60,680 bases of DNA from a virus, in the IMG/VR virus record IMGVR_UViG_3300022602_000090, positions 3,664 through 64,343 of that record. The stretch is one strand, 5' to 3'. The translations under genes and the position numbers were made by a program. Of the stretch, positions 1 to 60,680 are shown in pieces. The notes beneath the pieces are model-generated. The model was not told the origin of the DNA. It saw only the letters and a list, made by a program, of their open reading frames with translations, and searched no databases. Positions within the stretch are counted from its first letter, which is position 1; the number at the start of each line of letters is the position of its first letter.

Positions 1-447
1 GATATGTTCTGCGTTTGAATCTTTAACCCAACGACTGTATATTTTGCTGCTGCTTGCAGGACTGCACATTATACATGCATAGTTGCAAATATTATCAACA
101 TTTATATCGGCAAATAATATAATTGATTGTGATGATTTTTTATAACTTTTGAACCAATTTGACGGAACAAGTGTTTCGTTATGGTTTTGGCGCATACTTT
201 TTATGTTGGATGATTCTTTATTCCAACAGTCGCTGCACTCAGCAAGTTTAATGCCATTATCTAAACTATCAGTGATATAATTATAATAATTACTGCTTAA
301 CCAGTTGTTTACACCAATTATATGTTTAACGCCATTAAACTTGCTGTTGTCAGGTTCAAAAACGCAACAAGGATAAATTTGTTGCGTTGGATTTTGATTA
401 AAAATTCCTACATGAGAAATGATACAATGAGTATCATTATTACTCAT
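1..447 (-). CDS. Twitch-domain radical SAM protein, 3' part cut off by window edge
   Basis: The minus strand is open from an ATG at 447 to the window edge, giving 149 residues of the N-terminal part. Visible are Cys8, a CC pair at 27-28, CxxC at 71-74 followed by W-N-K-E, and the radical-SAM cluster motif C-N-Y-A-C-I-M-C at 121-128 (CX3CX2C). The early cysteines resemble the N-terminal twitch (half-SPASM) module of phage 'twitch domain-containing radical SAM' proteins; the second motif binds the 4Fe-4S cluster that cleaves S-adenosylmethionine. The start overlaps the last 8 bases of the gp55 gene, so the two are probably translated together. It is the sixth member of the family in this window; the other five lie at 43.8-50.3 kb. 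Substrate unknown. The GGEP region lies beyond the edge. Confidence 0.85.
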   Translation of the reverse strand, partial: MSNNDTHCIISHVGIFNQNPTQQIYPCCVFEPDNSKFNGVKHIIGVNNWLSSNYYNYITDSLDNGIKLAECSDCWNKESSNIKSMRQNHNETLVPSNWFKSYKKSSQSIILFADINVDNICNYACIMCSPASSSKIYSRWVKDSNAEHI

Positions 448-1276
448 TGAATCCAAAGTCTCCACCTGAACCACCGCTTTTGATAGCATTATTAGTTTGG
501 CGAGTATAACTTGGATTTAATCCGTTTGCTTCGAGGATATCGTCGCGAAGGTTTTGGTTGCGCTTCTCAACGTTAAGAACTCTAGTAAAACTATTGGTGA
601 TAGTAGCAGTGTAATAAGCAAAAGGATTATTAGATTTGCTTTCGTCAAATTGTAGCCCTACCTGTGATAACTGTAACAATGCCTGAGAGCGCATCTCATC
701 ATTGTATGTATAACCACGCCAGTTACCCTTTGAACCATAGCGTTCACATAGTTTAATAAACATGCGAGCCAACATAGGAGTCATCTTGCCATGATCTTTG
801 TTAAACCAACCATTCTCAATGCCGCCTTCCCAATGCGACTTGGCACAGCAAATTAGTTTATCTTCTTCATTGAAACGATAATGTTGAAATGGTGGGAAAT
901 TTACCTTAACATGGTGATCAGCCGTTGTTTTAAGACTTTTCTTTCTGCCTGGCGCAAGTGGAATATGATCCCATGCAATAATGCGAAAGACTACATCAGT
1001 TTTTTTAATAGTGTGCCAATCAACCGCATGAACATCTTGTTTGGTTTTTACGCCTGTTGCGGTCATAGCTTCCCATGCTTGTTTTGCCATCCTATCGGCA
1101 CGAGCACGTTTAGCCTCTGCAATTGTCTTTTGATTGATCTTGCTTAAAGATGGCAAGATTAAATCATACACTTGATCTTCTGGTGTTAAGAATGAACAGA
1201 ATGTATTTTTGCTCTTAGCAATCTCTTTTAATAGGTCTTTGTTTGTTAGATAAGGGGTGCGTTTTGTTGTTGTCAT
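440..1276 (-). CDS. 55: Late-transcription sigma factor gp55
   Basis: This 278-residue protein resembles the T4 late sigma factor gp55, which replaces host sigma70 on RNA polymerase and recognises TATAAATA-type late promoters. The N-terminus has the Y-L-T-N-K-D-L-L element matching Y-V-N-N-K-E-L-L in T4 gp55. The sigma-2-like core lies at about 165-250, with G-Y-T-Y-N-D-E-M and N-P-F-A-Y-Y-T, equivalent to the T4 region ending N-P-H-A-Y-I-T. About 120 residues separate these parts, making it longer than T4 gp55 (about 185); from memory, cyanophage gp55 has the same extra segment, with K-T-T-A-D and V-K-V-N-F-P-P-F-Q. It is transcribed away from the structural block and overlaps the following radical-SAM start by 8 bases. 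Its targets are probably the TAAATA sites listed elsewhere in this window. Confidence 0.92.
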   Translation of the reverse strand: MTTTKRTPYLTNKDLLKEIAKSKNTFCSFLTPEDQVYDLILPSLSKINQKTIAEAKRARADRMAKQAWEAMTATGVKTKQDVHAVDWHTIKKTDVVFRIIAWDHIPLAPGRKKSLKTTADHHVKVNFPPFQHYRFNEEDKLICCAKSHWEGGIENGWFNKDHGKMTPMLARMFIKLCERYGSKGNWRGYTYNDEMRSQALLQLSQVGLQFDESKSNNPFAYYTATITNSFTRVLNVEKRNQNLRDDILEANGLNPSYTRQTNNAIKSGGSGGDFGFNE

Positions 1277-1283
1277 GGTTACT

Positions 1284-1289
1284 ATTATA
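1284..1289 (-). promoter_or_regulatory. Candidate -10 box for gp55
   Basis: Minus-strand TATAAT ends 7 bases before the gp55 ATG at 1276. No convincing -35 box sits 16-18 bases upstream. The short distance would give an almost leaderless mRNA, as at 40079 and 42660. The region is very AT-rich, so chance is possible. Confidence 0.35.
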
Positions 1290-1307
1290 TATGGTTATTT
1301 TAATAAA

Positions 1308-1315
1308 ATAAATAT
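1308..1315 (+). promoter_or_regulatory. Candidate late promoter (ATAAATAT)
   Basis: An ATAAATAT site lies 15 bases before the ATG at 1331, with a purine-rich GAGAG (1322-1326) as ribosome-binding site. It matches the T4 late consensus TATAAATA at 7 of 8 positions on its best register and sits at the head of the rightward baseplate block, divergent from gp55. Confidence 0.55.
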
Positions 1316-1330
1316 TTAATTGAGAGTACA

Positions 1331-2386
1331 ATGGCATTATTTAATATTAACCCAACGCAGTATTATAGCAGAACACCAACTACCAATCAGGTGGCATCTA
1401 CTTCATCTTTGAGTAGAAACCAACTGATTAATACTGGATATGGTAACCCTACCAATATTGCCGCATATGCTGGTTACAATGGCAATCAAAGTGCTTATAC
1501 ATTGCCTGGCACCGCTGGATATAAGTTACCTGCACAAAATTATTACAACTATGGTGTAAACAATCCATCTAGTTTTGGAACACAAACTTTAAAAACAAGT
1601 TTGGTCAACACTGCTGTTAATAGTGCGCTGCAAGGATTAGTATATGGGTTAACTGGTGGACCATCTACCGATCCTACAAATGGAAGATTAAGTGGAACTG
1701 GTGTAGCACAAGGAGCAACAAGTCAAGATTTGCTTCAAGCACAAAATAGTGGCAGCAATACGGCTTTCCAAGATGATACCGAAGATCGTGTTATAATCAG
1801 TGATCAAACAGGTCGTTTTATTGGAGCAAGTTCTATATTTTCACCGCTCAATGATACTGGCGGCGTTCTATTTCCGTATACTCCTGTTATTCAGGTTGCT
1901 CATAAAGCTAGCTATGATATGATGAACCTTGTTCATACAAATTATACAACGCCAGCATATCAACATAGTTCTGTTGATAGTATATCAATTCAAGCATTGT
2001 TTACGGCAAATTATCCAGCAGAAGCTGAATATGTAGTTGCAATGTTACATTTTTTTAGAACAGTTACTAAAATGTTTTATGGACAAGATCAATTGGCTGG
2101 CACTCCTCCGCCAGTTTTATTCTTGGATGGTTATGGTCCATATACATTTGATCATATTCCTATTGTCATTACTTCTTTTGATTATTCATTACCCAATGAT
2201 GTTGATTATATTAGCTGTACAATTGATGGCGATAAACAAAAGGTGCCAACCACATTAAATGTTAATATCAGTGCTATACCAACATACAGCCGCAACAAGA
2301 TTAGTAATCAATTTGGATTGGTTAACTTCTCACAGGGTTCATTGCTTACAGGTGGCGGTGGTTCAGGACCAGGAGGTTGGATTTAA
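1331..2386 (+). CDS. Tail/baseplate structural protein
   Basis: This 351-residue protein starts the rightward structural operon, directly before gp53. The first 130 residues are rich in Asn, Ser, Thr and Gly. The folded part, about 150-330, includes F-P-Y-T-P, H-F-F-R-T-V-T-K-M-F-Y-G, P-P-P-V-L-F-L-D-G-Y-G and S-L-P-N-D-V-D-Y-I. I recall the same pattern in virion proteins of cyanophage and pelagiphage T4 relatives. Position and layout suggest a component at the tail-tube/baseplate junction, as T4 gp48 or gp54 are, but direct similarity to those proteins is not clear to me, so no symbol is given. The C-terminus is Gly-rich. Its stop overlaps the gp53 start (TAATG). Confidence 0.7.
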   Translation: MALFNINPTQYYSRTPTTNQVASTSSLSRNQLINTGYGNPTNIAAYAGYNGNQSAYTLPGTAGYKLPAQNYYNYGVNNPSSFGTQTLKTSLVNTAVNSALQGLVYGLTGGPSTDPTNGRLSGTGVAQGATSQDLLQAQNSGSNTAFQDDTEDRVIISDQTGRFIGASSIFSPLNDTGGVLFPYTPVIQVAHKASYDMMNLVHTNYTTPAYQHSSVDSISIQALFTANYPAEAEYVVAMLHFFRTVTKMFYGQDQLAGTPPPVLFLDGYGPYTFDHIPIVITSFDYSLPNDVDYISCTIDGDKQKVPTTLNVNISAIPTYSRNKISNQFGLVNFSQGSLLTGGGGSGPGGWI

Positions 2387-2703
2387 TGTCTTTTAATCCC
2401 CCAAGTTATTCAACAGCAAGTTCATATTATAGCACTCAAAGTTTTGACAATGGTCAATTCTTAGATTTGTGGAATGCTCGTGCTATCCCAAAACTAGCAT
2501 CTGATATTTTATTCACTATACCTCCACAATATGAATATCGTCCAGACTTGTTAGCATTTGACTTATATGGTAATCCAACTCTTTGGTGGGTATTTGCTGT
2601 CCGCAATCCAAATACCCTTATTGATCCGCTATGGGATTTCACTGCCGATACAACCATATATTTGCCACAAAAAAGTACTCTACAAAATTCATTAGGTACA
2701 TAA
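2386..2703 (+). CDS. 53: Baseplate wedge protein gp53-like
   Basis: The start is ATG at 2386, overlapping the previous stop as TAATG, with AGGAGG at 2371-2376 as ribosome-binding site. The 105-residue protein has the gp53 core: I-P-P-Q-Y-E-Y-R-P-D-L-L-A, then D-L-Y-G-N-P-T-L-W-W-V-F-A. In T4, gp53 joins neighbouring baseplate wedges and has a LysM-like fold; the tryptophan pair and R-P-D-L belong to this core. It is much shorter than T4 gp53 (about 196 residues) and ends soon after the core. Its place between other baseplate genes supports the call. Confidence 0.8.
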   Translation: MSFNPPSYSTASSYYSTQSFDNGQFLDLWNARAIPKLASDILFTIPPQYEYRPDLLAFDLYGNPTLWWVFAVRNPNTLIDPLWDFTADTTIYLPQKSTLQNSLGT

Positions 2704-5700
2704 ATGCCAACAAATTTGACACCGCAAGAACAATTAACTGCTGCCCAAAATCAGTTTAACAACTGGCTTAACCAACAGCAAGCAAGTGGCAATACTATTA
2801 CGCTAAGTGATATTAATTCACAAAAATCCGCAATCTTAAACAGTGGCGCTTATCCCGATATTAATGTTGGTAGACTTAATACTGGTGGGCAAAGTAGCGA
2901 AGGTTTAGTGGTTAATATATCACCAGATAGTTTCTTTATTAATGGAAATGGTGGATATACCGAAGATAATAGTAATGGATATAGTGGAACTCCATTATTA
3001 TCCAATGATGGATTGGTAGTCACTGCTGATAATGCAGAACAAGTTGCAGCGGCGCAGCAAGCAGCAGTTGCTGCCCAAGCAGCGGCATCTCAGGCTGCAA
3101 CTGCACAAAGTGCGCAACAAGCAAGTGATGCTCAATCTGCTCTTGCTGCTGCCCAAGCACGAGTAGCAGCCCTACAAGCACAAGCAAATAATACTCAGGC
3201 AAGTGATACTACTCCAACAAGCAGTCCAGATGCACAGGCTGCAAGTAGCGCAATAAGTCAACAGCAAGGGCAAGAAATAAGCAACATAACAGATGCTAAT
3301 GCTGCAAGTGATGCTTCAATATCGCAACAAAATGCTAGTGCTAGTGCTCGTCAACAAGCAGAGTTGGCTCAAACACAAGCACAAATTACAGCAACGAACA
3401 CCAATAATACTGCACAAAGCAGTGGAAGTGGAACTGCAAATAGCGAACTTAACACAGCAGCAACCAATAATGGAGCAAACCAAACTACTCCAAGTGATGC
3501 AATTCCTGTTAATCCTAACCAAACTGTTAATTCTGTGACAAATGGTACAACAGAAGATGCTGCTGGTGTCGCTGTTCAAACACAAAATAATAATACAACC
3601 TATACAGATCAACAGCCAACAGGCGGAGTGACCAACAGTCAAGGTGTTCCAGCACCATTAAGTTCTTATAACAATACTGGTAACCAACCAACAAGTAACA
3701 TTACCAGCAGTGGACCAGCATCCATTAATCAAAACTCGGCAGGCAATAATAGTTCTGGCAGCGGTGCACAATCACATCCTAGTACCAATATTCAACGTCC
3801 AAATAAACTGCACAACTATGTCAATTATACCTATCGTATTTCTATCTATGGAATACCTCGTGAAACTATTAATCAAATATATTCACAAGCAATTAGTCCT
3901 GGCAATGAACATAATCTTATGAACGGCGGTATTTTTGTTGCAAGTGATAGTGGCATGAGTGCACAAACTGCAAACAGAACATTTTTTCCAACAGATTTAA
4001 CTATTGACAATTTAGAATTACAAACAATTGTTAATAGTTCAGGCGACCAAACTCGTGCAACCGATGTTATTAAGTTAAAATTTGATATTATTGAGCCATA
4101 TACTGTAAGTTTTTTGGCTAGATTACAAAAGTTAGCAAACGCATTAAATCCAGGCGATACTAATTTTAGTTGGTCAAACAGTTTTTTTGTTATGAAAATT
4201 GAATTTATGGGTTATAATGACAATGGTCAACCAATTGCTCCAAGCATTGGTTCTAATGGCAGTGGCGAAGTTATACCAGGAACTACAAAATATATACCAT
4301 TTACTTTTGTAAACATGAAATTTAACATCACTTCTGGTGGCGGAACATATAGTTGTGAAGCAATACCATCTAATGGTATGGGCATAAGTTCACTTGACAA
4401 TCAAATTCCATTTCATGTTGAAATAAAAGGTGGGTCTATTGCTGATTTGTTTAATGGCAAATTGGCAAGTACAACCACTACATCTACGCTGGTGCGTCCT
4501 AACAGTGCCGACCAAGAATTACAAACAACAACTACACAAAATACGGTAAGCGGCAATCAAACAACTGTCACCAAAGGAGTTGCTGATGCACTAAACGCAG
4601 GCGAAACAGAAAAAGCAAGCCAAGTTGGTGCAGATGGCAAAAAAGTTGGTCAATGGTTGCCAAATACATATGAATTTGAATTTCATAATGAGTTGTTAAA
4701 TGCCAAAGTTATTGATCCTCAAACATTTAAAGATCAAAGTGTGGCAATCAGTGGCGCATCAGATGCAAATAATAAAAAACAAGGTCAAACTGGTTCATTA
4801 ACTATCACTACTAATAGTCAAGCATTTCGTGCCACTGCTGGAACTCGCATAACTGATTTTATCGGTAGTGTCATTACTGTTAGTGATTATATGACTGGTC
4901 AGAATACTACTAGTGGACAAGATAACCAACCAGTAAAAACATGGAAAATTACTCCTGTTATTAAATTTGGTCCTATTGATCGTGGAACAGGTTATTATCA
5001 GCGCACTACCAAATATGTAATAATGCCATATACAATGTATGGACACGATGCACCAGGATTTGGACAAGCACCAGTTTCTCCTAATCAGATTGTAAAAACA
5101 TATACCTATTTGTATAGCGGTCAAAACAAAGATGTTATTGAAGCCAACATTAATTATAATATGGCTTTCTTTGAATTTCGTAATGGTGTTCCAACCAATT
5201 ATATTAATAAAGCTAATGATGAAAGCGGCAATGAGAAACAACAAAGTTATACCAGTGGTGGATATGATGCTTATGGCGATGGTCGCTTCTTTAAACCTCG
5301 TTATCATTATGTTCGTGGATTGGCAGAACGCCAAAATACTGGTCCTACCACAGTTAGCGCACAAACAATTGCCGTTCAAGAATTGATGGAAAAATTGCTT
5401 GACAATCGTGGTGATATGATAACTTTAGATTTTACAATCGTAGGCGATCCAGACTGGATTAGTCAAGATTATGCGTTAATGCATCCATCAGTTGTTGGCA
5501 CATCACCTTATATTGGCAGTAATGGCAGTATAAATTATACTAATCCAGTTTATTTTAATTTTTATTTTGCCACTCCTAATACTGATTATGATGATACTAG
5601 TGGGTTGTTTAATGTTAGCGGTGCATATAGTGAGTTTAGTGGAATCTATCGCACCATTCAGGTTACGAGCACATTTAGTGGCGGTAAATTTACACAGAAA

Positions 5701-5955
5701 TTAAAAAATTATCGTGTGCGCAATCAGCAACCACCAGCAACGACTGCTGCCAGAAGTGATAGTGTACCATCACAGTCTGTAAACGCTGCAACACGAGGCG
5801 CAACAGAAAACCCAGTGGCAGAAGCAGCGACAAACACAGTTGGCGCGGTAACCTCTCCTACTTCTTCTCAACCTTCTACTAGTAATAATACTAGCACATC
5901 CAGCGAAGATGCTGGCAATGAACTAGCGCCATACACATATGCAACAGGATCGTAA
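2704..5955 (+). CDS. Large baseplate/tail structural protein with Ala-Gln-rich N-terminus
   Basis: This 1083-residue protein begins directly after the gp53 stop. Residues 105-165 are Ala/Gln-rich with heptad-like spacing, probably a coiled coil. Residues 165-360 are low-complexity Ser/Asn/Thr/Gln. A folded region from about 367 to 1005 begins with Y-V-N-Y-T-Y-R-I-S-I-Y-G and contains I-I-E-P-Y-T-V-S-F-L-A-R-L and Y-S-C-E-A-I-P. The tail after 1005 is again low complexity. I recall the middle part from large virion proteins of T4-like marine phages and jumbo phages, but cannot match it to a single T4 gene. Sitting between gp53 and gp5, it is probably part of the baseplate hub or the hub-wedge connection. 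Confidence 0.65.
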   Translation: MPTNLTPQEQLTAAQNQFNNWLNQQQASGNTITLSDINSQKSAILNSGAYPDINVGRLNTGGQSSEGLVVNISPDSFFINGNGGYTEDNSNGYSGTPLLSNDGLVVTADNAEQVAAAQQAAVAAQAAASQAATAQSAQQASDAQSALAAAQARVAALQAQANNTQASDTTPTSSPDAQAASSAISQQQGQEISNITDANAASDASISQQNASASARQQAELAQTQAQITATNTNNTAQSSGSGTANSELNTAATNNGANQTTPSDAIPVNPNQTVNSVTNGTTEDAAGVAVQTQNNNTTYTDQQPTGGVTNSQGVPAPLSSYNNTGNQPTSNITSSGPASINQNSAGNNSSGSGAQSHPSTNIQRPNKLHNYVNYTYRISIYGIPRETINQIYSQAISPGNEHNLMNGGIFVASDSGMSAQTANRTFFPTDLTIDNLELQTIVNSSGDQTRATDVIKLKFDIIEPYTVSFLARLQKLANALNPGDTNFSWSNSFFVMKIEFMGYNDNGQPIAPSIGSNGSGEVIPGTTKYIPFTFVNMKFNITSGGGTYSCEAIPSNGMGISSLDNQIPFHVEIKGGSIADLFNGKLASTTTTSTLVRPNSADQELQTTTTQNTVSGNQTTVTKGVADALNAGETEKASQVGADGKKVGQWLPNTYEFEFHNELLNAKVIDPQTFKDQSVAISGASDANNKKQGQTGSLTITTNSQAFRATAGTRITDFIGSVITVSDYMTGQNTTSGQDNQPVKTWKITPVIKFGPIDRGTGYYQRTTKYVIMPYTMYGHDAPGFGQAPVSPNQIVKTYTYLYSGQNKDVIEANINYNMAFFEFRNGVPTNYINKANDESGNEKQQSYTSGGYDAYGDGRFFKPRYHYVRGLAERQNTGPTTVSAQTIAVQELMEKLLDNRGDMITLDFTIVGDPDWISQDYALMHPSVVGTSPYIGSNGSINYTNPVYFNFYFATPNTDYDDTSGLFNVSGAYSEFSGIYRTIQVTSTFSGGKFTQKLKNYRVRNQQPPATTAARSDSVPSQSVNAATRGATENPVAEAATNTVGAVTSPTSSQPSTSNNTSTSSEDAGNELAPYTYATGS

Positions 5956-5958
5956 TAA

Positions 5959-8900
5959 ATGACTGACATTTTTGACCAAGAGTTTAGAAAGGCTCCTCAC
6001 CATACAAAGCATGAAAGTGCAAGTGGTGTTCGCATATCGCCTGGTCCTTATGTAGGTATTGTAAAAAATAATACTGACCCACTGCGTAGTGGTAAACTTC
6101 AAGTTTGGATTCCTGAATTAGGTGGCAGTCCCACTGACGAAGGAAGTTGGAAAACAGTTAGTTACTCAACTCCATTTTATGGCGTAACCAATCATCGTGA
6201 TACTAGCGGATATGCAGGACATCCTCATTCTTATGGCATGTGGTTTGTTCCTCCTGATATTGGTATTAAAGTTCTTTGTACATTTGCTAACGGAAATCCA
6301 TTTGATGGATATTGGTTTGCATGCGTTCCTGAATGGCCAAATATGTATAACTTACCTGGTATGGCAGCATCATTGGATGGAAGTATTCCATCCCCTGTTA
6401 CCAACGGACCAACTGATACATTAACTCCTGCAATTTTAAGTAATATTGGTCCGTTAAAAGATCAAAGCGGTAATAATTTGCGAATAGCACATGATTATCA
6501 GAAAGCTACTTGGGATGCTCAGCATTTAACCAATGATCCAGATCGTGGACCTGGCACAAGCAGTGCATTTCGTGAAACTCCAAGCAGTGTATTTGGTATT
6601 TCAACGCCTGGACAACCAATTGATTCAAGTGATCCACAATTAAAACCAAATGTAAACGGCGACCAAGAATGGGGCGTTCGTGGCCGCAAAGGTGGACATA
6701 CTTTTGTTATGGATGATGGCGATTCCAATGGCAAAAACCAAATGTTTAGGTTGCGCAGTTCAAAAGGTCATATGATCCTAATGAACGATACCAAAGATTT
6801 TATCTATGTTATCAACAGCAAAGGAACTGCTTGGGTTGAAATTAATGCTGCTGGCGATATTAACATGTATTCACAAAGCAATGTGAATATCAAAGCAAAA
6901 GGCGGTATGCAGCTTGAAACTGATGGCGCACTTAAATTGCATGGTAAAACCGTAGATATTGTCAGTGATGGCGCATTTAACATGCAAGGCACTGATATTA
7001 ACATACTTGGCAGTGGCAAAACAAAAGTTACTGGCAAATCTGCTCTTCATTTAAAAGGTAAAAATACCTATCTAACTGGCGATAGTTGTATTCAAATTAA
7101 GGCAGATGGACATATTGATCTTAAAGCTGCTTGTCATACAATTAATACTGCTGATGCAACCAAAGCAGAAGAGGCAGGCGCAGGACAAAAACCAAGTAAT
7201 ATGCCAACCAATGAACCGTGGACAGGACATAATAGTCCAACTGCTCCAACAAGTCAACCTGGCTTTGGACAAAAGCAAGGATTACCTGGCGCAGCAACCG
7301 CTGGTCCATTTAGTGCTGCTAATAATTTTGGTAGCAACAATGTTCAACAAAATTATGGTCCAATGACCAATAACATTTCGCCAACGACCTATACAAACAG
7401 TGCAACTAATTTTGCTGGTCAAGGCAGCACTGCTGGTGATTATATTTCAAGTACCGATAGTAGCGGAACAAGTTATATTGTGGCTGGTGCAATTGCAGGT
7501 GCGGTTGCTGGTATCGTTTTCGGCAGCGGTGCAAGTTTTGATGTATCTAGCATATCACCTGAAAACAACAGTGATCCAAACTTTACCACTGGTGAATTGC
7601 AGAATAATCCTGGCAATCTTCCATATAGTAGCAGTGATCAATTTGCAGTTGGATATGCAAACAGTATTGCAGTATATACTAAGCCAGAAAATGGTATTGC
7701 ATCATTGGCAGTATTGTTTGATAGCTTTAATACAAGCACAACAACAATGTGTATTGATTTGATTACTGCTTTCTTAAACGCACAAACAAATCAAGACCCT
7801 AATGTTATTAACATGACTCGTTATATGAATACTAACTTAGGCATTAATGCAACAGATTATGTTGCATTAAGCGACCCTACAACTCGTCTTGGATGGGTTG
7901 CTACTGTAATTAAATATGTTCAAAACGGTCTCATCTATACCTATGACCAATTAGTTAGTGGATGCGCATTAAGTTTAAATATTAGCAAAACAACATTCTT
8001 GAATGGATTGCAGCCTGTTACACAACCTTGGCAAAACAACGGTGGAACTAATCCATATAGCGGATTTGTTAATCCAGCAACTACTCCAAATGTTCAAAAT
8101 AATGGAAACAGTCCACTAACACAGATTGCAAATGGCATCGTTAATAATATTGTAAGTGGTGCAGCGTTTAGTGTTGGCAATTCAATTGGCAGTTCTGTCG
8201 GAAATTACTTAACTGGTTCTTCAAATTCACCATCTAATGTAGTAAGTAGCGCAGTAAATTCTGCTACATCAAATCTTGGATTAGCTACTGGTCAATCAGC
8301 ATATACATCCTATCTTGGACAAAGCGTAGGAAGTGGACAATGCGTTGCATTGGTACAAGCAGCAAGTGGTGCCGGTACTACATCAACATGGGTACCTGGC
8401 ACTAGCGTAACCAGTGGCACTTTACAACCAGGAACGGTTATTGCTACATTTGGTAGTAATGGAACATATCAAAATATATCAGGACAAAGCCACGCAGCTA
8501 TTTTCTTAGGTTATCAATATGATCAAAATGGAAATGTTACTGGTATCCAAGTTCAAGACCAATGGTCTGGTCAACCTTGCGGCACTCGTGTTATTCCATA
8601 TGGTACAGGAACTCCAGAAAGTGGTGAAAACTTTGTTGCGGTCACGCATGATGGCAACACACCTATTCAGGCTGCTGGTTCTCCGCAGCCTATTACGCAG
8701 GATCAAGTTAATAACTTAGATGGAAATGTTCCACTTCCTCCTACTAATCCTGATTCAGTCAGTGGAAATAGCCCAACAAGTGCTAACAATGTTGACAATT
8801 ATGATAACAGCGGTTATCGTGATATGAAAGCTACTACAAGTCAAACTTATGGTGGATACAGTGGCATACCAAGCACAACAGTTGTAAATTCTAATGGTTC

Positions 8901-9729
8901 ATCTAATCCAACTCAAACCTATTATGATCCAACAACTGGACGAGTTATTAACGGCGGAACACCTGCTACAAATACTAATGCAGCAAACACACCACCAGGC
9001 GAATCTTATTATGATCCAAGAACTGGTCAAGTTATAACAACAACCGCATCACCTTCTGGCGACGGTTCGGTAACACAGACTGCACAACCAGCAGGCGACT
9101 CACAAAGTGCACTATATCAACAATCGCTTCCAGATACTTCTTTTACTCCAATTAACAACTATAGTTTTGCAAGTGGTTACAATACTACTGCTCAAGCAAA
9201 TTATAATACTTCAACTACTGGTTTTGCTACACTTCAAACACCATCAAATCCTATTACATATAATAGTCAAACACTTAATGCAACCGAAGGAAACAATACC
9301 AATATAAACGGACCTAATACTGTAAATGAAGTAAGTAATTATAGTTTTGCGAGTGGTTATAATACTACCGCTCAAACTTATAATAATACAAATACAACAG
9401 GATTTGCGACATTACAGACACCGCTGTCAGATACAACAGCAAATCGTGATTATACCCCAAATCCTGATACATCAAATGTTCCACTGCCACCAGTGCGTCC
9501 AACTGATGCTGTTCCATTGCCACCTGTTCGTCCGCCTGATGCTGCACAAACACCAAGTGATTCAGTAGTAAACACTAATCAAGCAAATAATGAAACAATA
9601 AATGCTGCACAAGGCAATAATCCAGCGATTACTGGAAGCCCACCTTCCACAGGCACAGGTGGTCAAACAGGCGCACAAAGTGCACCAGGCGGCAGTTCAA
9701 GTACTGGCGCTGGTGGAAAGAGTTGTTAA
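5959..9729 (+). CDS. 5: gp5-type baseplate hub/spike with two cell-wall-hydrolase-like modules
   Basis: The 1256-residue protein starts with a gp5/VgrG-type OB fold (about 30-160, with Y-V-G-I-V-K-N and L-Q-V-W-I-P-E-L-G-G). A repetitive beta-helix at about 245-395 (G-D-I-N-M, V-N-I-K-A-K-G-G) forms the membrane-piercing needle. In T4 a lysozyme lies between these parts; here it is absent. Two modules follow the needle instead. The first, about 540-680, contains N-N-P-G-N-L, T-K-P-E-N-G-I-A-S-L-A and A-L-S-D-P-T-T-R-L, as in PRD1-P5-like/lytic-transglycosylase-associated phage domains. The second, about 780-890, looks like a BPSL0067/NlpC-P60-type amidase, with G-Q-C-V-A-L-V (Cys795) and S-H-A-A-I-F-L (His845). 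The C-terminus is low complexity with short duplications (Y-Y-D-P-x-T-G, F-A-S-G-Y-N-T-T-A-Q, V-P-L-P-P-V-R-P). Confidence 0.85.
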   Translation: MTDIFDQEFRKAPHHTKHESASGVRISPGPYVGIVKNNTDPLRSGKLQVWIPELGGSPTDEGSWKTVSYSTPFYGVTNHRDTSGYAGHPHSYGMWFVPPDIGIKVLCTFANGNPFDGYWFACVPEWPNMYNLPGMAASLDGSIPSPVTNGPTDTLTPAILSNIGPLKDQSGNNLRIAHDYQKATWDAQHLTNDPDRGPGTSSAFRETPSSVFGISTPGQPIDSSDPQLKPNVNGDQEWGVRGRKGGHTFVMDDGDSNGKNQMFRLRSSKGHMILMNDTKDFIYVINSKGTAWVEINAAGDINMYSQSNVNIKAKGGMQLETDGALKLHGKTVDIVSDGAFNMQGTDINILGSGKTKVTGKSALHLKGKNTYLTGDSCIQIKADGHIDLKAACHTINTADATKAEEAGAGQKPSNMPTNEPWTGHNSPTAPTSQPGFGQKQGLPGAATAGPFSAANNFGSNNVQQNYGPMTNNISPTTYTNSATNFAGQGSTAGDYISSTDSSGTSYIVAGAIAGAVAGIVFGSGASFDVSSISPENNSDPNFTTGELQNNPGNLPYSSSDQFAVGYANSIAVYTKPENGIASLAVLFDSFNTSTTTMCIDLITAFLNAQTNQDPNVINMTRYMNTNLGINATDYVALSDPTTRLGWVATVIKYVQNGLIYTYDQLVSGCALSLNISKTTFLNGLQPVTQPWQNNGGTNPYSGFVNPATTPNVQNNGNSPLTQIANGIVNNIVSGAAFSVGNSIGSSVGNYLTGSSNSPSNVVSSAVNSATSNLGLATGQSAYTSYLGQSVGSGQCVALVQAASGAGTTSTWVPGTSVTSGTLQPGTVIATFGSNGTYQNISGQSHAAIFLGYQYDQNGNVTGIQVQDQWSGQPCGTRVIPYGTGTPESGENFVAVTHDGNTPIQAAGSPQPITQDQVNNLDGNVPLPPTNPDSVSGNSPTSANNVDNYDNSGYRDMKATTSQTYGGYSGIPSTTVVNSNGSSNPTQTYYDPTTGRVINGGTPATNTNAANTPPGESYYDPRTGQVITTTASPSGDGSVTQTAQPAGDSQSALYQQSLPDTSFTPINNYSFASGYNTTAQANYNTSTTGFATLQTPSNPITYNSQTLNATEGNNTNINGPNTVNEVSNYSFASGYNTTAQTYNNTNTTGFATLQTPLSDTTANRDYTPNPDTSNVPLPPVRPTDAVPLPPVRPPDAAQTPSDSVVNTNQANNETINAAQGNNPAITGSPPSTGTGGQTGAQSAPGGSSSTGAGGKSC

Positions 9730-9732
9730 ATA
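9727..9732 (+). promoter_or_regulatory. Weak candidate late promoter before gp25
   Basis: TAAATA overlaps the gp5 stop codon and ends 5 bases before the gp25 ATG at 9738. A transcript from it would have almost no leader. It may just reflect the stop codon in AT-rich sequence. Confidence 0.3.
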
Positions 9733-9737
9733 CTGTT

Positions 9738-10124
9738 ATGGCATTATATAAAGGTTATAGCAGCGTAAATCGTGATTTTGGACCGTTTAATATCACTGAC
9801 AATGATTTAATCGTTCAAGACCTATTGAACTATTTGAGTATACGCAAAGGCGAGAAACTTCACAATCCCGCCTTTGGTACAATTATCTGGAATAGATTGT
9901 TTGATCCGCTTACTCCTGCGTTAAAAACTGAGATAAAACAAGATATTGACCGTATTATTGCTTATGACCCACGTTTTAATGTAGTGACACAAACAGTTGT
10001 ACAAGAATCGCCCGATGGTCGTGGATTATTATTAAATTTTAGTTTGAGTTTTGCAACAGATAACAAGATATCTGATCTTCAAGTATTATTTGACAAGTCT
10101 AGTAATCGACTTTATGTGATATAA
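9738..10124 (+). CDS. 25: Baseplate wedge protein gp25
   Basis: The 128-residue product matches gp25/GpW family baseplate proteins (also TssE of type VI secretion). Characteristic parts are D-F-G-P-F, I-R-K-G-E-K, N-P-A-F-G-T-I-I-W and L-F-D-P. In T4, gp25 is in the wedge core with gp6 and gp53 and helps start sheath assembly. A TTG at 9723 is in frame, but the ATG at 9738 opens directly into the family's usual N-terminus (M-A-L-Y-K-G-Y-S) and avoids overlap with gp5. The length is close to T4 gp25 (132). Confidence 0.93.
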   Translation: MALYKGYSSVNRDFGPFNITDNDLIVQDLLNYLSIRKGEKLHNPAFGTIIWNRLFDPLTPALKTEIKQDIDRIIAYDPRFNVVTQTVVQESPDGRGLLLNFSLSFATDNKISDLQVLFDKSSNRLYVI

Positions 10125-10145
10125 TAATAGTCGCATATTATTTTT
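10107..10145 (+). terminator. Possible weak terminator after gp25
   Basis: CGACT (10107-10111) can pair with AGTCG (10129-10133) across a 17-base loop, followed by a T-rich run at 10138-10145. The stem is only 5 bp. It overlaps the gp25 stop and lies just before a candidate late promoter for gp6, which would fit a transcription break here. Confidence 0.3.
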
Positions 10146-10147
10146 AA

Positions 10148-10155
10148 AATAAATA
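10148..10155 (+). promoter_or_regulatory. Candidate late promoter before gp6 (AATAAATA)
   Basis: AATAAATA lies 14 bases before the gp6 ATG at 10170 and is followed by GAGG at 10160-10163 as ribosome-binding site. It is one of several sites in the window that share the core ATAAATA-C/A-T. Confidence 0.6.
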
Positions 10156-10169
10156 CTTTGAGGTTTAAA

Positions 10170-13100
10170 ATGGCTACTAACACTCGTCAAACAAATATTT
10201 TTTCTGCGGAAGACTGGAAAAAAGTTTATACAACTTTCTCCAATGCAGATTTCCAATCCTATGACTTTGAAACTCTTCGCAAAGTCATGGTTGATTATAT
10301 TAAAACATATTATGCAGAAGATTTCAATGATTTCATTGAAAGCAGTGAATATGTAGCATTATTAGACTTAATTGCGTTCATGGGGCAAAGTGTTGCATTC
10401 CGCAGCGATCTTAATGCTCGTGAAAACTTTCTTGACACCGCAGAACGCCGTGATAGCGTCCTGAAACTAGTAAAACAATTAAATTATGTTCCTAACCGCA
10501 ATGTTGCGGCAAGTGGATTATTAAAAATTGTCAATGTCAATACTACTGAAAACATTTTTGATATCAATGGTAATAATCTAAGCCGAGTCACGGTTAATTG
10601 GAATGATGCCAACAACGCAAGTTGGGTTAGCCAGTTTACACAAATTCTTAATGCAGCTATTAGCAGCAGCACAAAGATTGGCAAGCCATTCGCAAGCAAA
10701 ACGATTAATGGTATTAGAACTGAGCAATATAATATTGCTATTCCAAATACTATTTTACCAATTCTTGCGTTTAGTAGCACTATCAATGATGTCAACACAG
10801 ATTTTGAAATTGTAAGTGCCAACATTACTAATACTGATACGATAAGTGAATATGATCCAGGCACTCGTGGTCAATTTGGCATGGTCTATCAAAATGATAG
10901 TCGTGGTAACGCAAGTGCAAATACTGGTTTCTTCTTGTATTTCAAGCAAGGCACTCTAAACTCAACTGATTTTATCATTACTGAGAAAGTTGCCAACCGT
11001 GTATTTCCTATTAATACTACAAATATTAATAATAAAGATGTATGGTTATATGAAATTACTAGTGGAAATATTGGAAATCAATGGACACAAGTTCCAGCAA
11101 CTAGTGGCAGCAGTGCCATTTATAATAGTGTCGCTCGTGGTATCCGTACCCTATTCAGTGTTGACACTCGCATAAATGACCAAATTGATTTAATTTTTGG
11201 TGATGGAAGTTTTAGTGATATTCCGCTTGGCACATATCGTTCTTATTATCGTGTATCTAATGGTTTAACTTATCGTATTACCCCAAGTGATATGAGCAGC
11301 ATTTCTGTCGCAATTCCTTATATTGATGTTACTGGCAAACCACAGACCCTAACAATCAGTGCAAGTCTACAATATACTGTAAGCAATTCTTCTCGTCGTG
11401 ACTTGACAAGTGAAATTAAACAAAAGGCTCCACAAGCCTATTATGCGCAAAATCGCATGGTTAACGGCGAAGATTATAATACATTTCCTTATACCTCGTA
11501 TAGCGATATTGTTAAGGTAAAGAGTGTAAATCGTTATGCTAGCGGTGTGTCTCGTGGACTTGACATTACTGATCCAACTGGAAAATATACATCAACCGAT
11601 CTTTATGGACGTGATGGTGTATTATACAAGAATACCTATAATCAAGCATTTGACTTTACTTTTAATAGCCGCAATGATGTTATTGATATTATCAATAAGA
11701 AAGTTCTGCCTGCTATTCAAGATTATCCAATGCGTCATTTCTATTTTGAAAACTATACGCCATTGGATTTTACTGTTCTATATCCAACTGTATGGTCACG
11801 CAGCACAGACGATACAACCACATCAACTGGTTTCTTTTTAGATGCTAATAATATTGCAAACGGTCCACAACAGATTGCAAATTCATCTACCAGTTATCTT
11901 AAATTTTTACAAGTAAACAGTTTAATTAAATTTGTTGCTCCTACTGGACAATATTTTGATGCAACTAATACATTAATTACTGGCACACCAGTGCTGTCAA
12001 CTGATAGAACTTATATTTGGGCAAGTATTCAAAGTATTACTGGCAGTGGCGCATCTACTGTATTGGTGGCTGGTCGTAATATTGGTGCAGTTACGCTAAG
12101 CGAAAGTATTCCAAGCAATGCTATCGTAAGTCAAGTGTATGTTTCTTTTGCAACTACTTTCCAATATTCAACTATTAACACAATTGTAACTTATATCTTG
12201 AACAAAACTCAATTTGGTTTGATTTATGATTATAATAAGACTGCTGGACCAAATGATCCTTGGACCATTATTCCATATGTTGATGTTAATACGACAAATC
12301 CATTCAATCTTGCTAGTCAGTATACAAATAATGATAGCAGTTGGTTATTACTATTTACGACAGATGGGCAGAAATATACAGTTAAATATCGTCAATTAGA
12401 TTTTGTATTCGGCAGTGCTAAGCAAGTTAGCTTTATCAGCACTAATCCAGTAGCAGTATATGATGCTGCAACTAATACATTAGTTCGTGATAACATCAGA
12501 TTAACAACTGTAAACAGCGGTATTAGCAAAGATGTTAATATGAATGTTTATAAAAATTATTTGACTACGGATGGTTATAGTGACAGTAGTCGTATATATG
12601 TAACATATCCTATTAGTTCAACAAGTGGCTTGCCTACTGATCCAAATATTTTTAGTGAAACAAATACAACTAACAGCTTGGCATTTTATCAAAAGTATAT
12701 TGATAGCAACAATCTTGTTCGTTTTCAATTGATGCCAACTGGTGCAGTTGTTGCAATTTACAATACGATTACTGATATTACCTATGTTCGCAATAATTTT
12801 CCAGTTGGAACTGTATTTTATGCATTGATAGATCAAAAGTTCTATCAAATTCAAAGTGTTAATGATGTAAACACTGTTGTTAGCGTTGACAATTCTTATC
12901 TAGTATTTTCTGGTCGTCAAGATTTAGTATTTGAGTATGAGCATAATGCTGAGAATACTCGTCGTCTTGATCCAGCAGCAACTAACTTAATTGATACCTA
13001 TATTTTAACTCGTGCATATGATGAAAGCTATCGTAACTATGTTTATGATAATACCAATACTGTTGCAAAACCTGCTGATTTAGATAGCGTTCAACTTAAT

Positions 13101-13559
13101 AGCAGTTATAGTGGATTGTTTAACTATAAAATGCTTAGCGATGAAATGGTTCTAAACCCAGGCATTTATAAACTTCTATTTGGTGCAAAAGCTGATGTTA
13201 CTCTTCAAGCTAATTTCCAAATTATTAAAAATGCAAATACTACATTAAGTGATACTGAAATTAAAAGTCGTGTAGTTGACGGTATCAATTCATATTTTAG
13301 TTTGGACAATTGGGATTTCGGCAATACCTTCTATTTCAGTGAATTGGCAGCTTATCTACATCAGCAACTAAGCAGCTTTATTAGTAGTGTAGTATTGATT
13401 CCAATTGGAAGTAATAATTATTTTGGCAGTCTCTATGAAATTCGTTGTGAACCTAATGAAATCTTTTTAAGTGCAGCAACAGTCGATAATATACAAATAG
13501 TTCAAAGTGTTCTCAGCGGTATCAATTCTGCTGGCGTTCAGTTATATCAGGGATATTAA
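10170..13559 (+). CDS. 6: Baseplate wedge protein gp6
   Basis: The 1129-residue product has the gp6 N-terminus found in T4-like phages: F-S-A-E-D-W-K-K-V-Y, then F-I-E-S-S-E-Y-V-A-L-L-D-L-I-A-F-M-G-Q-S and F-R-S-D-L-N-A-R-E-N-F-L-D-T-A. gp6 forms the ring that holds the wedges together (J-like family). The start is the ATG at 10170, with GAGG six bases upstream; an in-frame TTG at 10158 is less likely. It is longer than T4 gp6 (660 residues), the extra length being beta-rich Asn/Thr/Ser sequence in the middle and C-terminal part. It lies in the usual gp25-gp6-gp7 order. Confidence 0.92.
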   Translation: MATNTRQTNIFSAEDWKKVYTTFSNADFQSYDFETLRKVMVDYIKTYYAEDFNDFIESSEYVALLDLIAFMGQSVAFRSDLNARENFLDTAERRDSVLKLVKQLNYVPNRNVAASGLLKIVNVNTTENIFDINGNNLSRVTVNWNDANNASWVSQFTQILNAAISSSTKIGKPFASKTINGIRTEQYNIAIPNTILPILAFSSTINDVNTDFEIVSANITNTDTISEYDPGTRGQFGMVYQNDSRGNASANTGFFLYFKQGTLNSTDFIITEKVANRVFPINTTNINNKDVWLYEITSGNIGNQWTQVPATSGSSAIYNSVARGIRTLFSVDTRINDQIDLIFGDGSFSDIPLGTYRSYYRVSNGLTYRITPSDMSSISVAIPYIDVTGKPQTLTISASLQYTVSNSSRRDLTSEIKQKAPQAYYAQNRMVNGEDYNTFPYTSYSDIVKVKSVNRYASGVSRGLDITDPTGKYTSTDLYGRDGVLYKNTYNQAFDFTFNSRNDVIDIINKKVLPAIQDYPMRHFYFENYTPLDFTVLYPTVWSRSTDDTTTSTGFFLDANNIANGPQQIANSSTSYLKFLQVNSLIKFVAPTGQYFDATNTLITGTPVLSTDRTYIWASIQSITGSGASTVLVAGRNIGAVTLSESIPSNAIVSQVYVSFATTFQYSTINTIVTYILNKTQFGLIYDYNKTAGPNDPWTIIPYVDVNTTNPFNLASQYTNNDSSWLLLFTTDGQKYTVKYRQLDFVFGSAKQVSFISTNPVAVYDAATNTLVRDNIRLTTVNSGISKDVNMNVYKNYLTTDGYSDSSRIYVTYPISSTSGLPTDPNIFSETNTTNSLAFYQKYIDSNNLVRFQLMPTGAVVAIYNTITDITYVRNNFPVGTVFYALIDQKFYQIQSVNDVNTVVSVDNSYLVFSGRQDLVFEYEHNAENTRRLDPAATNLIDTYILTRAYDESYRNYVYDNTNTVAKPADLDSVQLNSSYSGLFNYKMLSDEMVLNPGIYKLLFGAKADVTLQANFQIIKNANTTLSDTEIKSRVVDGINSYFSLDNWDFGNTFYFSELAAYLHQQLSSFISSVVLIPIGSNNYFGSLYEIRCEPNEIFLSAATVDNIQIVQSVLSGINSAGVQLYQGY

Positions 13560-13562
13560 TAA

Positions 13563-16500
13563 ATGGCAAAGCGTAAAAGTGTAAACTTTTTACCACAGGT
13601 TTTTAACACTCTTTCTAATAAAAGATTTTTAAATGCTACTATGGACCCACTAATTCAGGAACCAAGCCTGAAAAAGATGTATGGTTATATTGGTCAGCAA
13701 GATCAAAGCCCTGTTTATACTACTGGTGACTATTATATTAATGAAGGCGACAGTTACAGCCAGTTCTATCAGTTAGAACCAGGCGTTGTTATTAATAAGC
13801 GTCAGTTGGGAACAAATACCTATAAAGTAAACAATGTTTATAGCTATGTTGATATCCTAAATCAGATTAGTGCTGATGGTGGCATTAACAATAATCATGA
13901 TCGTCTTTTTACTAATCGTTATTATAGCTATAACGGATTCGTAGACCTTGATAAGCTAACAAATTATCGTCAATATTATTGGGTTCCTGGTGGACCGTTG
14001 ACTGTTGATGTTACTGCCGATACTGTAACAACTCAACAAGATTTCTATATTCATCGTAACAGTTATATTGCCAACAATGAAACTGAATTGCAAAGTGCTG
14101 CACTTGGTGAAACTGGTTATAGCGTAGATGGATATAATAATGTCATCAATCCTACTTTAACATTAATTCGTGGTGGAAGTTATAATTTCCATGTTAATCA
14201 AGGCACACAGTTTTGGATTCAAACTGAAACTGGAACAAGTGGCGAAAGCAGTGTTCAGAACAATATTTCTACTCGTGATGTTATGGGTGTTGCTAACAAT
14301 GGCGATGAAAGTGGTATTGTAACATTTACTGTTCCACTGAGCACTGCCCAAGATTATTTGATTAACTATCCATCAATAACACAGCAAGTAGATATTATTG
14401 TTGATGGAATTACATATGACCAACTTCAAGGTCAAAATTATGATACTTTTGTTCAATCAAATAGTTTGGATGGCGTTCGTTCATTTGATGGCAAGTTTAT
14501 AGTCTTTACAAGTTTAACTGGATTTACTGGTGTAGATAGTTCACAGTTTGGTGGTATTTGGCAAATCAATGTTGATAATAATTCAACCTTGCCTGATATG
14601 GTAACTCCAAATCCAAATTATAGAAATATGAATTTAACTTATATTGCTCCTTGGGCAAACCTTTATAAAGTGTTTGTTGGGCAAGGCGATGTATATGGAC
14701 ACGTGTATGCTTACAAAAACAATGTTGGTGTAATTACAAAGTTCCCAACCCTAAGTGCTGCTCAAAGCGTTCTTTATTATGTTGATGCGACAAATCCACT
14801 TGTTTATGGTGAGATTCGTCTTGTTGATCCAACTCCCAATAGTTTGCTAAATGTAACTGATATTATTGGTCGTGTAAATTATACTAGTCCAAATGGCGTT
14901 AAATTTTCAAGTGGATTAAAAGTTAAATTTACTGGTTTGGTTTTTCCTAGCGAATATCAAAACAATGAATATATTGTTGAAGGCGTTGGCACTAGTATTA
15001 GTCTCATAAAATACAGTGATCTTGTTACGCCAGAAATTATCAACACTAATCTTGGAAGTTCGTTTGGCAACGGTCAAGGCTATGATGCTAATGGTTCAGG
15101 TTTTGATGGAACTTCCAATAGTCCAGAAGAAAAAGATTATGTTACTATCAATCGCGCAAGTGTTGATGGAAATGCATGGAGCCGTAACAATCGTTGGTTC
15201 CATCATGATGTTCTTCAATATGCTGCTGATTTTAACAATACTAATTATAGTTTTGATTCTAATCAGCAAGCAAAGCGTCCTATTGTTGAATTTTTGCCTA
15301 ATTTAAAACTTTTTAATTATGGTGTAAATTATCGTGGACCTGTTACTGTTATTGATACTACAACAACTGATGCTTTTTCACAAATTGAAGGTCAAAGTCC
15401 ACAAGCAACATCAAAATATTATACTGATGGCATTCCACTGTTGAATAATAGCACTGTTGTGTTTACACAGGATACAAATCCAACAGTAAGAAATACTATC
15501 TATAAAGTTCAAAACAATAAAATTCATAGTTACAATAATTTTAATGTTAGAATTGTAGCATTTAGTGCCGCTGGCACAAATATCATTTATGTAAATGATT
15601 TAACTAATCTATATGTTGGATTAAAAGTTACTGCTGGTAGCAGTTGGACACAAAGTGCTATTCCTAACAATACCTATATTACAGCGATTGACGATATAAC
15701 TGGTGCTATAACTTTAAGCAAAAATTTAACAGATAATATATCTCCATCTAGACTTATTCCTGCTACAACTGCAATTGGTTCAACAGTAACTAATACACCA
15801 TATTATAATGCGCAAAAATTAGTAACTGTTCCACTAAGCATTGGAATTAATACTTTTACTGTATATGATATAAGTTATCTTTCTGTTGGTCAATTAGTAA
15901 CTGGAACTGGTGTTCCCAATAATACAACTATCACAAGTATCGTTGCACAATCTGATCCATCAGGTGCTACTACTCCTTGGCAAATTACTGTTAGTAATAA
16001 TTTCACTGTCAACGCAACAGAAACATTAACTATTGCTTCGGCTGGCGTTACTGGTATAAGCACTGGTCAAATAGTAAACGATACAAATACTATTAATCCA
16101 GCTATTCCTGCTGGCACTGCCGTAGGCACAATCGTTGGTGGAAATATTCATCTTGGCGCAAATGCTACCTTAACTGAAAACAATGTTGTGTTTGCATTTA
16201 ATAATCCTGTTGATACAACAGATTATACTGTATTGACATTTAGCAGCGACAGTTACCAAATACATTTGGTTCCTTCTGGAACGGTAAACAATGGCGATAC
16301 AGTCATTCCTATGGAAGGTGTTTCAAATCAAGGTAATATGTTCTATTATATTGATGGAACATGGAATCTAGCACAAGTTCGCAATAGTCGTCCGCAGTTC
16401 CCGCTATTTGATGTTATTGATAGCAATAGTTATAGTCTCGGTGACCATTCAGTATATCCAAGCAGTAACTTCAAAGGCAGCAAGCTATTTGGCTATGCTA

Positions 16501-19500
16501 TTGGAACTGGCACTCGTGATAGTGAGTTAGGTTTTCCACTAGTTTATAAGAGCATTGGTAATCTTGGCGATATTGTATTTCAAAATTACTATCAAACTGA
16601 CTCATTTGATTATAACTTGAATCAAGTTGATACAATTAAGAATGTCAATATTGGTTATGGCGCAATCATCAATAGCTATGATAATTATAATTTTGCCAAT
16701 GGATGGTATAAAGTAGCTGATAAAAGCAAGCAATATATCACAAAAACTTTTAATGCAACAGATATATCATTAAACAATTTTGATTTAAAAATTAAGTATG
16801 AGAACAGCTATTATGAAAACAATGTGTTTGTTTACATTAATGGCAAACTTCAAAATCAAGACACTTATACTTTAAAAACTAATTCAACTACAAGCGTTGT
16901 TGTTCTTAATCAAGATTTAAATATTGGTGATCGTTTATTTGTTAAAATTTTCGGCACAACTCCTCAGTATAAGCAAACTTATACTATGCCTAGAAATCTT
17001 ACAAACAACAGTGATAATACTGAGTTTACTAGTATTACTCTTGGTCAATTGCGTAATCATCTTATTGAGATTGGCGATAATTTATTAAATCTTGTTGGTG
17101 AACCTGCTGGTTCTAATAATTTCCGTGATCTAAACTTCAATGATGTTGGCGGTAAACTGCTGCAACATAGTGCAAGTTTAAGACCAGCCTCATTATTGTT
17201 AGCTAACAATGATGTTGATCCAGTTCAAATTATTCGCTACGCTGCTGATAGTTATACAAACTTCAAGAGTCAACTTCTTGACTATATCAGCAATACTCAG
17301 TTCCCTGATCCTAACAATTATCGTGCAAGTTTAGATTTAATTCTATCACAATTTACCGCAGTTGCAAATGGCGGTTCTCCATATTATTACACTGATATGG
17401 CTCCTAGTGGCACAAACTTTATCAAGAGCACTTATACTGTTCAGAATACAACTTATCGCAGCTTTAACTTTACGCAAAGTTTTGCCGATAATATTAAGCA
17501 ATATACTGCTGCAATGATTTATTTGAATGGCATTTTGCTTATCAAGAATCATGATTATACTATCAATGACAAGGTTGTTACAATCTCGTCAACTGTTGCA
17601 TTAAGTCGCGGCGATGTTATTGAAATCAATGAATATGCTAGCACTGTTGGATGTAATATACCTGCAACTCCAACTAAGCTTGGTATCTATCCAAAATATG
17701 AACCACAAATTGTTACTGACGATACATATGTAACGCCAACAACTGGTATTATTGGACATGATGGAAGCTTTACTGCTGCTTGGGGCGATTATCGTGATCA
17801 TATTCTTCTTGAATTTGAAAAGCGTGTTTATAATAATATTACAACGACCTATGCTAACAGCAGCGATACTGGCTTAAACAGTGTTATTCCTGGTGCTTTC
17901 CGTAAGACTGATTATTCAATTGATGAGTGGACTCAGCTACTTGCGCCAGCATTTCTTCGTTGGAGCAATATCAACAATGTTGATATCTTTACAAATAATA
18001 CTGTAACAAACAATGAATTTACTTGGAATTATAGCAGCGGCACTGATAAACTATTCTTTAATAGTGTGCCTGGCAATTGGCGCGGTATCTACAATTATTT
18101 TTATGATACTGATAAGCCTCATACAAATCCTTGGGAAATGCTTGGCTTTGCTGAGCAACCATCTTGGTGGGAATTGCGTTATGGTCCAGCACCCTATACA
18201 AGTGCAAACAATGTTCTATGGTCTGATCTTGAATTAGGATTTATCTATGGCGGCAATCCAAATGCAAGCTATATTGACAGTCGTTATAGCCGTCTTGGTC
18301 TAAGTCAAATCATTCCAGTTGATGAGCATGGCAATTTGCTATCTCCTAATTTCAGTGTAATTGGAAGCTTTGATGCTAATCTTGCAACACAAAATTGGCG
18401 AGTTGGTGATCAAGGTCCAGCAGAAACTGCATGGCGTCGTAGTGTAGATTATCCATTCGCTGTTCAGATTGCATGGTTCCTTGCTCGTCCAGCAGAATGG
18501 GCTGCGTTAAACTATAATACTCGTGATTTAACTTATAACAGTACACTTGGTCAAATTATTAACAGTAAATCAAATAGTCGTGTATTTGATTTCTCTGTGA
18601 CATCTCCAAGTGATTATATTCCAGGTTACAATGTATGGTTAAGAGATTATCTTACAAGCAATAACTTAGATGTAACTGAAAACTGGCTTAATGTAGTTAA
18701 TAACAGCACATTCAATCTTGTTTATAAGATGGGTGCATATACAGACAAGAGTTATCTAACTATTGTTGCTGACCAAGTTAGCCCACAAAGCACTAATAGT
18801 AGTGTGATTATTCCACAAGAAAACTATCGTGTTAAGGTTACTAAAAGTGCTCCTGTTGCTCGTGCAATTTATAGTGCAGTTGTTGTTCAAAAAACAACAG
18901 ATGGTTATCAAATTACTGGTTTTGACAAAGAACGCCCATATTTCTTGACGATTCCAAGTCTTGTTAGCAGTAACAATTATGGTATCACTGTTGGAATTGA
19001 TACTGCTGTTATCTATTTGGATGCGGCAGCAGGAATTGTTAGCTATCCATATGGAACTATCTTTAATACAAAGCAACAAGTTGTTGACTTCTTAGTAAGT
19101 TATGGTCGTTATCTTGAATCACAAGGTTTCTCATTCCAAGAATTTTTGGGTGATAACAATACTAAGCAAGATTGGACTCTTGCTGCAAAAGAATTTTTAT
19201 TCTGGGATCAACAAGATTGGGGCAATAGCACAATTATTAGTTTAACTCCAACTGGAACAAATATTAATTTTAATAGTTTATTTGGTTTAGTTGATACTAT
19301 TTCTAATACCAATAACTATACTAAAATTATCAATAGTGATAATGTTACCCTAACTGGTCGTGATTATCGTGTATATCGTGAAGATAATAACTTCTCTGTA
19401 ACATTGAAGAACGCTCAAAAAGGTATTCATTTATTAGATATTGCTGTTGTTCAATATGAACATACTCTTATTTTTGATAATACTACTGTGTTCAATGATA

Positions 19501-22500
19501 TTCTTTATGATGAACAAACTGGCAGTCGTCAGTTCCGTCTGCGCATTGACGGCAGCAAAACACAAGATTGGGATGGTTCACTTTATGCACCAGGTTTCTT
19601 TGTCAATATAAGCGATATTCCTGAATGGTCTGCTTATACAGATTATTATACTGGTGATATTGTGCTATTCAAAACTCAGTATTTTGCTGCACAGAATTTT
19701 ATTCCAGGCAGTGCTACATTCAAAAGCAGTGATTGGTATACAATTAATGGCAATTTGCTAGGTAAAGACCTTATTCCAAATATGGCAAGTGGGGCTGCTC
19801 AGTTTATTAATTTCCATGATCCAGATGCAACTGATCTTAACAGTGCCGCTGATGCATTAAGCAAAAGCGAAACTGGATTTAGTCCTCGCCAATACTTTAC
19901 TGATCTTGGTTTAGATACAACTACTCAATATAAGTTCTATCTTGGAATGATTGCGCAAAAAGGAACACAAGCTGTTCTTAATGCTTATCTTCGTAACAAA
20001 CAGAAGCGTATTGACAGTGATATTACATTAAATGAACAGTGGGCAATTAAACTTGACAACTATGGTGGAAATAATGATACTGACAAGTTAGAATTTAATA
20101 TTGGTAATGCAATAGCTATCAATAGCCAATATCTATTTCAACTTATCAATGAAACTGATTCTCGTCCATTAGATTATAATGGCGTTAAACCAAGTGACTT
20201 GCTTTATAAGCCAAGAAAGTATAATACTGATATTTTCTCACTTGATTCTCCTCATAAGCAGATTATACCAACTGCTGGTCCAGTTAACACAAATGATGTT
20301 TCTGCAACAGTATTTGATATTTCTAAAATCTTTAATATTAGTGCACTTAACACTATATTGGGTGAAGGAAGTAAAATTTGGATTGCAGCAGATAGCAGCA
20401 ATCAATGGGGAGTATATCGTTTAAGTCAAACTAACATTTTGGCAGTAACATATGTAAATCCAATAAGTCCAACTGAATTACAATTTACTACCAGCGCACC
20501 ACATGGTTTAGCAAAGTATGATTATGTCATGCTTAAAAATGGACAATTGCTTAGTGCACAAAGCACAAGTGGCGTTGTTGACATGAGCGGATTTTATAGA
20601 GTATCCAGTGTTAGTGGCAATACATTTAATGTAAAGATTACTAATAATGTTAAAGTTGGAACTGGTAATCTAAAAGCATCTCTATTCAAACTTATCAATG
20701 TTCGTTATGCAACAAGCAATGATTTTGCTAACTTCACTCCTGTTCGCGGATGGAATAGTAACGAAATTGTTTATATTGACAACGGACCAGATGGATATAA
20801 TGTTCTACAAAATACAAATAATTGGGTATACAATCAAACTAAGAGTCCAGTGTTTACCTCTCCAAGCGACAATTATGGCAGCAGTGTAAAGATTAATCAC
20901 ACTCAAGGTTTTGCCTTAGTTGGAGCAAATCAAAAAAATACTAGTGGTACTGCATTTGTTTATGGTAAAAACCAAGATAATACTTGGCAAGAATTTGGTG
21001 TATTGACACCAGATAGCCGTATTCGTGGTTTTGGTAGCAATGTAGATATCAATGTAAACAATATTGCCTTTATTAGTGCTCCAACTGGACAAAAAGGCGT
21101 TGTATATACAGCCAATGTTAATAGTCAACAGATTGCACTAAGCCAAGCTATTCACTATGATAATCTTTATGCTATTAGTGCAGGATTCTCACAGTCAAAC
21201 AATAATATACTTTTATCAACAGTCTTTAACTTTGACAGCACTGCTAATATTGCTGTTCAAGCAAGCTATAACTTAAGTAACTTTGCTGTTGGAATGGGCG
21301 TCGGTGGTGCTGGTATACCAAGTGGAACATATATTACTAGTATTACTCCAGTAGCAGCTACTAACACTATTGTTGTTAATAAGACTAACAGTGTTCATAT
21401 TGGTGACACTGCTACAATCTTGCAATCTAACAGCAGTATTTTTACTACACTGTATGCAAATATTGCAAGTAGCAATGCTAATGTTTATATTGGCAATGTT
21501 GGACAATCTATTACTGGTGTTCTAGTAAACACCATGCCTGTATTGGGCAATGGTATTCCAGTTGGAACATATATTACGAATATTAGTAATATTACTGGCT
21601 ATAAAGTTCTTACACTAAGCAGCAATGTAACTATTCCAAGCGGAAATCTGCTCACTATTGTTAATAACAATTCAAGTGTTATCCAAAGCGGCGTTACGAG
21701 TGTAACAACTACTGGTAACAATTACTTTATTATCAGTGGCGCTCAAAGCACTTATCTTATAGCAAATGGACAACCGATTGTTGGTTCTAACCTTGCTAAT
21801 GGCACTGTTATTTCTAACCTTGCAATTGGACCAGCATTTAACATTCTTGGTGTTAACAGCAATGTTAATTTAAGCAACAGTGAAAAGATTGCAATCTATC
21901 CAAATGTTCAACCAACAAGTAATTTTGGTTATAGCATTAGTGCAAGTGGCGATGGAAAATGGTTATATGTTGGTGAACCAGTTACTAACAGTGTTTATGT
22001 TTACGAGTATGCAAATCTTGCAACAAGCACATCAACTCGCATAGGCGATGGACATACAACAAGTTTCTCATATCCAATCGGCGCTCCTTCAACTGCTAGT
22101 GCAAATGATATTAAAGTTTATGTTAGTGGAGTCTTAAAGGTTCCAAACCTAGATTATATCAAGACGCCAGGTCAAACTGTTATTACATTTGATACAGCAC
22201 CAGCACTTAATGCAGTTATTTTGATAAGCTATGAAAGTCATTATGTTGAAACAAATCGCATTGTGACCGATGATCCACAAGTTAGCATGTTTGGTACAAG
22301 CGTAAGCACAAACTATGATGGCAGCGTGGTTGTAATTGGTGCTGCAAATAGTGCAGCAACATTTAGCACAACTTTCACCAATGCAGGTAAAACTTATATC
22401 TATGACCGCACTGCTGAAATCTTCACTGCTGACGGGTTGACAACAACATTCCAATTAAGCAATGCTTTTGCTAACCTAACAACTATTACTACTCCTACTT

Positions 22501-25500
22501 TGGTTACTAATCCTGCTGTTACGGTTGATGGCATTGACGATACTGCAAATGCAACATTCAATTTAGTTGCTAATCAAGTGACATTGGCAACTGCGCCACA
22601 AAGTGGCAGCATTGTTCGTGTTGAAACAAATCAGTTTATCAATACAAAAATTGCTACAACTGATGTTGGTCAGCAAAATAGTAACTATGGAACTGCTGTT
22701 AAAGTATCTAATGATGGCAGCAGCGCATTTTCATCTGCAACTGGTTATGGATTAACAAGCAGTCAAAATGGTGTGATATTCTATCTAAAAAATATCCCAC
22801 AGCAATATGGTACCGCTATTGGAACACAGTCAAACTTTACAATGATTGCCAATAATGCTGTTCGTATTAATGATTATCTTGTTACCTTTACTGGTGGCAG
22901 TGTTCAGCAAACCGTAACAGATATTAACAATGTTAATATTCCATATGTAACCGCAAGTGTTCTTGCTAATAATGCCATTTCTATTTCATCAAGCGATACT
23001 GTAAGTGCAGTAAAACTTCGCTTGCGCAATGAAGTAGGTAACCCATTGACCTTAATGGGCATTACTCAGTGGCAAACTATTCAACGCTTGAATAATCCAC
23101 TTGCACAAGATACTGCGCACTTTGGTGAAATTTTAAGTCTAAGTGCAGATAGCAATACTCTTGTTGTTGGAAGCACCCTAAGCAATACCAAGACACGAGT
23201 AACATTTGATAAGGCAATAACAACTTTTGATGGTGCTGGTCTGCGATTTATTGACACAGTTTATCAAAGCGGTGCCGCTCATGTTTATGAATATCAAGCT
23301 GTTACCAATGAAAACTATGCAAGATATGGCAATTTTGCTTATGCAACTCTCTTAAATGATCAGTTTGCTAAGAGTTATGATCGCTATGGAAGCGGCATTG
23401 ATATCAGTGATAACTTTATCATGGTTGGTGCTCCTCATGCAAGTATTCTTAATAATGCTACTGGCGCAATGTATGTTTATTATAATCAAAATGCTCAACC
23501 AGTATGGCAAAGTATTCGCAGCGGCGGCGTAGATTATGATAGTCGTAAGGTTAATCGTGTATATCTATACAATAGCACTACTGCAAAACTTATCGCTGAC
23601 TTGCCAGTATATGATTTAATCAATGGATTCTTGCCTAACGAAAGCGAAAGTTATATTGATTTTGTCATTAACTATGATCCAGCAGTTTATAACAAAGTGC
23701 CTACTAATGTTAGCTTCTCTTATGATCGTAAAAACGCATGGGGCAAAGAAAAATTAGGAAAACTTTGGTGGGATACTAATAGTATAAAGTATTATGATAA
23801 TACTCAGGGCAAAATCATTGATAGATTTAACTATTGGGGACTTGCTTTCCCAGGCAGTAAAGTAAATGTTTATGAATGGGTTGAAAGTCTTGTTCCTCCA
23901 AGTCAATATGTTGGAAGCAATGCTAACAATGTTCCGCTTTATACTATCAATGATGTTTATACTAGCGCCGTTGAAATCGACAGTGGAACTGGACAAGCTG
24001 TTACGAAATATTATTTCTGGGTCAAGAATAGTACTTTAACTAATGCTATTCGTCCAAGTGCACTAGAAATTCAAGGCTATCTAACTGTGCCTCGCGCAAG
24101 CAGCGAACCATTTGCTGCTGTTATTAGCCAGGATTCTATTGCTGTATTTGGTGCTTCAAACTTAATAAGCGTTGATACAAATCTTGCGATTGAATACAAA
24201 GATGTGTTAAAGCCACAGTTAGTTCATAGTGAATGGACTATGTTTGATGATGGCAGCGATCTTGGTGTTGCAGATGAGTTCTTGAATAAACTAAGTGACA
24301 GTTTAACAGGTCAAGATGTCAGCGGAAGAATTGTTCCAGACCCAGCATTGCCAATAGGACAAAAATATGGCATGAGTGTTATGCCTCGTCAAAGCCTATT
24401 CAAAGAACAATTTACTGGTCGTAAATTGTTTATTGAAAATATCAATCAAGTATGCCAAACATTTCCTATGGTATTGACTCGTGGAGATGCAGTAGCTGCA
24501 TTGAATCATTTTGATCCACTGCCTAATTCATCACAATATAAAAAATCAGTTGCCAATATAACTGAGTTAGGTTATCTTGACAAGAATGTATATCAAGCTG
24601 GCGATGTTGTTTTAGTTATAAACGATAGCAATAATTATACAAATGGTTGGAGTCTATATCAACTTAATGTAGTATTTCCTAATACAAGAACTTGGGAACT
24701 TGTGCAAGTTCAAACTTACAATGTAAACAGCTATTGGACTTATACTAATTGGTACAGCACAAAGTATAATGCTTCAATTCAGCCAACTCATACAGTATCA
24801 ACTGAAAATGATATTGCCAATCTAACACTTAATGTTAATGATATTATCTATGTCACTAATAGCACTGCTGGCGGTTGGAAGTTGGTATTGGTTAATTCTA
24901 ATAACCTAGAATTGCTTGCGCAAGAAAATGCTACGATTCAATTTACTAACAGCTTATATGATCTTGTAGCAGCAAATCAAGGTTTCCAAACTAGCAGCTT
25001 CCAAAATGTAGGATTTGATGCTGATAGTAATCTTGAATTTAGCTATATCTTTGGTGTGATCAAAGACAAAATGTTGATCAATGAATATCGTCCTAACTTT
25101 AAAGCAGCGATCAAGTTGATGATTGATACTATTGCAACTCAACATCAGCAAACAGATTGGATGATGAAGACTTCATTTGTTGATATCTATCATCGTGTTC
25201 GTGGACTAGATCAACTACCAGTTTATCTGCCACAGCCAGAATCTACTGTTACTAGTTTCTTTGCAGAAGTTAAACCTTATCATACAAAACTTAAACAGTA
25301 TATTGCTATCTATGATAATAACAATGCAATTGATTATGCTTATGCAAGTGCAACTGACTTTGATTTGCAACCATATAAGAACAGCATCATTAACAAATAT
25401 CGCAGTCCACAACTTGGCAATAGCCTTGATACAACTGCATTGAGTTCACAGGCAGTTTATCAACCATGGGTTAACAATCATACATATAGCGTTAAGTTCG

Positions 25501-28500
25501 TTGGTATAACCAATGGTGGCACTGGATATGATGGCACTACAACTGTTACTATTATTGGTGACGGAACTGGTGCAACTGCAACAGCATATATTGTTAATGG
25601 TTCAGTTAATAATATCCTAGTTACAAATCCAGGCACTGGATATACATATGCAACAGCATATATCTATGGAATTGGAACTGGCGCAAGCGCAACTGTTATT
25701 GTAGGCAATGGACTTGCTCGTAATTTCAATACATATATTAAGTATGATCGTTATACATACTTCAATAATATTCAAGATTGGTCTTCAAATACTGTTTATA
25801 CAACAGATACAGTTGTAGTATATAAAACAGAACCATATCGTGTAACTGTTGCTCACACTAGCGGAACCACATTTGATGCAACTAAGTTTGTTGCGCTTGC
25901 GGTAAAAGTTTGGTATCCAGAAACAAGCTATGCAATCAATGATATTGTAATTTATCAAAATACCAGTTATGTTGCAACTCAAAACTTTACAAGTGGTGTC
26001 AATTTTGATAGCACTGTAAACAATTATAGTTTACAATATTGGAATCCAAATACAAGTTATACTACTAATAATATAGTGTTTAATTCCAATAATTACTATT
26101 CTCCTCGTGCAAATTACACAAGTAATAGTGATATCAATGGAGACATTTATAACAGTTTATTCGTAACTGTTTCTACAACTGCATCTAATTATGTTATAAC
26201 TGTTACCAATATAAATGGTATAGCAGTTGGACAGTATGTAACTGGTGCGGGTGTAGTGGGCGGAAGCCAAGTAACTGCCATAAACGGCAATAGCGTAACT
26301 TTAAGTGCGCCAGCCGCTTCAACAGGAACAAATGTTATCATATTCTATACTGGTAATCTACAACTTACTACTGTTAATCTTGTGCCATATACTGGCATGT
26401 GGCTTGACAATGCATGTGATCGTGTATGGGCATATTATTCTCCAATGTCTGGTATGGCTGGTCGCGATCTTGCTCAGGTTATGACAGGTATTGAATATAG
26501 TGGCAATCAAGTTGTTGGTCCAACATTTACACAAACACCTGGCTATGATGTTAACAACTATGATTATATTGCATATGATTATGAAACATTCGATGCTGAA
26601 AATGTTGCTGATACCTATGGACCACAAGCAGAAGATACATATATTCAAAGTTTCTTTACCGATAGTGGATTAGGATTACGCCCACAAGATATCAATATTG
26701 TTGGCGGAGACTTCTATGATGTATACAGCAGCCATGCCCCAGAAGAGTTTATTCCTGGTCAAGTATTGGATACTGTGGATATTAAGGTTAAAACCCTACC
26801 AATTACTAATGGCGGTCCAGATATTAAAATCTTTACAGTAAATTATATTGGATCACAAACATTTAGCTTTGATCCTAATGTTACCAATGTTTCTTATCCA
26901 GTTGGTGGCATAGAAAAGTTCTATATTGTTGATTCAACTATCGGTCCTATTGCTGAAACATTGAATTACACTGTAAATTATCAAACAAAAACAATTACTG
27001 TAAACTATATTCCACAAAACGGTACATATTTTTATGTTATGATGATTGGTGCCAATGGCGTGAATCCAGTATATGACCAAGATTTTTATGCCGATGGCGT
27101 TCAAACTGATTTCGATATACCTGACTTTACAACATCAACTGTTGGACAAGCATATGTCAAGGTCAATGGTGCAGTTGTAACTAATTGGAGTTTGGTAAAC
27201 AAATTGGAAAATGGTAATACTGTATTGGCTGTAAGATTTACAGTTGCTCCTGCTGCAAATGCATTTGTTCAGGTTCATCTTTTCAATGTTGCAGTCGGAA
27301 CTCGTGCGTATAGCGAATGGTATGAACAATCATTCTCTATTACAGTTGCAAGTTATCCAACTGGTTACACCTTCACTCTTACAAATCCAGAAATCTACAA
27401 TGAACCTATTAGCAGTTATGCAATTGTAAGATTGAATGGCAGTGATTTGTTGCCTCCGCAACAAAGCTATTATATTGGCGATGGAACTACTGCAAACTTC
27501 AGTATGACCAATACTTGGTTAGAAACTATTGCCAACATTGTTGATCCTGAAACTATTGTATTGGTAAACGGAATTGTCAAGACAAATAATATTGATTATA
27601 CCATTTATCATGATCCATTAAACATGGCAATGCCTGTTGTTCAATTTACAGTTGCTCCACCAAGCGGAAGTAGCATTGTGATTAGTGACAGCAGCCAAAG
27701 CGATTTCAAAATTTATAATGGCAATCAACTTGTGTTAAGACCAAATGTTGTCATTGCTAATAACAGCGTATTAACTGTATTAACACAAGGCAATCATAAC
27801 TCAAATAATCAATATACTAAGTTGTTCAGTGGCAGCACAAGCAATACTAGTGTTGTTGATAACGGTCTTGATACAACTGGATTTGATGCAGTTGGTCTTG
27901 ATGCTGAGTATAGTAACTTTATCAGTGGTGTTTATTATACATTACCAAATGCTGTAACTAATATCAATGAAATATATATTACACTAAGAAATACTGGAAT
28001 GACTGGCGGTATCACCCTATTGCCATATCGTGACTTTATTCTTGGCACACCAACTACTATATTGCTTAATTCGTTGTTGAATGTAAGTGCGACCAGTGTT
28101 ATTACAGTTCGTATATTTGGAACACCAGTGCGTGAACATACAGTAGAGTTCCGCATATTCAAGGATATGCGTGATAATACTCGTTACTATGCTCTTCGTT
28201 CTATCCAAACTTCTCTCACAGCTAACTTGGCTCCAAGTGATCAATGGATATATGTTGGGGATGCAAGTGTTCTACAAAGTCCACAATTGAATACAAATAA
28301 TGCTGGCATTATCTTTATCAATGGTGAGCGTATTGCTTATGGCGTAGTTGATTCAATTAACAATCGTTTAGGTCAACTGCGTCGTGGTATTAGTGGAACA
28401 GGAACACCAACCCTTCATCAGAAGGGAACTCTTGTTAGCGACAATGGAAGCACACTAGAAATTCCAAATAGTCGAGATACATATAATACAGTTTCTGCAA

Positions 28501-28883
28501 ATACCTATATAACTGGTGCGCCAAGCATTAAGTTTATTACCGCTAACTCATATAGTGGTTCTAGCGTTATTTCAGTGACCGATGTTAACAATATCGCAGT
28601 AAATCAGCTAGTATTTGCTGGTATTAGTGGAGTAATTCCTGCTAATACAACAGTAACTAACATATATAAAGGTAATAATGCAGTTAGCCTAAGTGCAAAT
28701 CTAACGGCTGATTTAACTACTAACTCAGTTGGAAATGTGTTGATAAGCAATAGTGTATCATTCGTTACTAATATTCTAGTAACTGCTAATAGCACTATTA
28801 AACAAGGCGTATCATTTACTAATCTAGGTGAAAGTATACAGACTAGTTCAACAAGTTATGCACAATTTATTAGGGCGCAGTAA
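13563..28883 (+). CDS. Giant gp7-position baseplate/structural protein (5106 residues)
   Basis: This single 15.3-kb frame follows gp6, where T4 encodes gp7. The N-terminus (F-L-P-Q-V-F, Y-Q-L-E-P-G-V-V, N-Y-R-Q-Y-Y-W-V-P-G-G-P) matches very large virion proteins I recall from cyanophages. Three repeat types are visible. (a) Short beta modules of the form I-x-V-G-q-x-V-x-G-x-G-I-P-x-g-T at about 680, 780, 2580, 2660, 4220 and 5010. (b) Modules with d-G-x-T-t-x-F and x-V-x-V-n-G-x (about 1080, 1290, 2830, 2960, 4510, 4640). (c) Seven FG-GAP-like blades at about 2437, 2488, 2787, 2908, 3040, 3186 and 3273, each with y/f-G-x-x-v near its start; most continue into a V-G-A-P-like stretch and G-x-v-Y-v-Y. 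Further conserved-looking parts are G-K-L-W-W-D-T and A-E-V-K-P-Y-H-T-K-L-K-Q-Y. It probably forms an extended, host-facing part of the baseplate. Confidence 0.8.
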   Translation: MAKRKSVNFLPQVFNTLSNKRFLNATMDPLIQEPSLKKMYGYIGQQDQSPVYTTGDYYINEGDSYSQFYQLEPGVVINKRQLGTNTYKVNNVYSYVDILNQISADGGINNNHDRLFTNRYYSYNGFVDLDKLTNYRQYYWVPGGPLTVDVTADTVTTQQDFYIHRNSYIANNETELQSAALGETGYSVDGYNNVINPTLTLIRGGSYNFHVNQGTQFWIQTETGTSGESSVQNNISTRDVMGVANNGDESGIVTFTVPLSTAQDYLINYPSITQQVDIIVDGITYDQLQGQNYDTFVQSNSLDGVRSFDGKFIVFTSLTGFTGVDSSQFGGIWQINVDNNSTLPDMVTPNPNYRNMNLTYIAPWANLYKVFVGQGDVYGHVYAYKNNVGVITKFPTLSAAQSVLYYVDATNPLVYGEIRLVDPTPNSLLNVTDIIGRVNYTSPNGVKFSSGLKVKFTGLVFPSEYQNNEYIVEGVGTSISLIKYSDLVTPEIINTNLGSSFGNGQGYDANGSGFDGTSNSPEEKDYVTINRASVDGNAWSRNNRWFHHDVLQYAADFNNTNYSFDSNQQAKRPIVEFLPNLKLFNYGVNYRGPVTVIDTTTTDAFSQIEGQSPQATSKYYTDGIPLLNNSTVVFTQDTNPTVRNTIYKVQNNKIHSYNNFNVRIVAFSAAGTNIIYVNDLTNLYVGLKVTAGSSWTQSAIPNNTYITAIDDITGAITLSKNLTDNISPSRLIPATTAIGSTVTNTPYYNAQKLVTVPLSIGINTFTVYDISYLSVGQLVTGTGVPNNTTITSIVAQSDPSGATTPWQITVSNNFTVNATETLTIASAGVTGISTGQIVNDTNTINPAIPAGTAVGTIVGGNIHLGANATLTENNVVFAFNNPVDTTDYTVLTFSSDSYQIHLVPSGTVNNGDTVIPMEGVSNQGNMFYYIDGTWNLAQVRNSRPQFPLFDVIDSNSYSLGDHSVYPSSNFKGSKLFGYAIGTGTRDSELGFPLVYKSIGNLGDIVFQNYYQTDSFDYNLNQVDTIKNVNIGYGAIINSYDNYNFANGWYKVADKSKQYITKTFNATDISLNNFDLKIKYENSYYENNVFVYINGKLQNQDTYTLKTNSTTSVVVLNQDLNIGDRLFVKIFGTTPQYKQTYTMPRNLTNNSDNTEFTSITLGQLRNHLIEIGDNLLNLVGEPAGSNNFRDLNFNDVGGKLLQHSASLRPASLLLANNDVDPVQIIRYAADSYTNFKSQLLDYISNTQFPDPNNYRASLDLILSQFTAVANGGSPYYYTDMAPSGTNFIKSTYTVQNTTYRSFNFTQSFADNIKQYTAAMIYLNGILLIKNHDYTINDKVVTISSTVALSRGDVIEINEYASTVGCNIPATPTKLGIYPKYEPQIVTDDTYVTPTTGIIGHDGSFTAAWGDYRDHILLEFEKRVYNNITTTYANSSDTGLNSVIPGAFRKTDYSIDEWTQLLAPAFLRWSNINNVDIFTNNTVTNNEFTWNYSSGTDKLFFNSVPGNWRGIYNYFYDTDKPHTNPWEMLGFAEQPSWWELRYGPAPYTSANNVLWSDLELGFIYGGNPNASYIDSRYSRLGLSQIIPVDEHGNLLSPNFSVIGSFDANLATQNWRVGDQGPAETAWRRSVDYPFAVQIAWFLARPAEWAALNYNTRDLTYNSTLGQIINSKSNSRVFDFSVTSPSDYIPGYNVWLRDYLTSNNLDVTENWLNVVNNSTFNLVYKMGAYTDKSYLTIVADQVSPQSTNSSVIIPQENYRVKVTKSAPVARAIYSAVVVQKTTDGYQITGFDKERPYFLTIPSLVSSNNYGITVGIDTAVIYLDAAAGIVSYPYGTIFNTKQQVVDFLVSYGRYLESQGFSFQEFLGDNNTKQDWTLAAKEFLFWDQQDWGNSTIISLTPTGTNINFNSLFGLVDTISNTNNYTKIINSDNVTLTGRDYRVYREDNNFSVTLKNAQKGIHLLDIAVVQYEHTLIFDNTTVFNDILYDEQTGSRQFRLRIDGSKTQDWDGSLYAPGFFVNISDIPEWSAYTDYYTGDIVLFKTQYFAAQNFIPGSATFKSSDWYTINGNLLGKDLIPNMASGAAQFINFHDPDATDLNSAADALSKSETGFSPRQYFTDLGLDTTTQYKFYLGMIAQKGTQAVLNAYLRNKQKRIDSDITLNEQWAIKLDNYGGNNDTDKLEFNIGNAIAINSQYLFQLINETDSRPLDYNGVKPSDLLYKPRKYNTDIFSLDSPHKQIIPTAGPVNTNDVSATVFDISKIFNISALNTILGEGSKIWIAADSSNQWGVYRLSQTNILAVTYVNPISPTELQFTTSAPHGLAKYDYVMLKNGQLLSAQSTSGVVDMSGFYRVSSVSGNTFNVKITNNVKVGTGNLKASLFKLINVRYATSNDFANFTPVRGWNSNEIVYIDNGPDGYNVLQNTNNWVYNQTKSPVFTSPSDNYGSSVKINHTQGFALVGANQKNTSGTAFVYGKNQDNTWQEFGVLTPDSRIRGFGSNVDINVNNIAFISAPTGQKGVVYTANVNSQQIALSQAIHYDNLYAISAGFSQSNNNILLSTVFNFDSTANIAVQASYNLSNFAVGMGVGGAGIPSGTYITSITPVAATNTIVVNKTNSVHIGDTATILQSNSSIFTTLYANIASSNANVYIGNVGQSITGVLVNTMPVLGNGIPVGTYITNISNITGYKVLTLSSNVTIPSGNLLTIVNNNSSVIQSGVTSVTTTGNNYFIISGAQSTYLIANGQPIVGSNLANGTVISNLAIGPAFNILGVNSNVNLSNSEKIAIYPNVQPTSNFGYSISASGDGKWLYVGEPVTNSVYVYEYANLATSTSTRIGDGHTTSFSYPIGAPSTASANDIKVYVSGVLKVPNLDYIKTPGQTVITFDTAPALNAVILISYESHYVETNRIVTDDPQVSMFGTSVSTNYDGSVVVIGAANSAATFSTTFTNAGKTYIYDRTAEIFTADGLTTTFQLSNAFANLTTITTPTLVTNPAVTVDGIDDTANATFNLVANQVTLATAPQSGSIVRVETNQFINTKIATTDVGQQNSNYGTAVKVSNDGSSAFSSATGYGLTSSQNGVIFYLKNIPQQYGTAIGTQSNFTMIANNAVRINDYLVTFTGGSVQQTVTDINNVNIPYVTASVLANNAISISSSDTVSAVKLRLRNEVGNPLTLMGITQWQTIQRLNNPLAQDTAHFGEILSLSADSNTLVVGSTLSNTKTRVTFDKAITTFDGAGLRFIDTVYQSGAAHVYEYQAVTNENYARYGNFAYATLLNDQFAKSYDRYGSGIDISDNFIMVGAPHASILNNATGAMYVYYNQNAQPVWQSIRSGGVDYDSRKVNRVYLYNSTTAKLIADLPVYDLINGFLPNESESYIDFVINYDPAVYNKVPTNVSFSYDRKNAWGKEKLGKLWWDTNSIKYYDNTQGKIIDRFNYWGLAFPGSKVNVYEWVESLVPPSQYVGSNANNVPLYTINDVYTSAVEIDSGTGQAVTKYYFWVKNSTLTNAIRPSALEIQGYLTVPRASSEPFAAVISQDSIAVFGASNLISVDTNLAIEYKDVLKPQLVHSEWTMFDDGSDLGVADEFLNKLSDSLTGQDVSGRIVPDPALPIGQKYGMSVMPRQSLFKEQFTGRKLFIENINQVCQTFPMVLTRGDAVAALNHFDPLPNSSQYKKSVANITELGYLDKNVYQAGDVVLVINDSNNYTNGWSLYQLNVVFPNTRTWELVQVQTYNVNSYWTYTNWYSTKYNASIQPTHTVSTENDIANLTLNVNDIIYVTNSTAGGWKLVLVNSNNLELLAQENATIQFTNSLYDLVAANQGFQTSSFQNVGFDADSNLEFSYIFGVIKDKMLINEYRPNFKAAIKLMIDTIATQHQQTDWMMKTSFVDIYHRVRGLDQLPVYLPQPESTVTSFFAEVKPYHTKLKQYIAIYDNNNAIDYAYASATDFDLQPYKNSIINKYRSPQLGNSLDTTALSSQAVYQPWVNNHTYSVKFVGITNGGTGYDGTTTVTIIGDGTGATATAYIVNGSVNNILVTNPGTGYTYATAYIYGIGTGASATVIVGNGLARNFNTYIKYDRYTYFNNIQDWSSNTVYTTDTVVVYKTEPYRVTVAHTSGTTFDATKFVALAVKVWYPETSYAINDIVIYQNTSYVATQNFTSGVNFDSTVNNYSLQYWNPNTSYTTNNIVFNSNNYYSPRANYTSNSDINGDIYNSLFVTVSTTASNYVITVTNINGIAVGQYVTGAGVVGGSQVTAINGNSVTLSAPAASTGTNVIIFYTGNLQLTTVNLVPYTGMWLDNACDRVWAYYSPMSGMAGRDLAQVMTGIEYSGNQVVGPTFTQTPGYDVNNYDYIAYDYETFDAENVADTYGPQAEDTYIQSFFTDSGLGLRPQDINIVGGDFYDVYSSHAPEEFIPGQVLDTVDIKVKTLPITNGGPDIKIFTVNYIGSQTFSFDPNVTNVSYPVGGIEKFYIVDSTIGPIAETLNYTVNYQTKTITVNYIPQNGTYFYVMMIGANGVNPVYDQDFYADGVQTDFDIPDFTTSTVGQAYVKVNGAVVTNWSLVNKLENGNTVLAVRFTVAPAANAFVQVHLFNVAVGTRAYSEWYEQSFSITVASYPTGYTFTLTNPEIYNEPISSYAIVRLNGSDLLPPQQSYYIGDGTTANFSMTNTWLETIANIVDPETIVLVNGIVKTNNIDYTIYHDPLNMAMPVVQFTVAPPSGSSIVISDSSQSDFKIYNGNQLVLRPNVVIANNSVLTVLTQGNHNSNNQYTKLFSGSTSNTSVVDNGLDTTGFDAVGLDAEYSNFISGVYYTLPNAVTNINEIYITLRNTGMTGGITLLPYRDFILGTPTTILLNSLLNVSATSVITVRIFGTPVREHTVEFRIFKDMRDNTRYYALRSIQTSLTANLAPSDQWIYVGDASVLQSPQLNTNNAGIIFINGERIAYGVVDSINNRLGQLRRGISGTGTPTLHQKGTLVSDNGSTLEIPNSRDTYNTVSANTYITGAPSIKFITANSYSGSSVISVTDVNNIAVNQLVFAGISGVIPANTTVTNIYKGNNAVSLSANLTADLTTNSVGNVLISNSVSFVTNILVTANSTIKQGVSFTNLGESIQTSSTSYAQFIRAQ

Positions 28884-29563
28884 TGAAAAAACCAGAGATA
28901 ATTAAACCAATAAATACTAATAACAATAAAAGTGGAAATGAAAAGATGAGTCGTCCTAATGAGACAGGTGGAATTGCCCTAAGTGGTCATATTAAGATTT
29001 TTGATCCTAATAGTGGAGAAGTATTTGTAAACAAGCGCAATGCTATTCATTATGAAAATTTCTCACTTGGTCTTGCGCAAAGTATTAGTAATAGCCAACA
29101 GGGTTGGATTAGTGAAATGGCATTTGGTAACGGCGGAACATCCGTTGATCCAACAGGCGTTATCACATATCTACCAACAAATACAACTGGTAGTAACAGT
29201 TCTCTTTATAATCAAACTTATTACAAGGTTGTAGACAATTATAGTAACTATAATACTGATCCAACTCGTAATAATATTAGTATTCGTCATACTGCTGGTA
29301 CTGTTTATAGTGACATCTTTGTTACTTGTACGCTAGATTATGGCGAACCAAGTGGTCAGCAAGCATTTGATAATAGCACAAATATTAATGATACATTTGT
29401 ATTTGACGAACTTGGTCTCAAAGCATGGAACGGCACCGTTGATACTGGTAACTTGTTAACTCATGTTATCTTCCATCCGATCCAGAAAAGTCTTAATCGT
29501 TTGATTCAAATTGATTATACTATTCGTGTTCAGACTTTAACTAACTTAACATCACAGGTATAA
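28883..29563 (+). CDS. Conserved virion structural protein, cyanophage-like
   Basis: The 226-residue product contains G-H-I-K-I-F-D-P-N-S-G-E-V-F-V-N-K-R-N-A and E-M-A-F-G-N-G-G-T-S-V-D-P-T-G, and ends with H-P-I-Q-K-S-L-N-R-L-I-Q-I-D-Y-T. I recall near-identical wording in cyanomyovirus structural proteins that follow the gp7-like gene. Exact role unknown; the position suggests the outer baseplate or a fibre attachment point. The ATG at 28883 overlaps the previous stop (TAATG) and has AGGG upstream. A second in-frame ATG at 28946 (M-S-R-P-N-E) lies downstream of a late-promoter-like site at 28910, so a shorter 205-residue form may also be made. Confidence 0.75.
   Translation: MKKPEIIKPINTNNNKSGNEKMSRPNETGGIALSGHIKIFDPNSGEVFVNKRNAIHYENFSLGLAQSISNSQQGWISEMAFGNGGTSVDPTGVITYLPTNTTGSNSSLYNQTYYKVVDNYSNYNTDPTRNNISIRHTAGTVYSDIFVTCTLDYGEPSGQQAFDNSTNINDTFVFDELGLKAWNGTVDTGNLLTHVIFHPIQKSLNRLIQIDYTIRVQTLTNLTSQV
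28910..28917 (+). promoter_or_regulatory. Candidate internal late promoter (ATAAATAC)
   Basis: ATAAATAC lies inside the first codons of the 28883 gene, 28 bases before a second in-frame ATG at 28946. It has the same ATAAATACTA core as the site at 30527. Confidence 0.45.
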
Positions 29564-29566
29564 CCA

Positions 29567-30523
29567 ATGACATTTTATATTAACTATACCAACGGTGCAA
29601 ATTTAACAGCTATCAGTGATGGTACAATCAATAATACTAGCACTAGTCTTACTCTTATTGGAAAGAACTTTCCAACATATGGTCAGTTATTAAACCAAGA
29701 CCTTGTTAGTATGTTAGAAAATTTTTCTAATATAACAAGTCCAAATAATCCACTTGTTGGACAACTTTGGTATGATAGCGGCAATAATCTGCTAAAATAT
29801 TATCGTGCTGGTGCTTCAAGTAATTATTGGCAAACCATTACTAATTTAATTTATAATGCTACAACTCCAAGCAGTCCACAACAAAGTGATTTTTGGTGGG
29901 ATGCCACTAATCAACAGTTAAAATTCTTTGACCAATTAAACTGGATTACTGTTGGTCCACAAACTGCCAATGATGGGTTAAATCGTGTTAGTGGAACAAA
30001 CAGTTTCATCGTTCAGATTGGCGGTAACAATGTATTCACTGTTGATGCCTATGGTCGTGTAAATGTAGCTTATAATCCAGTTGTTCAAATGATTGGAGCA
30101 ACAAGTTCTTTTTCTAGCAGTGGTATTGGATCACCAACTACATTTGCTAGCAGCACACCTGCTACTATTAATATTGGAAGTTATTTTAACACAGCAACTG
30201 GTATTTTCACATGCCCAGTGGCTGGAATTTATCAAGTAGGCGCAAGCGTATCAACTATTGGTAATCCAAGTAGTCCAAACAGTCAGCTTAACACAAAGAT
30301 AAGTTGGTGGAAAAACCAAAGTGACAGCGGTATTCTAAGTGCAGCCATTACTGAGAATGTTGTAACAAGCGGCGGCGGAAGCGTTAGCACAAAAATTCCG
30401 CTTAATGCATCTGGATATCTACAATGTAATGCAGGTGATATCTTGCAATGTGTGTGGTATGGCGATGTTGGTGACCAAGTTGATAATTCTACTGTAAACC
30501 TGAGTATCAGATTAGTTGGATAA
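29567..30523 (+). CDS. Tail fibre protein with C1q-like C-terminal domain
   Basis: The 318-residue product has an N-terminal module with L-T-L-I-G-K-N-F-P-T-Y-G-Q-L-L-N-Q-D, E-N-F and G-Q-L-W-Y-D, shared with the proteins at 30553 and 36862; it probably attaches the fibre to the virion. A second W-rich repeat follows (S-D-F-W-W-D). The C-terminal 130 residues fit a C1q/TNF-like jelly roll, with Y-F-N-T-A-T-G-I-F-T-C-P-V-A-G-I-Y-Q-V and V-N-L-S-I-R-L-V-G at the end. Such domains trimerise and bind receptors. Confidence 0.78.
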   Translation: MTFYINYTNGANLTAISDGTINNTSTSLTLIGKNFPTYGQLLNQDLVSMLENFSNITSPNNPLVGQLWYDSGNNLLKYYRAGASSNYWQTITNLIYNATTPSSPQQSDFWWDATNQQLKFFDQLNWITVGPQTANDGLNRVSGTNSFIVQIGGNNVFTVDAYGRVNVAYNPVVQMIGATSSFSSSGIGSPTTFASSTPATINIGSYFNTATGIFTCPVAGIYQVGASVSTIGNPSSPNSQLNTKISWWKNQSDSGILSAAITENVVTSGGGSVSTKIPLNASGYLQCNAGDILQCVWYGDVGDQVDNSTVNLSIRLVG

Positions 30524-30526
30524 CCA

Positions 30527-30534
30527 ATAAATAC
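30527..30534 (+). promoter_or_regulatory. Candidate late promoter (ATAAATAC)
   Basis: ATAAATAC lies in the 29-base gap before the fibre gene at 30553, followed by GGGAA as ribosome-binding site (30542-30546). Confidence 0.6.
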
Positions 30535-30552
30535 TAGTGTTGGGAATCAGCT

Positions 30553-32103
30553 ATGACTTATAGTGTAAAAAATAGTGCAGGTACAGTTACATATACAGTT
30601 GCCGATGGAGCAGCTAATATCAATGCTATAAGTTTGACTTTTATGGGCAAGGGTGAAACCAATTATGGTACATACCTTAACCAGAACTTTCTTTGGCTTT
30701 TAGAAAATTTCAGTAATAACAGCAGCAATCCCCCTGCATTTCCTGTGCAAGGTCAGTTATGGTGGGATAGCACCTATAAATTTTTAAATGTTTATGATGG
30801 AACAAAGTGGAACACTGTTTATGGCAATCTTGCTACATTAACGGTTAACAGTGGTATTAGTGTTAGTTCTGTAAGTGCTGGCACAATTGGCAATACTGGT
30901 GCTAAACTAACTGGTCTTATAACAACTAATGCACAACCATATATTACAAGTTTTGGAACTTTATCTAGTTTATCAGTAAATGGAACAATTGCTGCTCCTA
31001 CAATTGGTAATATTGGTGCTAATCTTGTTGGAATAATTAATAATAATGCTCAGCCATATATTACCAGTGTTGGAACACTTACAGGATTAACAAGCAGTGC
31101 TACAATTACAGCGCCAACATTAGGTAATACTGGCGCAAATCTAATTGGTATTATTAATACAAATGCACAGCCATATGTTACAAGCGTTGGCACATTATCT
31201 TCACTAACAGCAAGTGGAACAACAAATTTACAAGGCACAACAAATGGTGCCACTATTAATGCAACTAATCTTTATGCTGGCACTATTGGTAATAGCGGTT
31301 CGACACATACTGGTTCAAGTATTACTCTTACTGGTAATACTAGTATTCAGGTCAATGCAGGTTCACTTGGAACTACAAGTGGCAATCAATTGGTATATGC
31401 TACATTATCATCAACCGATTCAAATGCCAGCAATTTAATATTCAGTGAAACACGAGATAGTGCTGGTACTAATTGGACTACAGCAGCAAGTAGAATTCAA
31501 AATAAAATTGATGCTACTTGGATGGGATTTATTCAATTCAATGGCACAAATAATAATGGCGGTATAACATTTGGTACTGGTACTTCTGCCGCAAGTGCTA
31601 CATCTATATCAGAAAGAATTAGAATTGATAGTAGTGGCAATTTTTATCCTGTTGCAAACGCTTTATCTAGTCTAGGAGGTTCCACTGCATATTGGAGCAC
31701 AATTTACGGTGTTTCATTTGTAGGAACATCAACTACGGCAAAATACGCTGACTTGGCCGAAAAGTATTTGACAGATCAAGAATATCCTATTGGTACTGTT
31801 GTAATGGTTGGCGGTGATGCAGAAGTTACACAACATGATGGTCGCAGTGTTCGTGCTGTTGGAACAGTAAGTCAAAATCCAGCATATATGATGAATGATG
31901 GTCTTGAAGGCGGAACTTATATTGCTCTTAAAGGACGAGTTCCTGTTCGTGTAACTGGACCAGTGCTAAAAGGACAATCCTTGCGAGGAGCACCATGGGG
32001 CGTTGCGATTGCAGAAGAAATGAGTAGTCCATATACATTTGCTATTGCATTGGAAACAATTGCAGACCCAGTTCAAACTATAATTGAGGCAGTTATACTA
32101 TGA
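30553..32103 (+). CDS. Tail fibre protein with three internal repeats and conserved C-terminal domain
   Basis: The 516-residue product starts with the same module as its neighbour (F-M-G-K-G-E-T-N-Y-G-T-Y-L-N-Q, G-Q-L-W-W-D). Residues 112-228 are three 39-residue repeats, each with I/L-G-N-x-G-A-x-L-x-G and N-A-Q-P-Y-x-T-S-x-G-T-L. The last 120 residues form a domain with Y-A-D-L-A-E-K-Y, Y-P-I-G-T-V-V-M-V-G-G, G-T-V-S-x-N-P-A-Y-M and L-K-G-R-V-P-V-R-V-T-G-P-V-L-K-G. This looks like the family of self-cleaving or chaperone-like C-terminal fibre domains (Peptidase_G2-like), though that match is from memory. The stop overlaps the next start (ATGA). Confidence 0.75.
   Translation: MTYSVKNSAGTVTYTVADGAANINAISLTFMGKGETNYGTYLNQNFLWLLENFSNNSSNPPAFPVQGQLWWDSTYKFLNVYDGTKWNTVYGNLATLTVNSGISVSSVSAGTIGNTGAKLTGLITTNAQPYITSFGTLSSLSVNGTIAAPTIGNIGANLVGIINNNAQPYITSVGTLTGLTSSATITAPTLGNTGANLIGIINTNAQPYVTSVGTLSSLTASGTTNLQGTTNGATINATNLYAGTIGNSGSTHTGSSITLTGNTSIQVNAGSLGTTSGNQLVYATLSSTDSNASNLIFSETRDSAGTNWTTAASRIQNKIDATWMGFIQFNGTNNNGGITFGTGTSAASATSISERIRIDSSGNFYPVANALSSLGGSTAYWSTIYGVSFVGTSTTAKYADLAEKYLTDQEYPIGTVVMVGGDAEVTQHDGRSVRAVGTVSQNPAYMMNDGLEGGTYIALKGRVPVRVTGPVLKGQSLRGAPWGVAIAEEMSSPYTFAIALETIADPVQTIIEAVIL
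30886..31236 (+). repeat. Three tandem 117-bp repeats in a fibre gene
   Basis: Units begin at 30886, 31003 and 31120, each exactly 117 bp (39 codons) and in frame. The protein repeats are similar but not identical, so this is an old duplication kept in frame. Related N-A-Q-P-Y units occur in the fibre gene at 36862. Confidence 0.85.
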
Positions 32104-33386
32104 GAGGTTTATTTCTTAATACAAGAGTAAATGCAGGTAGCGCAACTTATAATAGTAGTGGAAATTTTGTTGCACCATATAAAGTTCGTACCCTAAATTT
32201 TAGCGGATATGGCGGCAATGGCGGCAATGGCGGCGGCGGCGGTAACGGCGGACAAGGCGGACAAGGTGGATTTGGATTTTCTGGAAATGCTGGCTATAAT
32301 GGAATCGGTGGTAATGCTGGTTCTGGTGGTGTAGGCGGCAATGGTGGTGGCGGTGGCGGTGGTTCAGATAGTGGATCACGAGGCGCAGGCGGTGCTGGTG
32401 GAACCGTAGGCGGAAACGCTGGCACATGCGCAGCACCAAACAGAGATGGCAATACTGCTGCACCAGGCAACGGTGGAAGTGCTGGTGGCGTAACTGGTGG
32501 CAATGGCGGTAATGGTACTAGCTGTAATAACCAGTGCGGTACTGATGTATGGCCAGGCGGCTCTGGTGGTGGTGGCGGTTATGGCGCTGCTGGAAATGCA
32601 GGTGGCAGTGGAAATGCAGGAACAGCAGGCAACATGGGCGCTGCGGGAAATGCTGGCGGTACAGGCGGCAATGGCGGCACTGGTAATGCTGGTGGCACTG
32701 GTAATGCTACACGTGTTGGTAACATAGTTACTTTTAACGGAACTACTGGTGGTGCTGGTGGCAACGGCGGAACAGGTGGAGCGGGAGGCAACGGCGGTAC
32801 TGGTGGTGCTGCTGGATTAGCTGGAAACGCAGGCAACGCAGGCAATGCTGGCGGTCGTGGTGGCGGCGGCGGAGGCGGAGGCGGCGGAGGCGGTCACGGA
32901 TTCCGTGGTGGTATGGGCGGTAATGCTGGTAACGCTGGCACTGGCGGTAATGTCACCAACGGCACAGGCGGCTCTGGTGGTGCAGGAACCAATAGCGGAA
33001 GAGGAAATTCAGGAGCATCTGGAAATGCTGGCGCAACAGGAACTGCTGGAAATGCTGGCAATGCTGGAACAGGCGCAAATTGTGGTGGAATGGGCAATTC
33101 AGGCGCATGTGGTGCAAGTGGAAATGCTGGAAATGCAGGTGCAAACGCCGCAGTAAATAATACAAGCAATGCTACTATTATTGGGTCTATTGTTCCTTTT
33201 AGTACATATTCAGTAACAATAGGCACTGGCGGTGCTGCTGGTATAGGTGGCACAGGTGGCAATGGCGGCGGTGGCGGCAGTGGATTGCATACTGGTAACA
33301 GTGGTTGTAGCGGCAATGCTGGTTCCAGTGGAACTGCTGGCAACAGCGGAACAATAACAATTTCTTGGCCTAATCAGGGTCTATAA
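32100..33386 (+). CDS. Glycine-rich tail-fibre adhesin
   Basis: The 428-residue product is dominated by Gly, with Asn, Ala, Ser and Thr, in G-G-N-G-G and G-N-A-G repeats from about residue 37 to the end. A short ordered N-terminus precedes them (L-F-L-N-T-R-V-N-A-G-S-A-T-Y). Two breaks are less Gly-rich: G-N-I-V-T-F-N-G-T and a segment near 360-385 with I-V-P-F-S-T-Y-S-V-T-I-G. Gly-rich sequences of this kind form polyglycine type II helix bundles in adhesins at fibre tips, such as gp38 of T2-like and S16 phages. Four or more Cys may form disulphides. The start overlaps the preceding fibre stop (ATGA), so they are translationally coupled and probably assemble together. Confidence 0.75.
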   Translation: MRGLFLNTRVNAGSATYNSSGNFVAPYKVRTLNFSGYGGNGGNGGGGGNGGQGGQGGFGFSGNAGYNGIGGNAGSGGVGGNGGGGGGGSDSGSRGAGGAGGTVGGNAGTCAAPNRDGNTAAPGNGGSAGGVTGGNGGNGTSCNNQCGTDVWPGGSGGGGGYGAAGNAGGSGNAGTAGNMGAAGNAGGTGGNGGTGNAGGTGNATRVGNIVTFNGTTGGAGGNGGTGGAGGNGGTGGAAGLAGNAGNAGNAGGRGGGGGGGGGGGGHGFRGGMGGNAGNAGTGGNVTNGTGGSGGAGTNSGRGNSGASGNAGATGTAGNAGNAGTGANCGGMGNSGACGASGNAGNAGANAAVNNTSNATIIGSIVPFSTYSVTIGTGGAAGIGGTGGNGGGGGSGLHTGNSGCSGNAGSSGTAGNSGTITISWPNQGL

Positions 33387-33389
33387 ACA
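33382..33389 (+). promoter_or_regulatory. Variant late promoter candidate (TATAAACA)
   Basis: TATAAACA overlaps the adhesin stop and lies 12 bases before ATG 33402, with GGAG (33391-33394) between. It differs from TATAAATA at one position. Confidence 0.35.
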
Positions 33390-33401
33390 CGGAGATAAAA
33401 G

Positions 33402-33710
33402 ATGAGTATTATTAAAATTAAAGACATTTGTTTATGCACTGGTTTGATTAAAGATAATAATGAAAACCGTTCAGCATATGATTGGTTAACCCAACAAGGT
33501 GTAGATTTCAAGCATCTTGCTTATTGGAATCCAGATCAGCATCCAGATGTATTTTCAAGTTTACAAACTTGGGTGCATGATAAAGATGTTAATACATTTC
33601 CAATCGTTCATTATCATGAAGTTGATGATCAATATAATGTAACTGGTGTTGTCTTGGTTGGACTAGCTGAAATTACTTCAAGCAACGTAGTAGAACTTAG
33701 CAAACTATAA
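33402..33710 (+). CDS. Small protein, possibly thioredoxin/glutaredoxin-fold
   Basis: The 102-residue product starts at an ATG with GGAG 7 bases upstream. It has an early C-L-C pair, a helix-like A-Y-D-W-L-T-Q-Q-G-V-D-F stretch and later T-F-P-I-V-H-Y, whose Pro could be the cis-proline of a thioredoxin fold. The usual CxxC redox site is absent, so function is uncertain. It sits between the adhesin and unknown genes, overlapping the next start as TAATG. Confidence 0.6.
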   Translation: MSIIKIKDICLCTGLIKDNNENRSAYDWLTQQGVDFKHLAYWNPDQHPDVFSSLQTWVHDKDVNTFPIVHYHEVDDQYNVTGVVLVGLAEITSSNVVELSKL

Positions 33711-33919
33711 TGAACGACGACATAGACATCCGCAAAATGCAGATTGTCATGTCGTGTTTTGACAAATTACCCTTTGAACTTCGTCAATGGATAGCAGAAT
33801 TACATTTCTCTCTTCACGATGACCATATATTGCGTGGTGAGCGTGAAGTGAGAAATTGTAAAATTTATGTTGAGAATGATGGAGTGATAAATTATTATAA
33901 GGGTAATGGTCAAAATTAA
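33710..33919 (+). CDS. Small protein of unknown function
   Basis: A 69-residue acidic protein I do not recognise. It has a D-K-L-P-F-E-L-R-Q-W-I helix and no transmembrane segment. The start overlaps the previous stop (TAATG), and the next gene begins 3 bases later, so it is part of the same operon. Confidence 0.6.
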   Translation: MNDDIDIRKMQIVMSCFDKLPFELRQWIAELHFSLHDDHILRGEREVRNCKIYVENDGVINYYKGNGQN

Positions 33920-33921
33920 GT

Positions 33922-34635
33922 ATGTTCAAGTCATTTTTTGGAAAAAATAAACAAGTAAGATTCTCATGTCCAGAAGAATTTTGGGATGTTGTTCCAAAAC
34001 CTTATACTGCTAAAAAATTTATGCCTGATTGGTTAAAGGCATTACCAATGCGCATTAATAATGAAGAAAAACTAAACAACAGCACTATAAAACGTTGTGT
34101 TCCATTTATTGATGCTATGGGCATTGGATATATTATTCCACTAGCCGCAGATGTTTATATCAAATCAAATGAAGATGCTAGTGGCGTCGAATGGAACTCT
34201 AATATAGATGTTATATTAAAGCATAAGAAAGAGCAGATTACATCTGATAAATCTCCAAATCCAAATGCTCATATGCCACCTCTTAAATTTCTTACACACT
34301 GGGTAATACAAACTCCACCTGGTTGGTCTACATTGTTTATTCCGCCTATTAATCGTGAAGATTCAAGATTTTCTATCATTGGTGGATTGGTTGATACTGA
34401 CAACTATTTTAATCAAATTTACCTGCCATTCTTTTTCAAAGAAAAAAACTATGAAGGCATATTAAAAACTGGAACTCCGCTTGCACAAGCGATTCCTATT
34501 AAGCGCAGTGAATTTTTATCAAAAGCCTCTGTTGAACAGTTTACAGAAGAAGACTATGGAAGATTAACCGTAACTAAACGTAGAATTTCATCTCACGAAA
34601 GTTATTATAGAGACGAAGTAGTAGAGAAAAAATAA
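33922..34635 (+). CDS. DUF6065-like protein, copy 1
   Basis: This 237-residue protein begins M-F-K-S-F-F-G and has P-K-P-Y-T-A-K-K-F-M-P-D-W, T-I-K-R-C-V-P-F-I-D-A-M, G-Y-I-I-P-L-A-A-D-V, P-P-G-W-S-T-L-F-I-P-P and G-T-P-L-A-Q-A-I-P. This matches, from memory, the phage family DUF6065, whose function is unknown. The next gene is a tandem paralogue of the same length. They overlap by one base (TAATG), lie in the fibre region and are probably expressed late. Confidence 0.72.
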   Translation: MFKSFFGKNKQVRFSCPEEFWDVVPKPYTAKKFMPDWLKALPMRINNEEKLNNSTIKRCVPFIDAMGIGYIIPLAADVYIKSNEDASGVEWNSNIDVILKHKKEQITSDKSPNPNAHMPPLKFLTHWVIQTPPGWSTLFIPPINREDSRFSIIGGLVDTDNYFNQIYLPFFFKEKNYEGILKTGTPLAQAIPIKRSEFLSKASVEQFTEEDYGRLTVTKRRISSHESYYRDEVVEKK

Positions 34636-35348
34636 TGTTTAAGTCGTTATTTGGTAATAATTCTGAAATAGATTTTATGTGTTTGCCAGAAGATTATGAT
34701 GTTATCCCACATCCATATGCTAGTAAAAAATTTATTCCAGACTGGTTTAAGCATCTGCCTATGAAGGTAGATAATAGCAAAAACTTACGAAAATCAACAG
34801 TTAAACGATGTGTGCCATTTTTAGATGCAATGAGCATTGGTTATATCATTCCGTTAGCTGCTGATGTTGAATTTCAAACAAATGATGATGCTAGTGGTAT
34901 TACTTGGTTTTCAAAGTTTTATAAACCAATGATAGAAACTCATGGTAAAAAACAAATTACAAGTGAAAAATCTCCTCATCCATTGGAGCATTTGCCACCA
35001 TTAAAGTTTATTAATTTTTGGCATATTAAAACTCCGCCTGGTTGGTCTACCTTGTTTATTCCACCATTGAATAGACCTGATCCAAGATTTCAATGTTTTA
35101 GTGGCGTTGTTGATACAGACAATTACCAAAATATTGTTAACTTTCCGTTCTTTTTTACTCAACCAAATTATACAGGTATTTTGGAATGTGGAACTCCTCT
35201 TGTTCAAGCAATACCATTTAAAAGAACAAAAATTAAACATAAAAATAGAATAATTACAGATAAAGAATTAACAGAAAGCAATAAACTTCGTGCTAAAATA
35301 TATGCACAAGAAAGTTTATACAGAGATGAATTGGTAGAAAAGAAATGA
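34635..35348 (+). CDS. DUF6065-like protein, copy 2
   Basis: A paralogue of the gene before it, also 237 residues and sharing most motifs (M-F-K-S-L-F-G, T-V-K-R-C-V-P-F-L-D-A-M, P-P-G-W-S-T-L-F-I-P-P, V-D-T-D-N-Y). Both copies end E-S-x-Y-R-D-E-x-V-E-K-K. Function unknown. Its stop overlaps the next start (ATGA). Confidence 0.72.
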   Translation: MFKSLFGNNSEIDFMCLPEDYDVIPHPYASKKFIPDWFKHLPMKVDNSKNLRKSTVKRCVPFLDAMSIGYIIPLAADVEFQTNDDASGITWFSKFYKPMIETHGKKQITSEKSPHPLEHLPPLKFINFWHIKTPPGWSTLFIPPLNRPDPRFQCFSGVVDTDNYQNIVNFPFFFTQPNYTGILECGTPLVQAIPFKRTKIKHKNRIITDKELTESNKLRAKIYAQESLYRDELVEKK

Positions 35349-36010
35349 CAGAAATTGTAAATTCACAAGATGATCTTAACATATGGAATTATTTTCCAAC
35401 GCCAGTATATTCAATAAAAAAGACAGATTTCTTAGAAACTGCTATCACTGTTGCTGATGAATATGTTGGCAAGATGATTGAAGAAAAACCAGAGTTAGAT
35501 GAAATATATCCACTTTATCAAACATCAAATATTCACAATGATCCACGAATGAAACCATTTGCTGATTATATAATCAATCTAGGATATAATATTCTAAATG
35601 ATCAAGGATATGATTTAAAAAATTATAGTTTGACATTTACAGAATGTTGGGTTCAGCATCATTATAAACATAGTGGACATGAGCGACATGTACATGGATA
35701 CAGCAATGTTTTGAGTGGTTTTTATTTTTTAAAAACGCCACAAAATTGTAGCAAATTAATAATTTATGATCCGCGCACTGCCAAAGAATTTGGAAATTTT
35801 TTGCCTGAAAAAGATGGTAATGCACTAACATTAGCGAGTGAAGTTATTAACTTTGATCCAGAACCTGGTAGAATTATGATTACAAATAGTTGGCTTCCTC
35901 ATACTATTTCTAAAAATGCATCCAATGAACCATTCCAAATGATTCATTTTAATATTACTGCATATTGGGATGAAAGCAAAAATACAGAACAGGCAGCAAC
36001 GGTTATATGA
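35345..36010 (+). CDS. Putative 2OG-Fe(II) oxygenase
   Basis: The 221-residue product has features of the phage oxygenase family TIGR02466: an N-terminal F-P-T-P-V-Y, then W-V-Q-H-H-Y, H-V-H (115-117), L-S-G-F-Y-F-L, Y-D-P-R, and a distal W-L-P-H (His186). These would hold iron and 2-oxoglutarate in a double-stranded beta-helix fold; the usual H-x-D is H-x-H here. Substrate unknown. It overlaps the genes on both sides and lies close to a second family member at 36239. Confidence 0.68.
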   Translation: MTEIVNSQDDLNIWNYFPTPVYSIKKTDFLETAITVADEYVGKMIEEKPELDEIYPLYQTSNIHNDPRMKPFADYIINLGYNILNDQGYDLKNYSLTFTECWVQHHYKHSGHERHVHGYSNVLSGFYFLKTPQNCSKLIIYDPRTAKEFGNFLPEKDGNALTLASEVINFDPEPGRIMITNSWLPHTISKNASNEPFQMIHFNITAYWDESKNTEQAATVI

Positions 36011-36249
36011 ACAAGTATCTTATTAGATTTAATAAATCTCGCGGAAAAGAAGGCAGAGGAACGCTTGAACATGTTTGGCGAGTATTTGAAAATGATAAAG
36101 AATTTTTGTTAAAGCATGTTGTTATTAATGTACCATGTCGCAGCGAAGTAAGTGGCGATGGGCATGGCAATGATGACTGGAACTTTGCTTGCAATGGTGT
36201 AATGACAATAGATAAAACTACTAGTACTGCGACAATCAATGAACAGTAA
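36007..36249 (+). CDS. Conserved small phage protein of unknown function
   Basis: The 80-residue product has I-R-F-N-K-S-R-G-K-E-G-R-G-T, H-V-W-R-V-F-E-N and D-D-W-N-F-A-C-N-G, wording that I recall from small cyanophage and pelagiphage proteins of unknown function. It overlaps both neighbouring genes, between two oxygenase-like genes. Confidence 0.65.
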   Translation: MNKYLIRFNKSRGKEGRGTLEHVWRVFENDKEFLLKHVVINVPCRSEVSGDGHGNDDWNFACNGVMTIDKTTSTATINEQ

Positions 36250-36838
36250 CATGGAAATCAATCCAACATTCACTACTCCGATATGTCATGATATGATTGA
36301 TATTGACAATAGCGAATTACATGAATTTGCTATTCGTTTACGAGGCATGAGTAGTGGCAGAAAGAAAAGCAATGTTGGCGGTTGGCAAAGCAATGATGTT
36401 CAAGACGAGCCTGAACTAGAAAATCTAATCAATGAGATAAATCTTAGACTTGATGATTTAAGTTTATTTGCAGGTGTTTCGCCTGATTATAAATTGCGTA
36501 TAAGCAATATGTGGATTAACATAAATCCAAAGTATAGTTACAATGCAAATCATATTCATAATGGTTCATTTTTTAGTGGCAGTTATTATATCACAGTGCC
36601 AGAAGATAGCGGCACCATTAATTTTGTAAATCCTAGCCCATTACAGCGATTATTTGTTGATGGACTTATCAAACACGGTGGGATAAACTCTTATAACAGG
36701 TTTAATGCACAAAATTGGACCATGCAACCGCAGCCAAACATGCTAATATTGTTTCCTAGTTGGATTGACCACAATGTAGGACAGAATCTTAGCAATGGAC
36801 TAAGAGTAAGCATTGCTTTTAATACCACAATCAAATAA
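36239..36838 (+). CDS. Putative 2OG-Fe(II) oxygenase, second copy
   Basis: The 199-residue product has the TIGR02466-like pattern: a short N-terminus with T-P-I, M-W-I-N-I-N-P-K-Y-S-Y-N-A-N-H-I-H, F-F-S-G-S-Y-Y-I, then F-P-S-W-I-D-H-N-V-G and R-V-S-I-A-F-N. The H-I-H and D-H-N histidines and the final Arg are candidate iron and 2OG ligands. An alternative ATG at 36251 would remove four residues. A candidate late promoter overlaps its stop. Confidence 0.7.
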   Translation: MNSNMEINPTFTTPICHDMIDIDNSELHEFAIRLRGMSSGRKKSNVGGWQSNDVQDEPELENLINEINLRLDDLSLFAGVSPDYKLRISNMWININPKYSYNANHIHNGSFFSGSYYITVPEDSGTINFVNPSPLQRLFVDGLIKHGGINSYNRFNAQNWTMQPQPNMLILFPSWIDHNVGQNLSNGLRVSIAFNTTIK

Positions 36839-36841
36839 ATA
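36836..36841 (+). promoter_or_regulatory. Candidate late promoter across a stop codon (TAAATA)
   Basis: The TAA stop of the previous gene forms the first half of A-TAAATA-AT. The next ATG is 20 bases on, at 36862. Confidence 0.5.
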
Positions 36842-36861
36842 ATATAAACAGGTTGTAAACA

Positions 36862-38073
36862 ATGTCATATACTTTAACCGTAGTCAATCACACGCCAATC
36901 ACCATTCAAAATGGTGCAACCGATAATACAACAAGCCTAACTCTTGTTGGTAAAAATTATCCTAATTATGGTCAACTTCTTCAACAAGATTTGATCAATC
37001 TATTACAAAGTTGGGCTGGCGCATCTCAACCTGTCAGTGCTGTCACAGGGCAGCTATGGTGGAATACAACATCTGGCGCATTACAGGTTTATACTGGTGC
37101 ATCATTTAAAAATGTTGGCGGATCAACAGTCAGTACAACCGCACCAACCGCCACCGCAATTCAAGGTGATTTGTGGTTTAAAAGTGATGATCAACAATTA
37201 TATGTTTACAGCGGCGCTACCTGGCTTCTTGTTGGACCAAGTTATAGTAGTTCACAGCAATTAACTGCGGCAACCGCACTTAGTATTACTGATACATCAA
37301 GTGCATCTCATACAGTGTTGGCTTTCTATGTAGGTAATTTCCTAACAGGTATTATTAGCAAAGACCCAGTGTTTACACCGCAGGCTACTATCAGTGGATT
37401 TTCTACTATTAATCCTGGTTATAATATTAATACTACGATCTTTACTGGCGCTATCCCATTAAGCGGTCAGTTGATTACCAACGCTCAACCATATGTAACA
37501 AGTCTTGGCACATTGACTGGTTTAACCGTTGCAACTCCTATTGTTGGCAGTGTTCTTTATAATTCAGCAACTGTTACAACTGCTGCCCAACCAAATATTA
37601 CTTCTGTTGGAACGCTTACTAGTTTGAATAGTAGTGGAACAATTAGTTCTGTTACATTTAGCGGTGCATTAAATGGCACGGTTGGTGCTACTACTCCAAA
37701 CACTGGTGCATTTACTACTGCAACAATCAATAATCGTATTGTTGAAGTAGTTAATTCTATTGGTAGCGTTGGAACAACTGCTACTATTGATTGGAGTGCG
37801 GGCGATGTTCAGACTCTTACTCTTACAAATAATTGCGCCCTATCATTTACTAACCCGCCAAGTAGTGGTAAATCACAAACTTTAACCCTAGTAGTATATC
37901 AAGACGGAATAGGCGGCAGAACTTTATCCTATCCATCAGGTACTCGTTGGAGTTATGGTCAGGCACCTGTATTAACAAGTTATCCATCATATCGCGATGT
38001 TCTTTCATTCATCACTTATGATGGCGGAAGCACATATCTAGGTGCATACAGCATGGCAAGCGTTGCCCCATAA
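36862..38073 (+). CDS. Tail fibre protein, paralogue of 29567/30553
   Basis: The 403-residue product has the shared fibre N-terminus (L-T-L-V-G-K-N-Y-P-N-Y-G-Q-L-L-Q-Q-D, G-Q-L-W-W-N) and a second W-F-K-S-D-D-Q-Q-L-Y-V-Y unit. The middle has N-A-Q-P-Y-V-T-S-L-G-T-L and A-Q-P-N-I-T-S-V-G-T-L repeats. The C-terminus is distinct from the other two (T-L-T-L-T-N-N-C-A-L-S-F, G-G-R-T-L-S-Y-P-S-G-T-R-W) and resembles a common phage fibre beta domain. It is followed after 9 bases by a small gene for a domain like the C-terminus of the 30553 fibre. Confidence 0.78.
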   Translation: MSYTLTVVNHTPITIQNGATDNTTSLTLVGKNYPNYGQLLQQDLINLLQSWAGASQPVSAVTGQLWWNTTSGALQVYTGASFKNVGGSTVSTTAPTATAIQGDLWFKSDDQQLYVYSGATWLLVGPSYSSSQQLTAATALSITDTSSASHTVLAFYVGNFLTGIISKDPVFTPQATISGFSTINPGYNINTTIFTGAIPLSGQLITNAQPYVTSLGTLTGLTVATPIVGSVLYNSATVTTAAQPNITSVGTLTSLNSSGTISSVTFSGALNGTVGATTPNTGAFTTATINNRIVEVVNSIGSVGTTATIDWSAGDVQTLTLTNNCALSFTNPPSSGKSQTLTLVVYQDGIGGRTLSYPSGTRWSYGQAPVLTSYPSYRDVLSFITYDGGSTYLGAYSMASVAP

Positions 38074-38082
38074 GGAAGAAAT

Positions 38083-38478
38083 ATGTCAACATTAGCAGTC
38101 TCATTTTTTACAGAAGAACAATATGATTCAAATCTATTGGTAGTTCTTGGTGGAGAAAAAACAGAAGCAATTATTGCAACAAAATCACATGATCCAAAAG
38201 TTCTTGGCGTTACAACTGATTTAAGCAATTGTGAAATTACTCTTGCTGAATTTGGTAACAATGCAACATTTCCACTTGTTGCTGTTGCTGGTCGTATTGA
38301 TTGTCAAGTACAAGGACCAATTGATGAAGGCGATTGTGTTGTAACAAGCGACCAACCTGGTATTGGACAAAAGCTTGATCCTACAAAATGGGTGCCTGGC
38401 TGCATTATTGGTAAGGCTGTAAATGCAATTCCTGATGATAGCGTTCAATTAATCAACATTGTTGTTGGATTGCACTAA
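38083..38478 (+). CDS. Stand-alone fibre C-terminal domain protein
   Basis: The 131-residue product shares the plan of the C-terminal domain of the fibre at 30553: D-x-K-V-L-G-V-T, V-A-V-A-G-R-I-D-C-Q-V-Q-G-P-I-D-E-G-D, then a P-G-C-I-I-G-K-A stretch and V-V-G-L-H. In phage fibres this domain usually sits at the C-terminus of a longer chain; here it is free-standing, after the 36862 fibre. It may act as an in-trans chaperone or cap. Confidence 0.65.
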   Translation: MSTLAVSFFTEEQYDSNLLVVLGGEKTEAIIATKSHDPKVLGVTTDLSNCEITLAEFGNNATFPLVAVAGRIDCQVQGPIDEGDCVVTSDQPGIGQKLDPTKWVPGCIIGKAVNAIPDDSVQLINIVVGLH

Positions 38479-38481
38479 ATA
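38476..38481 (+). promoter_or_regulatory. Candidate late promoter across a stop codon (TAAATA)
   Basis: TAAATAC begins at the TAA stop of the previous gene. GTGGGAA follows, and the next ATG is at 38503. Confidence 0.5.
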
Positions 38482-38502
38482 CAGTCGTGGGAAATATAAA
38501 AT

Positions 38503-39390
38503 ATGGCATATTCTAGTGGTGGTTTAATCCAAGGCAGTGATTATAATGGTTTCGCAACCAGTGTTAACCAATTGTGGGGAACTGGTAGCGGCAATTATGG
38601 TTATGGTCAAAGCGGAACTCTAAACACTTCTATTACGGGCGTGGTTGCAGCAAGTGATTGGGCAACTATGATTTCTCGCATGAGCACTATGCAACAGCAT
38701 CAGTTTAATAATACAACTGGTGTTCCTGCGCAACCAAGTAGCGGTGGTATTATAACTTATTTGAGCCAAATTTCTACTGAAATTACAAGTTTGCAGAATA
38801 ACCGTTTCGCAAGTTATACTACTCCAAGCGGTGGAGCACAGGCAAGTACATCTAACGGCACTACATGGCATACAAGTAGTGTTAAAACTTGGACTATTGC
38901 TTTTGCTAGTGATAATAACGCACGTTATTTCTTTAATGCTGGTGGCACAATAGAATTTGTATCAAATGGTAATAGTATAACTCCTGCAACTTGGAATAGT
39001 TTTGTTAATACTGGTTATGCTTATACTGGTTTGTATGCAACCTCTTTTGTTCATTTTGGAACAGTAGGGACATATACCCGTGGAACTTATGCAAATGGTA
39101 GTGGATTCTTTAATCTCACATCTACTCCAACATCATTTTTAACAATGACAGAAACTGGCACTGGCAATAGTAATTACAATGCCAATTCTGTTGATCTTAA
39201 ATTAAGTTATAATGGCAGTGGAACAATTACAGTAACTCTAACATTAACTGACAATGATAGTAATGCTTTTGGTTATACCAATACTGGCACCACCGTTGCT
39301 TATATATTGCCCTATTATCCAGAAACCACTTATCTATCTAATAGTTGGGGAACCCCAACTGTTACAAATACGGTTAATTCACAAAGTTGA
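38503..39390 (+). CDS. Virion/tail fibre protein
   Basis: The 295-residue product begins M-A-Y-S-S-G-G-L-I-Q-G-S-D-Y-N-G-F, then W-G-T-G-S-G-N-Y-G-Y-G-Q, a start I recall from short virion proteins of cyanophages. Its middle and C-terminus are beta-rich (G-T-I-E-F-V, F-H-F-G-like V-H-F-G-T-V-G, V-T-L-T-L-T-D-N-D). Role probably structural. It converges on the GIY-YIG gene with only 2 bases between the stops and no clear terminator. Confidence 0.68.
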   Translation: MAYSSGGLIQGSDYNGFATSVNQLWGTGSGNYGYGQSGTLNTSITGVVAASDWATMISRMSTMQQHQFNNTTGVPAQPSSGGIITYLSQISTEITSLQNNRFASYTTPSGGAQASTSNGTTWHTSSVKTWTIAFASDNNARYFFNAGGTIEFVSNGNSITPATWNSFVNTGYAYTGLYATSFVHFGTVGTYTRGTYANGSGFFNLTSTPTSFLTMTETGTGNSNYNANSVDLKLSYNGSGTITVTLTLTDNDSNAFGYTNTGTTVAYILPYYPETTYLSNSWGTPTVTNTVNSQS

Positions 39391-39392
39391 GA

Positions 39393-39968
39393 TTATTTTA
39401 TTTTTTTAATCCGTAGTTTGGCAGCAGCAGATAATTTTGCACGATGTTCTAAAGTAAATTTTTTTCCATAATTTGGATTTTTTTCTCCTCTTTCAGCATT
39501 GCCAATTTTAGCACGGTGTTCTTCTGATAATTTTCTGCCTATCTTTGCCGCTCGCATTTTAGCACGAGTTTCTTCTGAAACTATTCTTCCATAACTAGGA
39601 CTATCTTTTCCTACTTTTCCATACATATGGTTTTTTTCACCTGTTATGGCAAGTCGTTGTTCTGTTGAATACTTGTATCCGCAAGTTCCCTCTCCACCAT
39701 CGCTTCGATTAATTAATATACCAGTATTGTTGTCTTTACGACCATACCAAGTAATCATACGGCGTTCTATTGCTAATGCACCGATTTCAGTTAGATTATG
39801 TTCAAGTATGATAATTTTAGATTGATCTTTTGGAATAGATGTTCCTTTGTGTTTTGCCCATGCACGACCATCTTTCCCCTTGCCAATATAATATGGAGTT
39901 GAATCTGATGCTCTTATATAAGCATATACATAATATCCGCTTGGCGGATTAGTGCTGGTAAATACCAT
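39393..39968 (-). CDS. GIY-YIG homing endonuclease with NUMOD3 repeats (copy A)
   Basis: The 191-residue product has the GIY-YIG nuclease core at its N-terminus (G-Y-Y-V-Y-A-Y, Y-Y-I-G-K-G, R-A-W with the catalytic Arg, and the Glu in A-I-E-R-R-M). C-terminal NUMOD3-type DNA-binding repeats follow ([24 protein letters not shown]). I chose ATG 39968, with AAGGA 10 bases upstream, over an ATG at 40010 that lies inside the leader hairpin. Such enzymes cut phage DNA to spread their own gene. Copy B is at 42071. Both have the same late promoter and leader. Confidence 0.87.
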
Positions 39969-39994
39969 TGCGCTGTGTTCCTTCATAACATAGA

Positions 39995-40022
39995 GTAGGT
40001 GGGGCGGCAACCCGTGACCTAC
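39995..40022 (-). promoter_or_regulatory. Conserved 5' leader hairpin, copy A
   Basis: On the minus strand GTAGGT pairs with ACCTAC. Inside are a CAC internal loop, a GGG:CCC stem and the six-base loop TTGCCG. Copy B at 42018 has the same 28-base layout with compensating changes in both stems. It starts about 6 bases after the late-promoter core, so it should lie at or near the 5' end of the endonuclease mRNA. Confidence 0.7.
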
Positions 40023-40027
40023 ATTAT

Positions 40028-40035
40028 TATTTATA
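40028..40035 (-). promoter_or_regulatory. Late promoter, exact TATAAATA
   Basis: The minus-strand TATAAATA matches the T4 late consensus at all eight positions and reads towards the GIY-YIG gene A, through its leader hairpin. It lies back to back with the plus-strand sigma70 promoter at 40044. Confidence 0.7.
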
Positions 40036-40043
40036 CAATTTTA

Positions 40044-40072
40044 TTGACAACAATTAACTATTCTGTTATAAT
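40044..40072 (+). promoter_or_regulatory. Sigma70 promoter, consensus TTGACA-17-TATAAT
   Basis: The -35 TTGACA (40044-40049) and -10 TATAAT (40067-40072) are both perfect and 17 bases apart, with a TG before the -10. The ATG at 40079 comes 6 bases after the -10, so the start of transcription probably falls at the ATG. It should be read by host polymerase early in infection. Confidence 0.85.
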
Positions 40073-40078
40073 TCTCTT

Positions 40079-40423
40079 ATGAACACAGAAGAATTGCGTG
40101 ATGCAGCCAGAGTAGCGTATGACCGTGAACTGGCAAAACAAAACATTAACACTGCCATTGAATCACGAATGACCGTGAATTATAATGGCGGCATGTTTAT
40201 CGTAACCCAAGAACTTATTGCTTTCTTACATGCTTGGATGCCAACTCCACATCTACCCACCCCTGATGGCAAAATCTATATGATGGATGCCTATGATGTT
40301 CCAGTTAAAGTTCTTCCATACGAACTATTGAACATTTGTCAGCGCCGCTGGTATGAAGTCATGAACGAGTTTGCCGCAGAATACGAAGAGTTTACAAAAG
40401 TTAGAAATGCTCGTCAACTCTAA
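40079..40423 (+). CDS. Protein of unknown function with a strong early promoter
   Basis: I do not recognise this 114-residue protein. The N-terminus (M-N-T-E-E-L, then D-R-E-L-A-K-Q) is similar to that of the protein at 42660 (M-N-T-N-E-E, then E-R-E-L-A-K-Q). Later parts include M-F-I-V-T-Q-E-L-I and V-K-V-L-P-Y-E-L-L. No ribosome-binding site can be present if transcription starts at the ATG, so the mRNA may be leaderless. It overlaps the next gene by 17 bases. Confidence 0.65.
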   Translation: MNTEELRDAARVAYDRELAKQNINTAIESRMTVNYNGGMFIVTQELIAFLHAWMPTPHLPTPDGKIYMMDAYDVPVKVLPYELLNICQRRWYEVMNEFAAEYEEFTKVRNARQL

Positions 40424-41171
40424 CATTGGTTGCCTTATTGCAGCATTTGATAATGAGAATTATATCTATTTTGATATGGCGATAATAGCGGCTGACCGTG
40501 TTGTTAAGCATTTAAACATTCCTGTTACTATCGTAACTGATAGAACGGATGGCAATATTGGACCGCATAAACGAATTGTTGTTGAAAAACCTGGCAATAA
40601 CTGGCGAAGTGATGATACCACTTGGCGCAATCTTATCCGCACAAAACTATATGATTTAAGTCCATATGATAGAACTTTAATCATAGACGGCGACTATTTT
40701 ATCTGCACCTCCAATCTGTTGCCACATTTAAACAGCAGTGCTGATTTTATAATGACCAAGCAAGTTTATAATTTAACTAATCATAAATTAGAATCATTTA
40801 AACTTGGTAATACAAGGATTGACATGTATTGGGCAACGGTTTGCATTTTTAATAAATGCAAAGAAAGCCACATGATATTTGAAATGGCTAAACATGTTCA
40901 AGCACATTATGAATATTATAGCATACTCTATGAATATCGTCGTGTTCCAATCCGTAATGATTTTATATTCTCTGTTGCTTTACACCTTATGGGTGGATAT
41001 GGTATGAAGGATTATAGTTTTAAGAATTATCCACTTGTCAATTGCGATTCTAAAATAGATTATGATAGATTTGAAGATGATAAACTTGTATATCGTTATA
41101 TAACCGATAAAGTTTATGCAAATAGTATTAAAAATATAGATTTGCATCTTATGAATAAGGATCAATTTTAA
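40407..41171 (+). CDS. Glycosyltransferase-like protein (GT-A fold)
   Basis: The chosen start, ATG at 40407, gives 255 residues beginning M-L-V-N-S-N-I-G-C-L-I-A-A-F. The sequence fits a nucleotide-diphospho-sugar transferase: a beta strand ending near I-V-T-D, then L-I-I-D-G-D-Y-F with the D-x-D metal motif at 94-96. The D-M-Y-W-A-T stretch and R-N-D-F-I-F-S would lie in the acceptor half. Donor and acceptor are unknown. It is followed without a gap by a second related protein, the start overlapping its stop as TAATG. Confidence 0.65.
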   Translation: MLVNSNIGCLIAAFDNENYIYFDMAIIAADRVVKHLNIPVTIVTDRTDGNIGPHKRIVVEKPGNNWRSDDTTWRNLIRTKLYDLSPYDRTLIIDGDYFICTSNLLPHLNSSADFIMTKQVYNLTNHKLESFKLGNTRIDMYWATVCIFNKCKESHMIFEMAKHVQAHYEYYSILYEYRRVPIRNDFIFSVALHLMGGYGMKDYSFKNYPLVNCDSKIDYDRFEDDKLVYRYITDKVYANSIKNIDLHLMNKDQF

Positions 41172-42013
41172 TGAGCAGCGGTTATCTTTGTATTGCACAG
41201 AATAACGGTGAGGTAGATTACTTGAAGATGGCATATCTTCAAGCACTAAGTTGCAAACTTACGCAAATCTTGGATAATAATTTCAGCGTTATTGTAGATA
41301 AAGAAACCGCTGAATGTGTAACTGATGCACATCGTGCTGTATTTGATAAAGTTATCGTGCTAAAACATGACCTTGCACAAAACAGCAAGATTAAGATGCA
41401 AAATGAATGTCAAGTATTTGCGTATAGCCCATATAAAAGCACAATTAAAACAGAATGTGATATGTTATTCACAACAGATTTAAGTTGGTTATGGAATACA
41501 TATGCTCCATTTACATATAGTTTTACACAAAGTGTTTATACCTATGATGGACATGCAATTGATAATCGCAAATATCGTCAGCAATTTGATGAAAATTTAA
41601 TGCCAAACATTTATAGTGCATGGACTTACTTTACATATGATACCGCATGTAAAGAAATATATGATACCATGCGTTTTATCATAGATGATTGGGATTATTA
41701 CCGTGACAATTATCTTGTCAATTGTCGTTATGATGAACCACGAACGGATGAGGTTTATGCTCTTTCGTTAAAGATATTAGATATAAAACCACGTGATACT
41801 GGATTTGGTTTTGTGCATATGAAATCTGAATTGCAACATTGTCCAAGCAAGCAACCTTGGCAAGAACAATTGAATTGGGATATTCAGCCTGATTTTATTC
41901 CAACGATTGGGCATTATAAACAAACAAGACCGTTGCATTATGTAGAAAAAACCTTTGCAACAGATGAATTATTGGACAAATATGAATGGGGATATAAAAA
42001 TATGCATAAATAA
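41171..42013 (+). CDS. Glycosyltransferase-like protein
   Basis: The 280-residue product begins M-S-S-G-Y-L-C-I-A-Q-N-N-G and has a possible metal motif in T-E-C-D-M-L-F (Asp97), after a strand pattern like that of the upstream gene. Later residues include D-E-V-Y-A-L-S and F-V-H-M-K. I recall similar cyanophage proteins annotated as glycosyltransferases, but only the E-C-D position stands in for D-x-D, so activity is uncertain. Its stop codon overlaps the late promoter of GIY-YIG gene B. Confidence 0.55.
   Translation: MSSGYLCIAQNNGEVDYLKMAYLQALSCKLTQILDNNFSVIVDKETAECVTDAHRAVFDKVIVLKHDLAQNSKIKMQNECQVFAYSPYKSTIKTECDMLFTTDLSWLWNTYAPFTYSFTQSVYTYDGHAIDNRKYRQQFDENLMPNIYSAWTYFTYDTACKEIYDTMRFIIDDWDYYRDNYLVNCRYDEPRTDEVYALSLKILDIKPRDTGFGFVHMKSELQHCPSKQPWQEQLNWDIQPDFIPTIGHYKQTRPLHYVEKTFATDELLDKYEWGYKNMHK
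42007..42012 (+). promoter_or_regulatory. Late promoter for GIY-YIG gene B (ATAAATAATA)
   Basis: TAAATA at 42007-42012 sits across the stop codon of the previous gene. The surrounding ATAAATAATA is identical to that before copy A. Confidence 0.65.
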
Positions 42014-42017
42014 TAGC

Positions 42018-42045
42018 GTAGGCCACGGACTGCAATCCTGCCTAC
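42018..42045 (+). promoter_or_regulatory. Conserved 5' leader hairpin, copy B
   Basis: GTAGGC pairs with GCCTAC, enclosing CAC, a GGA:TCC stem and the loop CTGCAA. Compared with copy A the T:A pair is C:G and a G:C pair is A:T, both keeping pairing. TCTAT follows in both copies, then a ribosome-binding site (GGGAGGG at 42056-42062) before ATG 42071. Confidence 0.7.
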
Positions 42046-42070
42046 TCTATCGCCTGGGAGGGCAACAGCA

Positions 42071-42628
42071 ATGACAAATATTTATTACGTATATCAATAC
42101 GTTCGTGAAGATTTAACTCCATATTACATTGGCAAGGGCAAAGGTTATAGAGCCTGGCAAAAACACTCAACAATACCACTCCCAAGTGATTTAACTCGTA
42201 TTTCTATACTAGCAGAAAACCTAACTGAAGATCAAGCATTTAATTTAGAAATAGAACTAATTGCAAAATATGGTCGCAAGGATTTAGGAACTGGTATTTT
42301 AAGAAATAAAACAGATGGCGGCGAAGGAAATAGTGGTTGGGTTCCAACGAGCGAAACACGTTCCAAACAATCTGTTGCTGCAAAGGGAAGAGTTAGTAAT
42401 AGAAAGGGTGTAAAACTATCAAAAGAAACCTGTGAAAAAATATCTAATTCAAATAAAGGAAAAATAGGTTCCAACAAAGGAAAAAATTTCTCACAAGAGC
42501 ATCGTCAAAAATTATCCGAATCTCATAAAGGTTATAAACAAAGCGAAGAACATCTTGCAAAAAGATCAGCAGCACTTAAAGGAAAACCAAATCCTAATAA
42601 AGGTAAAAAATATAAAAATAAAGTTTAA
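42071..42628 (+). CDS. GIY-YIG homing endonuclease with NUMOD3 repeats (copy B)
   Basis: The 185-residue product has Y-Y-V-Y-Q-Y-V-R, Y-Y-I-G-K-G, R-A-W and I-E-L-I-A-K-Y-G-R of a GIY-YIG core. The second half has NUMOD3-like units (T-R-S-K-Q-S, S-K-E-T-C-E-K-I-S, S-Q-E-H-R-Q-K-L-S-E, S-E-E-H-L-A-K-R) and a lysine-rich C-terminus. It is a paralogue of copy A, in the opposite orientation. A GGGAGGG ribosome-binding site precedes the ATG by 8 bases. Confidence 0.9.
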   Translation: MTNIYYVYQYVREDLTPYYIGKGKGYRAWQKHSTIPLPSDLTRISILAENLTEDQAFNLEIELIAKYGRKDLGTGILRNKTDGGEGNSGWVPTSETRSKQSVAAKGRVSNRKGVKLSKETCEKISNSNKGKIGSNKGKNFSQEHRQKLSESHKGYKQSEEHLAKRSAALKGKPNPNKGKKYKNKV

Positions 42629-42643
42629 TTGACTTACAATATA

Positions 42644-42652
42644 TGGTATAAT
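42644..42652 (+). promoter_or_regulatory. Extended -10 sigma70-type promoter (TGGTATAAT)
   Basis: TGG directly precedes TATAAT (42647-42652), an extended -10. A TTGACT upstream is only 12 bases from the -10, too close to serve as -35. The ATG at 42660 starts 7 bases after the -10. The sequence from the -10 to the ATG is almost the same as at 40067. Confidence 0.65.
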
Positions 42653-42659
42653 TACTCTT

Positions 42660-42893
42660 ATGAATACCAACGAAGAAATCGCTGATTGGTGGGCTGAGTT
42701 TGAACGAGAACTTGCAAAACAAGTTAAGCCAAACGATCCTAATCCACCGCCAAAACCAATTATGCCACAACCTAAAATACCAACACAAAATATATTGGTA
42801 AAAGGTGGCACAGATTATTATACGCTGCATGATGATTATCAGTTTCCTGTGAATACTGGTTATCCAAATGTGCAAGGATGGAAAAGTGTCTGA
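42660..42893 (+). CDS. Small Pro-rich protein of unknown function
   Basis: A 77-residue protein I do not recognise. It shares its first residues and promoter with the 40079 gene (E-R-E-L-A-K-Q). The middle is Pro-rich (P-N-P-P-P-K-P-I-M-P-Q). It is the first gene of the glycosyltransferase/radical-SAM run and its end overlaps the next start by 8 bases. Its size makes it a candidate partner or substrate for the downstream enzymes, but nothing in the sequence shows that. Confidence 0.6.
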   Translation: MNTNEEIADWWAEFERELAKQVKPNDPNPPPKPIMPQPKIPTQNILVKGGTDYYTLHDDYQFPVNTGYPNVQGWKSV

Positions 42894-43824
42894 GTTAGTT
42901 GATATTAGTGAATTAGATTGTATCTTTTTAAGTTACAAAGAACCAAATGCAGATGCAAACTTTGCATATTTGCGTTCATTTGCGCCATGGGCAAAGCGAG
43001 TTGATGGCATAGAAGGTTCGGATGCCGCACACAAAGCAGCGGCTGCTGCCAGTGAAACAGAACGCTTTATTCTTATAGATGCCGACAATCAACCTAACCC
43101 AGAGTTCTTTAATCAGCAACTTCGTATGAACCATCTTAATGACCAATGTGTATTTCGTTGGCGAGCCAGAAATATTATTAATGGATTATGTTATGGCAAT
43201 GGTGGCATTTCAAGTTGGACTAAAACTTTTGTAAACAATATGCGAACTCATGAAGCAACTGATGGTAGCAATGATACTGCTGTTGAATTTTGCTTTGATA
43301 ATAATTATTGGGCAATGCATGATGTATGGAGCACAACGCTGCCTAATTCTTCGCCACAACAAGCATGGCAAGCAGGATTTCGTGAAGGTGTAAAACTATG
43401 CCTTGATCGTGGTCGTCGCCCTACACCAGAAGAATTTGAAAGTGCTACTTGGCATGGTAATCGTGCTAACCTTGTTATTTGGGCAACAGTTGGTGCGGAT
43501 GTTGAGTTTGGCAAATGGGCAATAATGGGTGCTAGACAAGGTGCGCATATGACTATGTTTGTTGATGATTGGGATTATCGTGAAGTTCGTGATTTTAAAA
43601 AACTTGATAATTTGTGGCAATATACAATGGATGATGGTTTACAAAGAAGCGAACAGTATGCAAATATATTGCGTAAACGTTTAAATCTTGATATTATAAG
43701 CATGTCGCCTGAGCAAAGTTCTTGGTATAAGAAACATCAACGAGCATACCAGAACATTGATATCATGCTGCTAGAGAGGGATGTTCATAGTGTCATCAGA
43801 AACGCTGCTAGACAACAGTGGTGA
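42886..43824 (+). CDS. GT-A-like glycosyltransferase
   Basis: The chosen start is GTG at 42886, with AAGGA seven bases upstream; an ATG at 42868 has no visible ribosome-binding site. The 312-residue product has D-C-I-F-L-S-Y-K-E-P-N-A-D-A-N, H-K-A-A-A-A-A-S-E-T-E-R-F and I-D-A-D-N (65-68), a D-x-D-type metal motif. W-Q-A-G-F-R-E-G-V-K-L and G-K-W-A-I-M-G-A-R-Q-G follow. The C-terminal part of the 51378 protein is a paralogue (D-I-I-F-I-S-Y-D-E-P-E-A-D-A-N). Substrate unknown; the gene precedes the five radical-SAM genes and overlaps the first. Confidence 0.65.
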   Translation: MSELVDISELDCIFLSYKEPNADANFAYLRSFAPWAKRVDGIEGSDAAHKAAAAASETERFILIDADNQPNPEFFNQQLRMNHLNDQCVFRWRARNIINGLCYGNGGISSWTKTFVNNMRTHEATDGSNDTAVEFCFDNNYWAMHDVWSTTLPNSSPQQAWQAGFREGVKLCLDRGRRPTPEEFESATWHGNRANLVIWATVGADVEFGKWAIMGARQGAHMTMFVDDWDYREVRDFKKLDNLWQYTMDDGLQRSEQYANILRKRLNLDIISMSPEQSSWYKKHQRAYQNIDIMLLERDVHSVIRNAARQQW

Positions 43825-45229
43825 TAAAGCAGTCGCTGATAGTGAAGGAAATCTTCACAGTGACTTTATGTCTAGTGCTGAACAAATGCAAAAGAAACTT
43901 GGTTCTGCTTTGTGTCTTGCAAAGTGGCAACAGACTAGTTTGCACCTAACAACTGGTCATACCAACAGTTGTTATCATCCACCGCTGCATAGGATTGATG
44001 CTAATGAACTTGAAAATAACCCCAGTGCGCTCCATAACACCGCTCATAAAAAGACCCAGAGAGCAAGAATGCTTAGTGGAGAGAAGCCAGAAGAATGTTC
44101 ATATTGCTGGCGAGTTGAAGCCACGGGAAACTTATCCGACCGACATTACAGATCAGGGGAACCTTGGGCTTCTGAGAAGTTTAGCGAGATTTTGGTTCAA
44201 GACCCTTTAACGTGGAATCCAAACCCAAGTTATGTTGAAGTAAACTTTAACAGTGCCTGTAATTTAAGTTGCTCTTATTGCTCTCCGCAATTCAGCAGCA
44301 GTTGGATGAAGGAAATCAATGAATACGGTGCTTATCCTACCTCTAATAGTCATAATAGTCCTTCTTATTTTGGGGGTGATCGTAAACCTATACCGAATCG
44401 GGAAGATAATCCTTATGTTGATGCGTTCTGGCGATGGTGGCCCGAACTCTACCCTAACTTAAAACATTTTCGCATGACAGGCGGCGAACCATTAATGGAT
44501 CGTAATACCTATCGTGTGTTTGACTATGTATTAGAGAATCCTAAGAAAGATTTACATCTTAATGTGACCTCTAATTTTAGCCAAGATGAATATGTGTTTG
44601 ACAAATATCTAACTTATGTTAAACATATGTGTGGTAACCATGTGCTAGAACATTTCATGCAGTTCGTTTCTATCGACGGATACGGAGAACGTGCTGAATA
44701 TGCTCGACATGGTCTTGATTTCAAACTTATGCAGCGAAATGTTGAGCGTTTCTTGGAAGAAGTTCCAAGCCGCAATAGTGTGACATTCATTATTACGATG
44801 AATGTGCTCAACGTCACAAGTTTGCAAGAACTCATGGAATGGATACTCCAACTTCGTGCCAAGTATAGCAAGACCTATCAGCGCATTTGGTTTGATACTC
44901 CTATCTTGCGTGAACCTCAATGGCAATGTATTGATATTTTACCCCAAAGTTATGCTTGGTTCTTACAGAATATTGTCCATTGGATGAAACCACAAGCAGA
45001 AACAGTTGCAACACGATTCAATGGGTTCAAGGACTATGAAATTGCTAAACTTCAACGTGTAGTAGATTGGATGCATGAACATCACCGTGAAGATACAACT
45101 GCAATGGCAGATTTTTATCGTTTCTTTAATGAACATGATGCTCGTCGTGAAACAAATTTCTGTGAAACATTTCCAGAAATGATTGAATGGTATAATAAAT
45201 GTAAATGGTGGGCAGATAATGCGAAGTAA
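43790..45229 (+). CDS. Twitch-domain radical SAM protein 1
   Basis: I chose GTG at 43790, 9 bases after GAGAGGG; the ATG at 43781 touches that site directly and is less likely. The 479-residue product has an N-terminal Cys module (C-Y-H-P-P-L-H, N-P-S-A-L-H-N-T, C-S-Y-C-W-R-V-E), the cluster motif C-N-L-S-C-S-Y-C (157-164), and M-T-G-G-E-P-L near 230, which contacts SAM. The N-terminal layout differs from that of genes 3-5 and is shared with gene 2. It probably generates a 5'-deoxyadenosyl radical to modify a substrate, perhaps a peptide; the substrate is unknown. It overlaps the genes on both sides. Confidence 0.88.
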   Translation: MSSETLLDNSGDKAVADSEGNLHSDFMSSAEQMQKKLGSALCLAKWQQTSLHLTTGHTNSCYHPPLHRIDANELENNPSALHNTAHKKTQRARMLSGEKPEECSYCWRVEATGNLSDRHYRSGEPWASEKFSEILVQDPLTWNPNPSYVEVNFNSACNLSCSYCSPQFSSSWMKEINEYGAYPTSNSHNSPSYFGGDRKPIPNREDNPYVDAFWRWWPELYPNLKHFRMTGGEPLMDRNTYRVFDYVLENPKKDLHLNVTSNFSQDEYVFDKYLTYVKHMCGNHVLEHFMQFVSIDGYGERAEYARHGLDFKLMQRNVERFLEEVPSRNSVTFIITMNVLNVTSLQELMEWILQLRAKYSKTYQRIWFDTPILREPQWQCIDILPQSYAWFLQNIVHWMKPQAETVATRFNGFKDYEIAKLQRVVDWMHEHHREDTTAMADFYRFFNEHDARRETNFCETFPEMIEWYNKCKWWADNAK

Positions 45230-46574
45230 ACGACCAGAAGAATCTTTTCTAGAATATAAACAGCGTGTGTTAGATACCAAGAGCGCATCATTTTGTGGTG
45301 CCAAATGGTATAATGCTACTATCTGGTTAGGCAGTGGGCAAACCACTAGTTGCCATCATCCACTTCCACATCAGGTTAGTGTTGAACAGGTGTTAGCTAA
45401 CCCTTCTGCATTGCATAATACGCCGCAAAAAAAAGAACAACGTGCACAGATGCAGCGAGGAGAAAGACCCACTGGTTGTGAATATTGTTGGCGCATTGAA
45501 GATAGTAGTGCCACTGCAATCAGTGATAGACCATATAAAAGTATGATATTCAGTGAAGAAGAATTAAGCGATGCATTTAACCTTCCACCTGACAGAGATG
45601 TAAACCTTAGAACTTTGGAGATAGCCTTTGACCGCACTTGTAATTTTGCCTGCTCTTATTGTAATCCTGCATTTAGCACGACCTGGGTCCGAGATATTAA
45701 GACGAATGGCGGTTATAGCGGGCTTCATAGCGATGGGCGTAATCATTATACACATAGCCATGACGCTAGTCAAATTTACGGATATACCGATACTAATCCA
45801 TATGTAGAAGCTTTCTTTAAATGGTGGGAAACCGATCTACATAAGACGTTGAGAGAACTGCGCATTACGGGTGGAGAACCTCTAATGAGTGGTCACACTT
45901 GGAAATTACTTGAATGGTTTAAAGAAAATCGTGGTAAGAGTAATACCAAGCTTGCCATTAATTCTAATCTTGGAATGGATGATAAACAAATTGATAAGTT
46001 TATTGATGCTGTTAAAGGATTAGAAGTTGAAGTTTATACAAGTTGCGAAGCCTATGGCGAAGACGCAGAATATATTCGTGATGGATTAAATTATAAACAA
46101 TGGTTTGGTAATTTAGTAAAATTAATAAAAAGTGGTGCTGTTAAACAATTGCATGTTATGGCAACTATCAATGGATTGTCGTTGCTATCTCTTCCAAAAT
46201 TTTTAGAACATATGATGGACTTTAAGATGGGATGGGGCAGAGATTCACTAACATTTACCCTAAACATCTTGCGCTTTCCAAGTTTTCAAAGCCCAACAGT
46301 TATGCCATTTGGTATTCGCGAAGAATGTGCAGTTGAATTAGAAAAATTCTTAACAAAATTTGAAGATAGCAAATATCTTCATCAAATGGAAATTGAACAT
46401 ATTAAACGATTGATTGAATATCTGCGCAATGTTAAGACTCCACATGATGGCGCAAGTAGTATAGATATATTAGAAAAAGATTTTAAAACATTCTATGAAC
46501 AATATGACCAACGCCGTAATAAAAAATTTATAGATACATTTTGGCTATTAGAGGATTGGTATAATGGCATATAA
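45219..46574 (+). CDS. Twitch-domain radical SAM protein 2
   Basis: The ATG at 45219 overlaps the previous stop by 11 bases; an upstream in-frame ATG at 45183 lies deep in gene 1. The 451-residue product has C-H-H-P-L-P-H, N-P-S-A-L-H-N-T, C-E-Y-C-W-R-I-E, C-N-F-A-C-S-Y-C (141-148) and I-T-G-G-E-P-L. The N-terminal wording is very close to gene 1, suggesting a recent duplication. Its C-terminus has R-R-N-K-K-F-I-D-T-F-W, a family-like ending also seen in gene 1 (R-R-E-T-N-F-C-E-T-F). Confidence 0.88.
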   Translation: MRSKRPEESFLEYKQRVLDTKSASFCGAKWYNATIWLGSGQTTSCHHPLPHQVSVEQVLANPSALHNTPQKKEQRAQMQRGERPTGCEYCWRIEDSSATAISDRPYKSMIFSEEELSDAFNLPPDRDVNLRTLEIAFDRTCNFACSYCNPAFSTTWVRDIKTNGGYSGLHSDGRNHYTHSHDASQIYGYTDTNPYVEAFFKWWETDLHKTLRELRITGGEPLMSGHTWKLLEWFKENRGKSNTKLAINSNLGMDDKQIDKFIDAVKGLEVEVYTSCEAYGEDAEYIRDGLNYKQWFGNLVKLIKSGAVKQLHVMATINGLSLLSLPKFLEHMMDFKMGWGRDSLTFTLNILRFPSFQSPTVMPFGIREECAVELEKFLTKFEDSKYLHQMEIEHIKRLIEYLRNVKTPHDGASSIDILEKDFKTFYEQYDQRRNKKFIDTFWLLEDWYNGI

Positions 46575-47835
46575 TTATAATGGCAAAGAACCATTAAAGA
46601 TATCAGTAGATAAGTTAAGTAATGCTCATAAAGATTTGATATTTGAAAACAAATCATTTTGCATGTATCCATGGATTCATCTTCATGCTTTTCCAACAGG
46701 CGAAGCATATCCTTGCTGTAACACAGAGATGAGTGAACTTGTTGGCAATACTAGGCAACAAACTATCCAAGAAATTTGGGATGGTGAACCTATGCAAAGT
46801 GTTCGTGCCAAGATGCTTGCGGGCGAGGCGGTAAAGGGCTGCACAAGATGTTATGAGCAAGAAGATAGTGGTTTTTTTAGTATGCGCATGAGTGCTAACA
46901 AACACTTTGGGCATCATATTGCGTTAACTGATAATCCTAATCCACAAATGAAAATGATTTATTGGGATATTCGTTTCTCTAATCTTTGTAACCTGCGTTG
47001 CCGCAGTTGTGGTCATATTTTTAGTTCAAACTGGTATGATGACCAAGCGAAACTTGCTGGTGCAGATTGGGAGAATCACAATACCAGAATCAATTTTGCT
47101 GGTAAAACAGAAGATGATATTTGGGAACAATTAGAACCACAGATTGATAACCTTGAACAAGTTTACTTTGCTGGTGGTGAACCACTTATCATGGAAGAAC
47201 ATTATCGTCTACTTAATGAATTGATTAAGCGTGGGCGAACTGATGTGCGTCTTATATACAATACTAATTTCAGTCAACTAACCTATAAGAAAACAAATGT
47301 GTTAGAATTATGGCGTGAATTTGATAGTGTAAGCGTTGGCGCAAGTCTTGATGCGATGGGAACACATGCCGAGTATATTCGTAAGAATACCAATTGGGCG
47401 CAAGTAGAACGCAATCGTGAAGAGATGTTATGGACATGTCCACGAGTTGACTTTTATATAAGTCCTACTCTAAGCATTATGAATGCATTGCATCTTCCTG
47501 ATTTTCACAAAGATTGGGTTTCCAAAGGTTTCTTAAAACCACAGGATTTGAACATTAATATTCTTCAAGACCCAATGCATTATCGCATTGATGCGCTACC
47601 GTTTCAATATAAAGTTGATGTTCAAGAATTGTATCTAGAACATATTGAATGGTTAAAACCACAAGATAAATTAAATCGTGCTACTACTGGATTTGAAAGT
47701 GCTATTAAATTTATGATGAGCGATGACAAGTCACATCTATTACCGCAATTTAAATCGAAGACTGCACAGTTAGATACTATCCGCAATGAAAATATATTAG
47801 ATGCAATACCAGAATTAGGATATTTGTATGAGTGA
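46564..47835 (+). CDS. Twitch-domain radical SAM protein 3
   Basis: The 423-residue product has the standard twitch N-terminus: F-C-M-Y-P-W-I-H-L, A-Y-P-C-C-N, I-W-D-G-E, and C-T-R-C-Y-E-Q-E. The radical-SAM motif is C-N-L-R-C-R-S-C (142-149), then F-A-G-G-E-P-L-I. It starts 11 bases before the end of gene 2 and ends 8 bases after the start of gene 4. It looks like the most typical member of the cluster. Substrate unknown. Confidence 0.9.
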   Translation: MAYNYNGKEPLKISVDKLSNAHKDLIFENKSFCMYPWIHLHAFPTGEAYPCCNTEMSELVGNTRQQTIQEIWDGEPMQSVRAKMLAGEAVKGCTRCYEQEDSGFFSMRMSANKHFGHHIALTDNPNPQMKMIYWDIRFSNLCNLRCRSCGHIFSSNWYDDQAKLAGADWENHNTRINFAGKTEDDIWEQLEPQIDNLEQVYFAGGEPLIMEEHYRLLNELIKRGRTDVRLIYNTNFSQLTYKKTNVLELWREFDSVSVGASLDAMGTHAEYIRKNTNWAQVERNREEMLWTCPRVDFYISPTLSIMNALHLPDFHKDWVSKGFLKPQDLNINILQDPMHYRIDALPFQYKVDVQELYLEHIEWLKPQDKLNRATTGFESAIKFMMSDDKSHLLPQFKSKTAQLDTIRNENILDAIPELGYLYE

Positions 47836-48994
47836 CACATTTTGTGTATTGCCATTTGTAAGCATTGAAGCAGACCCTATGGGTAAATGCAAGGTATGTT
47901 GTTTAAGTTATGATACAATACCTGATATTGATCTAAAAACAAATACGCTTACGGAAGCATTTAATAGTTCTTATATGACCAACCTTCGCCAAAATTTTCT
48001 CAATGGTGAGAAGCCAGAGGGTTGCAATCGTTGTTGGAATGAAGAGGCAAGTGGTAGAACAAGTAAGCGTATGCATAGTAAGATGCGATTGCGTAAAATA
48101 ATTGGCAATAGTAAATTCATCAGTTCTGATGATGGCAAATTGATGTTTATTGATTTGAAACTGGGCAACATTTGTAATTTAAAATGTCGTATATGTGGAA
48201 GTTTTAGTAGTTCGAAATGGGCACAAGAAGAAATTGATATCTATTCTGAAAATCAAACTGCAAGAGACAATCTTGTAAATGGAAGATGGCCACGAGAATC
48301 AAAAAAATTCTGGGAAGATTTAACAAGTCTGCTCGAAAATACAAAGTATTTTGAGTTTACGGGTGGCGAACCATTTTTAATTGATGAGCATTTTGATTTA
48401 CTCGCTATCGCAGTTGAATTAGGATATGCAAGCGATATTGAAATTCATTATAATACCAATACAACTACTTTTCCAAAACGTGGGTTGGAACTTTGGCCGC
48501 ATTTTAAGTTAGTTGAAATTGCACTATCAATAGATGACATTGGTCCACGTTTTGAGTATCAAAGATATGGCGCAAGTTGGAATAAAGCGGTAGAAAATTT
48601 AGAAAAGTTTAGAGAATTGCGCAGAACACATAAAAATATAAAATTACAATTATGTTTGACTGCAAATATTCAAAATTTTTATTATATTGATGAAATGTGT
48701 AGATGGATTCCAAAACAAAAATTTGATTATGTGTATTTTAATGTTCTACATGATGTTTGGTATTTTAGTATCTCACGACTAAATCAAACAGCTAAGCAGC
48801 TAATATATCAAAAACATAAAGATTATAACGGTCCATACTATAAAGAGGTGGAAAATTTATTGCAGTTCATGATGCAAGGAGAAGACAGCGATTGCACTGA
48901 ACTTGTAGAACAATTAAAGAATAGCGATACACAGCGCAACCAAAAATTCAGTGATCATCACAGCGAGATAGCGGCGGCAATTGGATATGAATGA
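47828..48994 (+). CDS. Twitch-domain radical SAM protein 4
   Basis: The 388-residue product starts F-C-V-L-P-F-V-S-I-E, has V-C-C-L-S, C-N-R-C-W-N-E-E, C-N-L-K-C-R-I-C (116-123) and F-T-G-G-E-P-F. It is the shortest complete member. A partial likeness of C-W-N-E-E to C-W-N-K-E in the left-edge fragment suggests those two may be closer relatives. Confidence 0.88.
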   Translation: MSDTFCVLPFVSIEADPMGKCKVCCLSYDTIPDIDLKTNTLTEAFNSSYMTNLRQNFLNGEKPEGCNRCWNEEASGRTSKRMHSKMRLRKIIGNSKFISSDDGKLMFIDLKLGNICNLKCRICGSFSSSKWAQEEIDIYSENQTARDNLVNGRWPRESKKFWEDLTSLLENTKYFEFTGGEPFLIDEHFDLLAIAVELGYASDIEIHYNTNTTTFPKRGLELWPHFKLVEIALSIDDIGPRFEYQRYGASWNKAVENLEKFRELRRTHKNIKLQLCLTANIQNFYYIDEMCRWIPKQKFDYVYFNVLHDVWYFSISRLNQTAKQLIYQKHKDYNGPYYKEVENLLQFMMQGEDSDCTELVEQLKNSDTQRNQKFSDHHSEIAAAIGYE

Positions 48995-50279
48995 TTTTTG
49001 TTTAGCACCGTGGACGCACACATTTATTTCTCCTGTCGGTGAAAGACGCCTATGCTGCGCCTCTCGTGAACCTGCGCAGAACTTCAAGCAGTATATCGAC
49101 ACGGCTGGTGGCGATGGTGAGTTTACTCCGCTTACATTAAAGGATTGGTGGAATGGCGAACATATTAGAGAAATTAGAAAGCAATGGTTGGCTGGTGAAG
49201 TTCCGTCTGCATGTGAAGTCTGTGACAAGAAGTTACTTAATACCAATGTCTATCGTGATTACTTCGGTCATCTCTTTGGTCATCTTAGATCAGATATACA
49301 GGCTAATACGGATAGTGATGGATTCACCACCCTAGAACCGATATCATGGGATTATCGTTATAACAATGTATGTAACTTCAAGTGTCGTATGTGTGGCGAT
49401 ATGCTAAGTTCAGCATGGGAAGTTGAAGTTCGCAAGAATGAAATGGTTGATTTAACTAATCCCAAGAACCATTGGATGCAACCAAAGAATCGCCATGCTA
49501 TTCGCAATTTTACTCGTGATGTAGTCATACCTGAATTTCGTGAGGCAATTGAAAATAAATCTGTCCGTGAAATTTATTGGGTAGGTGGCGAGCCATTATT
49601 ATATGACGAGCACTGGACATTCATGCGTCGAATAATAGAACTTGACTATGCTGATCAGGTTCGTGTAAGATATAATACAAATCTAAGTTATTGTCAGGAT
49701 AAAGAAGGAACCCTATGGGAACTTCTTGAAAAATTCCCACATTGGGAAATATGCGCAAGTTTAGATGGAACAGGAGCGATTGGCGAATATGTTAGGACTG
49801 GCCTTAATTATAGCGATTGGTATGATAGCTTTCGACGGGGGATTGAATCTTCGAAAAACCCTAGACAAATGCGTATTGATTTTACTCTTACTTTACCTGG
49901 TCTTTTCGACCTTGCGAGCATTATCAATTTATCCGATGAACTGAATGTAGAACTGTTGAGTAAAGTTGTATTTGCCTTCTCTCCTGACATACTACTCAGT
50001 CCATTGGCGCTGCCTAGAACGGTCTTAGAACCGCTTTTAGAGGGCATACAGGAGCGTATTAAGCCACTCATCACTCGTCGCACACGCAGTTTATGGGACA
50101 CGTTAGAACACCTTAAAACTCGTCCTACATTTGAAGAACAGTTCCCCCAAACCTATAAGCAAGAAGCAATTAAAGGTAAAGCACATCTTTTAAAATTGGA
50201 ATCTATCCGCAAAGATGCTAAAATAAAGATGGAAGATATCTTAACTGGTGATGTCTTAGATTGGTGGAATAGTATATGA
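48987..50279 (+). CDS. Twitch-domain radical SAM protein 5
   Basis: Start is ATG at 48987, overlapping the previous stop by 8 bases; a TTG two codons upstream is less likely. The 430-residue product has F-C-L-A-P-W-T-H-T-F, L-C-C-A-S-R-E, W-W-N-G-E, C-E-V-C-D-K-K, C-N-F-K-C-R-M-C (129-136) and W-V-G-G-E-P-L. It ends the five-gene run. The next gene starts at the stop (ATGA), so an unrecognised protein is translationally coupled to it. Confidence 0.9.
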   Translation: MNDFCLAPWTHTFISPVGERRLCCASREPAQNFKQYIDTAGGDGEFTPLTLKDWWNGEHIREIRKQWLAGEVPSACEVCDKKLLNTNVYRDYFGHLFGHLRSDIQANTDSDGFTTLEPISWDYRYNNVCNFKCRMCGDMLSSAWEVEVRKNEMVDLTNPKNHWMQPKNRHAIRNFTRDVVIPEFREAIENKSVREIYWVGGEPLLYDEHWTFMRRIIELDYADQVRVRYNTNLSYCQDKEGTLWELLEKFPHWEICASLDGTGAIGEYVRTGLNYSDWYDSFRRGIESSKNPRQMRIDFTLTLPGLFDLASIINLSDELNVELLSKVVFAFSPDILLSPLALPRTVLEPLLEGIQERIKPLITRRTRSLWDTLEHLKTRPTFEEQFPQTYKQEAIKGKAHLLKLESIRKDAKIKMEDILTGDVLDWWNSI

Positions 50280-51385
50280 CTGTTGTAATGACCCTTCGCA
50301 ATCCGTTAGATAAAACGGATGTATTTCCTGTATTCATTGAACCCAATGATACTCAACTTGCCCGTGATTGGGAAGCGGCATTGTCGATTGAGATACAGCG
50401 CAATGCTATTTTAGAAAAGAATTATTGTTGGCATGGTTGGCCAAATGGCGCTAGAAATCTTGAATATCTTACTGGTGAATTAAGTCGTCATGCGCTAAAC
50501 ATCTGGAAGTTTAATGAACTTGGTATTTGGCAAGCAGCAGGATTGGCGGATGTTGTAATTGAAACAGTTTATACACCAGAAACTGTTATGTTGCCACTTA
50601 CCGATGATCGAAACAGTGGCGGTCCAAATCATGATGTTATGAATATTGTTCACAATCATTTTGAACATCTGCAAGGAACTGTTGAAAATCTAAGTTCATA
50701 TTATAAAATTGCTCCGCCTAATATCAAATATAGTATCAGGCAATTAAACAATCTTTGCCATGAAATTGAAACGCTTTGTTTAAGTTTGCGTAAACAAAAA
50801 TTTAATCCAGAATGGATAAGACCATCGCAAATTACAACATTCTTAAATGCCAAGCGATATAATCTAACACCAGAACATCGTCAGGGATTTCTAACCAATG
50901 GTCATGACCGCAAGTTTGCGCATGTTTATATGCACTGGACACAAATTGGCAAGACGCTCATGGAAGTATTTCGTGACGAAAACGCTCCATATCTTGACCA
51001 AGCTACTTGCGATGCTATTACTCATCTTCAATATTATAGTGGTGAATTTGATATTGAATGGGGGCGAGATGTATGTTATGGAACCCATGATTGGCATACC
51101 AAAGATCAGGATAATTTCTTTGAATGGTTGAAGCGTGAAGGTTATGATCCTCTTGATGCCAATTTAAGTTTAGGCTATCTTGAAATTGGAAAGATTGATC
51201 TTGAAATGAGTTTTGGCACAACCGATGTTGCCGAGATTTGGAGAATTATGGGCGATCATCTTGACATTTATAGTCTTGAAGTAGATGGCAATCATGCGAT
51301 GTATGATTATTCTTGGGCAGATGAGGATCATGAGCAGCGTCAGATCAATTATTTGATGCCAGGTTATAATAGCCACAATGTTTGA
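50276..51385 (+). CDS. Unrecognised protein coupled to the radical-SAM genes
   Basis: I do not recognise this 369-residue protein. It is rich in Trp, His, Asn and acidic residues, without signal peptide or membrane segments. Notable stretches are W-H-G-W-P-N-G-A-R-N-L-E-Y-L, H-N-H-F-E-H-L-Q-G and F-A-H-V-Y-M-H-W-T-Q-I-G. Several His in the 130-230 region could bind metal. It overlaps radical-SAM gene 5 (ATGA) and the start of the 51378 gene, so it is part of the operon and may be a partner or substrate of those enzymes. Confidence 0.6.
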   Translation: MTVVMTLRNPLDKTDVFPVFIEPNDTQLARDWEAALSIEIQRNAILEKNYCWHGWPNGARNLEYLTGELSRHALNIWKFNELGIWQAAGLADVVIETVYTPETVMLPLTDDRNSGGPNHDVMNIVHNHFEHLQGTVENLSSYYKIAPPNIKYSIRQLNNLCHEIETLCLSLRKQKFNPEWIRPSQITTFLNAKRYNLTPEHRQGFLTNGHDRKFAHVYMHWTQIGKTLMEVFRDENAPYLDQATCDAITHLQYYSGEFDIEWGRDVCYGTHDWHTKDQDNFFEWLKREGYDPLDANLSLGYLEIGKIDLEMSFGTTDVAEIWRIMGDHLDIYSLEVDGNHAMYDYSWADEDHEQRQINYLMPGYNSHNV

Positions 51386-53132
51386 TATCTATTGGTATGA
51401 TTATGATGATTGCGATGATATTAAAGAACTAATAGCCAAAGCTATTGCTTCTAGTCGCACTGAGTATATTTGGCTATGTCATCTGGCAGTAGATTATTCT
51501 CAATTTAATCTGCGATATATTCCTAACCGCCATCAAGCTAAAATGATGCATGCATGGGCTAGCCATGATAACCCAGATTGCTTTACAACTTGGTTGATTC
51601 CCATAGAAAACAGTGGCGATACTGTATTTCATAAGGATATATTGCCAATACTTTATCCTGCTATTGGCAAATGGGAATGGAAAAAAGACCCACTCATAGA
51701 TTATTCAAATTTTAATTTTAATTGGTTTCCGAGCGTATGGGATTGGCAACTTAATCATGAATTTACAATGCTTGGCAAAGAACGACTAAGCTATACCACA
51801 TTGGACAGAGGCAGCAATAACATAAAATATCATGCAGCTAATTTAACTTATAACGGCACTTATTATGATATTTGCTGCATTGACACTAACACGCATACAT
51901 TGCCTAAACATGATTATAAAGTTCGATTGGTTACGACAATGGAAGAAGCGGTAAAGTCTGCTATTAAACGAGCAACCAAACCATGGTTATGGATAGTTAG
52001 TGATACATGTAACTATGATGAATTTGATTTTGATTGGTTGCCAGAAGAAGGCGAAGAACGCCAGATACATTGCTGGCCAAGTGGCACTTGTGAAAAAGGC
52101 GATACATTTTTAATTCATGTTCCAAGTTATCTTGGTGATTGGAATCCATCCTATAACTTTAATCACGAACCTGTAAAGAGAAAACTATGGCCATCACAAA
52201 AGATAACGCATGATAGTTTGGCACAAGAACTTAATGCTACGCCTAGATTAAGTTCAATCTATACAGTGTATTCGCATACAGGATTTGCAGATTATCCAGA
52301 TGTTTGTTTATGGGATAAACGACCAGCAGTAAGCATTAATAAGAATAATAGCACCACGCTTGTTCCTCGTGATTGCATTGTAAAGGATGAATTATATGAA
52401 TATCCTCATTTGTTGCGCTATCCAGATTATGGATTTGATGCACTAAATGATATTATCTTTATATCATATGATGAGCCAGAAGCAGATGCAAACTGGAATA
52501 AACTAGTAAACAAGTTTCCTCATGCTAAGCGAGTGCATGGCGTAAGTGGTATGGAGAACGCTCTTAAAGCAGCGGCTACTGCATCTGAAACACCATACTT
52601 TTATGCAGTGTTTGCCAAAACCATAATTCATCCTACATTTAATTTTGATATCGGTTCTGATTATTGGCAGAAGCCAAAGCATTATATTTTTTATAGCGAA
52701 AACACGGTCAATGGTTTGCGTTATGGACATATGGGAATTGTGTTGTATAATCGTGATATGGTTATTAATGCTCCGCCCTTTGGTGAGTTTGGAACAGATT
52801 ATACGCTAAGCTTTGCTCATGAAGTTGTGCCGATTGTATCTTGCTATGGATCATTTGATGCTTCACCATATCATACTTGGCGCACCGCATTTCGTGAGGC
52901 ACATAAGCTGCGAGAGTTTACCGATACAATGCCAAATGTTGAAACCCAATACCGACTGCATATCTGGCGCACGGTAGCTAATGGCAACTATGCTGAATGG
53001 GCATTAAAGGGCGCAAATGATGGCGTAAAATATTATGAAGATAATATAGATACGCCTGAACTTCGCCGCAATACATTCCGTTGGGAATGGCTGCGCAATC
53101 ACTTTATTGAATTATATGGTGATGTCCAATAA
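51378..53132 (+). CDS. Three-module GT-A-like protein lacking a metal motif in the last module
   Basis: The 584-residue product contains three similar stretches. The first two have Y-I-W-L-C-H-L-A-V-D-Y-S and W-L-W-I-V-S-D-T-C-N-Y-D, each followed by x-F-x-F/L-x-W/Y-x-P. The third begins with D-I-I-F-I-S-Y-D-E-P-E-A-D-A-N and A-T-A-S-E-T-P-Y-F-Y, as in the 42886 protein. Where that paralogue has I-D-A-D-N, this one has V-F-A-K-T (about 410), so the acidic D-x-D is lost. It may bind sugar or protein without transferase activity. The gene ends 21 bases inside the convergent minus-strand gene. Confidence 0.55.
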   Translation: MFDIYWYDYDDCDDIKELIAKAIASSRTEYIWLCHLAVDYSQFNLRYIPNRHQAKMMHAWASHDNPDCFTTWLIPIENSGDTVFHKDILPILYPAIGKWEWKKDPLIDYSNFNFNWFPSVWDWQLNHEFTMLGKERLSYTTLDRGSNNIKYHAANLTYNGTYYDICCIDTNTHTLPKHDYKVRLVTTMEEAVKSAIKRATKPWLWIVSDTCNYDEFDFDWLPEEGEERQIHCWPSGTCEKGDTFLIHVPSYLGDWNPSYNFNHEPVKRKLWPSQKITHDSLAQELNATPRLSSIYTVYSHTGFADYPDVCLWDKRPAVSINKNNSTTLVPRDCIVKDELYEYPHLLRYPDYGFDALNDIIFISYDEPEADANWNKLVNKFPHAKRVHGVSGMENALKAAATASETPYFYAVFAKTIIHPTFNFDIGSDYWQKPKHYIFYSENTVNGLRYGHMGIVLYNRDMVINAPPFGEFGTDYTLSFAHEVVPIVSCYGSFDASPYHTWRTAFREAHKLREFTDTMPNVETQYRLHIWRTVANGNYAEWALKGANDGVKYYEDNIDTPELRRNTFRWEWLRNHFIELYGDVQ

Positions 53133-53987
53133 GAAGTGGGCAATATCAATATAGTCTGCAATCTTTCTAGCATATGCTAGATCGCTATCTGGTGTTGTGC
53201 GAGTTTCAACGCAGTTGATAAAGTGCAGCAATTCATTTTCCAATGGGTCTATAAGATCACTATAATCCCAACATTCATCTGGATCATTTAAGTGAAGCTT
53301 GGCACCTACAATATTGTTTTCATATACACGCAGCGTTTTTGCATCATCGTTCCAGATAGCTTGTGCCTTGTCTCCGATAACGGTAACTTCACGCTTGCGT
53401 TCTGGATGAAGCCAGCTAACATCAATATGCCAGTTTACTCCATTAACTAACACACGATCAGGATATGGACTATTGGGACTATATTTAAATCCTTGTGCAT
53501 TACGAATATGCAAATCACCTAAGAGATATTCCACAATTGTAAAATCATGTGGTGCTAAACTTAACAGTGGAGTTGTTTTGGTTTGATAGATGCCAAGATT
53601 GGTGCGAACACTGTTAACAAATTGAATTTCGCCAAATCTGCCTTCATCAATAAAATTTTTAAGTTTATGTAAGATTGGATTATACATATAAATGTGACCA
53701 ACCATCACAATATTATCTTTGGTTGCTTTGATTAAATTAACAATCTGATCATAGTTTTCAGCGGCTGGTTTTTCAATATAAAGATCGTTGCCACGATGAA
53801 TAAGTTCTAGGGCTTGTTCATAATGATCCCATAGTGGCGTTGCCAACATAACAGGATCAAGCGTATCAATATCACTAATCGTTTGACCATTTTTAATATC
53901 AATGATAGAATAATCTATTTTTAATTTTTCTAGCTTGGCTGCAATCTTACTGCCCCAATAGCCCGAACCTACTAACCAAATTTTCAT
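53112..53987 (-). CDS. Gfo/Idh/MocA-family oxidoreductase
   Basis: I chose ATG 53987, which overlaps the previous stop (ATGA); an ATG at 53996 is also possible. The 291-residue product has a Rossmann G-S-G-Y-W-G (7-12), E-K-P at 72-74, A-P-H-D in the middle and a C-terminal domain with V-N-W-H-I-D-V-S-W. The family oxidises or reduces sugars and sugar nucleotides with NAD(P). With the aminotransferase and epimerase upstream it probably takes part in making an amino sugar nucleotide. Confidence 0.87.
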   Translation of the reverse strand: MKIWLVGSGYWGSKIAAKLEKLKIDYSIIDIKNGQTISDIDTLDPVMLATPLWDHYEQALELIHRGNDLYIEKPAAENYDQIVNLIKATKDNIVMVGHIYMYNPILHKLKNFIDEGRFGEIQFVNSVRTNLGIYQTKTTPLLSLAPHDFTIVEYLLGDLHIRNAQGFKYSPNSPYPDRVLVNGVNWHIDVSWLHPERKREVTVIGDKAQAIWNDDAKTLRVYENNIVGAKLHLNDPDECWDYSDLIDPLENELLHFINCVETRTTPDSDLAYARKIADYIDIAHFLLDITI

Positions 53988-55051
53988 ACTCGCCATTCCC
54001 AAATCTTGTTGATAATATAATCTTGTTGTTCTTCTGTTAATGTATGATAGCAAGGCAAACTTAAAATGCGCTTGCTTGCTCGTTCGCAATTTGGCAGCGA
54101 CACATTATATGGCGCAAATGCTGGTTGCAAATGACATGGAATAGGATAATGAATATTCGTTGCAATGCCATGATCTTTTAAGTATGCGGCAAGATTATCG
54201 CGGTTATCTGTTTCGATAACATACACATAATACACATGATCGCTCAATTCGTTGCGCTTAGGAATAGTAACTACATTGCCTAGCGCCTCGTCATAACGAG
54301 CGGCAACACGCTTCCGACCTTCATTCCATTCTTTTAAATATGGCAATTTGGCAAGCAAAATGTTCGCTTGTAAATTATCAATTCGCGCATTATATCCAAC
54401 TTCTTCAAATACAAATTTAGTATTGCGTCCATGATCACGAAACATGCGACAACGCTCAACAAGATCAGAGCGACCTACAACAGCGCCAGCATCGCCCATT
54501 GCGCCAAAGTTCTTGATCGGATTAAATGAAAAACAATTAAGATCAGCAACATTCATGATAGCAGCACCAAAACTATGCGCACTATCATTGATAAGCTTTA
54601 AGCCAAACTCATCTGCATAATAACGAAACGCATGAATATCACAGCTTTGTCCATATGCATCCATTGCAAGAATGGCTTTTGTTTTTGGTGTTATATATTT
54701 CTCTAACTTATGCGGCGATAGATGATAATATTCATCAATATCAACCATAACAGGGATAGCACCCACATTGACAATAGCTTCTACCGTGCTGACAAATGTA
54801 TGACTAGTGGTAATAACTTCATCACCACTTCCTATGTCACAGGCTTTAAGAGCCACTTGTAGGGCTGTTGTGCAGCTACCAGTGCTAGCAGTGGCTGGCA
54901 CACCAAGATAATTGGCTAGGGTAGTTTCAAACTTGATTACATCGGGACCAGTGATAAAGCTATTAGTAGCAATCGTGTGCGCAATAGCTGAATCAATGCT
55001 ACTCTTTGCCTCTGCATATTGGGATTGCAAATCTGTAAATGGAATATTCAT
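53984..55051 (-). CDS. DegT/DnrJ/EryC1/StrS aminotransferase
   Basis: The 355-residue product has the sugar aminotransferase pattern: S-T-G-S-C-T-T-A-L, I-N-D-S-A-H-S-F-G (Asp156) and S-F-N-P-I-K-N-F-G (PLP-binding Lys180), then H-I-H-Y-P-I-P-like N-I-H-Y-P-I-P and L-P-C-Y. Such enzymes transfer an amino group to a keto sugar nucleotide. The start overlaps the epimerase stop (ATGA) and the end overlaps the oxidoreductase start, giving a tight epimerase-aminotransferase-oxidoreductase set. Confidence 0.92.
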   Translation of the reverse strand: MNIPFTDLQSQYAEAKSSIDSAIAHTIATNSFITGPDVIKFETTLANYLGVPATASTGSCTTALQVALKACDIGSGDEVITTSHTFVSTVEAIVNVGAIPVMVDIDEYYHLSPHKLEKYITPKTKAILAMDAYGQSCDIHAFRYYADEFGLKLINDSAHSFGAAIMNVADLNCFSFNPIKNFGAMGDAGAVVGRSDLVERCRMFRDHGRNTKFVFEEVGYNARIDNLQANILLAKLPYLKEWNEGRKRVAARYDEALGNVVTIPKRNELSDHVYYVYVIETDNRDNLAAYLKDHGIATNIHYPIPCHLQPAFAPYNVSLPNCERASKRILSLPCYHTLTEEQQDYIINKIWEWRV

Positions 55052-55923
55052 TTGATAAGTTTCTGTATACCATCTTCTAAACTTGTCTTTGGCGTGTAGC
55101 CAAGAAATTGAACTGCACGACGAGTATTAAGCGAACCACGCTTTGGCATATTAAAAGGAATACCATCGCCATACAAGATTTTGCTTTGGGTGTTGGTCCA
55201 ATCTTTTATAATTGTAATAGCATCTTGTAGCGTCCTTGCGCTACCATAACTTACATTAGCAATAAAATTATGTGTATCAAGTATTGCAGCATTTGCGATA
55301 GCCTGTGCTGTGTCCTCGACATATGTGAAGTCCAAAGTGGCTTGAGGATCATCTACGTGAATTGTTTGTTGGTTAAGTGCAGCATCTATCCATTTAGAGA
55401 TAACACGATTGCCATCATCTCGGTTTCCATACACAGCAGTAGGACGAATGATTACCCATTTCTGTGCGATAATTCTAACCAATTCTTCGCACATTTTTTT
55501 AGCCCTACCATAATCGTTGATAGGTTTAAGTGGCGCATCTTCTACAATTTCTCCACTCCAATCGCCATAGACCATGCTGCTGCTTATATAAACCATCTTG
55601 GCATTTGGATAATTTGTCAATAAATGAATAGTGCTTTGCACTGTATTGCGCCAAGCGGCAAGATTGTTTTTAGCAAATGTAGCTTGATTTGGTTCACCAG
55701 CAAGATGAACAATCACGTCTACGTCTTGAATGATTGTGCTACTACAATCTGCATTGATCCATTCATCATATGCAAATTCCATATGACGACCACGAGCAAG
55801 ATACAAGTCAGTGTTAATAAAACGAAGATCATCAATGATAGTGACCCGATGACCACTATCTTTAAGACGCTTTACAACATGATGTCCGATAAATCCAAAT
55901 CCACCTGTTACTAATATATGCAT
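55048..55923 (-). CDS. NAD-dependent sugar epimerase/dehydratase
   Basis: The 291-residue product is an extended short-chain dehydrogenase: G-G-F-G-F-I-G NAD-binding motif (7-13), V-H-L-A-G-E-P-N, S-S-S-M-V-Y-G and catalytic Y-G-R-A-K (Tyr138, Lys142). These enzymes act on nucleotide sugars. The start lies 1 base after the thymidylate synthase stop, and the end overlaps the aminotransferase start. The exact reaction (epimerase, dehydratase or reductase) cannot be set from sequence alone. Confidence 0.88.
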   Translation of the reverse strand: MHILVTGGFGFIGHHVVKRLKDSGHRVTIIDDLRFINTDLYLARGRHMEFAYDEWINADCSSTIIQDVDVIVHLAGEPNQATFAKNNLAAWRNTVQSTIHLLTNYPNAKMVYISSSMVYGDWSGEIVEDAPLKPINDYGRAKKMCEELVRIIAQKWVIIRPTAVYGNRDDGNRVISKWIDAALNQQTIHVDDPQATLDFTYVEDTAQAIANAAILDTHNFIANVSYGSARTLQDAITIIKDWTNTQSKILYGDGIPFNMPKRGSLNTRRAVQFLGYTPKTSLEDGIQKLIK

Positions 55924-55924
55924 G

Positions 55925-56809
55925 TTAGACTGCCATTTCTGCTACGATTGTTGGATGATGTTCATAACCTACCAACTTGCATTGGTCAAGGGTTGCCGTA
56001 TAAATGCTGCTAACCTCGCTGATATCAAGTTGTGGAAGAGCATAAGGGCGACGAGAAATTTGTTCTTTAACTTGTTCGATATGGTTGTTATAGATATGAA
56101 CATCGCCAAATGTAAGAATAAGTTCACCAACTTCTGCACCAATTTCTTTGGCAATAAGATGCGTTAGTAACGCATAGCTTGCAATGTTAAATGGAACTCC
56201 AAGAAAGATATCGGCACTGCGCTGATACATCTGGCAACTTAGCACATTATTACGGATATAAAACTGCGCAAACATATGACAAGGTGGCAATGCCATTTGA
56301 TTTAGTTCAGCAGGATTCCATGCCGTTAAAATATGACGACGACCAGTTGGATCACGCTGCAACCCATCAATAAGTTCTTTTAGCTGATCAATTTCATCAT
56401 AATTGCGAACTAGTGCACCTTCTTTAAATGGCGGTGTGTTCTCGTCTACATAGCGCCAATGACGCCACTGAACACCATATACACGGCCCAAATCGCCATT
56501 ATAAGCAGACTTTGGAAGCCAATAGCTTGCACGAGCGTTTGCAGTCCAGATGGTTTTCTTTGCATCATCTCTTGTGCCATATTGTATCTCTGCCAATCGT
56601 CTTTCATCACCGCTTCCTTCAATAAACCATAACAGTTCACTTACCATAGATTTCCATGCTAATTTTTTGGTTGTTACTGCTGGGAAACCATCAGCAAGGT
56701 TGAACCGCAACTGCTCGCCAAACATACTTAGCGTACCGACGCCAGTTCTGTCCTTGCTTTCAATGCCGTTAAGAATTATTTTTGAACATAAATGATTATA
56801 ATTTTGCAC
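55925..56809 (-). CDS. thyA: Thymidylate synthase
   Basis: The 294-residue product methylates dUMP to dTMP with methylene-tetrahydrofolate. It has S-K-D-R-T-G-V-G-T, L-L-W-F-I-E-G, Q-W-R-H-W, catalytic L-P-P-C-H (Cys177) and Q-R-S-A-D-I-F-L-G-V-P-F-N. The length is near that of T4 td (286). Its start overlaps the DHFR stop by 14 bases, the classical pairing that regenerates tetrahydrofolate. The gene sits directly before the sugar-nucleotide genes. Confidence 0.97.
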   Translation of the reverse strand: MQNYNHLCSKIILNGIESKDRTGVGTLSMFGEQLRFNLADGFPAVTTKKLAWKSMVSELLWFIEGSGDERRLAEIQYGTRDDAKKTIWTANARASYWLPKSAYNGDLGRVYGVQWRHWRYVDENTPPFKEGALVRNYDEIDQLKELIDGLQRDPTGRRHILTAWNPAELNQMALPPCHMFAQFYIRNNVLSCQMYQRSADIFLGVPFNIASYALLTHLIAKEIGAEVGELILTFGDVHIYNNHIEQVKEQISRRPYALPQLDISEVSSIYTATLDQCKLVGYEHHPTIVAEMAV

Positions 56810-57293
56810 GTTTCCACACCTGAAATACTTTATCTTTGCCGTAAGTTTCCCAATCCATTTGGAAATTATGTAGTAATTCTACCACATCTACGCTTACATC
56901 GCAATTATAATCATCATCAAATGTGGTCAAATATATCTGTTCAAATAAATGCTTGGTGCTTTCAATAAGTTTAGCACCGCCTATAATCCATATATCTTTA
57001 TCAGGATAATTTGCTTTTAATACAGCTAAGCTTTGCTCAATATAATTGCCATGTATGATAGTGTGAGCATCACGGAAACTATCAACAGGTCGATTGGTAA
57101 CTACGCAACAATGGCGATCTGGTAACGGTTTAGGCATCTTGGGATCAACCCAAGTATTGCTGCCCATTACTACAATATGATTGCGGGTATTGGTTGAGAA
57201 CCATTGCATATCTTGCTTGTCATGGGGCCAGGGAAGACTTCCGCCTTGCCCTAACCCGCCATTTTTATCCACAGCAAAGATTGCTTTTATCAT
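56796..57293 (-). CDS. Dihydrofolate reductase
   Basis: The 165-residue product has the family N-terminus (I-F-A-V-D-K-N-G-G-L-G, L-P-W-P), V-V-M-G-S-N-T-W and I-W-I-I-G-G-A-K. It reduces dihydrofolate, keeping thymidylate synthase supplied; T4 frd is the functional counterpart. Start and stop overlap the neighbours. Confidence 0.94.
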   Translation of the reverse strand: MIKAIFAVDKNGGLGQGGSLPWPHDKQDMQWFSTNTRNHIVVMGSNTWVDPKMPKPLPDRHCCVVTNRPVDSFRDAHTIIHGNYIEQSLAVLKANYPDKDIWIIGGAKLIESTKHLFEQIYLTTFDDDYNCDVSVDVVELLHNFQMDWETYGKDKVFQVWKRAKL

Positions 57294-57598
57294 TAATCTA
57301 ACAGTCTATTAGTTTTGCCTTCAACTTCTTCGGCAATGGCAGAAACATTGAGATGAAAATCAACACAATCAATGTCATCCGAAAAAACTTCAAGATAGTC
57401 TTCTATCATGACTTCGATTTCTGGAAAATCTATGCCTTTACTAAGAATGGTGTTAATATCAAATACATGAGATTGCCCATCTTTGAAAGTTGCACTAACT
57501 GCTTTTATGAAACGAATGGGAACATCTGAAATCTCTAAATCAGATATTAAATGTTCCCATCGATCAAAAAATTCATCGCTAAAACTATTATCAGGCAC
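57293..57598 (-). CDS. Small acidic protein of unknown function
   Basis: The 101-residue product is strongly acidic, with W-E-H-L-I-S-D-L-E-I and D-D-I-D-C-V-D-F-H-L-N. I do not recognise a domain. It overlaps both neighbours, lying first before DHFR in a tightly packed operon. Confidence 0.65.
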   Translation of the reverse strand: MPDNSFSDEFFDRWEHLISDLEISDVPIRFIKAVSATFKDGQSHVFDINTILSKGIDFPEIEVMIEDYLEVFSDDIDCVDFHLNVSAIAEEVEGKTNRLLD

Positions 57599-58256
57599 TG
57601 GTTTTTGTCTTAGTGGTCTTTACAGGAGCCTTCTTAGCAGTAGCCTTTACGACTACTGGCTTATCGCCTCTTAGTTCATTAAGCTGTGACTGCATTGCTT
57701 GCATAGTCTGCATCATCTGCATCATAACCGCAGTCATATCGGGAGCGGCTGGCGCAGCTACTGGTGCAGCTACTGGTGAAATACCAAGTTCTTCTGCACT
57801 AACACTTTCACTAACGAAAGCATCAGTTGCGGCATTCTTTGCAGGATCAGCAAATCCTTGCTGATTTTCCATGCGTTCAAGACGAGCAACTGCTTCTGGT
57901 CCCTTGCCAACCTGTCCAAGAAGCTTGTTAAGTTCGTCAAGACGAATATTGCTCTTGCTGTTTGGAGTAACCTGTACATTGGCTGCTGGCACACGCTTTA
58001 AATAATTTTCAGCACTCAACGCCTGTAACATATTCATGCCATCGCCCATCATGCGACGTTCTAAAATATCACGGAACTCATATGCCTGTTGTCCTTCGTC
58101 GCTTTCAAGTACCTTCATGACATCATCATGATACTTGCTTGGCATGATATCACTATAAATGACAACTGCCATGTGATTTTCTTCGCCGCTTAAATGACGC
58201 TGTACGATGATAACTTTCTTACCATTGACGCTTCCTACATGTTTAAAAAAACTCAT
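57591..58256 (-). CDS. Conserved phage protein with Met-rich coil and Lys/Thr-rich tail
   Basis: The 221-residue product has an ordered N-terminus (V-I-I-V-Q-R-H-L-S-G, M-A-V-V-I-Y-S-D-I-M-P, V-L-E-S-D-E-G), which I recall in cyanophage proteins of unknown function. The C-terminal half is Ala/Pro-rich, followed by a Met/Gln coil (A-V-M-M-Q-M-M-Q-T-M) and an 18-residue basic tail (K-A-T-A-K-K-A-P-V-K-T-T-K-T-K). The tail resembles histone-H1-like nucleic-acid-binding tails, so binding to DNA or RNA is possible but unproven. Confidence 0.65.
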   Translation of the reverse strand: MSFFKHVGSVNGKKVIIVQRHLSGEENHMAVVIYSDIMPSKYHDDVMKVLESDEGQQAYEFRDILERRMMGDGMNMLQALSAENYLKRVPAANVQVTPNSKSNIRLDELNKLLGQVGKGPEAVARLERMENQQGFADPAKNAATDAFVSESVSAEELGISPVAAPVAAPAAPDMTAVMMQMMQTMQAMQSQLNELRGDKPVVVKATAKKAPVKTTKTKTSA

Positions 58257-58474
58257 TGACTTACTTCCTCTGTTGTTTGTTCTGGTGCTGGTTGTGGATT
58301 ATTGGCAACAATAAATGCCTTTACTTTATCATAAACCGCACCTACGCTTGATAACTCATCTGCACGAAATGCTCCTCGCTGCGCAACTGTTTCTACGATT
58401 TGAACCAAGAAAGCAATATCAGTAATGGTAATGCTTGGCGGGGTTGCGGCAACTTCGGTGGTTTCTTCTGTCAT
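58253..58474 (-). CDS. Small protein of unknown function
   Basis: The 73-residue product starts at ATG 58474 with GGAG 6 bases before it; an in-frame start 12 bases upstream lacks a ribosome-binding site at suitable distance. It has I-T-D-I-A-F-L-V-Q-I-V-E-T-V and a Pro/Glu/Thr-rich C-terminus. It is the first gene of the minus operon leading to DHFR and thymidylate synthase. I do not recognise it. Confidence 0.65.
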   Translation of the reverse strand: MTEETTEVAATPPSITITDIAFLVQIVETVAQRGAFRADELSSVGAVYDKVKAFIVANNPQPAPEQTTEEVSQ

Positions 58475-58493
58475 AATAATCTCCAATTTATAT

Positions 58494-58499
58494 TATTTA
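58494..58499 (-). promoter_or_regulatory. Candidate late promoter for the DHFR/ThyA operon
   Basis: Minus-strand TAAATA (within TTAAATAATATAAATT) lies 19 bases before the ATG at 58474, just downstream of the terminator at 58507. A TATAAATT at 58485-58492 is a second candidate. Confidence 0.4.
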
Positions 58500-58506
58500 A
58501 GCATAG

Positions 58507-58536
58507 AAAAAGGCTCTGAAAAATTTTCCAGAGCCT
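58507..58536 (-). terminator. Rho-independent terminator after the VWA gene
   Basis: AGGCTCTG and CAGAGCCT form an 8-bp stem with AAAA:TTTT near the loop, followed on the minus strand by five T. It lies 17 bases past the stop of the 58553-59818 gene and separates it from the next operon. Confidence 0.85.
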
Positions 58537-58552
58537 AATCTTTTAAAGATTA

Positions 58553-59818
58553 TTAATCTTCGTAATAAGCGTGAATGCCGAATGGCGGTTCAATGGTTTT
58601 GTTATACTTGTTATGGATAATCCATACAGTATCACAATAGGTTTCGTCACCCCATGAACCATATGGTTCGCCATCGGTAAACACGATAAAGAGTTTTGGA
58701 TTTACATCCTCGTTCTTCATCCACTTCCAATTAACTTCAAAGTCAGTGCCACCAAAACCTTTTGCTTCATAGTTGATGAGATCATCACCATCAGCAGTTG
58801 TATATTCTACTGGATTATGGATTTGTGTATCAAAGCACCAAATCTTAACCTTGTAGTCATCATATGATTGCATGATGCCGTTGATTTCACTAAAAAACGC
58901 ATTCAACTGGTCATTGCCGATAGAACCACTGGTATCAATAGCAATGCAAACATCAATCGCTTGATCCTTGCGCATATTAGGCAGAACAAACCCTTGCGAG
59001 AACATCTTCTTGTTAGGAATAGTCCACGTGTAGTCGTTCTTGATAGTAGACTGGATTTGTTGCGTAATGAGTTCACGCCAGTTGATTTTAGGTTGCGTAA
59101 GTTCATTGATCATACGCTTGACGTTGCCAGGAACATTGCCAGCGCCTGCGGATTGTGCAGCAGCGAGCATTGCTTCCTTGAACTCATCCTTGATAGCCTG
59201 ACGCTCTTCTTTGGACAGCATTGGACGACCCTTGCCATCCTTGTCACCATCTTTGCCTTCACCATCACCACTGCCTTGTCCATCTTTGTCAGGATCAAGA
59301 TGGTCATCAAGCAACTGGTCAAGCAAATCTTCAATGTTGATTTTCTGTGCGTTCTTGATCAGGTCATCATAGACCTGTTCAAAGTTCCAGTCATCATATT
59401 TGCGATCATACAAAACAGGCACAACGGTAATCTTTTGACCAAGATTGTACTTGATGCAATCAGCATTGACGACATAATCCATTGCAATGTTAGCAAGGTC
59501 TTTCTGTTTGCCAATGCAACGGTTCATGTGATCATAAGCGCAGTGAAGCAACTCATGGCAGAACAAGAACATCATTTGGTTAGTAGGAAGTTTGAGGATG
59601 AAATCGCTGTTGTAATAGAAATGGCGACCATCGGTAGCCGCAGTGGTCAGCCAGCTATCAGCATTGACCAACTTGAGCCGCATGGCAAGATTACCAAAGA
59701 ATGGTTGTTTGAGCACAAGGGCAATACGAGCCTTGAGAATTGCCTGACGAGCATCATAGTCTTTCTTCTCGTCAATGGTATCGCTGAGTTGACCAGCGCC
59801 TGGTTGCTTCTTAGCCAT
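58553..59818 (-). CDS. VWA-domain protein with HExxH metallopeptidase-like N-terminus
   Basis: The 421-residue product has F-C-H-E-L-L-H-C-A-Y-D-H (HExxH at 88-92, a zinc motif), a low-complexity Asp/Gly/Lys linker at about 175-200, and a VWA domain with D-T-S-G-S (295-299, MIDAS) and F-T-D-G-E-P. The pair matches the DUF2201-type 'putative metallopeptidase + VWA-like' family, found in many T4-like phages and often near MoxR-type ATPases in bacteria. Role in phage infection unknown. AGGAG precedes the ATG. It has its own sigma70-like promoter at 59842-59869 and a strong terminator, so it is probably an early single-gene unit. Confidence 0.85.
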   Translation of the reverse strand: MAKKQPGAGQLSDTIDEKKDYDARQAILKARIALVLKQPFFGNLAMRLKLVNADSWLTTAATDGRHFYYNSDFILKLPTNQMMFLFCHELLHCAYDHMNRCIGKQKDLANIAMDYVVNADCIKYNLGQKITVVPVLYDRKYDDWNFEQVYDDLIKNAQKINIEDLLDQLLDDHLDPDKDGQGSGDGEGKDGDKDGKGRPMLSKEERQAIKDEFKEAMLAAAQSAGAGNVPGNVKRMINELTQPKINWRELITQQIQSTIKNDYTWTIPNKKMFSQGFVLPNMRKDQAIDVCIAIDTSGSIGNDQLNAFFSEINGIMQSYDDYKVKIWCFDTQIHNPVEYTTADGDDLINYEAKGFGGTDFEVNWKWMKNEDVNPKLFIVFTDGEPYGSWGDETYCDTVWIIHNKYNKTIEPPFGIHAYYED

Positions 59819-59841
59819 GTCGTTCTCCTATCAATATATAC

Positions 59842-59869
59842 ATCATACCATAAATGTGCGGGTTGTCAA
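59842..59869 (-). promoter_or_regulatory. Sigma70-type promoter (TTGACA-16-TATGAT)
   Basis: Minus-strand TTGACA (59864-59869) and TATGAT (59842-59847) are 16 bases apart, with TGG before the -10. The -10 ends 23 bases before the ATG of the VWA gene, leaving room for the AGGAG ribosome-binding site. Confidence 0.8.
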
Positions 59870-59880
59870 GCACTTTTTTC

Positions 59881-59886
59881 TAAATA
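59881..59886 (+). promoter_or_regulatory. Weak candidate late promoter (TAAATA)
   Basis: TAAATA ends 5 bases before the ATG at 59892. The same short spacing is seen at gp25. Confidence 0.3.
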
Positions 59887-59891
59887 AAATC

Positions 59892-60680
59892 ATGGAAAAT
59901 ACCATAAAAATACATACTTTTGAAAATTATAAGCACGAAAATCCTTTTAATATCTTGCATTTTGTAGAATTTACTTATTACGATAATTATACTAGTGTTT
60001 TCGAAGAAGATAATAGAATATGCCTAGTAAATGTCGATGATTTCTATAAAATGCAAGGTATTGATACTTTAATCCATAGTTTTTTAGAAAGAAATTATAA
60101 TAATAAAATTATATTTTCTAGATATAGAGAGTCCAGTGTTAAGGTGTTAAAAGTTTTTAAAGATTATAAATTTGAAAAATTTGTTGATGGTGGACAAATA
60201 TCTATGTTAATTTCTGCCGAGTTTGAACATCCCACAATCAATTTTTGCAACTTAGATTTTTTCTCAAATGCAATATATTTTGATAATAATATAAAAATTT
60301 CATTAAGATATTTTAACAAGATTTTTGAAAAAGAATATAAGCCATATAAATTTTTATGTTTAAACGGAAAGGATAGGCAACATAGAATAGATTTATATAA
60401 TTTATTGAATGAAAAAAATCTGATAGAAAATTCATTATTTTCTATGACACGCCCTTCTATTTTGCCTACAATTAATTTACCAGAAAATTATCAAGACTAT
60501 TTTAACGATAATAATTTCTCAGTAAAATATGGAAGTGGCACCGCCGATAGAATAGATTGGATAGATGGATTATTAAATCATAATTTATATATAGATAGTT
60601 ATTTTTCGGTAATAACAGAAACCCATTGTTATGAAACAAATTATCCATTTTTAACGGAAAAAATATATAAACCATTATTA
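59892..60680 (+). CDS. Glycosyltransferase-like protein, 3' end cut off by window edge
   Basis: The frame is open from ATG 59892 to the window end (263 residues). The C-terminal part of the visible sequence, K-P-Y-K-F-L-C-L-N-G-K-D-R-Q-H-R and Y-F-S-V-I-T-E-T-H, then F-L-T-E-K-I-Y-K-P, follows a pattern I know from phage and bacterial glycosyltransferase-like proteins (the E-T and T-E-K-x-x-K-P block near the nucleotide-sugar site). It is more AT-rich than its neighbours, with runs of AAT and ATA codons, suggesting a different origin. It is divergent from the VWA gene. Confidence 0.65.
   Translation, partial: MENTIKIHTFENYKHENPFNILHFVEFTYYDNYTSVFEEDNRICLVNVDDFYKMQGIDTLIHSFLERNYNNKIIFSRYRESSVKVLKVFKDYKFEKFVDGGQISMLISAEFEHPTINFCNLDFFSNAIYFDNNIKISLRYFNKIFEKEYKPYKFLCLNGKDRQHRIDLYNLLNEKNLIENSLFSMTRPSILPTINLPENYQDYFNDNNFSVKYGSGTADRIDWIDGLLNHNLYIDSYFSVITETHCYETNYPFLTEKIYKPLL

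Follow-up and report, generated by a model that had tools for sequence, protein, structure and literature searches.

A radical-SAM gene overlapping gp55

The window analyzed here is a stretch of 60,680 nucleotides covering bases 3664-64343 of a virus record (IMGVR_UViG_3300022602_000090) whose length is 64,343 bases. At its left edge, the minus strand carries a gene for a gp55-type late sigma factor (440..1276, 278 aa) that matches phrog_12791, the sigma factor for late transcription (E 3.6e-80), and phrog_234 (E 1.4e-22). It is followed, on the same strand, by the N-terminal 149 codons of a radical-SAM gene, rSAM6 (1..447), which match positions 2-142 of the 398 of the N-terminal-twitch family NF033640 (N_Twi_rSAM, E 2.6e-24). 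The rSAM6 frame is open from 447 to 1 and begins ATG AGT AAT; gp55 (1276-440) ends AAT GAG TAA. The two genes share the 8 bases ATGAGTAA (440..447, minus strand), which hold the start codon of rSAM6 and the stop codon of gp55, exactly as in the original prediction, made from the letters alone, of a sixth radical-SAM gene starting inside the last 8 bases of gp55. Another in-frame ATG upstream, at 489, is a second candidate start of rSAM6.

The gene had been described as truncated. Its frame does stop at the window edge, but the cause is technical: rSAM6 looks cut because the window begins directly after ten consecutive N (record 3654-3663), and the missing half continues on the record. Extending the contig leftward, as had been proposed, gave beyond the gap, all on the minus strand, the second half of rSAM6 (record 3653-3000; NF033640 positions 174-364, E 9e-32), then a gp47-like nuclease subunit (phrog_100 match), and then a gp46-like subunit (phrog_77 match) that runs off the record end. 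A frame break just beyond the edge had been named as evidence against the gene. Reading the frame literally across the ten N does give such a break: ten cannot be divided by three, and the frame meets stops at once. A ten-N run is usually a placeholder for a gap of undefined size, so the literal break is evidence neither for an intact rSAM6 nor for a broken one.

Two observations favour the two halves being one gene. They match consecutive parts of a single family, and the distance from CxxxCxxC (here CNYACIMC) to GGEP, which lies in the left half, is 43 residues plus the gap, compared with 43-69 residues in 15 other proteins measured. The record might instead be chimeric at the gap, the two radical-SAM halves coming from different genes or phages. 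The literal break would fit this, as would the identity to L145, a relative in which nothing separates gp55 and gp47 but a short spacer, which falls from 99% (gp46) to 91% (gp47) and 81% (gp55 side). However, the step from 99 to 91% lies left of the gap, and each half is joined to its neighbour (gp55 or gp47) in gap-free sequence. Together with the collinear family matches and the motif spacing expected of a single gene, this makes a chimera quite improbable.

A perfect 9-bp hairpin encloses the stop/start overlap (425..449, minus strand). It is terminator-like in a scan that gave, this hairpin included, 5 such sites in 3.3 kb when 1.7 were expected. Compared with shuffled sequences, the fold has a z of -3.22 over 36 nt selected around the hairpin and of -1.76 in a 71-nt stretch; the choice of the hairpin was post hoc, and over the longer stretch the advantage against the shuffles is modest. 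The gp55 junctions of four relatives with filled slots (L007, L009, L100, L101) gave z values from 0.42 to -1.51. The hairpin may serve in coupling or act as a weak terminator. Weak promoter-like sites, matching at 9 of 12 positions, occur at the junction (TGGAGA-17-AATAAT, near the rSAM6 start) and inside gp55, 21 on both strands vs 14 expected, and may provide rSAM6 with a promoter of its own.

Kinship of the six radical-SAM genes

All six radical-SAM genes of the phage match NF033640. The other five form an array on the plus strand: rSAM1 (43781..45229, 339.8 bits), rSAM2 (45183..46574, 301.9 bits), rSAM3 (46564..47835, 402.3 bits), rSAM4 (47828..48994, 335.9 bits), and rSAM5 (48981..50279, 272.1 bits). 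The likeness to this NCBIfam family (twitch domain-containing radical SAM protein) lies in the N-terminal cysteines, CxxxCxxC, and GGEP. The five array genes score above its cut-off, whereas the halves of rSAM6, a diverged gene split by the gap, reach 86.1 and 110.6 bits, each below the cut-off of 170. Five N-terminal cysteines of rSAM6 (C8, C27, C28, C71, C74) are invariant with four kin. Its C-terminal half has two cysteines and gave no match to a SPASM domain at E 0.1. Elsewhere in the window, the gene cluster before the array has homing-endonuclease-like frames (phrog_314) at 39393-40010 (minus strand) and 42071-42628 (plus strand), and a single open frame of 5106 aa spans 13563-28883.

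The array (43781-50279) is collinear with arrays in the genomes G005, G013, and G014, and the best identities of its genes outside the record are 81-94%. In G005, a SPASM-like radical-SAM gene (L368 2219-3286) lies between the counterparts of rSAM1 and rSAM2, which adjoin in the window. Relatives of rSAM4 were found in 50 loci: 12 have identities of 72-85%, a single one has 61%, and the remaining 37 have 39-50%. The picture for rSAM6 is different. In local alignments it is 22-24% identical to rSAM1-5 (23% to rSAM4), phage and contig scans gave no relative above 36% over its N half, and the best identity over most of its length is 27-29%. The N half had no match in phages at E 0.01. It found 12 loci in the contig scan, with best segments of 32-34% (36% to L087 in an alignment), and 55 viral loci at 24-34% in an alignment search, which gave no match among genome contigs. 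The C half matched 19 Vibrio phage records at 19-20% and was not found in viral contigs. Since the contig scans were seeded by short exact peptide patterns, medium relatives can escape them.

These data bear on the proposal that rSAM6 and rSAM4, the fourth gene of the array and some 48 kb away, are products of duplication and dispersal, which had been drawn from the likeness of C-W-N-K-E in the former to C-W-N-E-E in the latter. Both motifs do occur, but CWxxE is widespread among family members (CWFKE, CWIKE, and CWEKE in L087, L090, and L096; CWRVE and CWRIE in rSAM1 and rSAM2) and thus marks no special tie between the two genes. We built trees with the five other copies from hand-picked rows, 35 taken from a set of 89 and 38 taken from those 89 plus later loci; the 89 rows comprise the six genes of the window and the 83 frames left after 293 candidates had been thinned at 80% identity. 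In the trees, rSAM4 lies in a well-supported clade with counterparts from other phages. Constraining rSAM6 to group with rSAM4 and its nearest kin was rejected in both (p 2.8e-7 with 35 rows, 1.4e-5 with 38), and constraining it to the rSAM4 family gave p 0.005 and 0.019. A very deep union of rSAM6, the rSAM4 family, and L392 was not rejected (p 0.13, 38-row tree).

The position of rSAM6 itself, a long branch, varies with sampling. The 35-row tree groups it with L087/L090/L096/L098 (support 99/96); with the wider sampling of the 38-row tree this group is not kept, and forcing it is not rejected (p 0.37). Neither is a single lineage of rSAM6 and the N-twitch gene next to gp55 in L401, a distant phage (p 0.30). 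Orthology of rSAM6 to solitary N-twitch genes in G005 and G014 is neither shown nor excluded (p 0.11). Such short solitary genes lie outside the five-gene array near the DNA polymerase in G005 (97310-98407; L365 1811-2908) and beside a frame with an SGGIDS motif in G014 (L366 2158-3276).

Identities and constrained trees together reject a recent duplication from rSAM4. One may still consider that rSAM6 is a copy of rSAM4, or of another of the five, duplicated and moved 48 kb within the phage lineage, given the shared family, the two CWN motifs, and the deep union that the 38-row tree tolerates. With rSAM4 kin at 72-85% in 12 of 50 loci, rSAM6 at just 23% to rSAM4, and the grouping with rSAM4 and its nearest kin rejected, we find this highly improbable. 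Given the low identities and the rejected grouping, rSAM6 thus appears to be a family member that is either old or has changed fast, and not a recent copy of the other five. All six, being one family, may have a very old common origin.

The gp55/gp47 slot and its promoter-like sequences

A sample drawn by gp55 similarity comprised at least 80 loci, some of them near-duplicates, with both gp55 and gp47 found in 77. Among the matches listed, more than 200 bases separate the two genes in four of the 77 (L007, L009, L014, L023), and the cargo is a radical-SAM gene in two of the four (L007 and L009). In L014 the slot gene shows kinship to the putative amidinotransferase from phage CP220 (E 3e-7), and that of L023 is GNAT-like by eye. 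The gp55 tail pattern (GDFGFN) matched 107 stretches, 11 of which hold gp55; here the slot has a radical-SAM gene in 4/11 and is empty in 7/11. A gp55 search of genome contigs gave 6 loci. Loci obtained with radical-SAM queries are used as examples only, not as frequencies.

The slot genes of L007 and L009 (the two tested) have an N-terminal radical-SAM motif and a SPASM-like C terminus just under the Pfam cut-off, with relatives in L100, L101, and L102. Identities are 67-81% among L009, L100, and L101 and about 45% to L007; against rSAM6, the best match has E 2e-5, with 25% identity over 128 residues. These genes overlap gp55 by 4 bases (L009, L100, L101), 1 base (L007), or 14 bases by the listed frame start (L102). 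In other words, an overlap of gp55 with a radical-SAM gene, which had been proposed as a feature to look for in other phages, is found in some of them, but with a different subfamily. L401 has two N-twitch genes in this region, one 8 nt behind gp55 and one placed between gp47 and gp46; a search with the slot protein of L401 matched its own contig only. Slot genes are AT-rich, with a G+C content of 25-27% in L007, L009, L100, and L101 and 30-32% in rSAM6, compared with 35-37% in the surroundings.

Radical-SAM genes also use the position directly before gp46, in three contigs (L401 7578-8729, L173 131-1108, L177 1-681). Directly behind gp46, SPASM-like genes are found in many loci of the sample drawn by radical-SAM queries and, among the matches listed, in 4/57 of the gp55 sample; they overlap gp46 by 4 bases in L009 (12953-13825), L008 (8994-9884), L145 (5992-6864), and others.

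L145 is an empty allele. Its similarity to the record ends at 2996 and resumes at 4146, leaving record 2997-4145 without a match. Identity is 99.2% in gp46, 91.3% in gp47, and 81.4% in gp55 and upstream. Between L006 (record 1-6000) and L145, identity drops stepwise from 99% through 91% to 81% on approaching and crossing the slot, a pattern resembling an edge displaced by recombination. All nine empty alleles examined have a spacer of 37-38 nt with TTGACA, in the arrangement TTGACA-17-TAnnnT; three of the nine (L129, L226, L267) share one spacer sequence. From these alleles, the gap between gp55 and gp47 looks like a docking slot for swappable passenger genes.

The slot enzyme might, alternatively, be tied to gp55 by function, its target being gp55, the RNA polymerase, or a partner in late transcription. 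In favour of this, gp55 is overlapped in this clade by radical-SAM genes of two unlike subfamilies, and the N-twitch gene 8 nt behind gp55 in L401 would fit as well. Yet the slot is empty in seven of the 11 contigs found by the gp55 tail and elsewhere holds other genes, amidinotransferase-like (L014) or GNAT-like (L023), which makes such a tie unlikely. We give equally little credence to a broader version, in which the spacer would be a dedicated docking site where unlike radical-SAM enzymes interchange since they are needed when gp55 is made, possibly modifying gp55, the RNA polymerase, or a part of the replisome and so setting the early-to-late switch.

On the minus strand, a sigma70-like -10 box, TATAAT (1284..1289), lies 7 nt before the gp55 ATG, with a poor -35; in 10/10 relatives the first base of TATAAT is 12-13 nt upstream of the gp55 start as listed. 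The T4 late promoter is given as TATAAATA, with a variable first base (PMC1524935). The window has a late-type ATAAATA at 1308..1314 on the plus strand, facing the structural gene at 1331 and away from gp55, in the same orientation in 10/10 relatives. The motif was absent from the gp55 strand in the 200 nt before gp55 in 10 relatives and from the minus strand of record 1-6000. It occurs 8 times in the window vs 36 expected, and 6 of the 8 lie 3-59 nt before a frame on the same strand.

Promoter-like sequence also precedes gp47. In 13 of 15 alleles (9 empty and 6 filled; L102, with a contig that stops short of gp47, was not included), TTGAnn-17-TAnnnT ends 6 nt before the ATG, the exceptions being L101 (7 nt) and L401 (spacer of 18). 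The best match in each allele is equalled by 1 to 147 of 500 shuffles (147 for L009); single matches thus range from strong to weak, and the argument rests on the shared register. In the rSAM6 allele, the -35 (TTGACT) lies inside the last codons of rSAM6 and the -10 (TATAGT) equals that of L145; the -35 of L007, too, falls within the end of the cargo.

Distances to start codons were recorded in the window and 198 kb of G014. Eight of 25 TTGACA-N17-TAnnnT sites have the ATG of a frame of at least 50 aa exactly 6 nt after the -10, and among 52 ATAAATA sites such an ATG comes exactly 5 nt after the motif in 9 and 19-21 nt after it in 12; a mirrored motif control gave 3 scattered matches at 39 sites. 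The distances of 6 and 5 nt would place the start site on the ATG. They are signs of leaderless messages, noted at window 40072, at the gp55 and gp47 starts, and in L434-L443.

Because ATAAATA points to the structural gene and TATAAT precedes gp55 in the window and all ten relatives, gp55 and rSAM6 are probably not late genes, and synthesis of rSAM6 probably precedes the late switch. The original prediction placed its synthesis with the late-transcription switch. Joint expression with gp55 is indeed probable, but the late-type motif faces away from gp55, and cotranscription with a sigma factor is not control by its promoters; late expression is therefore unsupported. Late expression of rSAM6 under the control of gp55 itself would agree with its adjoining and overlapping gp55, and with rSAM1-5, which lie on the structural-gene strand and may be late. 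The lack of ATAAATA at the places searched and the sigma70-like boxes at gp55 and gp47 argue against it, and we hold it to be of low probability.

Predicted expression, chemistry, and known systems

The gene order, the overlap, the motifs in both halves, the empty and differently filled alleles, the retained promoter-like sequence, and the lack of close kinship to rSAM4 are consistent with the reading that we favour, with a probability of about two in three: rSAM6 would be a cargo gene docked behind gp55 and read from the gp55 message before late transcription. An N-terminal-twitch radical-SAM gene would have docked between the gp55 stop codon and gp47's own promoter. As it is without a clear promoter of its own, it would be read from the gp55 message and so be made together with gp55, ahead of the late genes. 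Termination and restart at the ATGAGTAA overlap would supply its ribosomes, a coupling that the hairpin could tighten. gp47 and gp46 would keep their sigma70-like promoter, its -35 box now in the last codons of rSAM6, and we infer that the insertion need not be polar. Several points weigh against this reading. The literal frame through the ten N breaks; the hairpin over the overlap is terminator-like, and coupling fails if the gp55 message ends there; weak 9-of-12 promoter-like sites are present at the junction and in gp55; the gp47 promoter matches are weak singly and the gp55 -35 is poor; and, among the matches listed, just 4/77 loci of the gp55 sample have slot cargo, two of them radical SAM.

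The chemistry class, radical SAM, is secure. A model of the related protein in L087 (pLDDT 88) has a radical-SAM barrel with an N-terminal cysteine domain. Its fold matches include DesII (Z 13.7), SkfB (13.6), anSME (13.4), and BlsE (13.4), with viperin-like enzymes also among the nearest; the peptide maturases, DesII, BlsE, and the viperin-like enzymes are within one Z unit. Foldseek TM-scores by query length are 0.27-0.36 among 28 matches at E 0.001 or better. The N-terminal stretch of the family profile weakly matches a part of BtrN (E 0.002-0.003) that we take to be its auxiliary domain. Single-sequence searches of solved structures with rSAM3 and the L009 slot gene gave no match at E 0.01. 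A SAM-radical [4Fe-4S] cluster and an N-terminal auxiliary cluster might modify a side chain in some protein or peptide that is synthesized during infection. We offer this substrate tentatively and with considerable doubt, as DesII and BlsE tie with the peptide enzymes and the TM-scores are low.

Multiple radical-SAM genes in T4-like phages have already been published. The Campylobacter phages CP220 and CPt10 have 11 and 12 of them, together with putative amidinotransferases, in an interchangeable module, along with T4-like genes (PMC2853527). According to the portion of that report available to us, the module lies elsewhere (region CPT_0075-0089, with gp55 at CPT_0048); what matched these phages in our data was the gene following gp46 in L009, not rSAM6. 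A T4-like environmental genome has 12 radical-SAM genes (PMC5332604), and pelagimyophages gained such genes as cassettes (PMC7029224). These phages resemble ours in having several radical-SAM genes each; the accessible parts of both papers do not describe a gp55/gp47 slot. A literature search for radical SAM with phage gp55 or a late sigma factor found no paper on such a pairing in the material it covered. What is new here is how the slot is built and that it is filled differently between alleles; its anatomy also suggests how a phage can accommodate cargo between core genes and leave them intact. Environmental T4-like phages carry radical-SAM genes in numbers, and in the sources available to us we met none with a tested substrate. 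Among such genes, rSAM6 lies beside the late sigma factor and outside the five-gene array, is probably made earlier, and has in L145 a natural empty allele, which makes it a clean case in which to test gain or loss.

Two further systems offer a comparison. rSAM6 shares with the SPASM/twitch peptide maturases (SkfB, anSME, CteB, SuiB, ChlB) a radical-SAM barrel and an auxiliary cluster domain, but the auxiliary domain of its family is N-terminal. Like phage morons, it is an accessory gene set among core genes. Morons usually bring a promoter and a terminator of their own, whereas rSAM6 lacks a clear promoter and appears to be carried along on the gp55 message.
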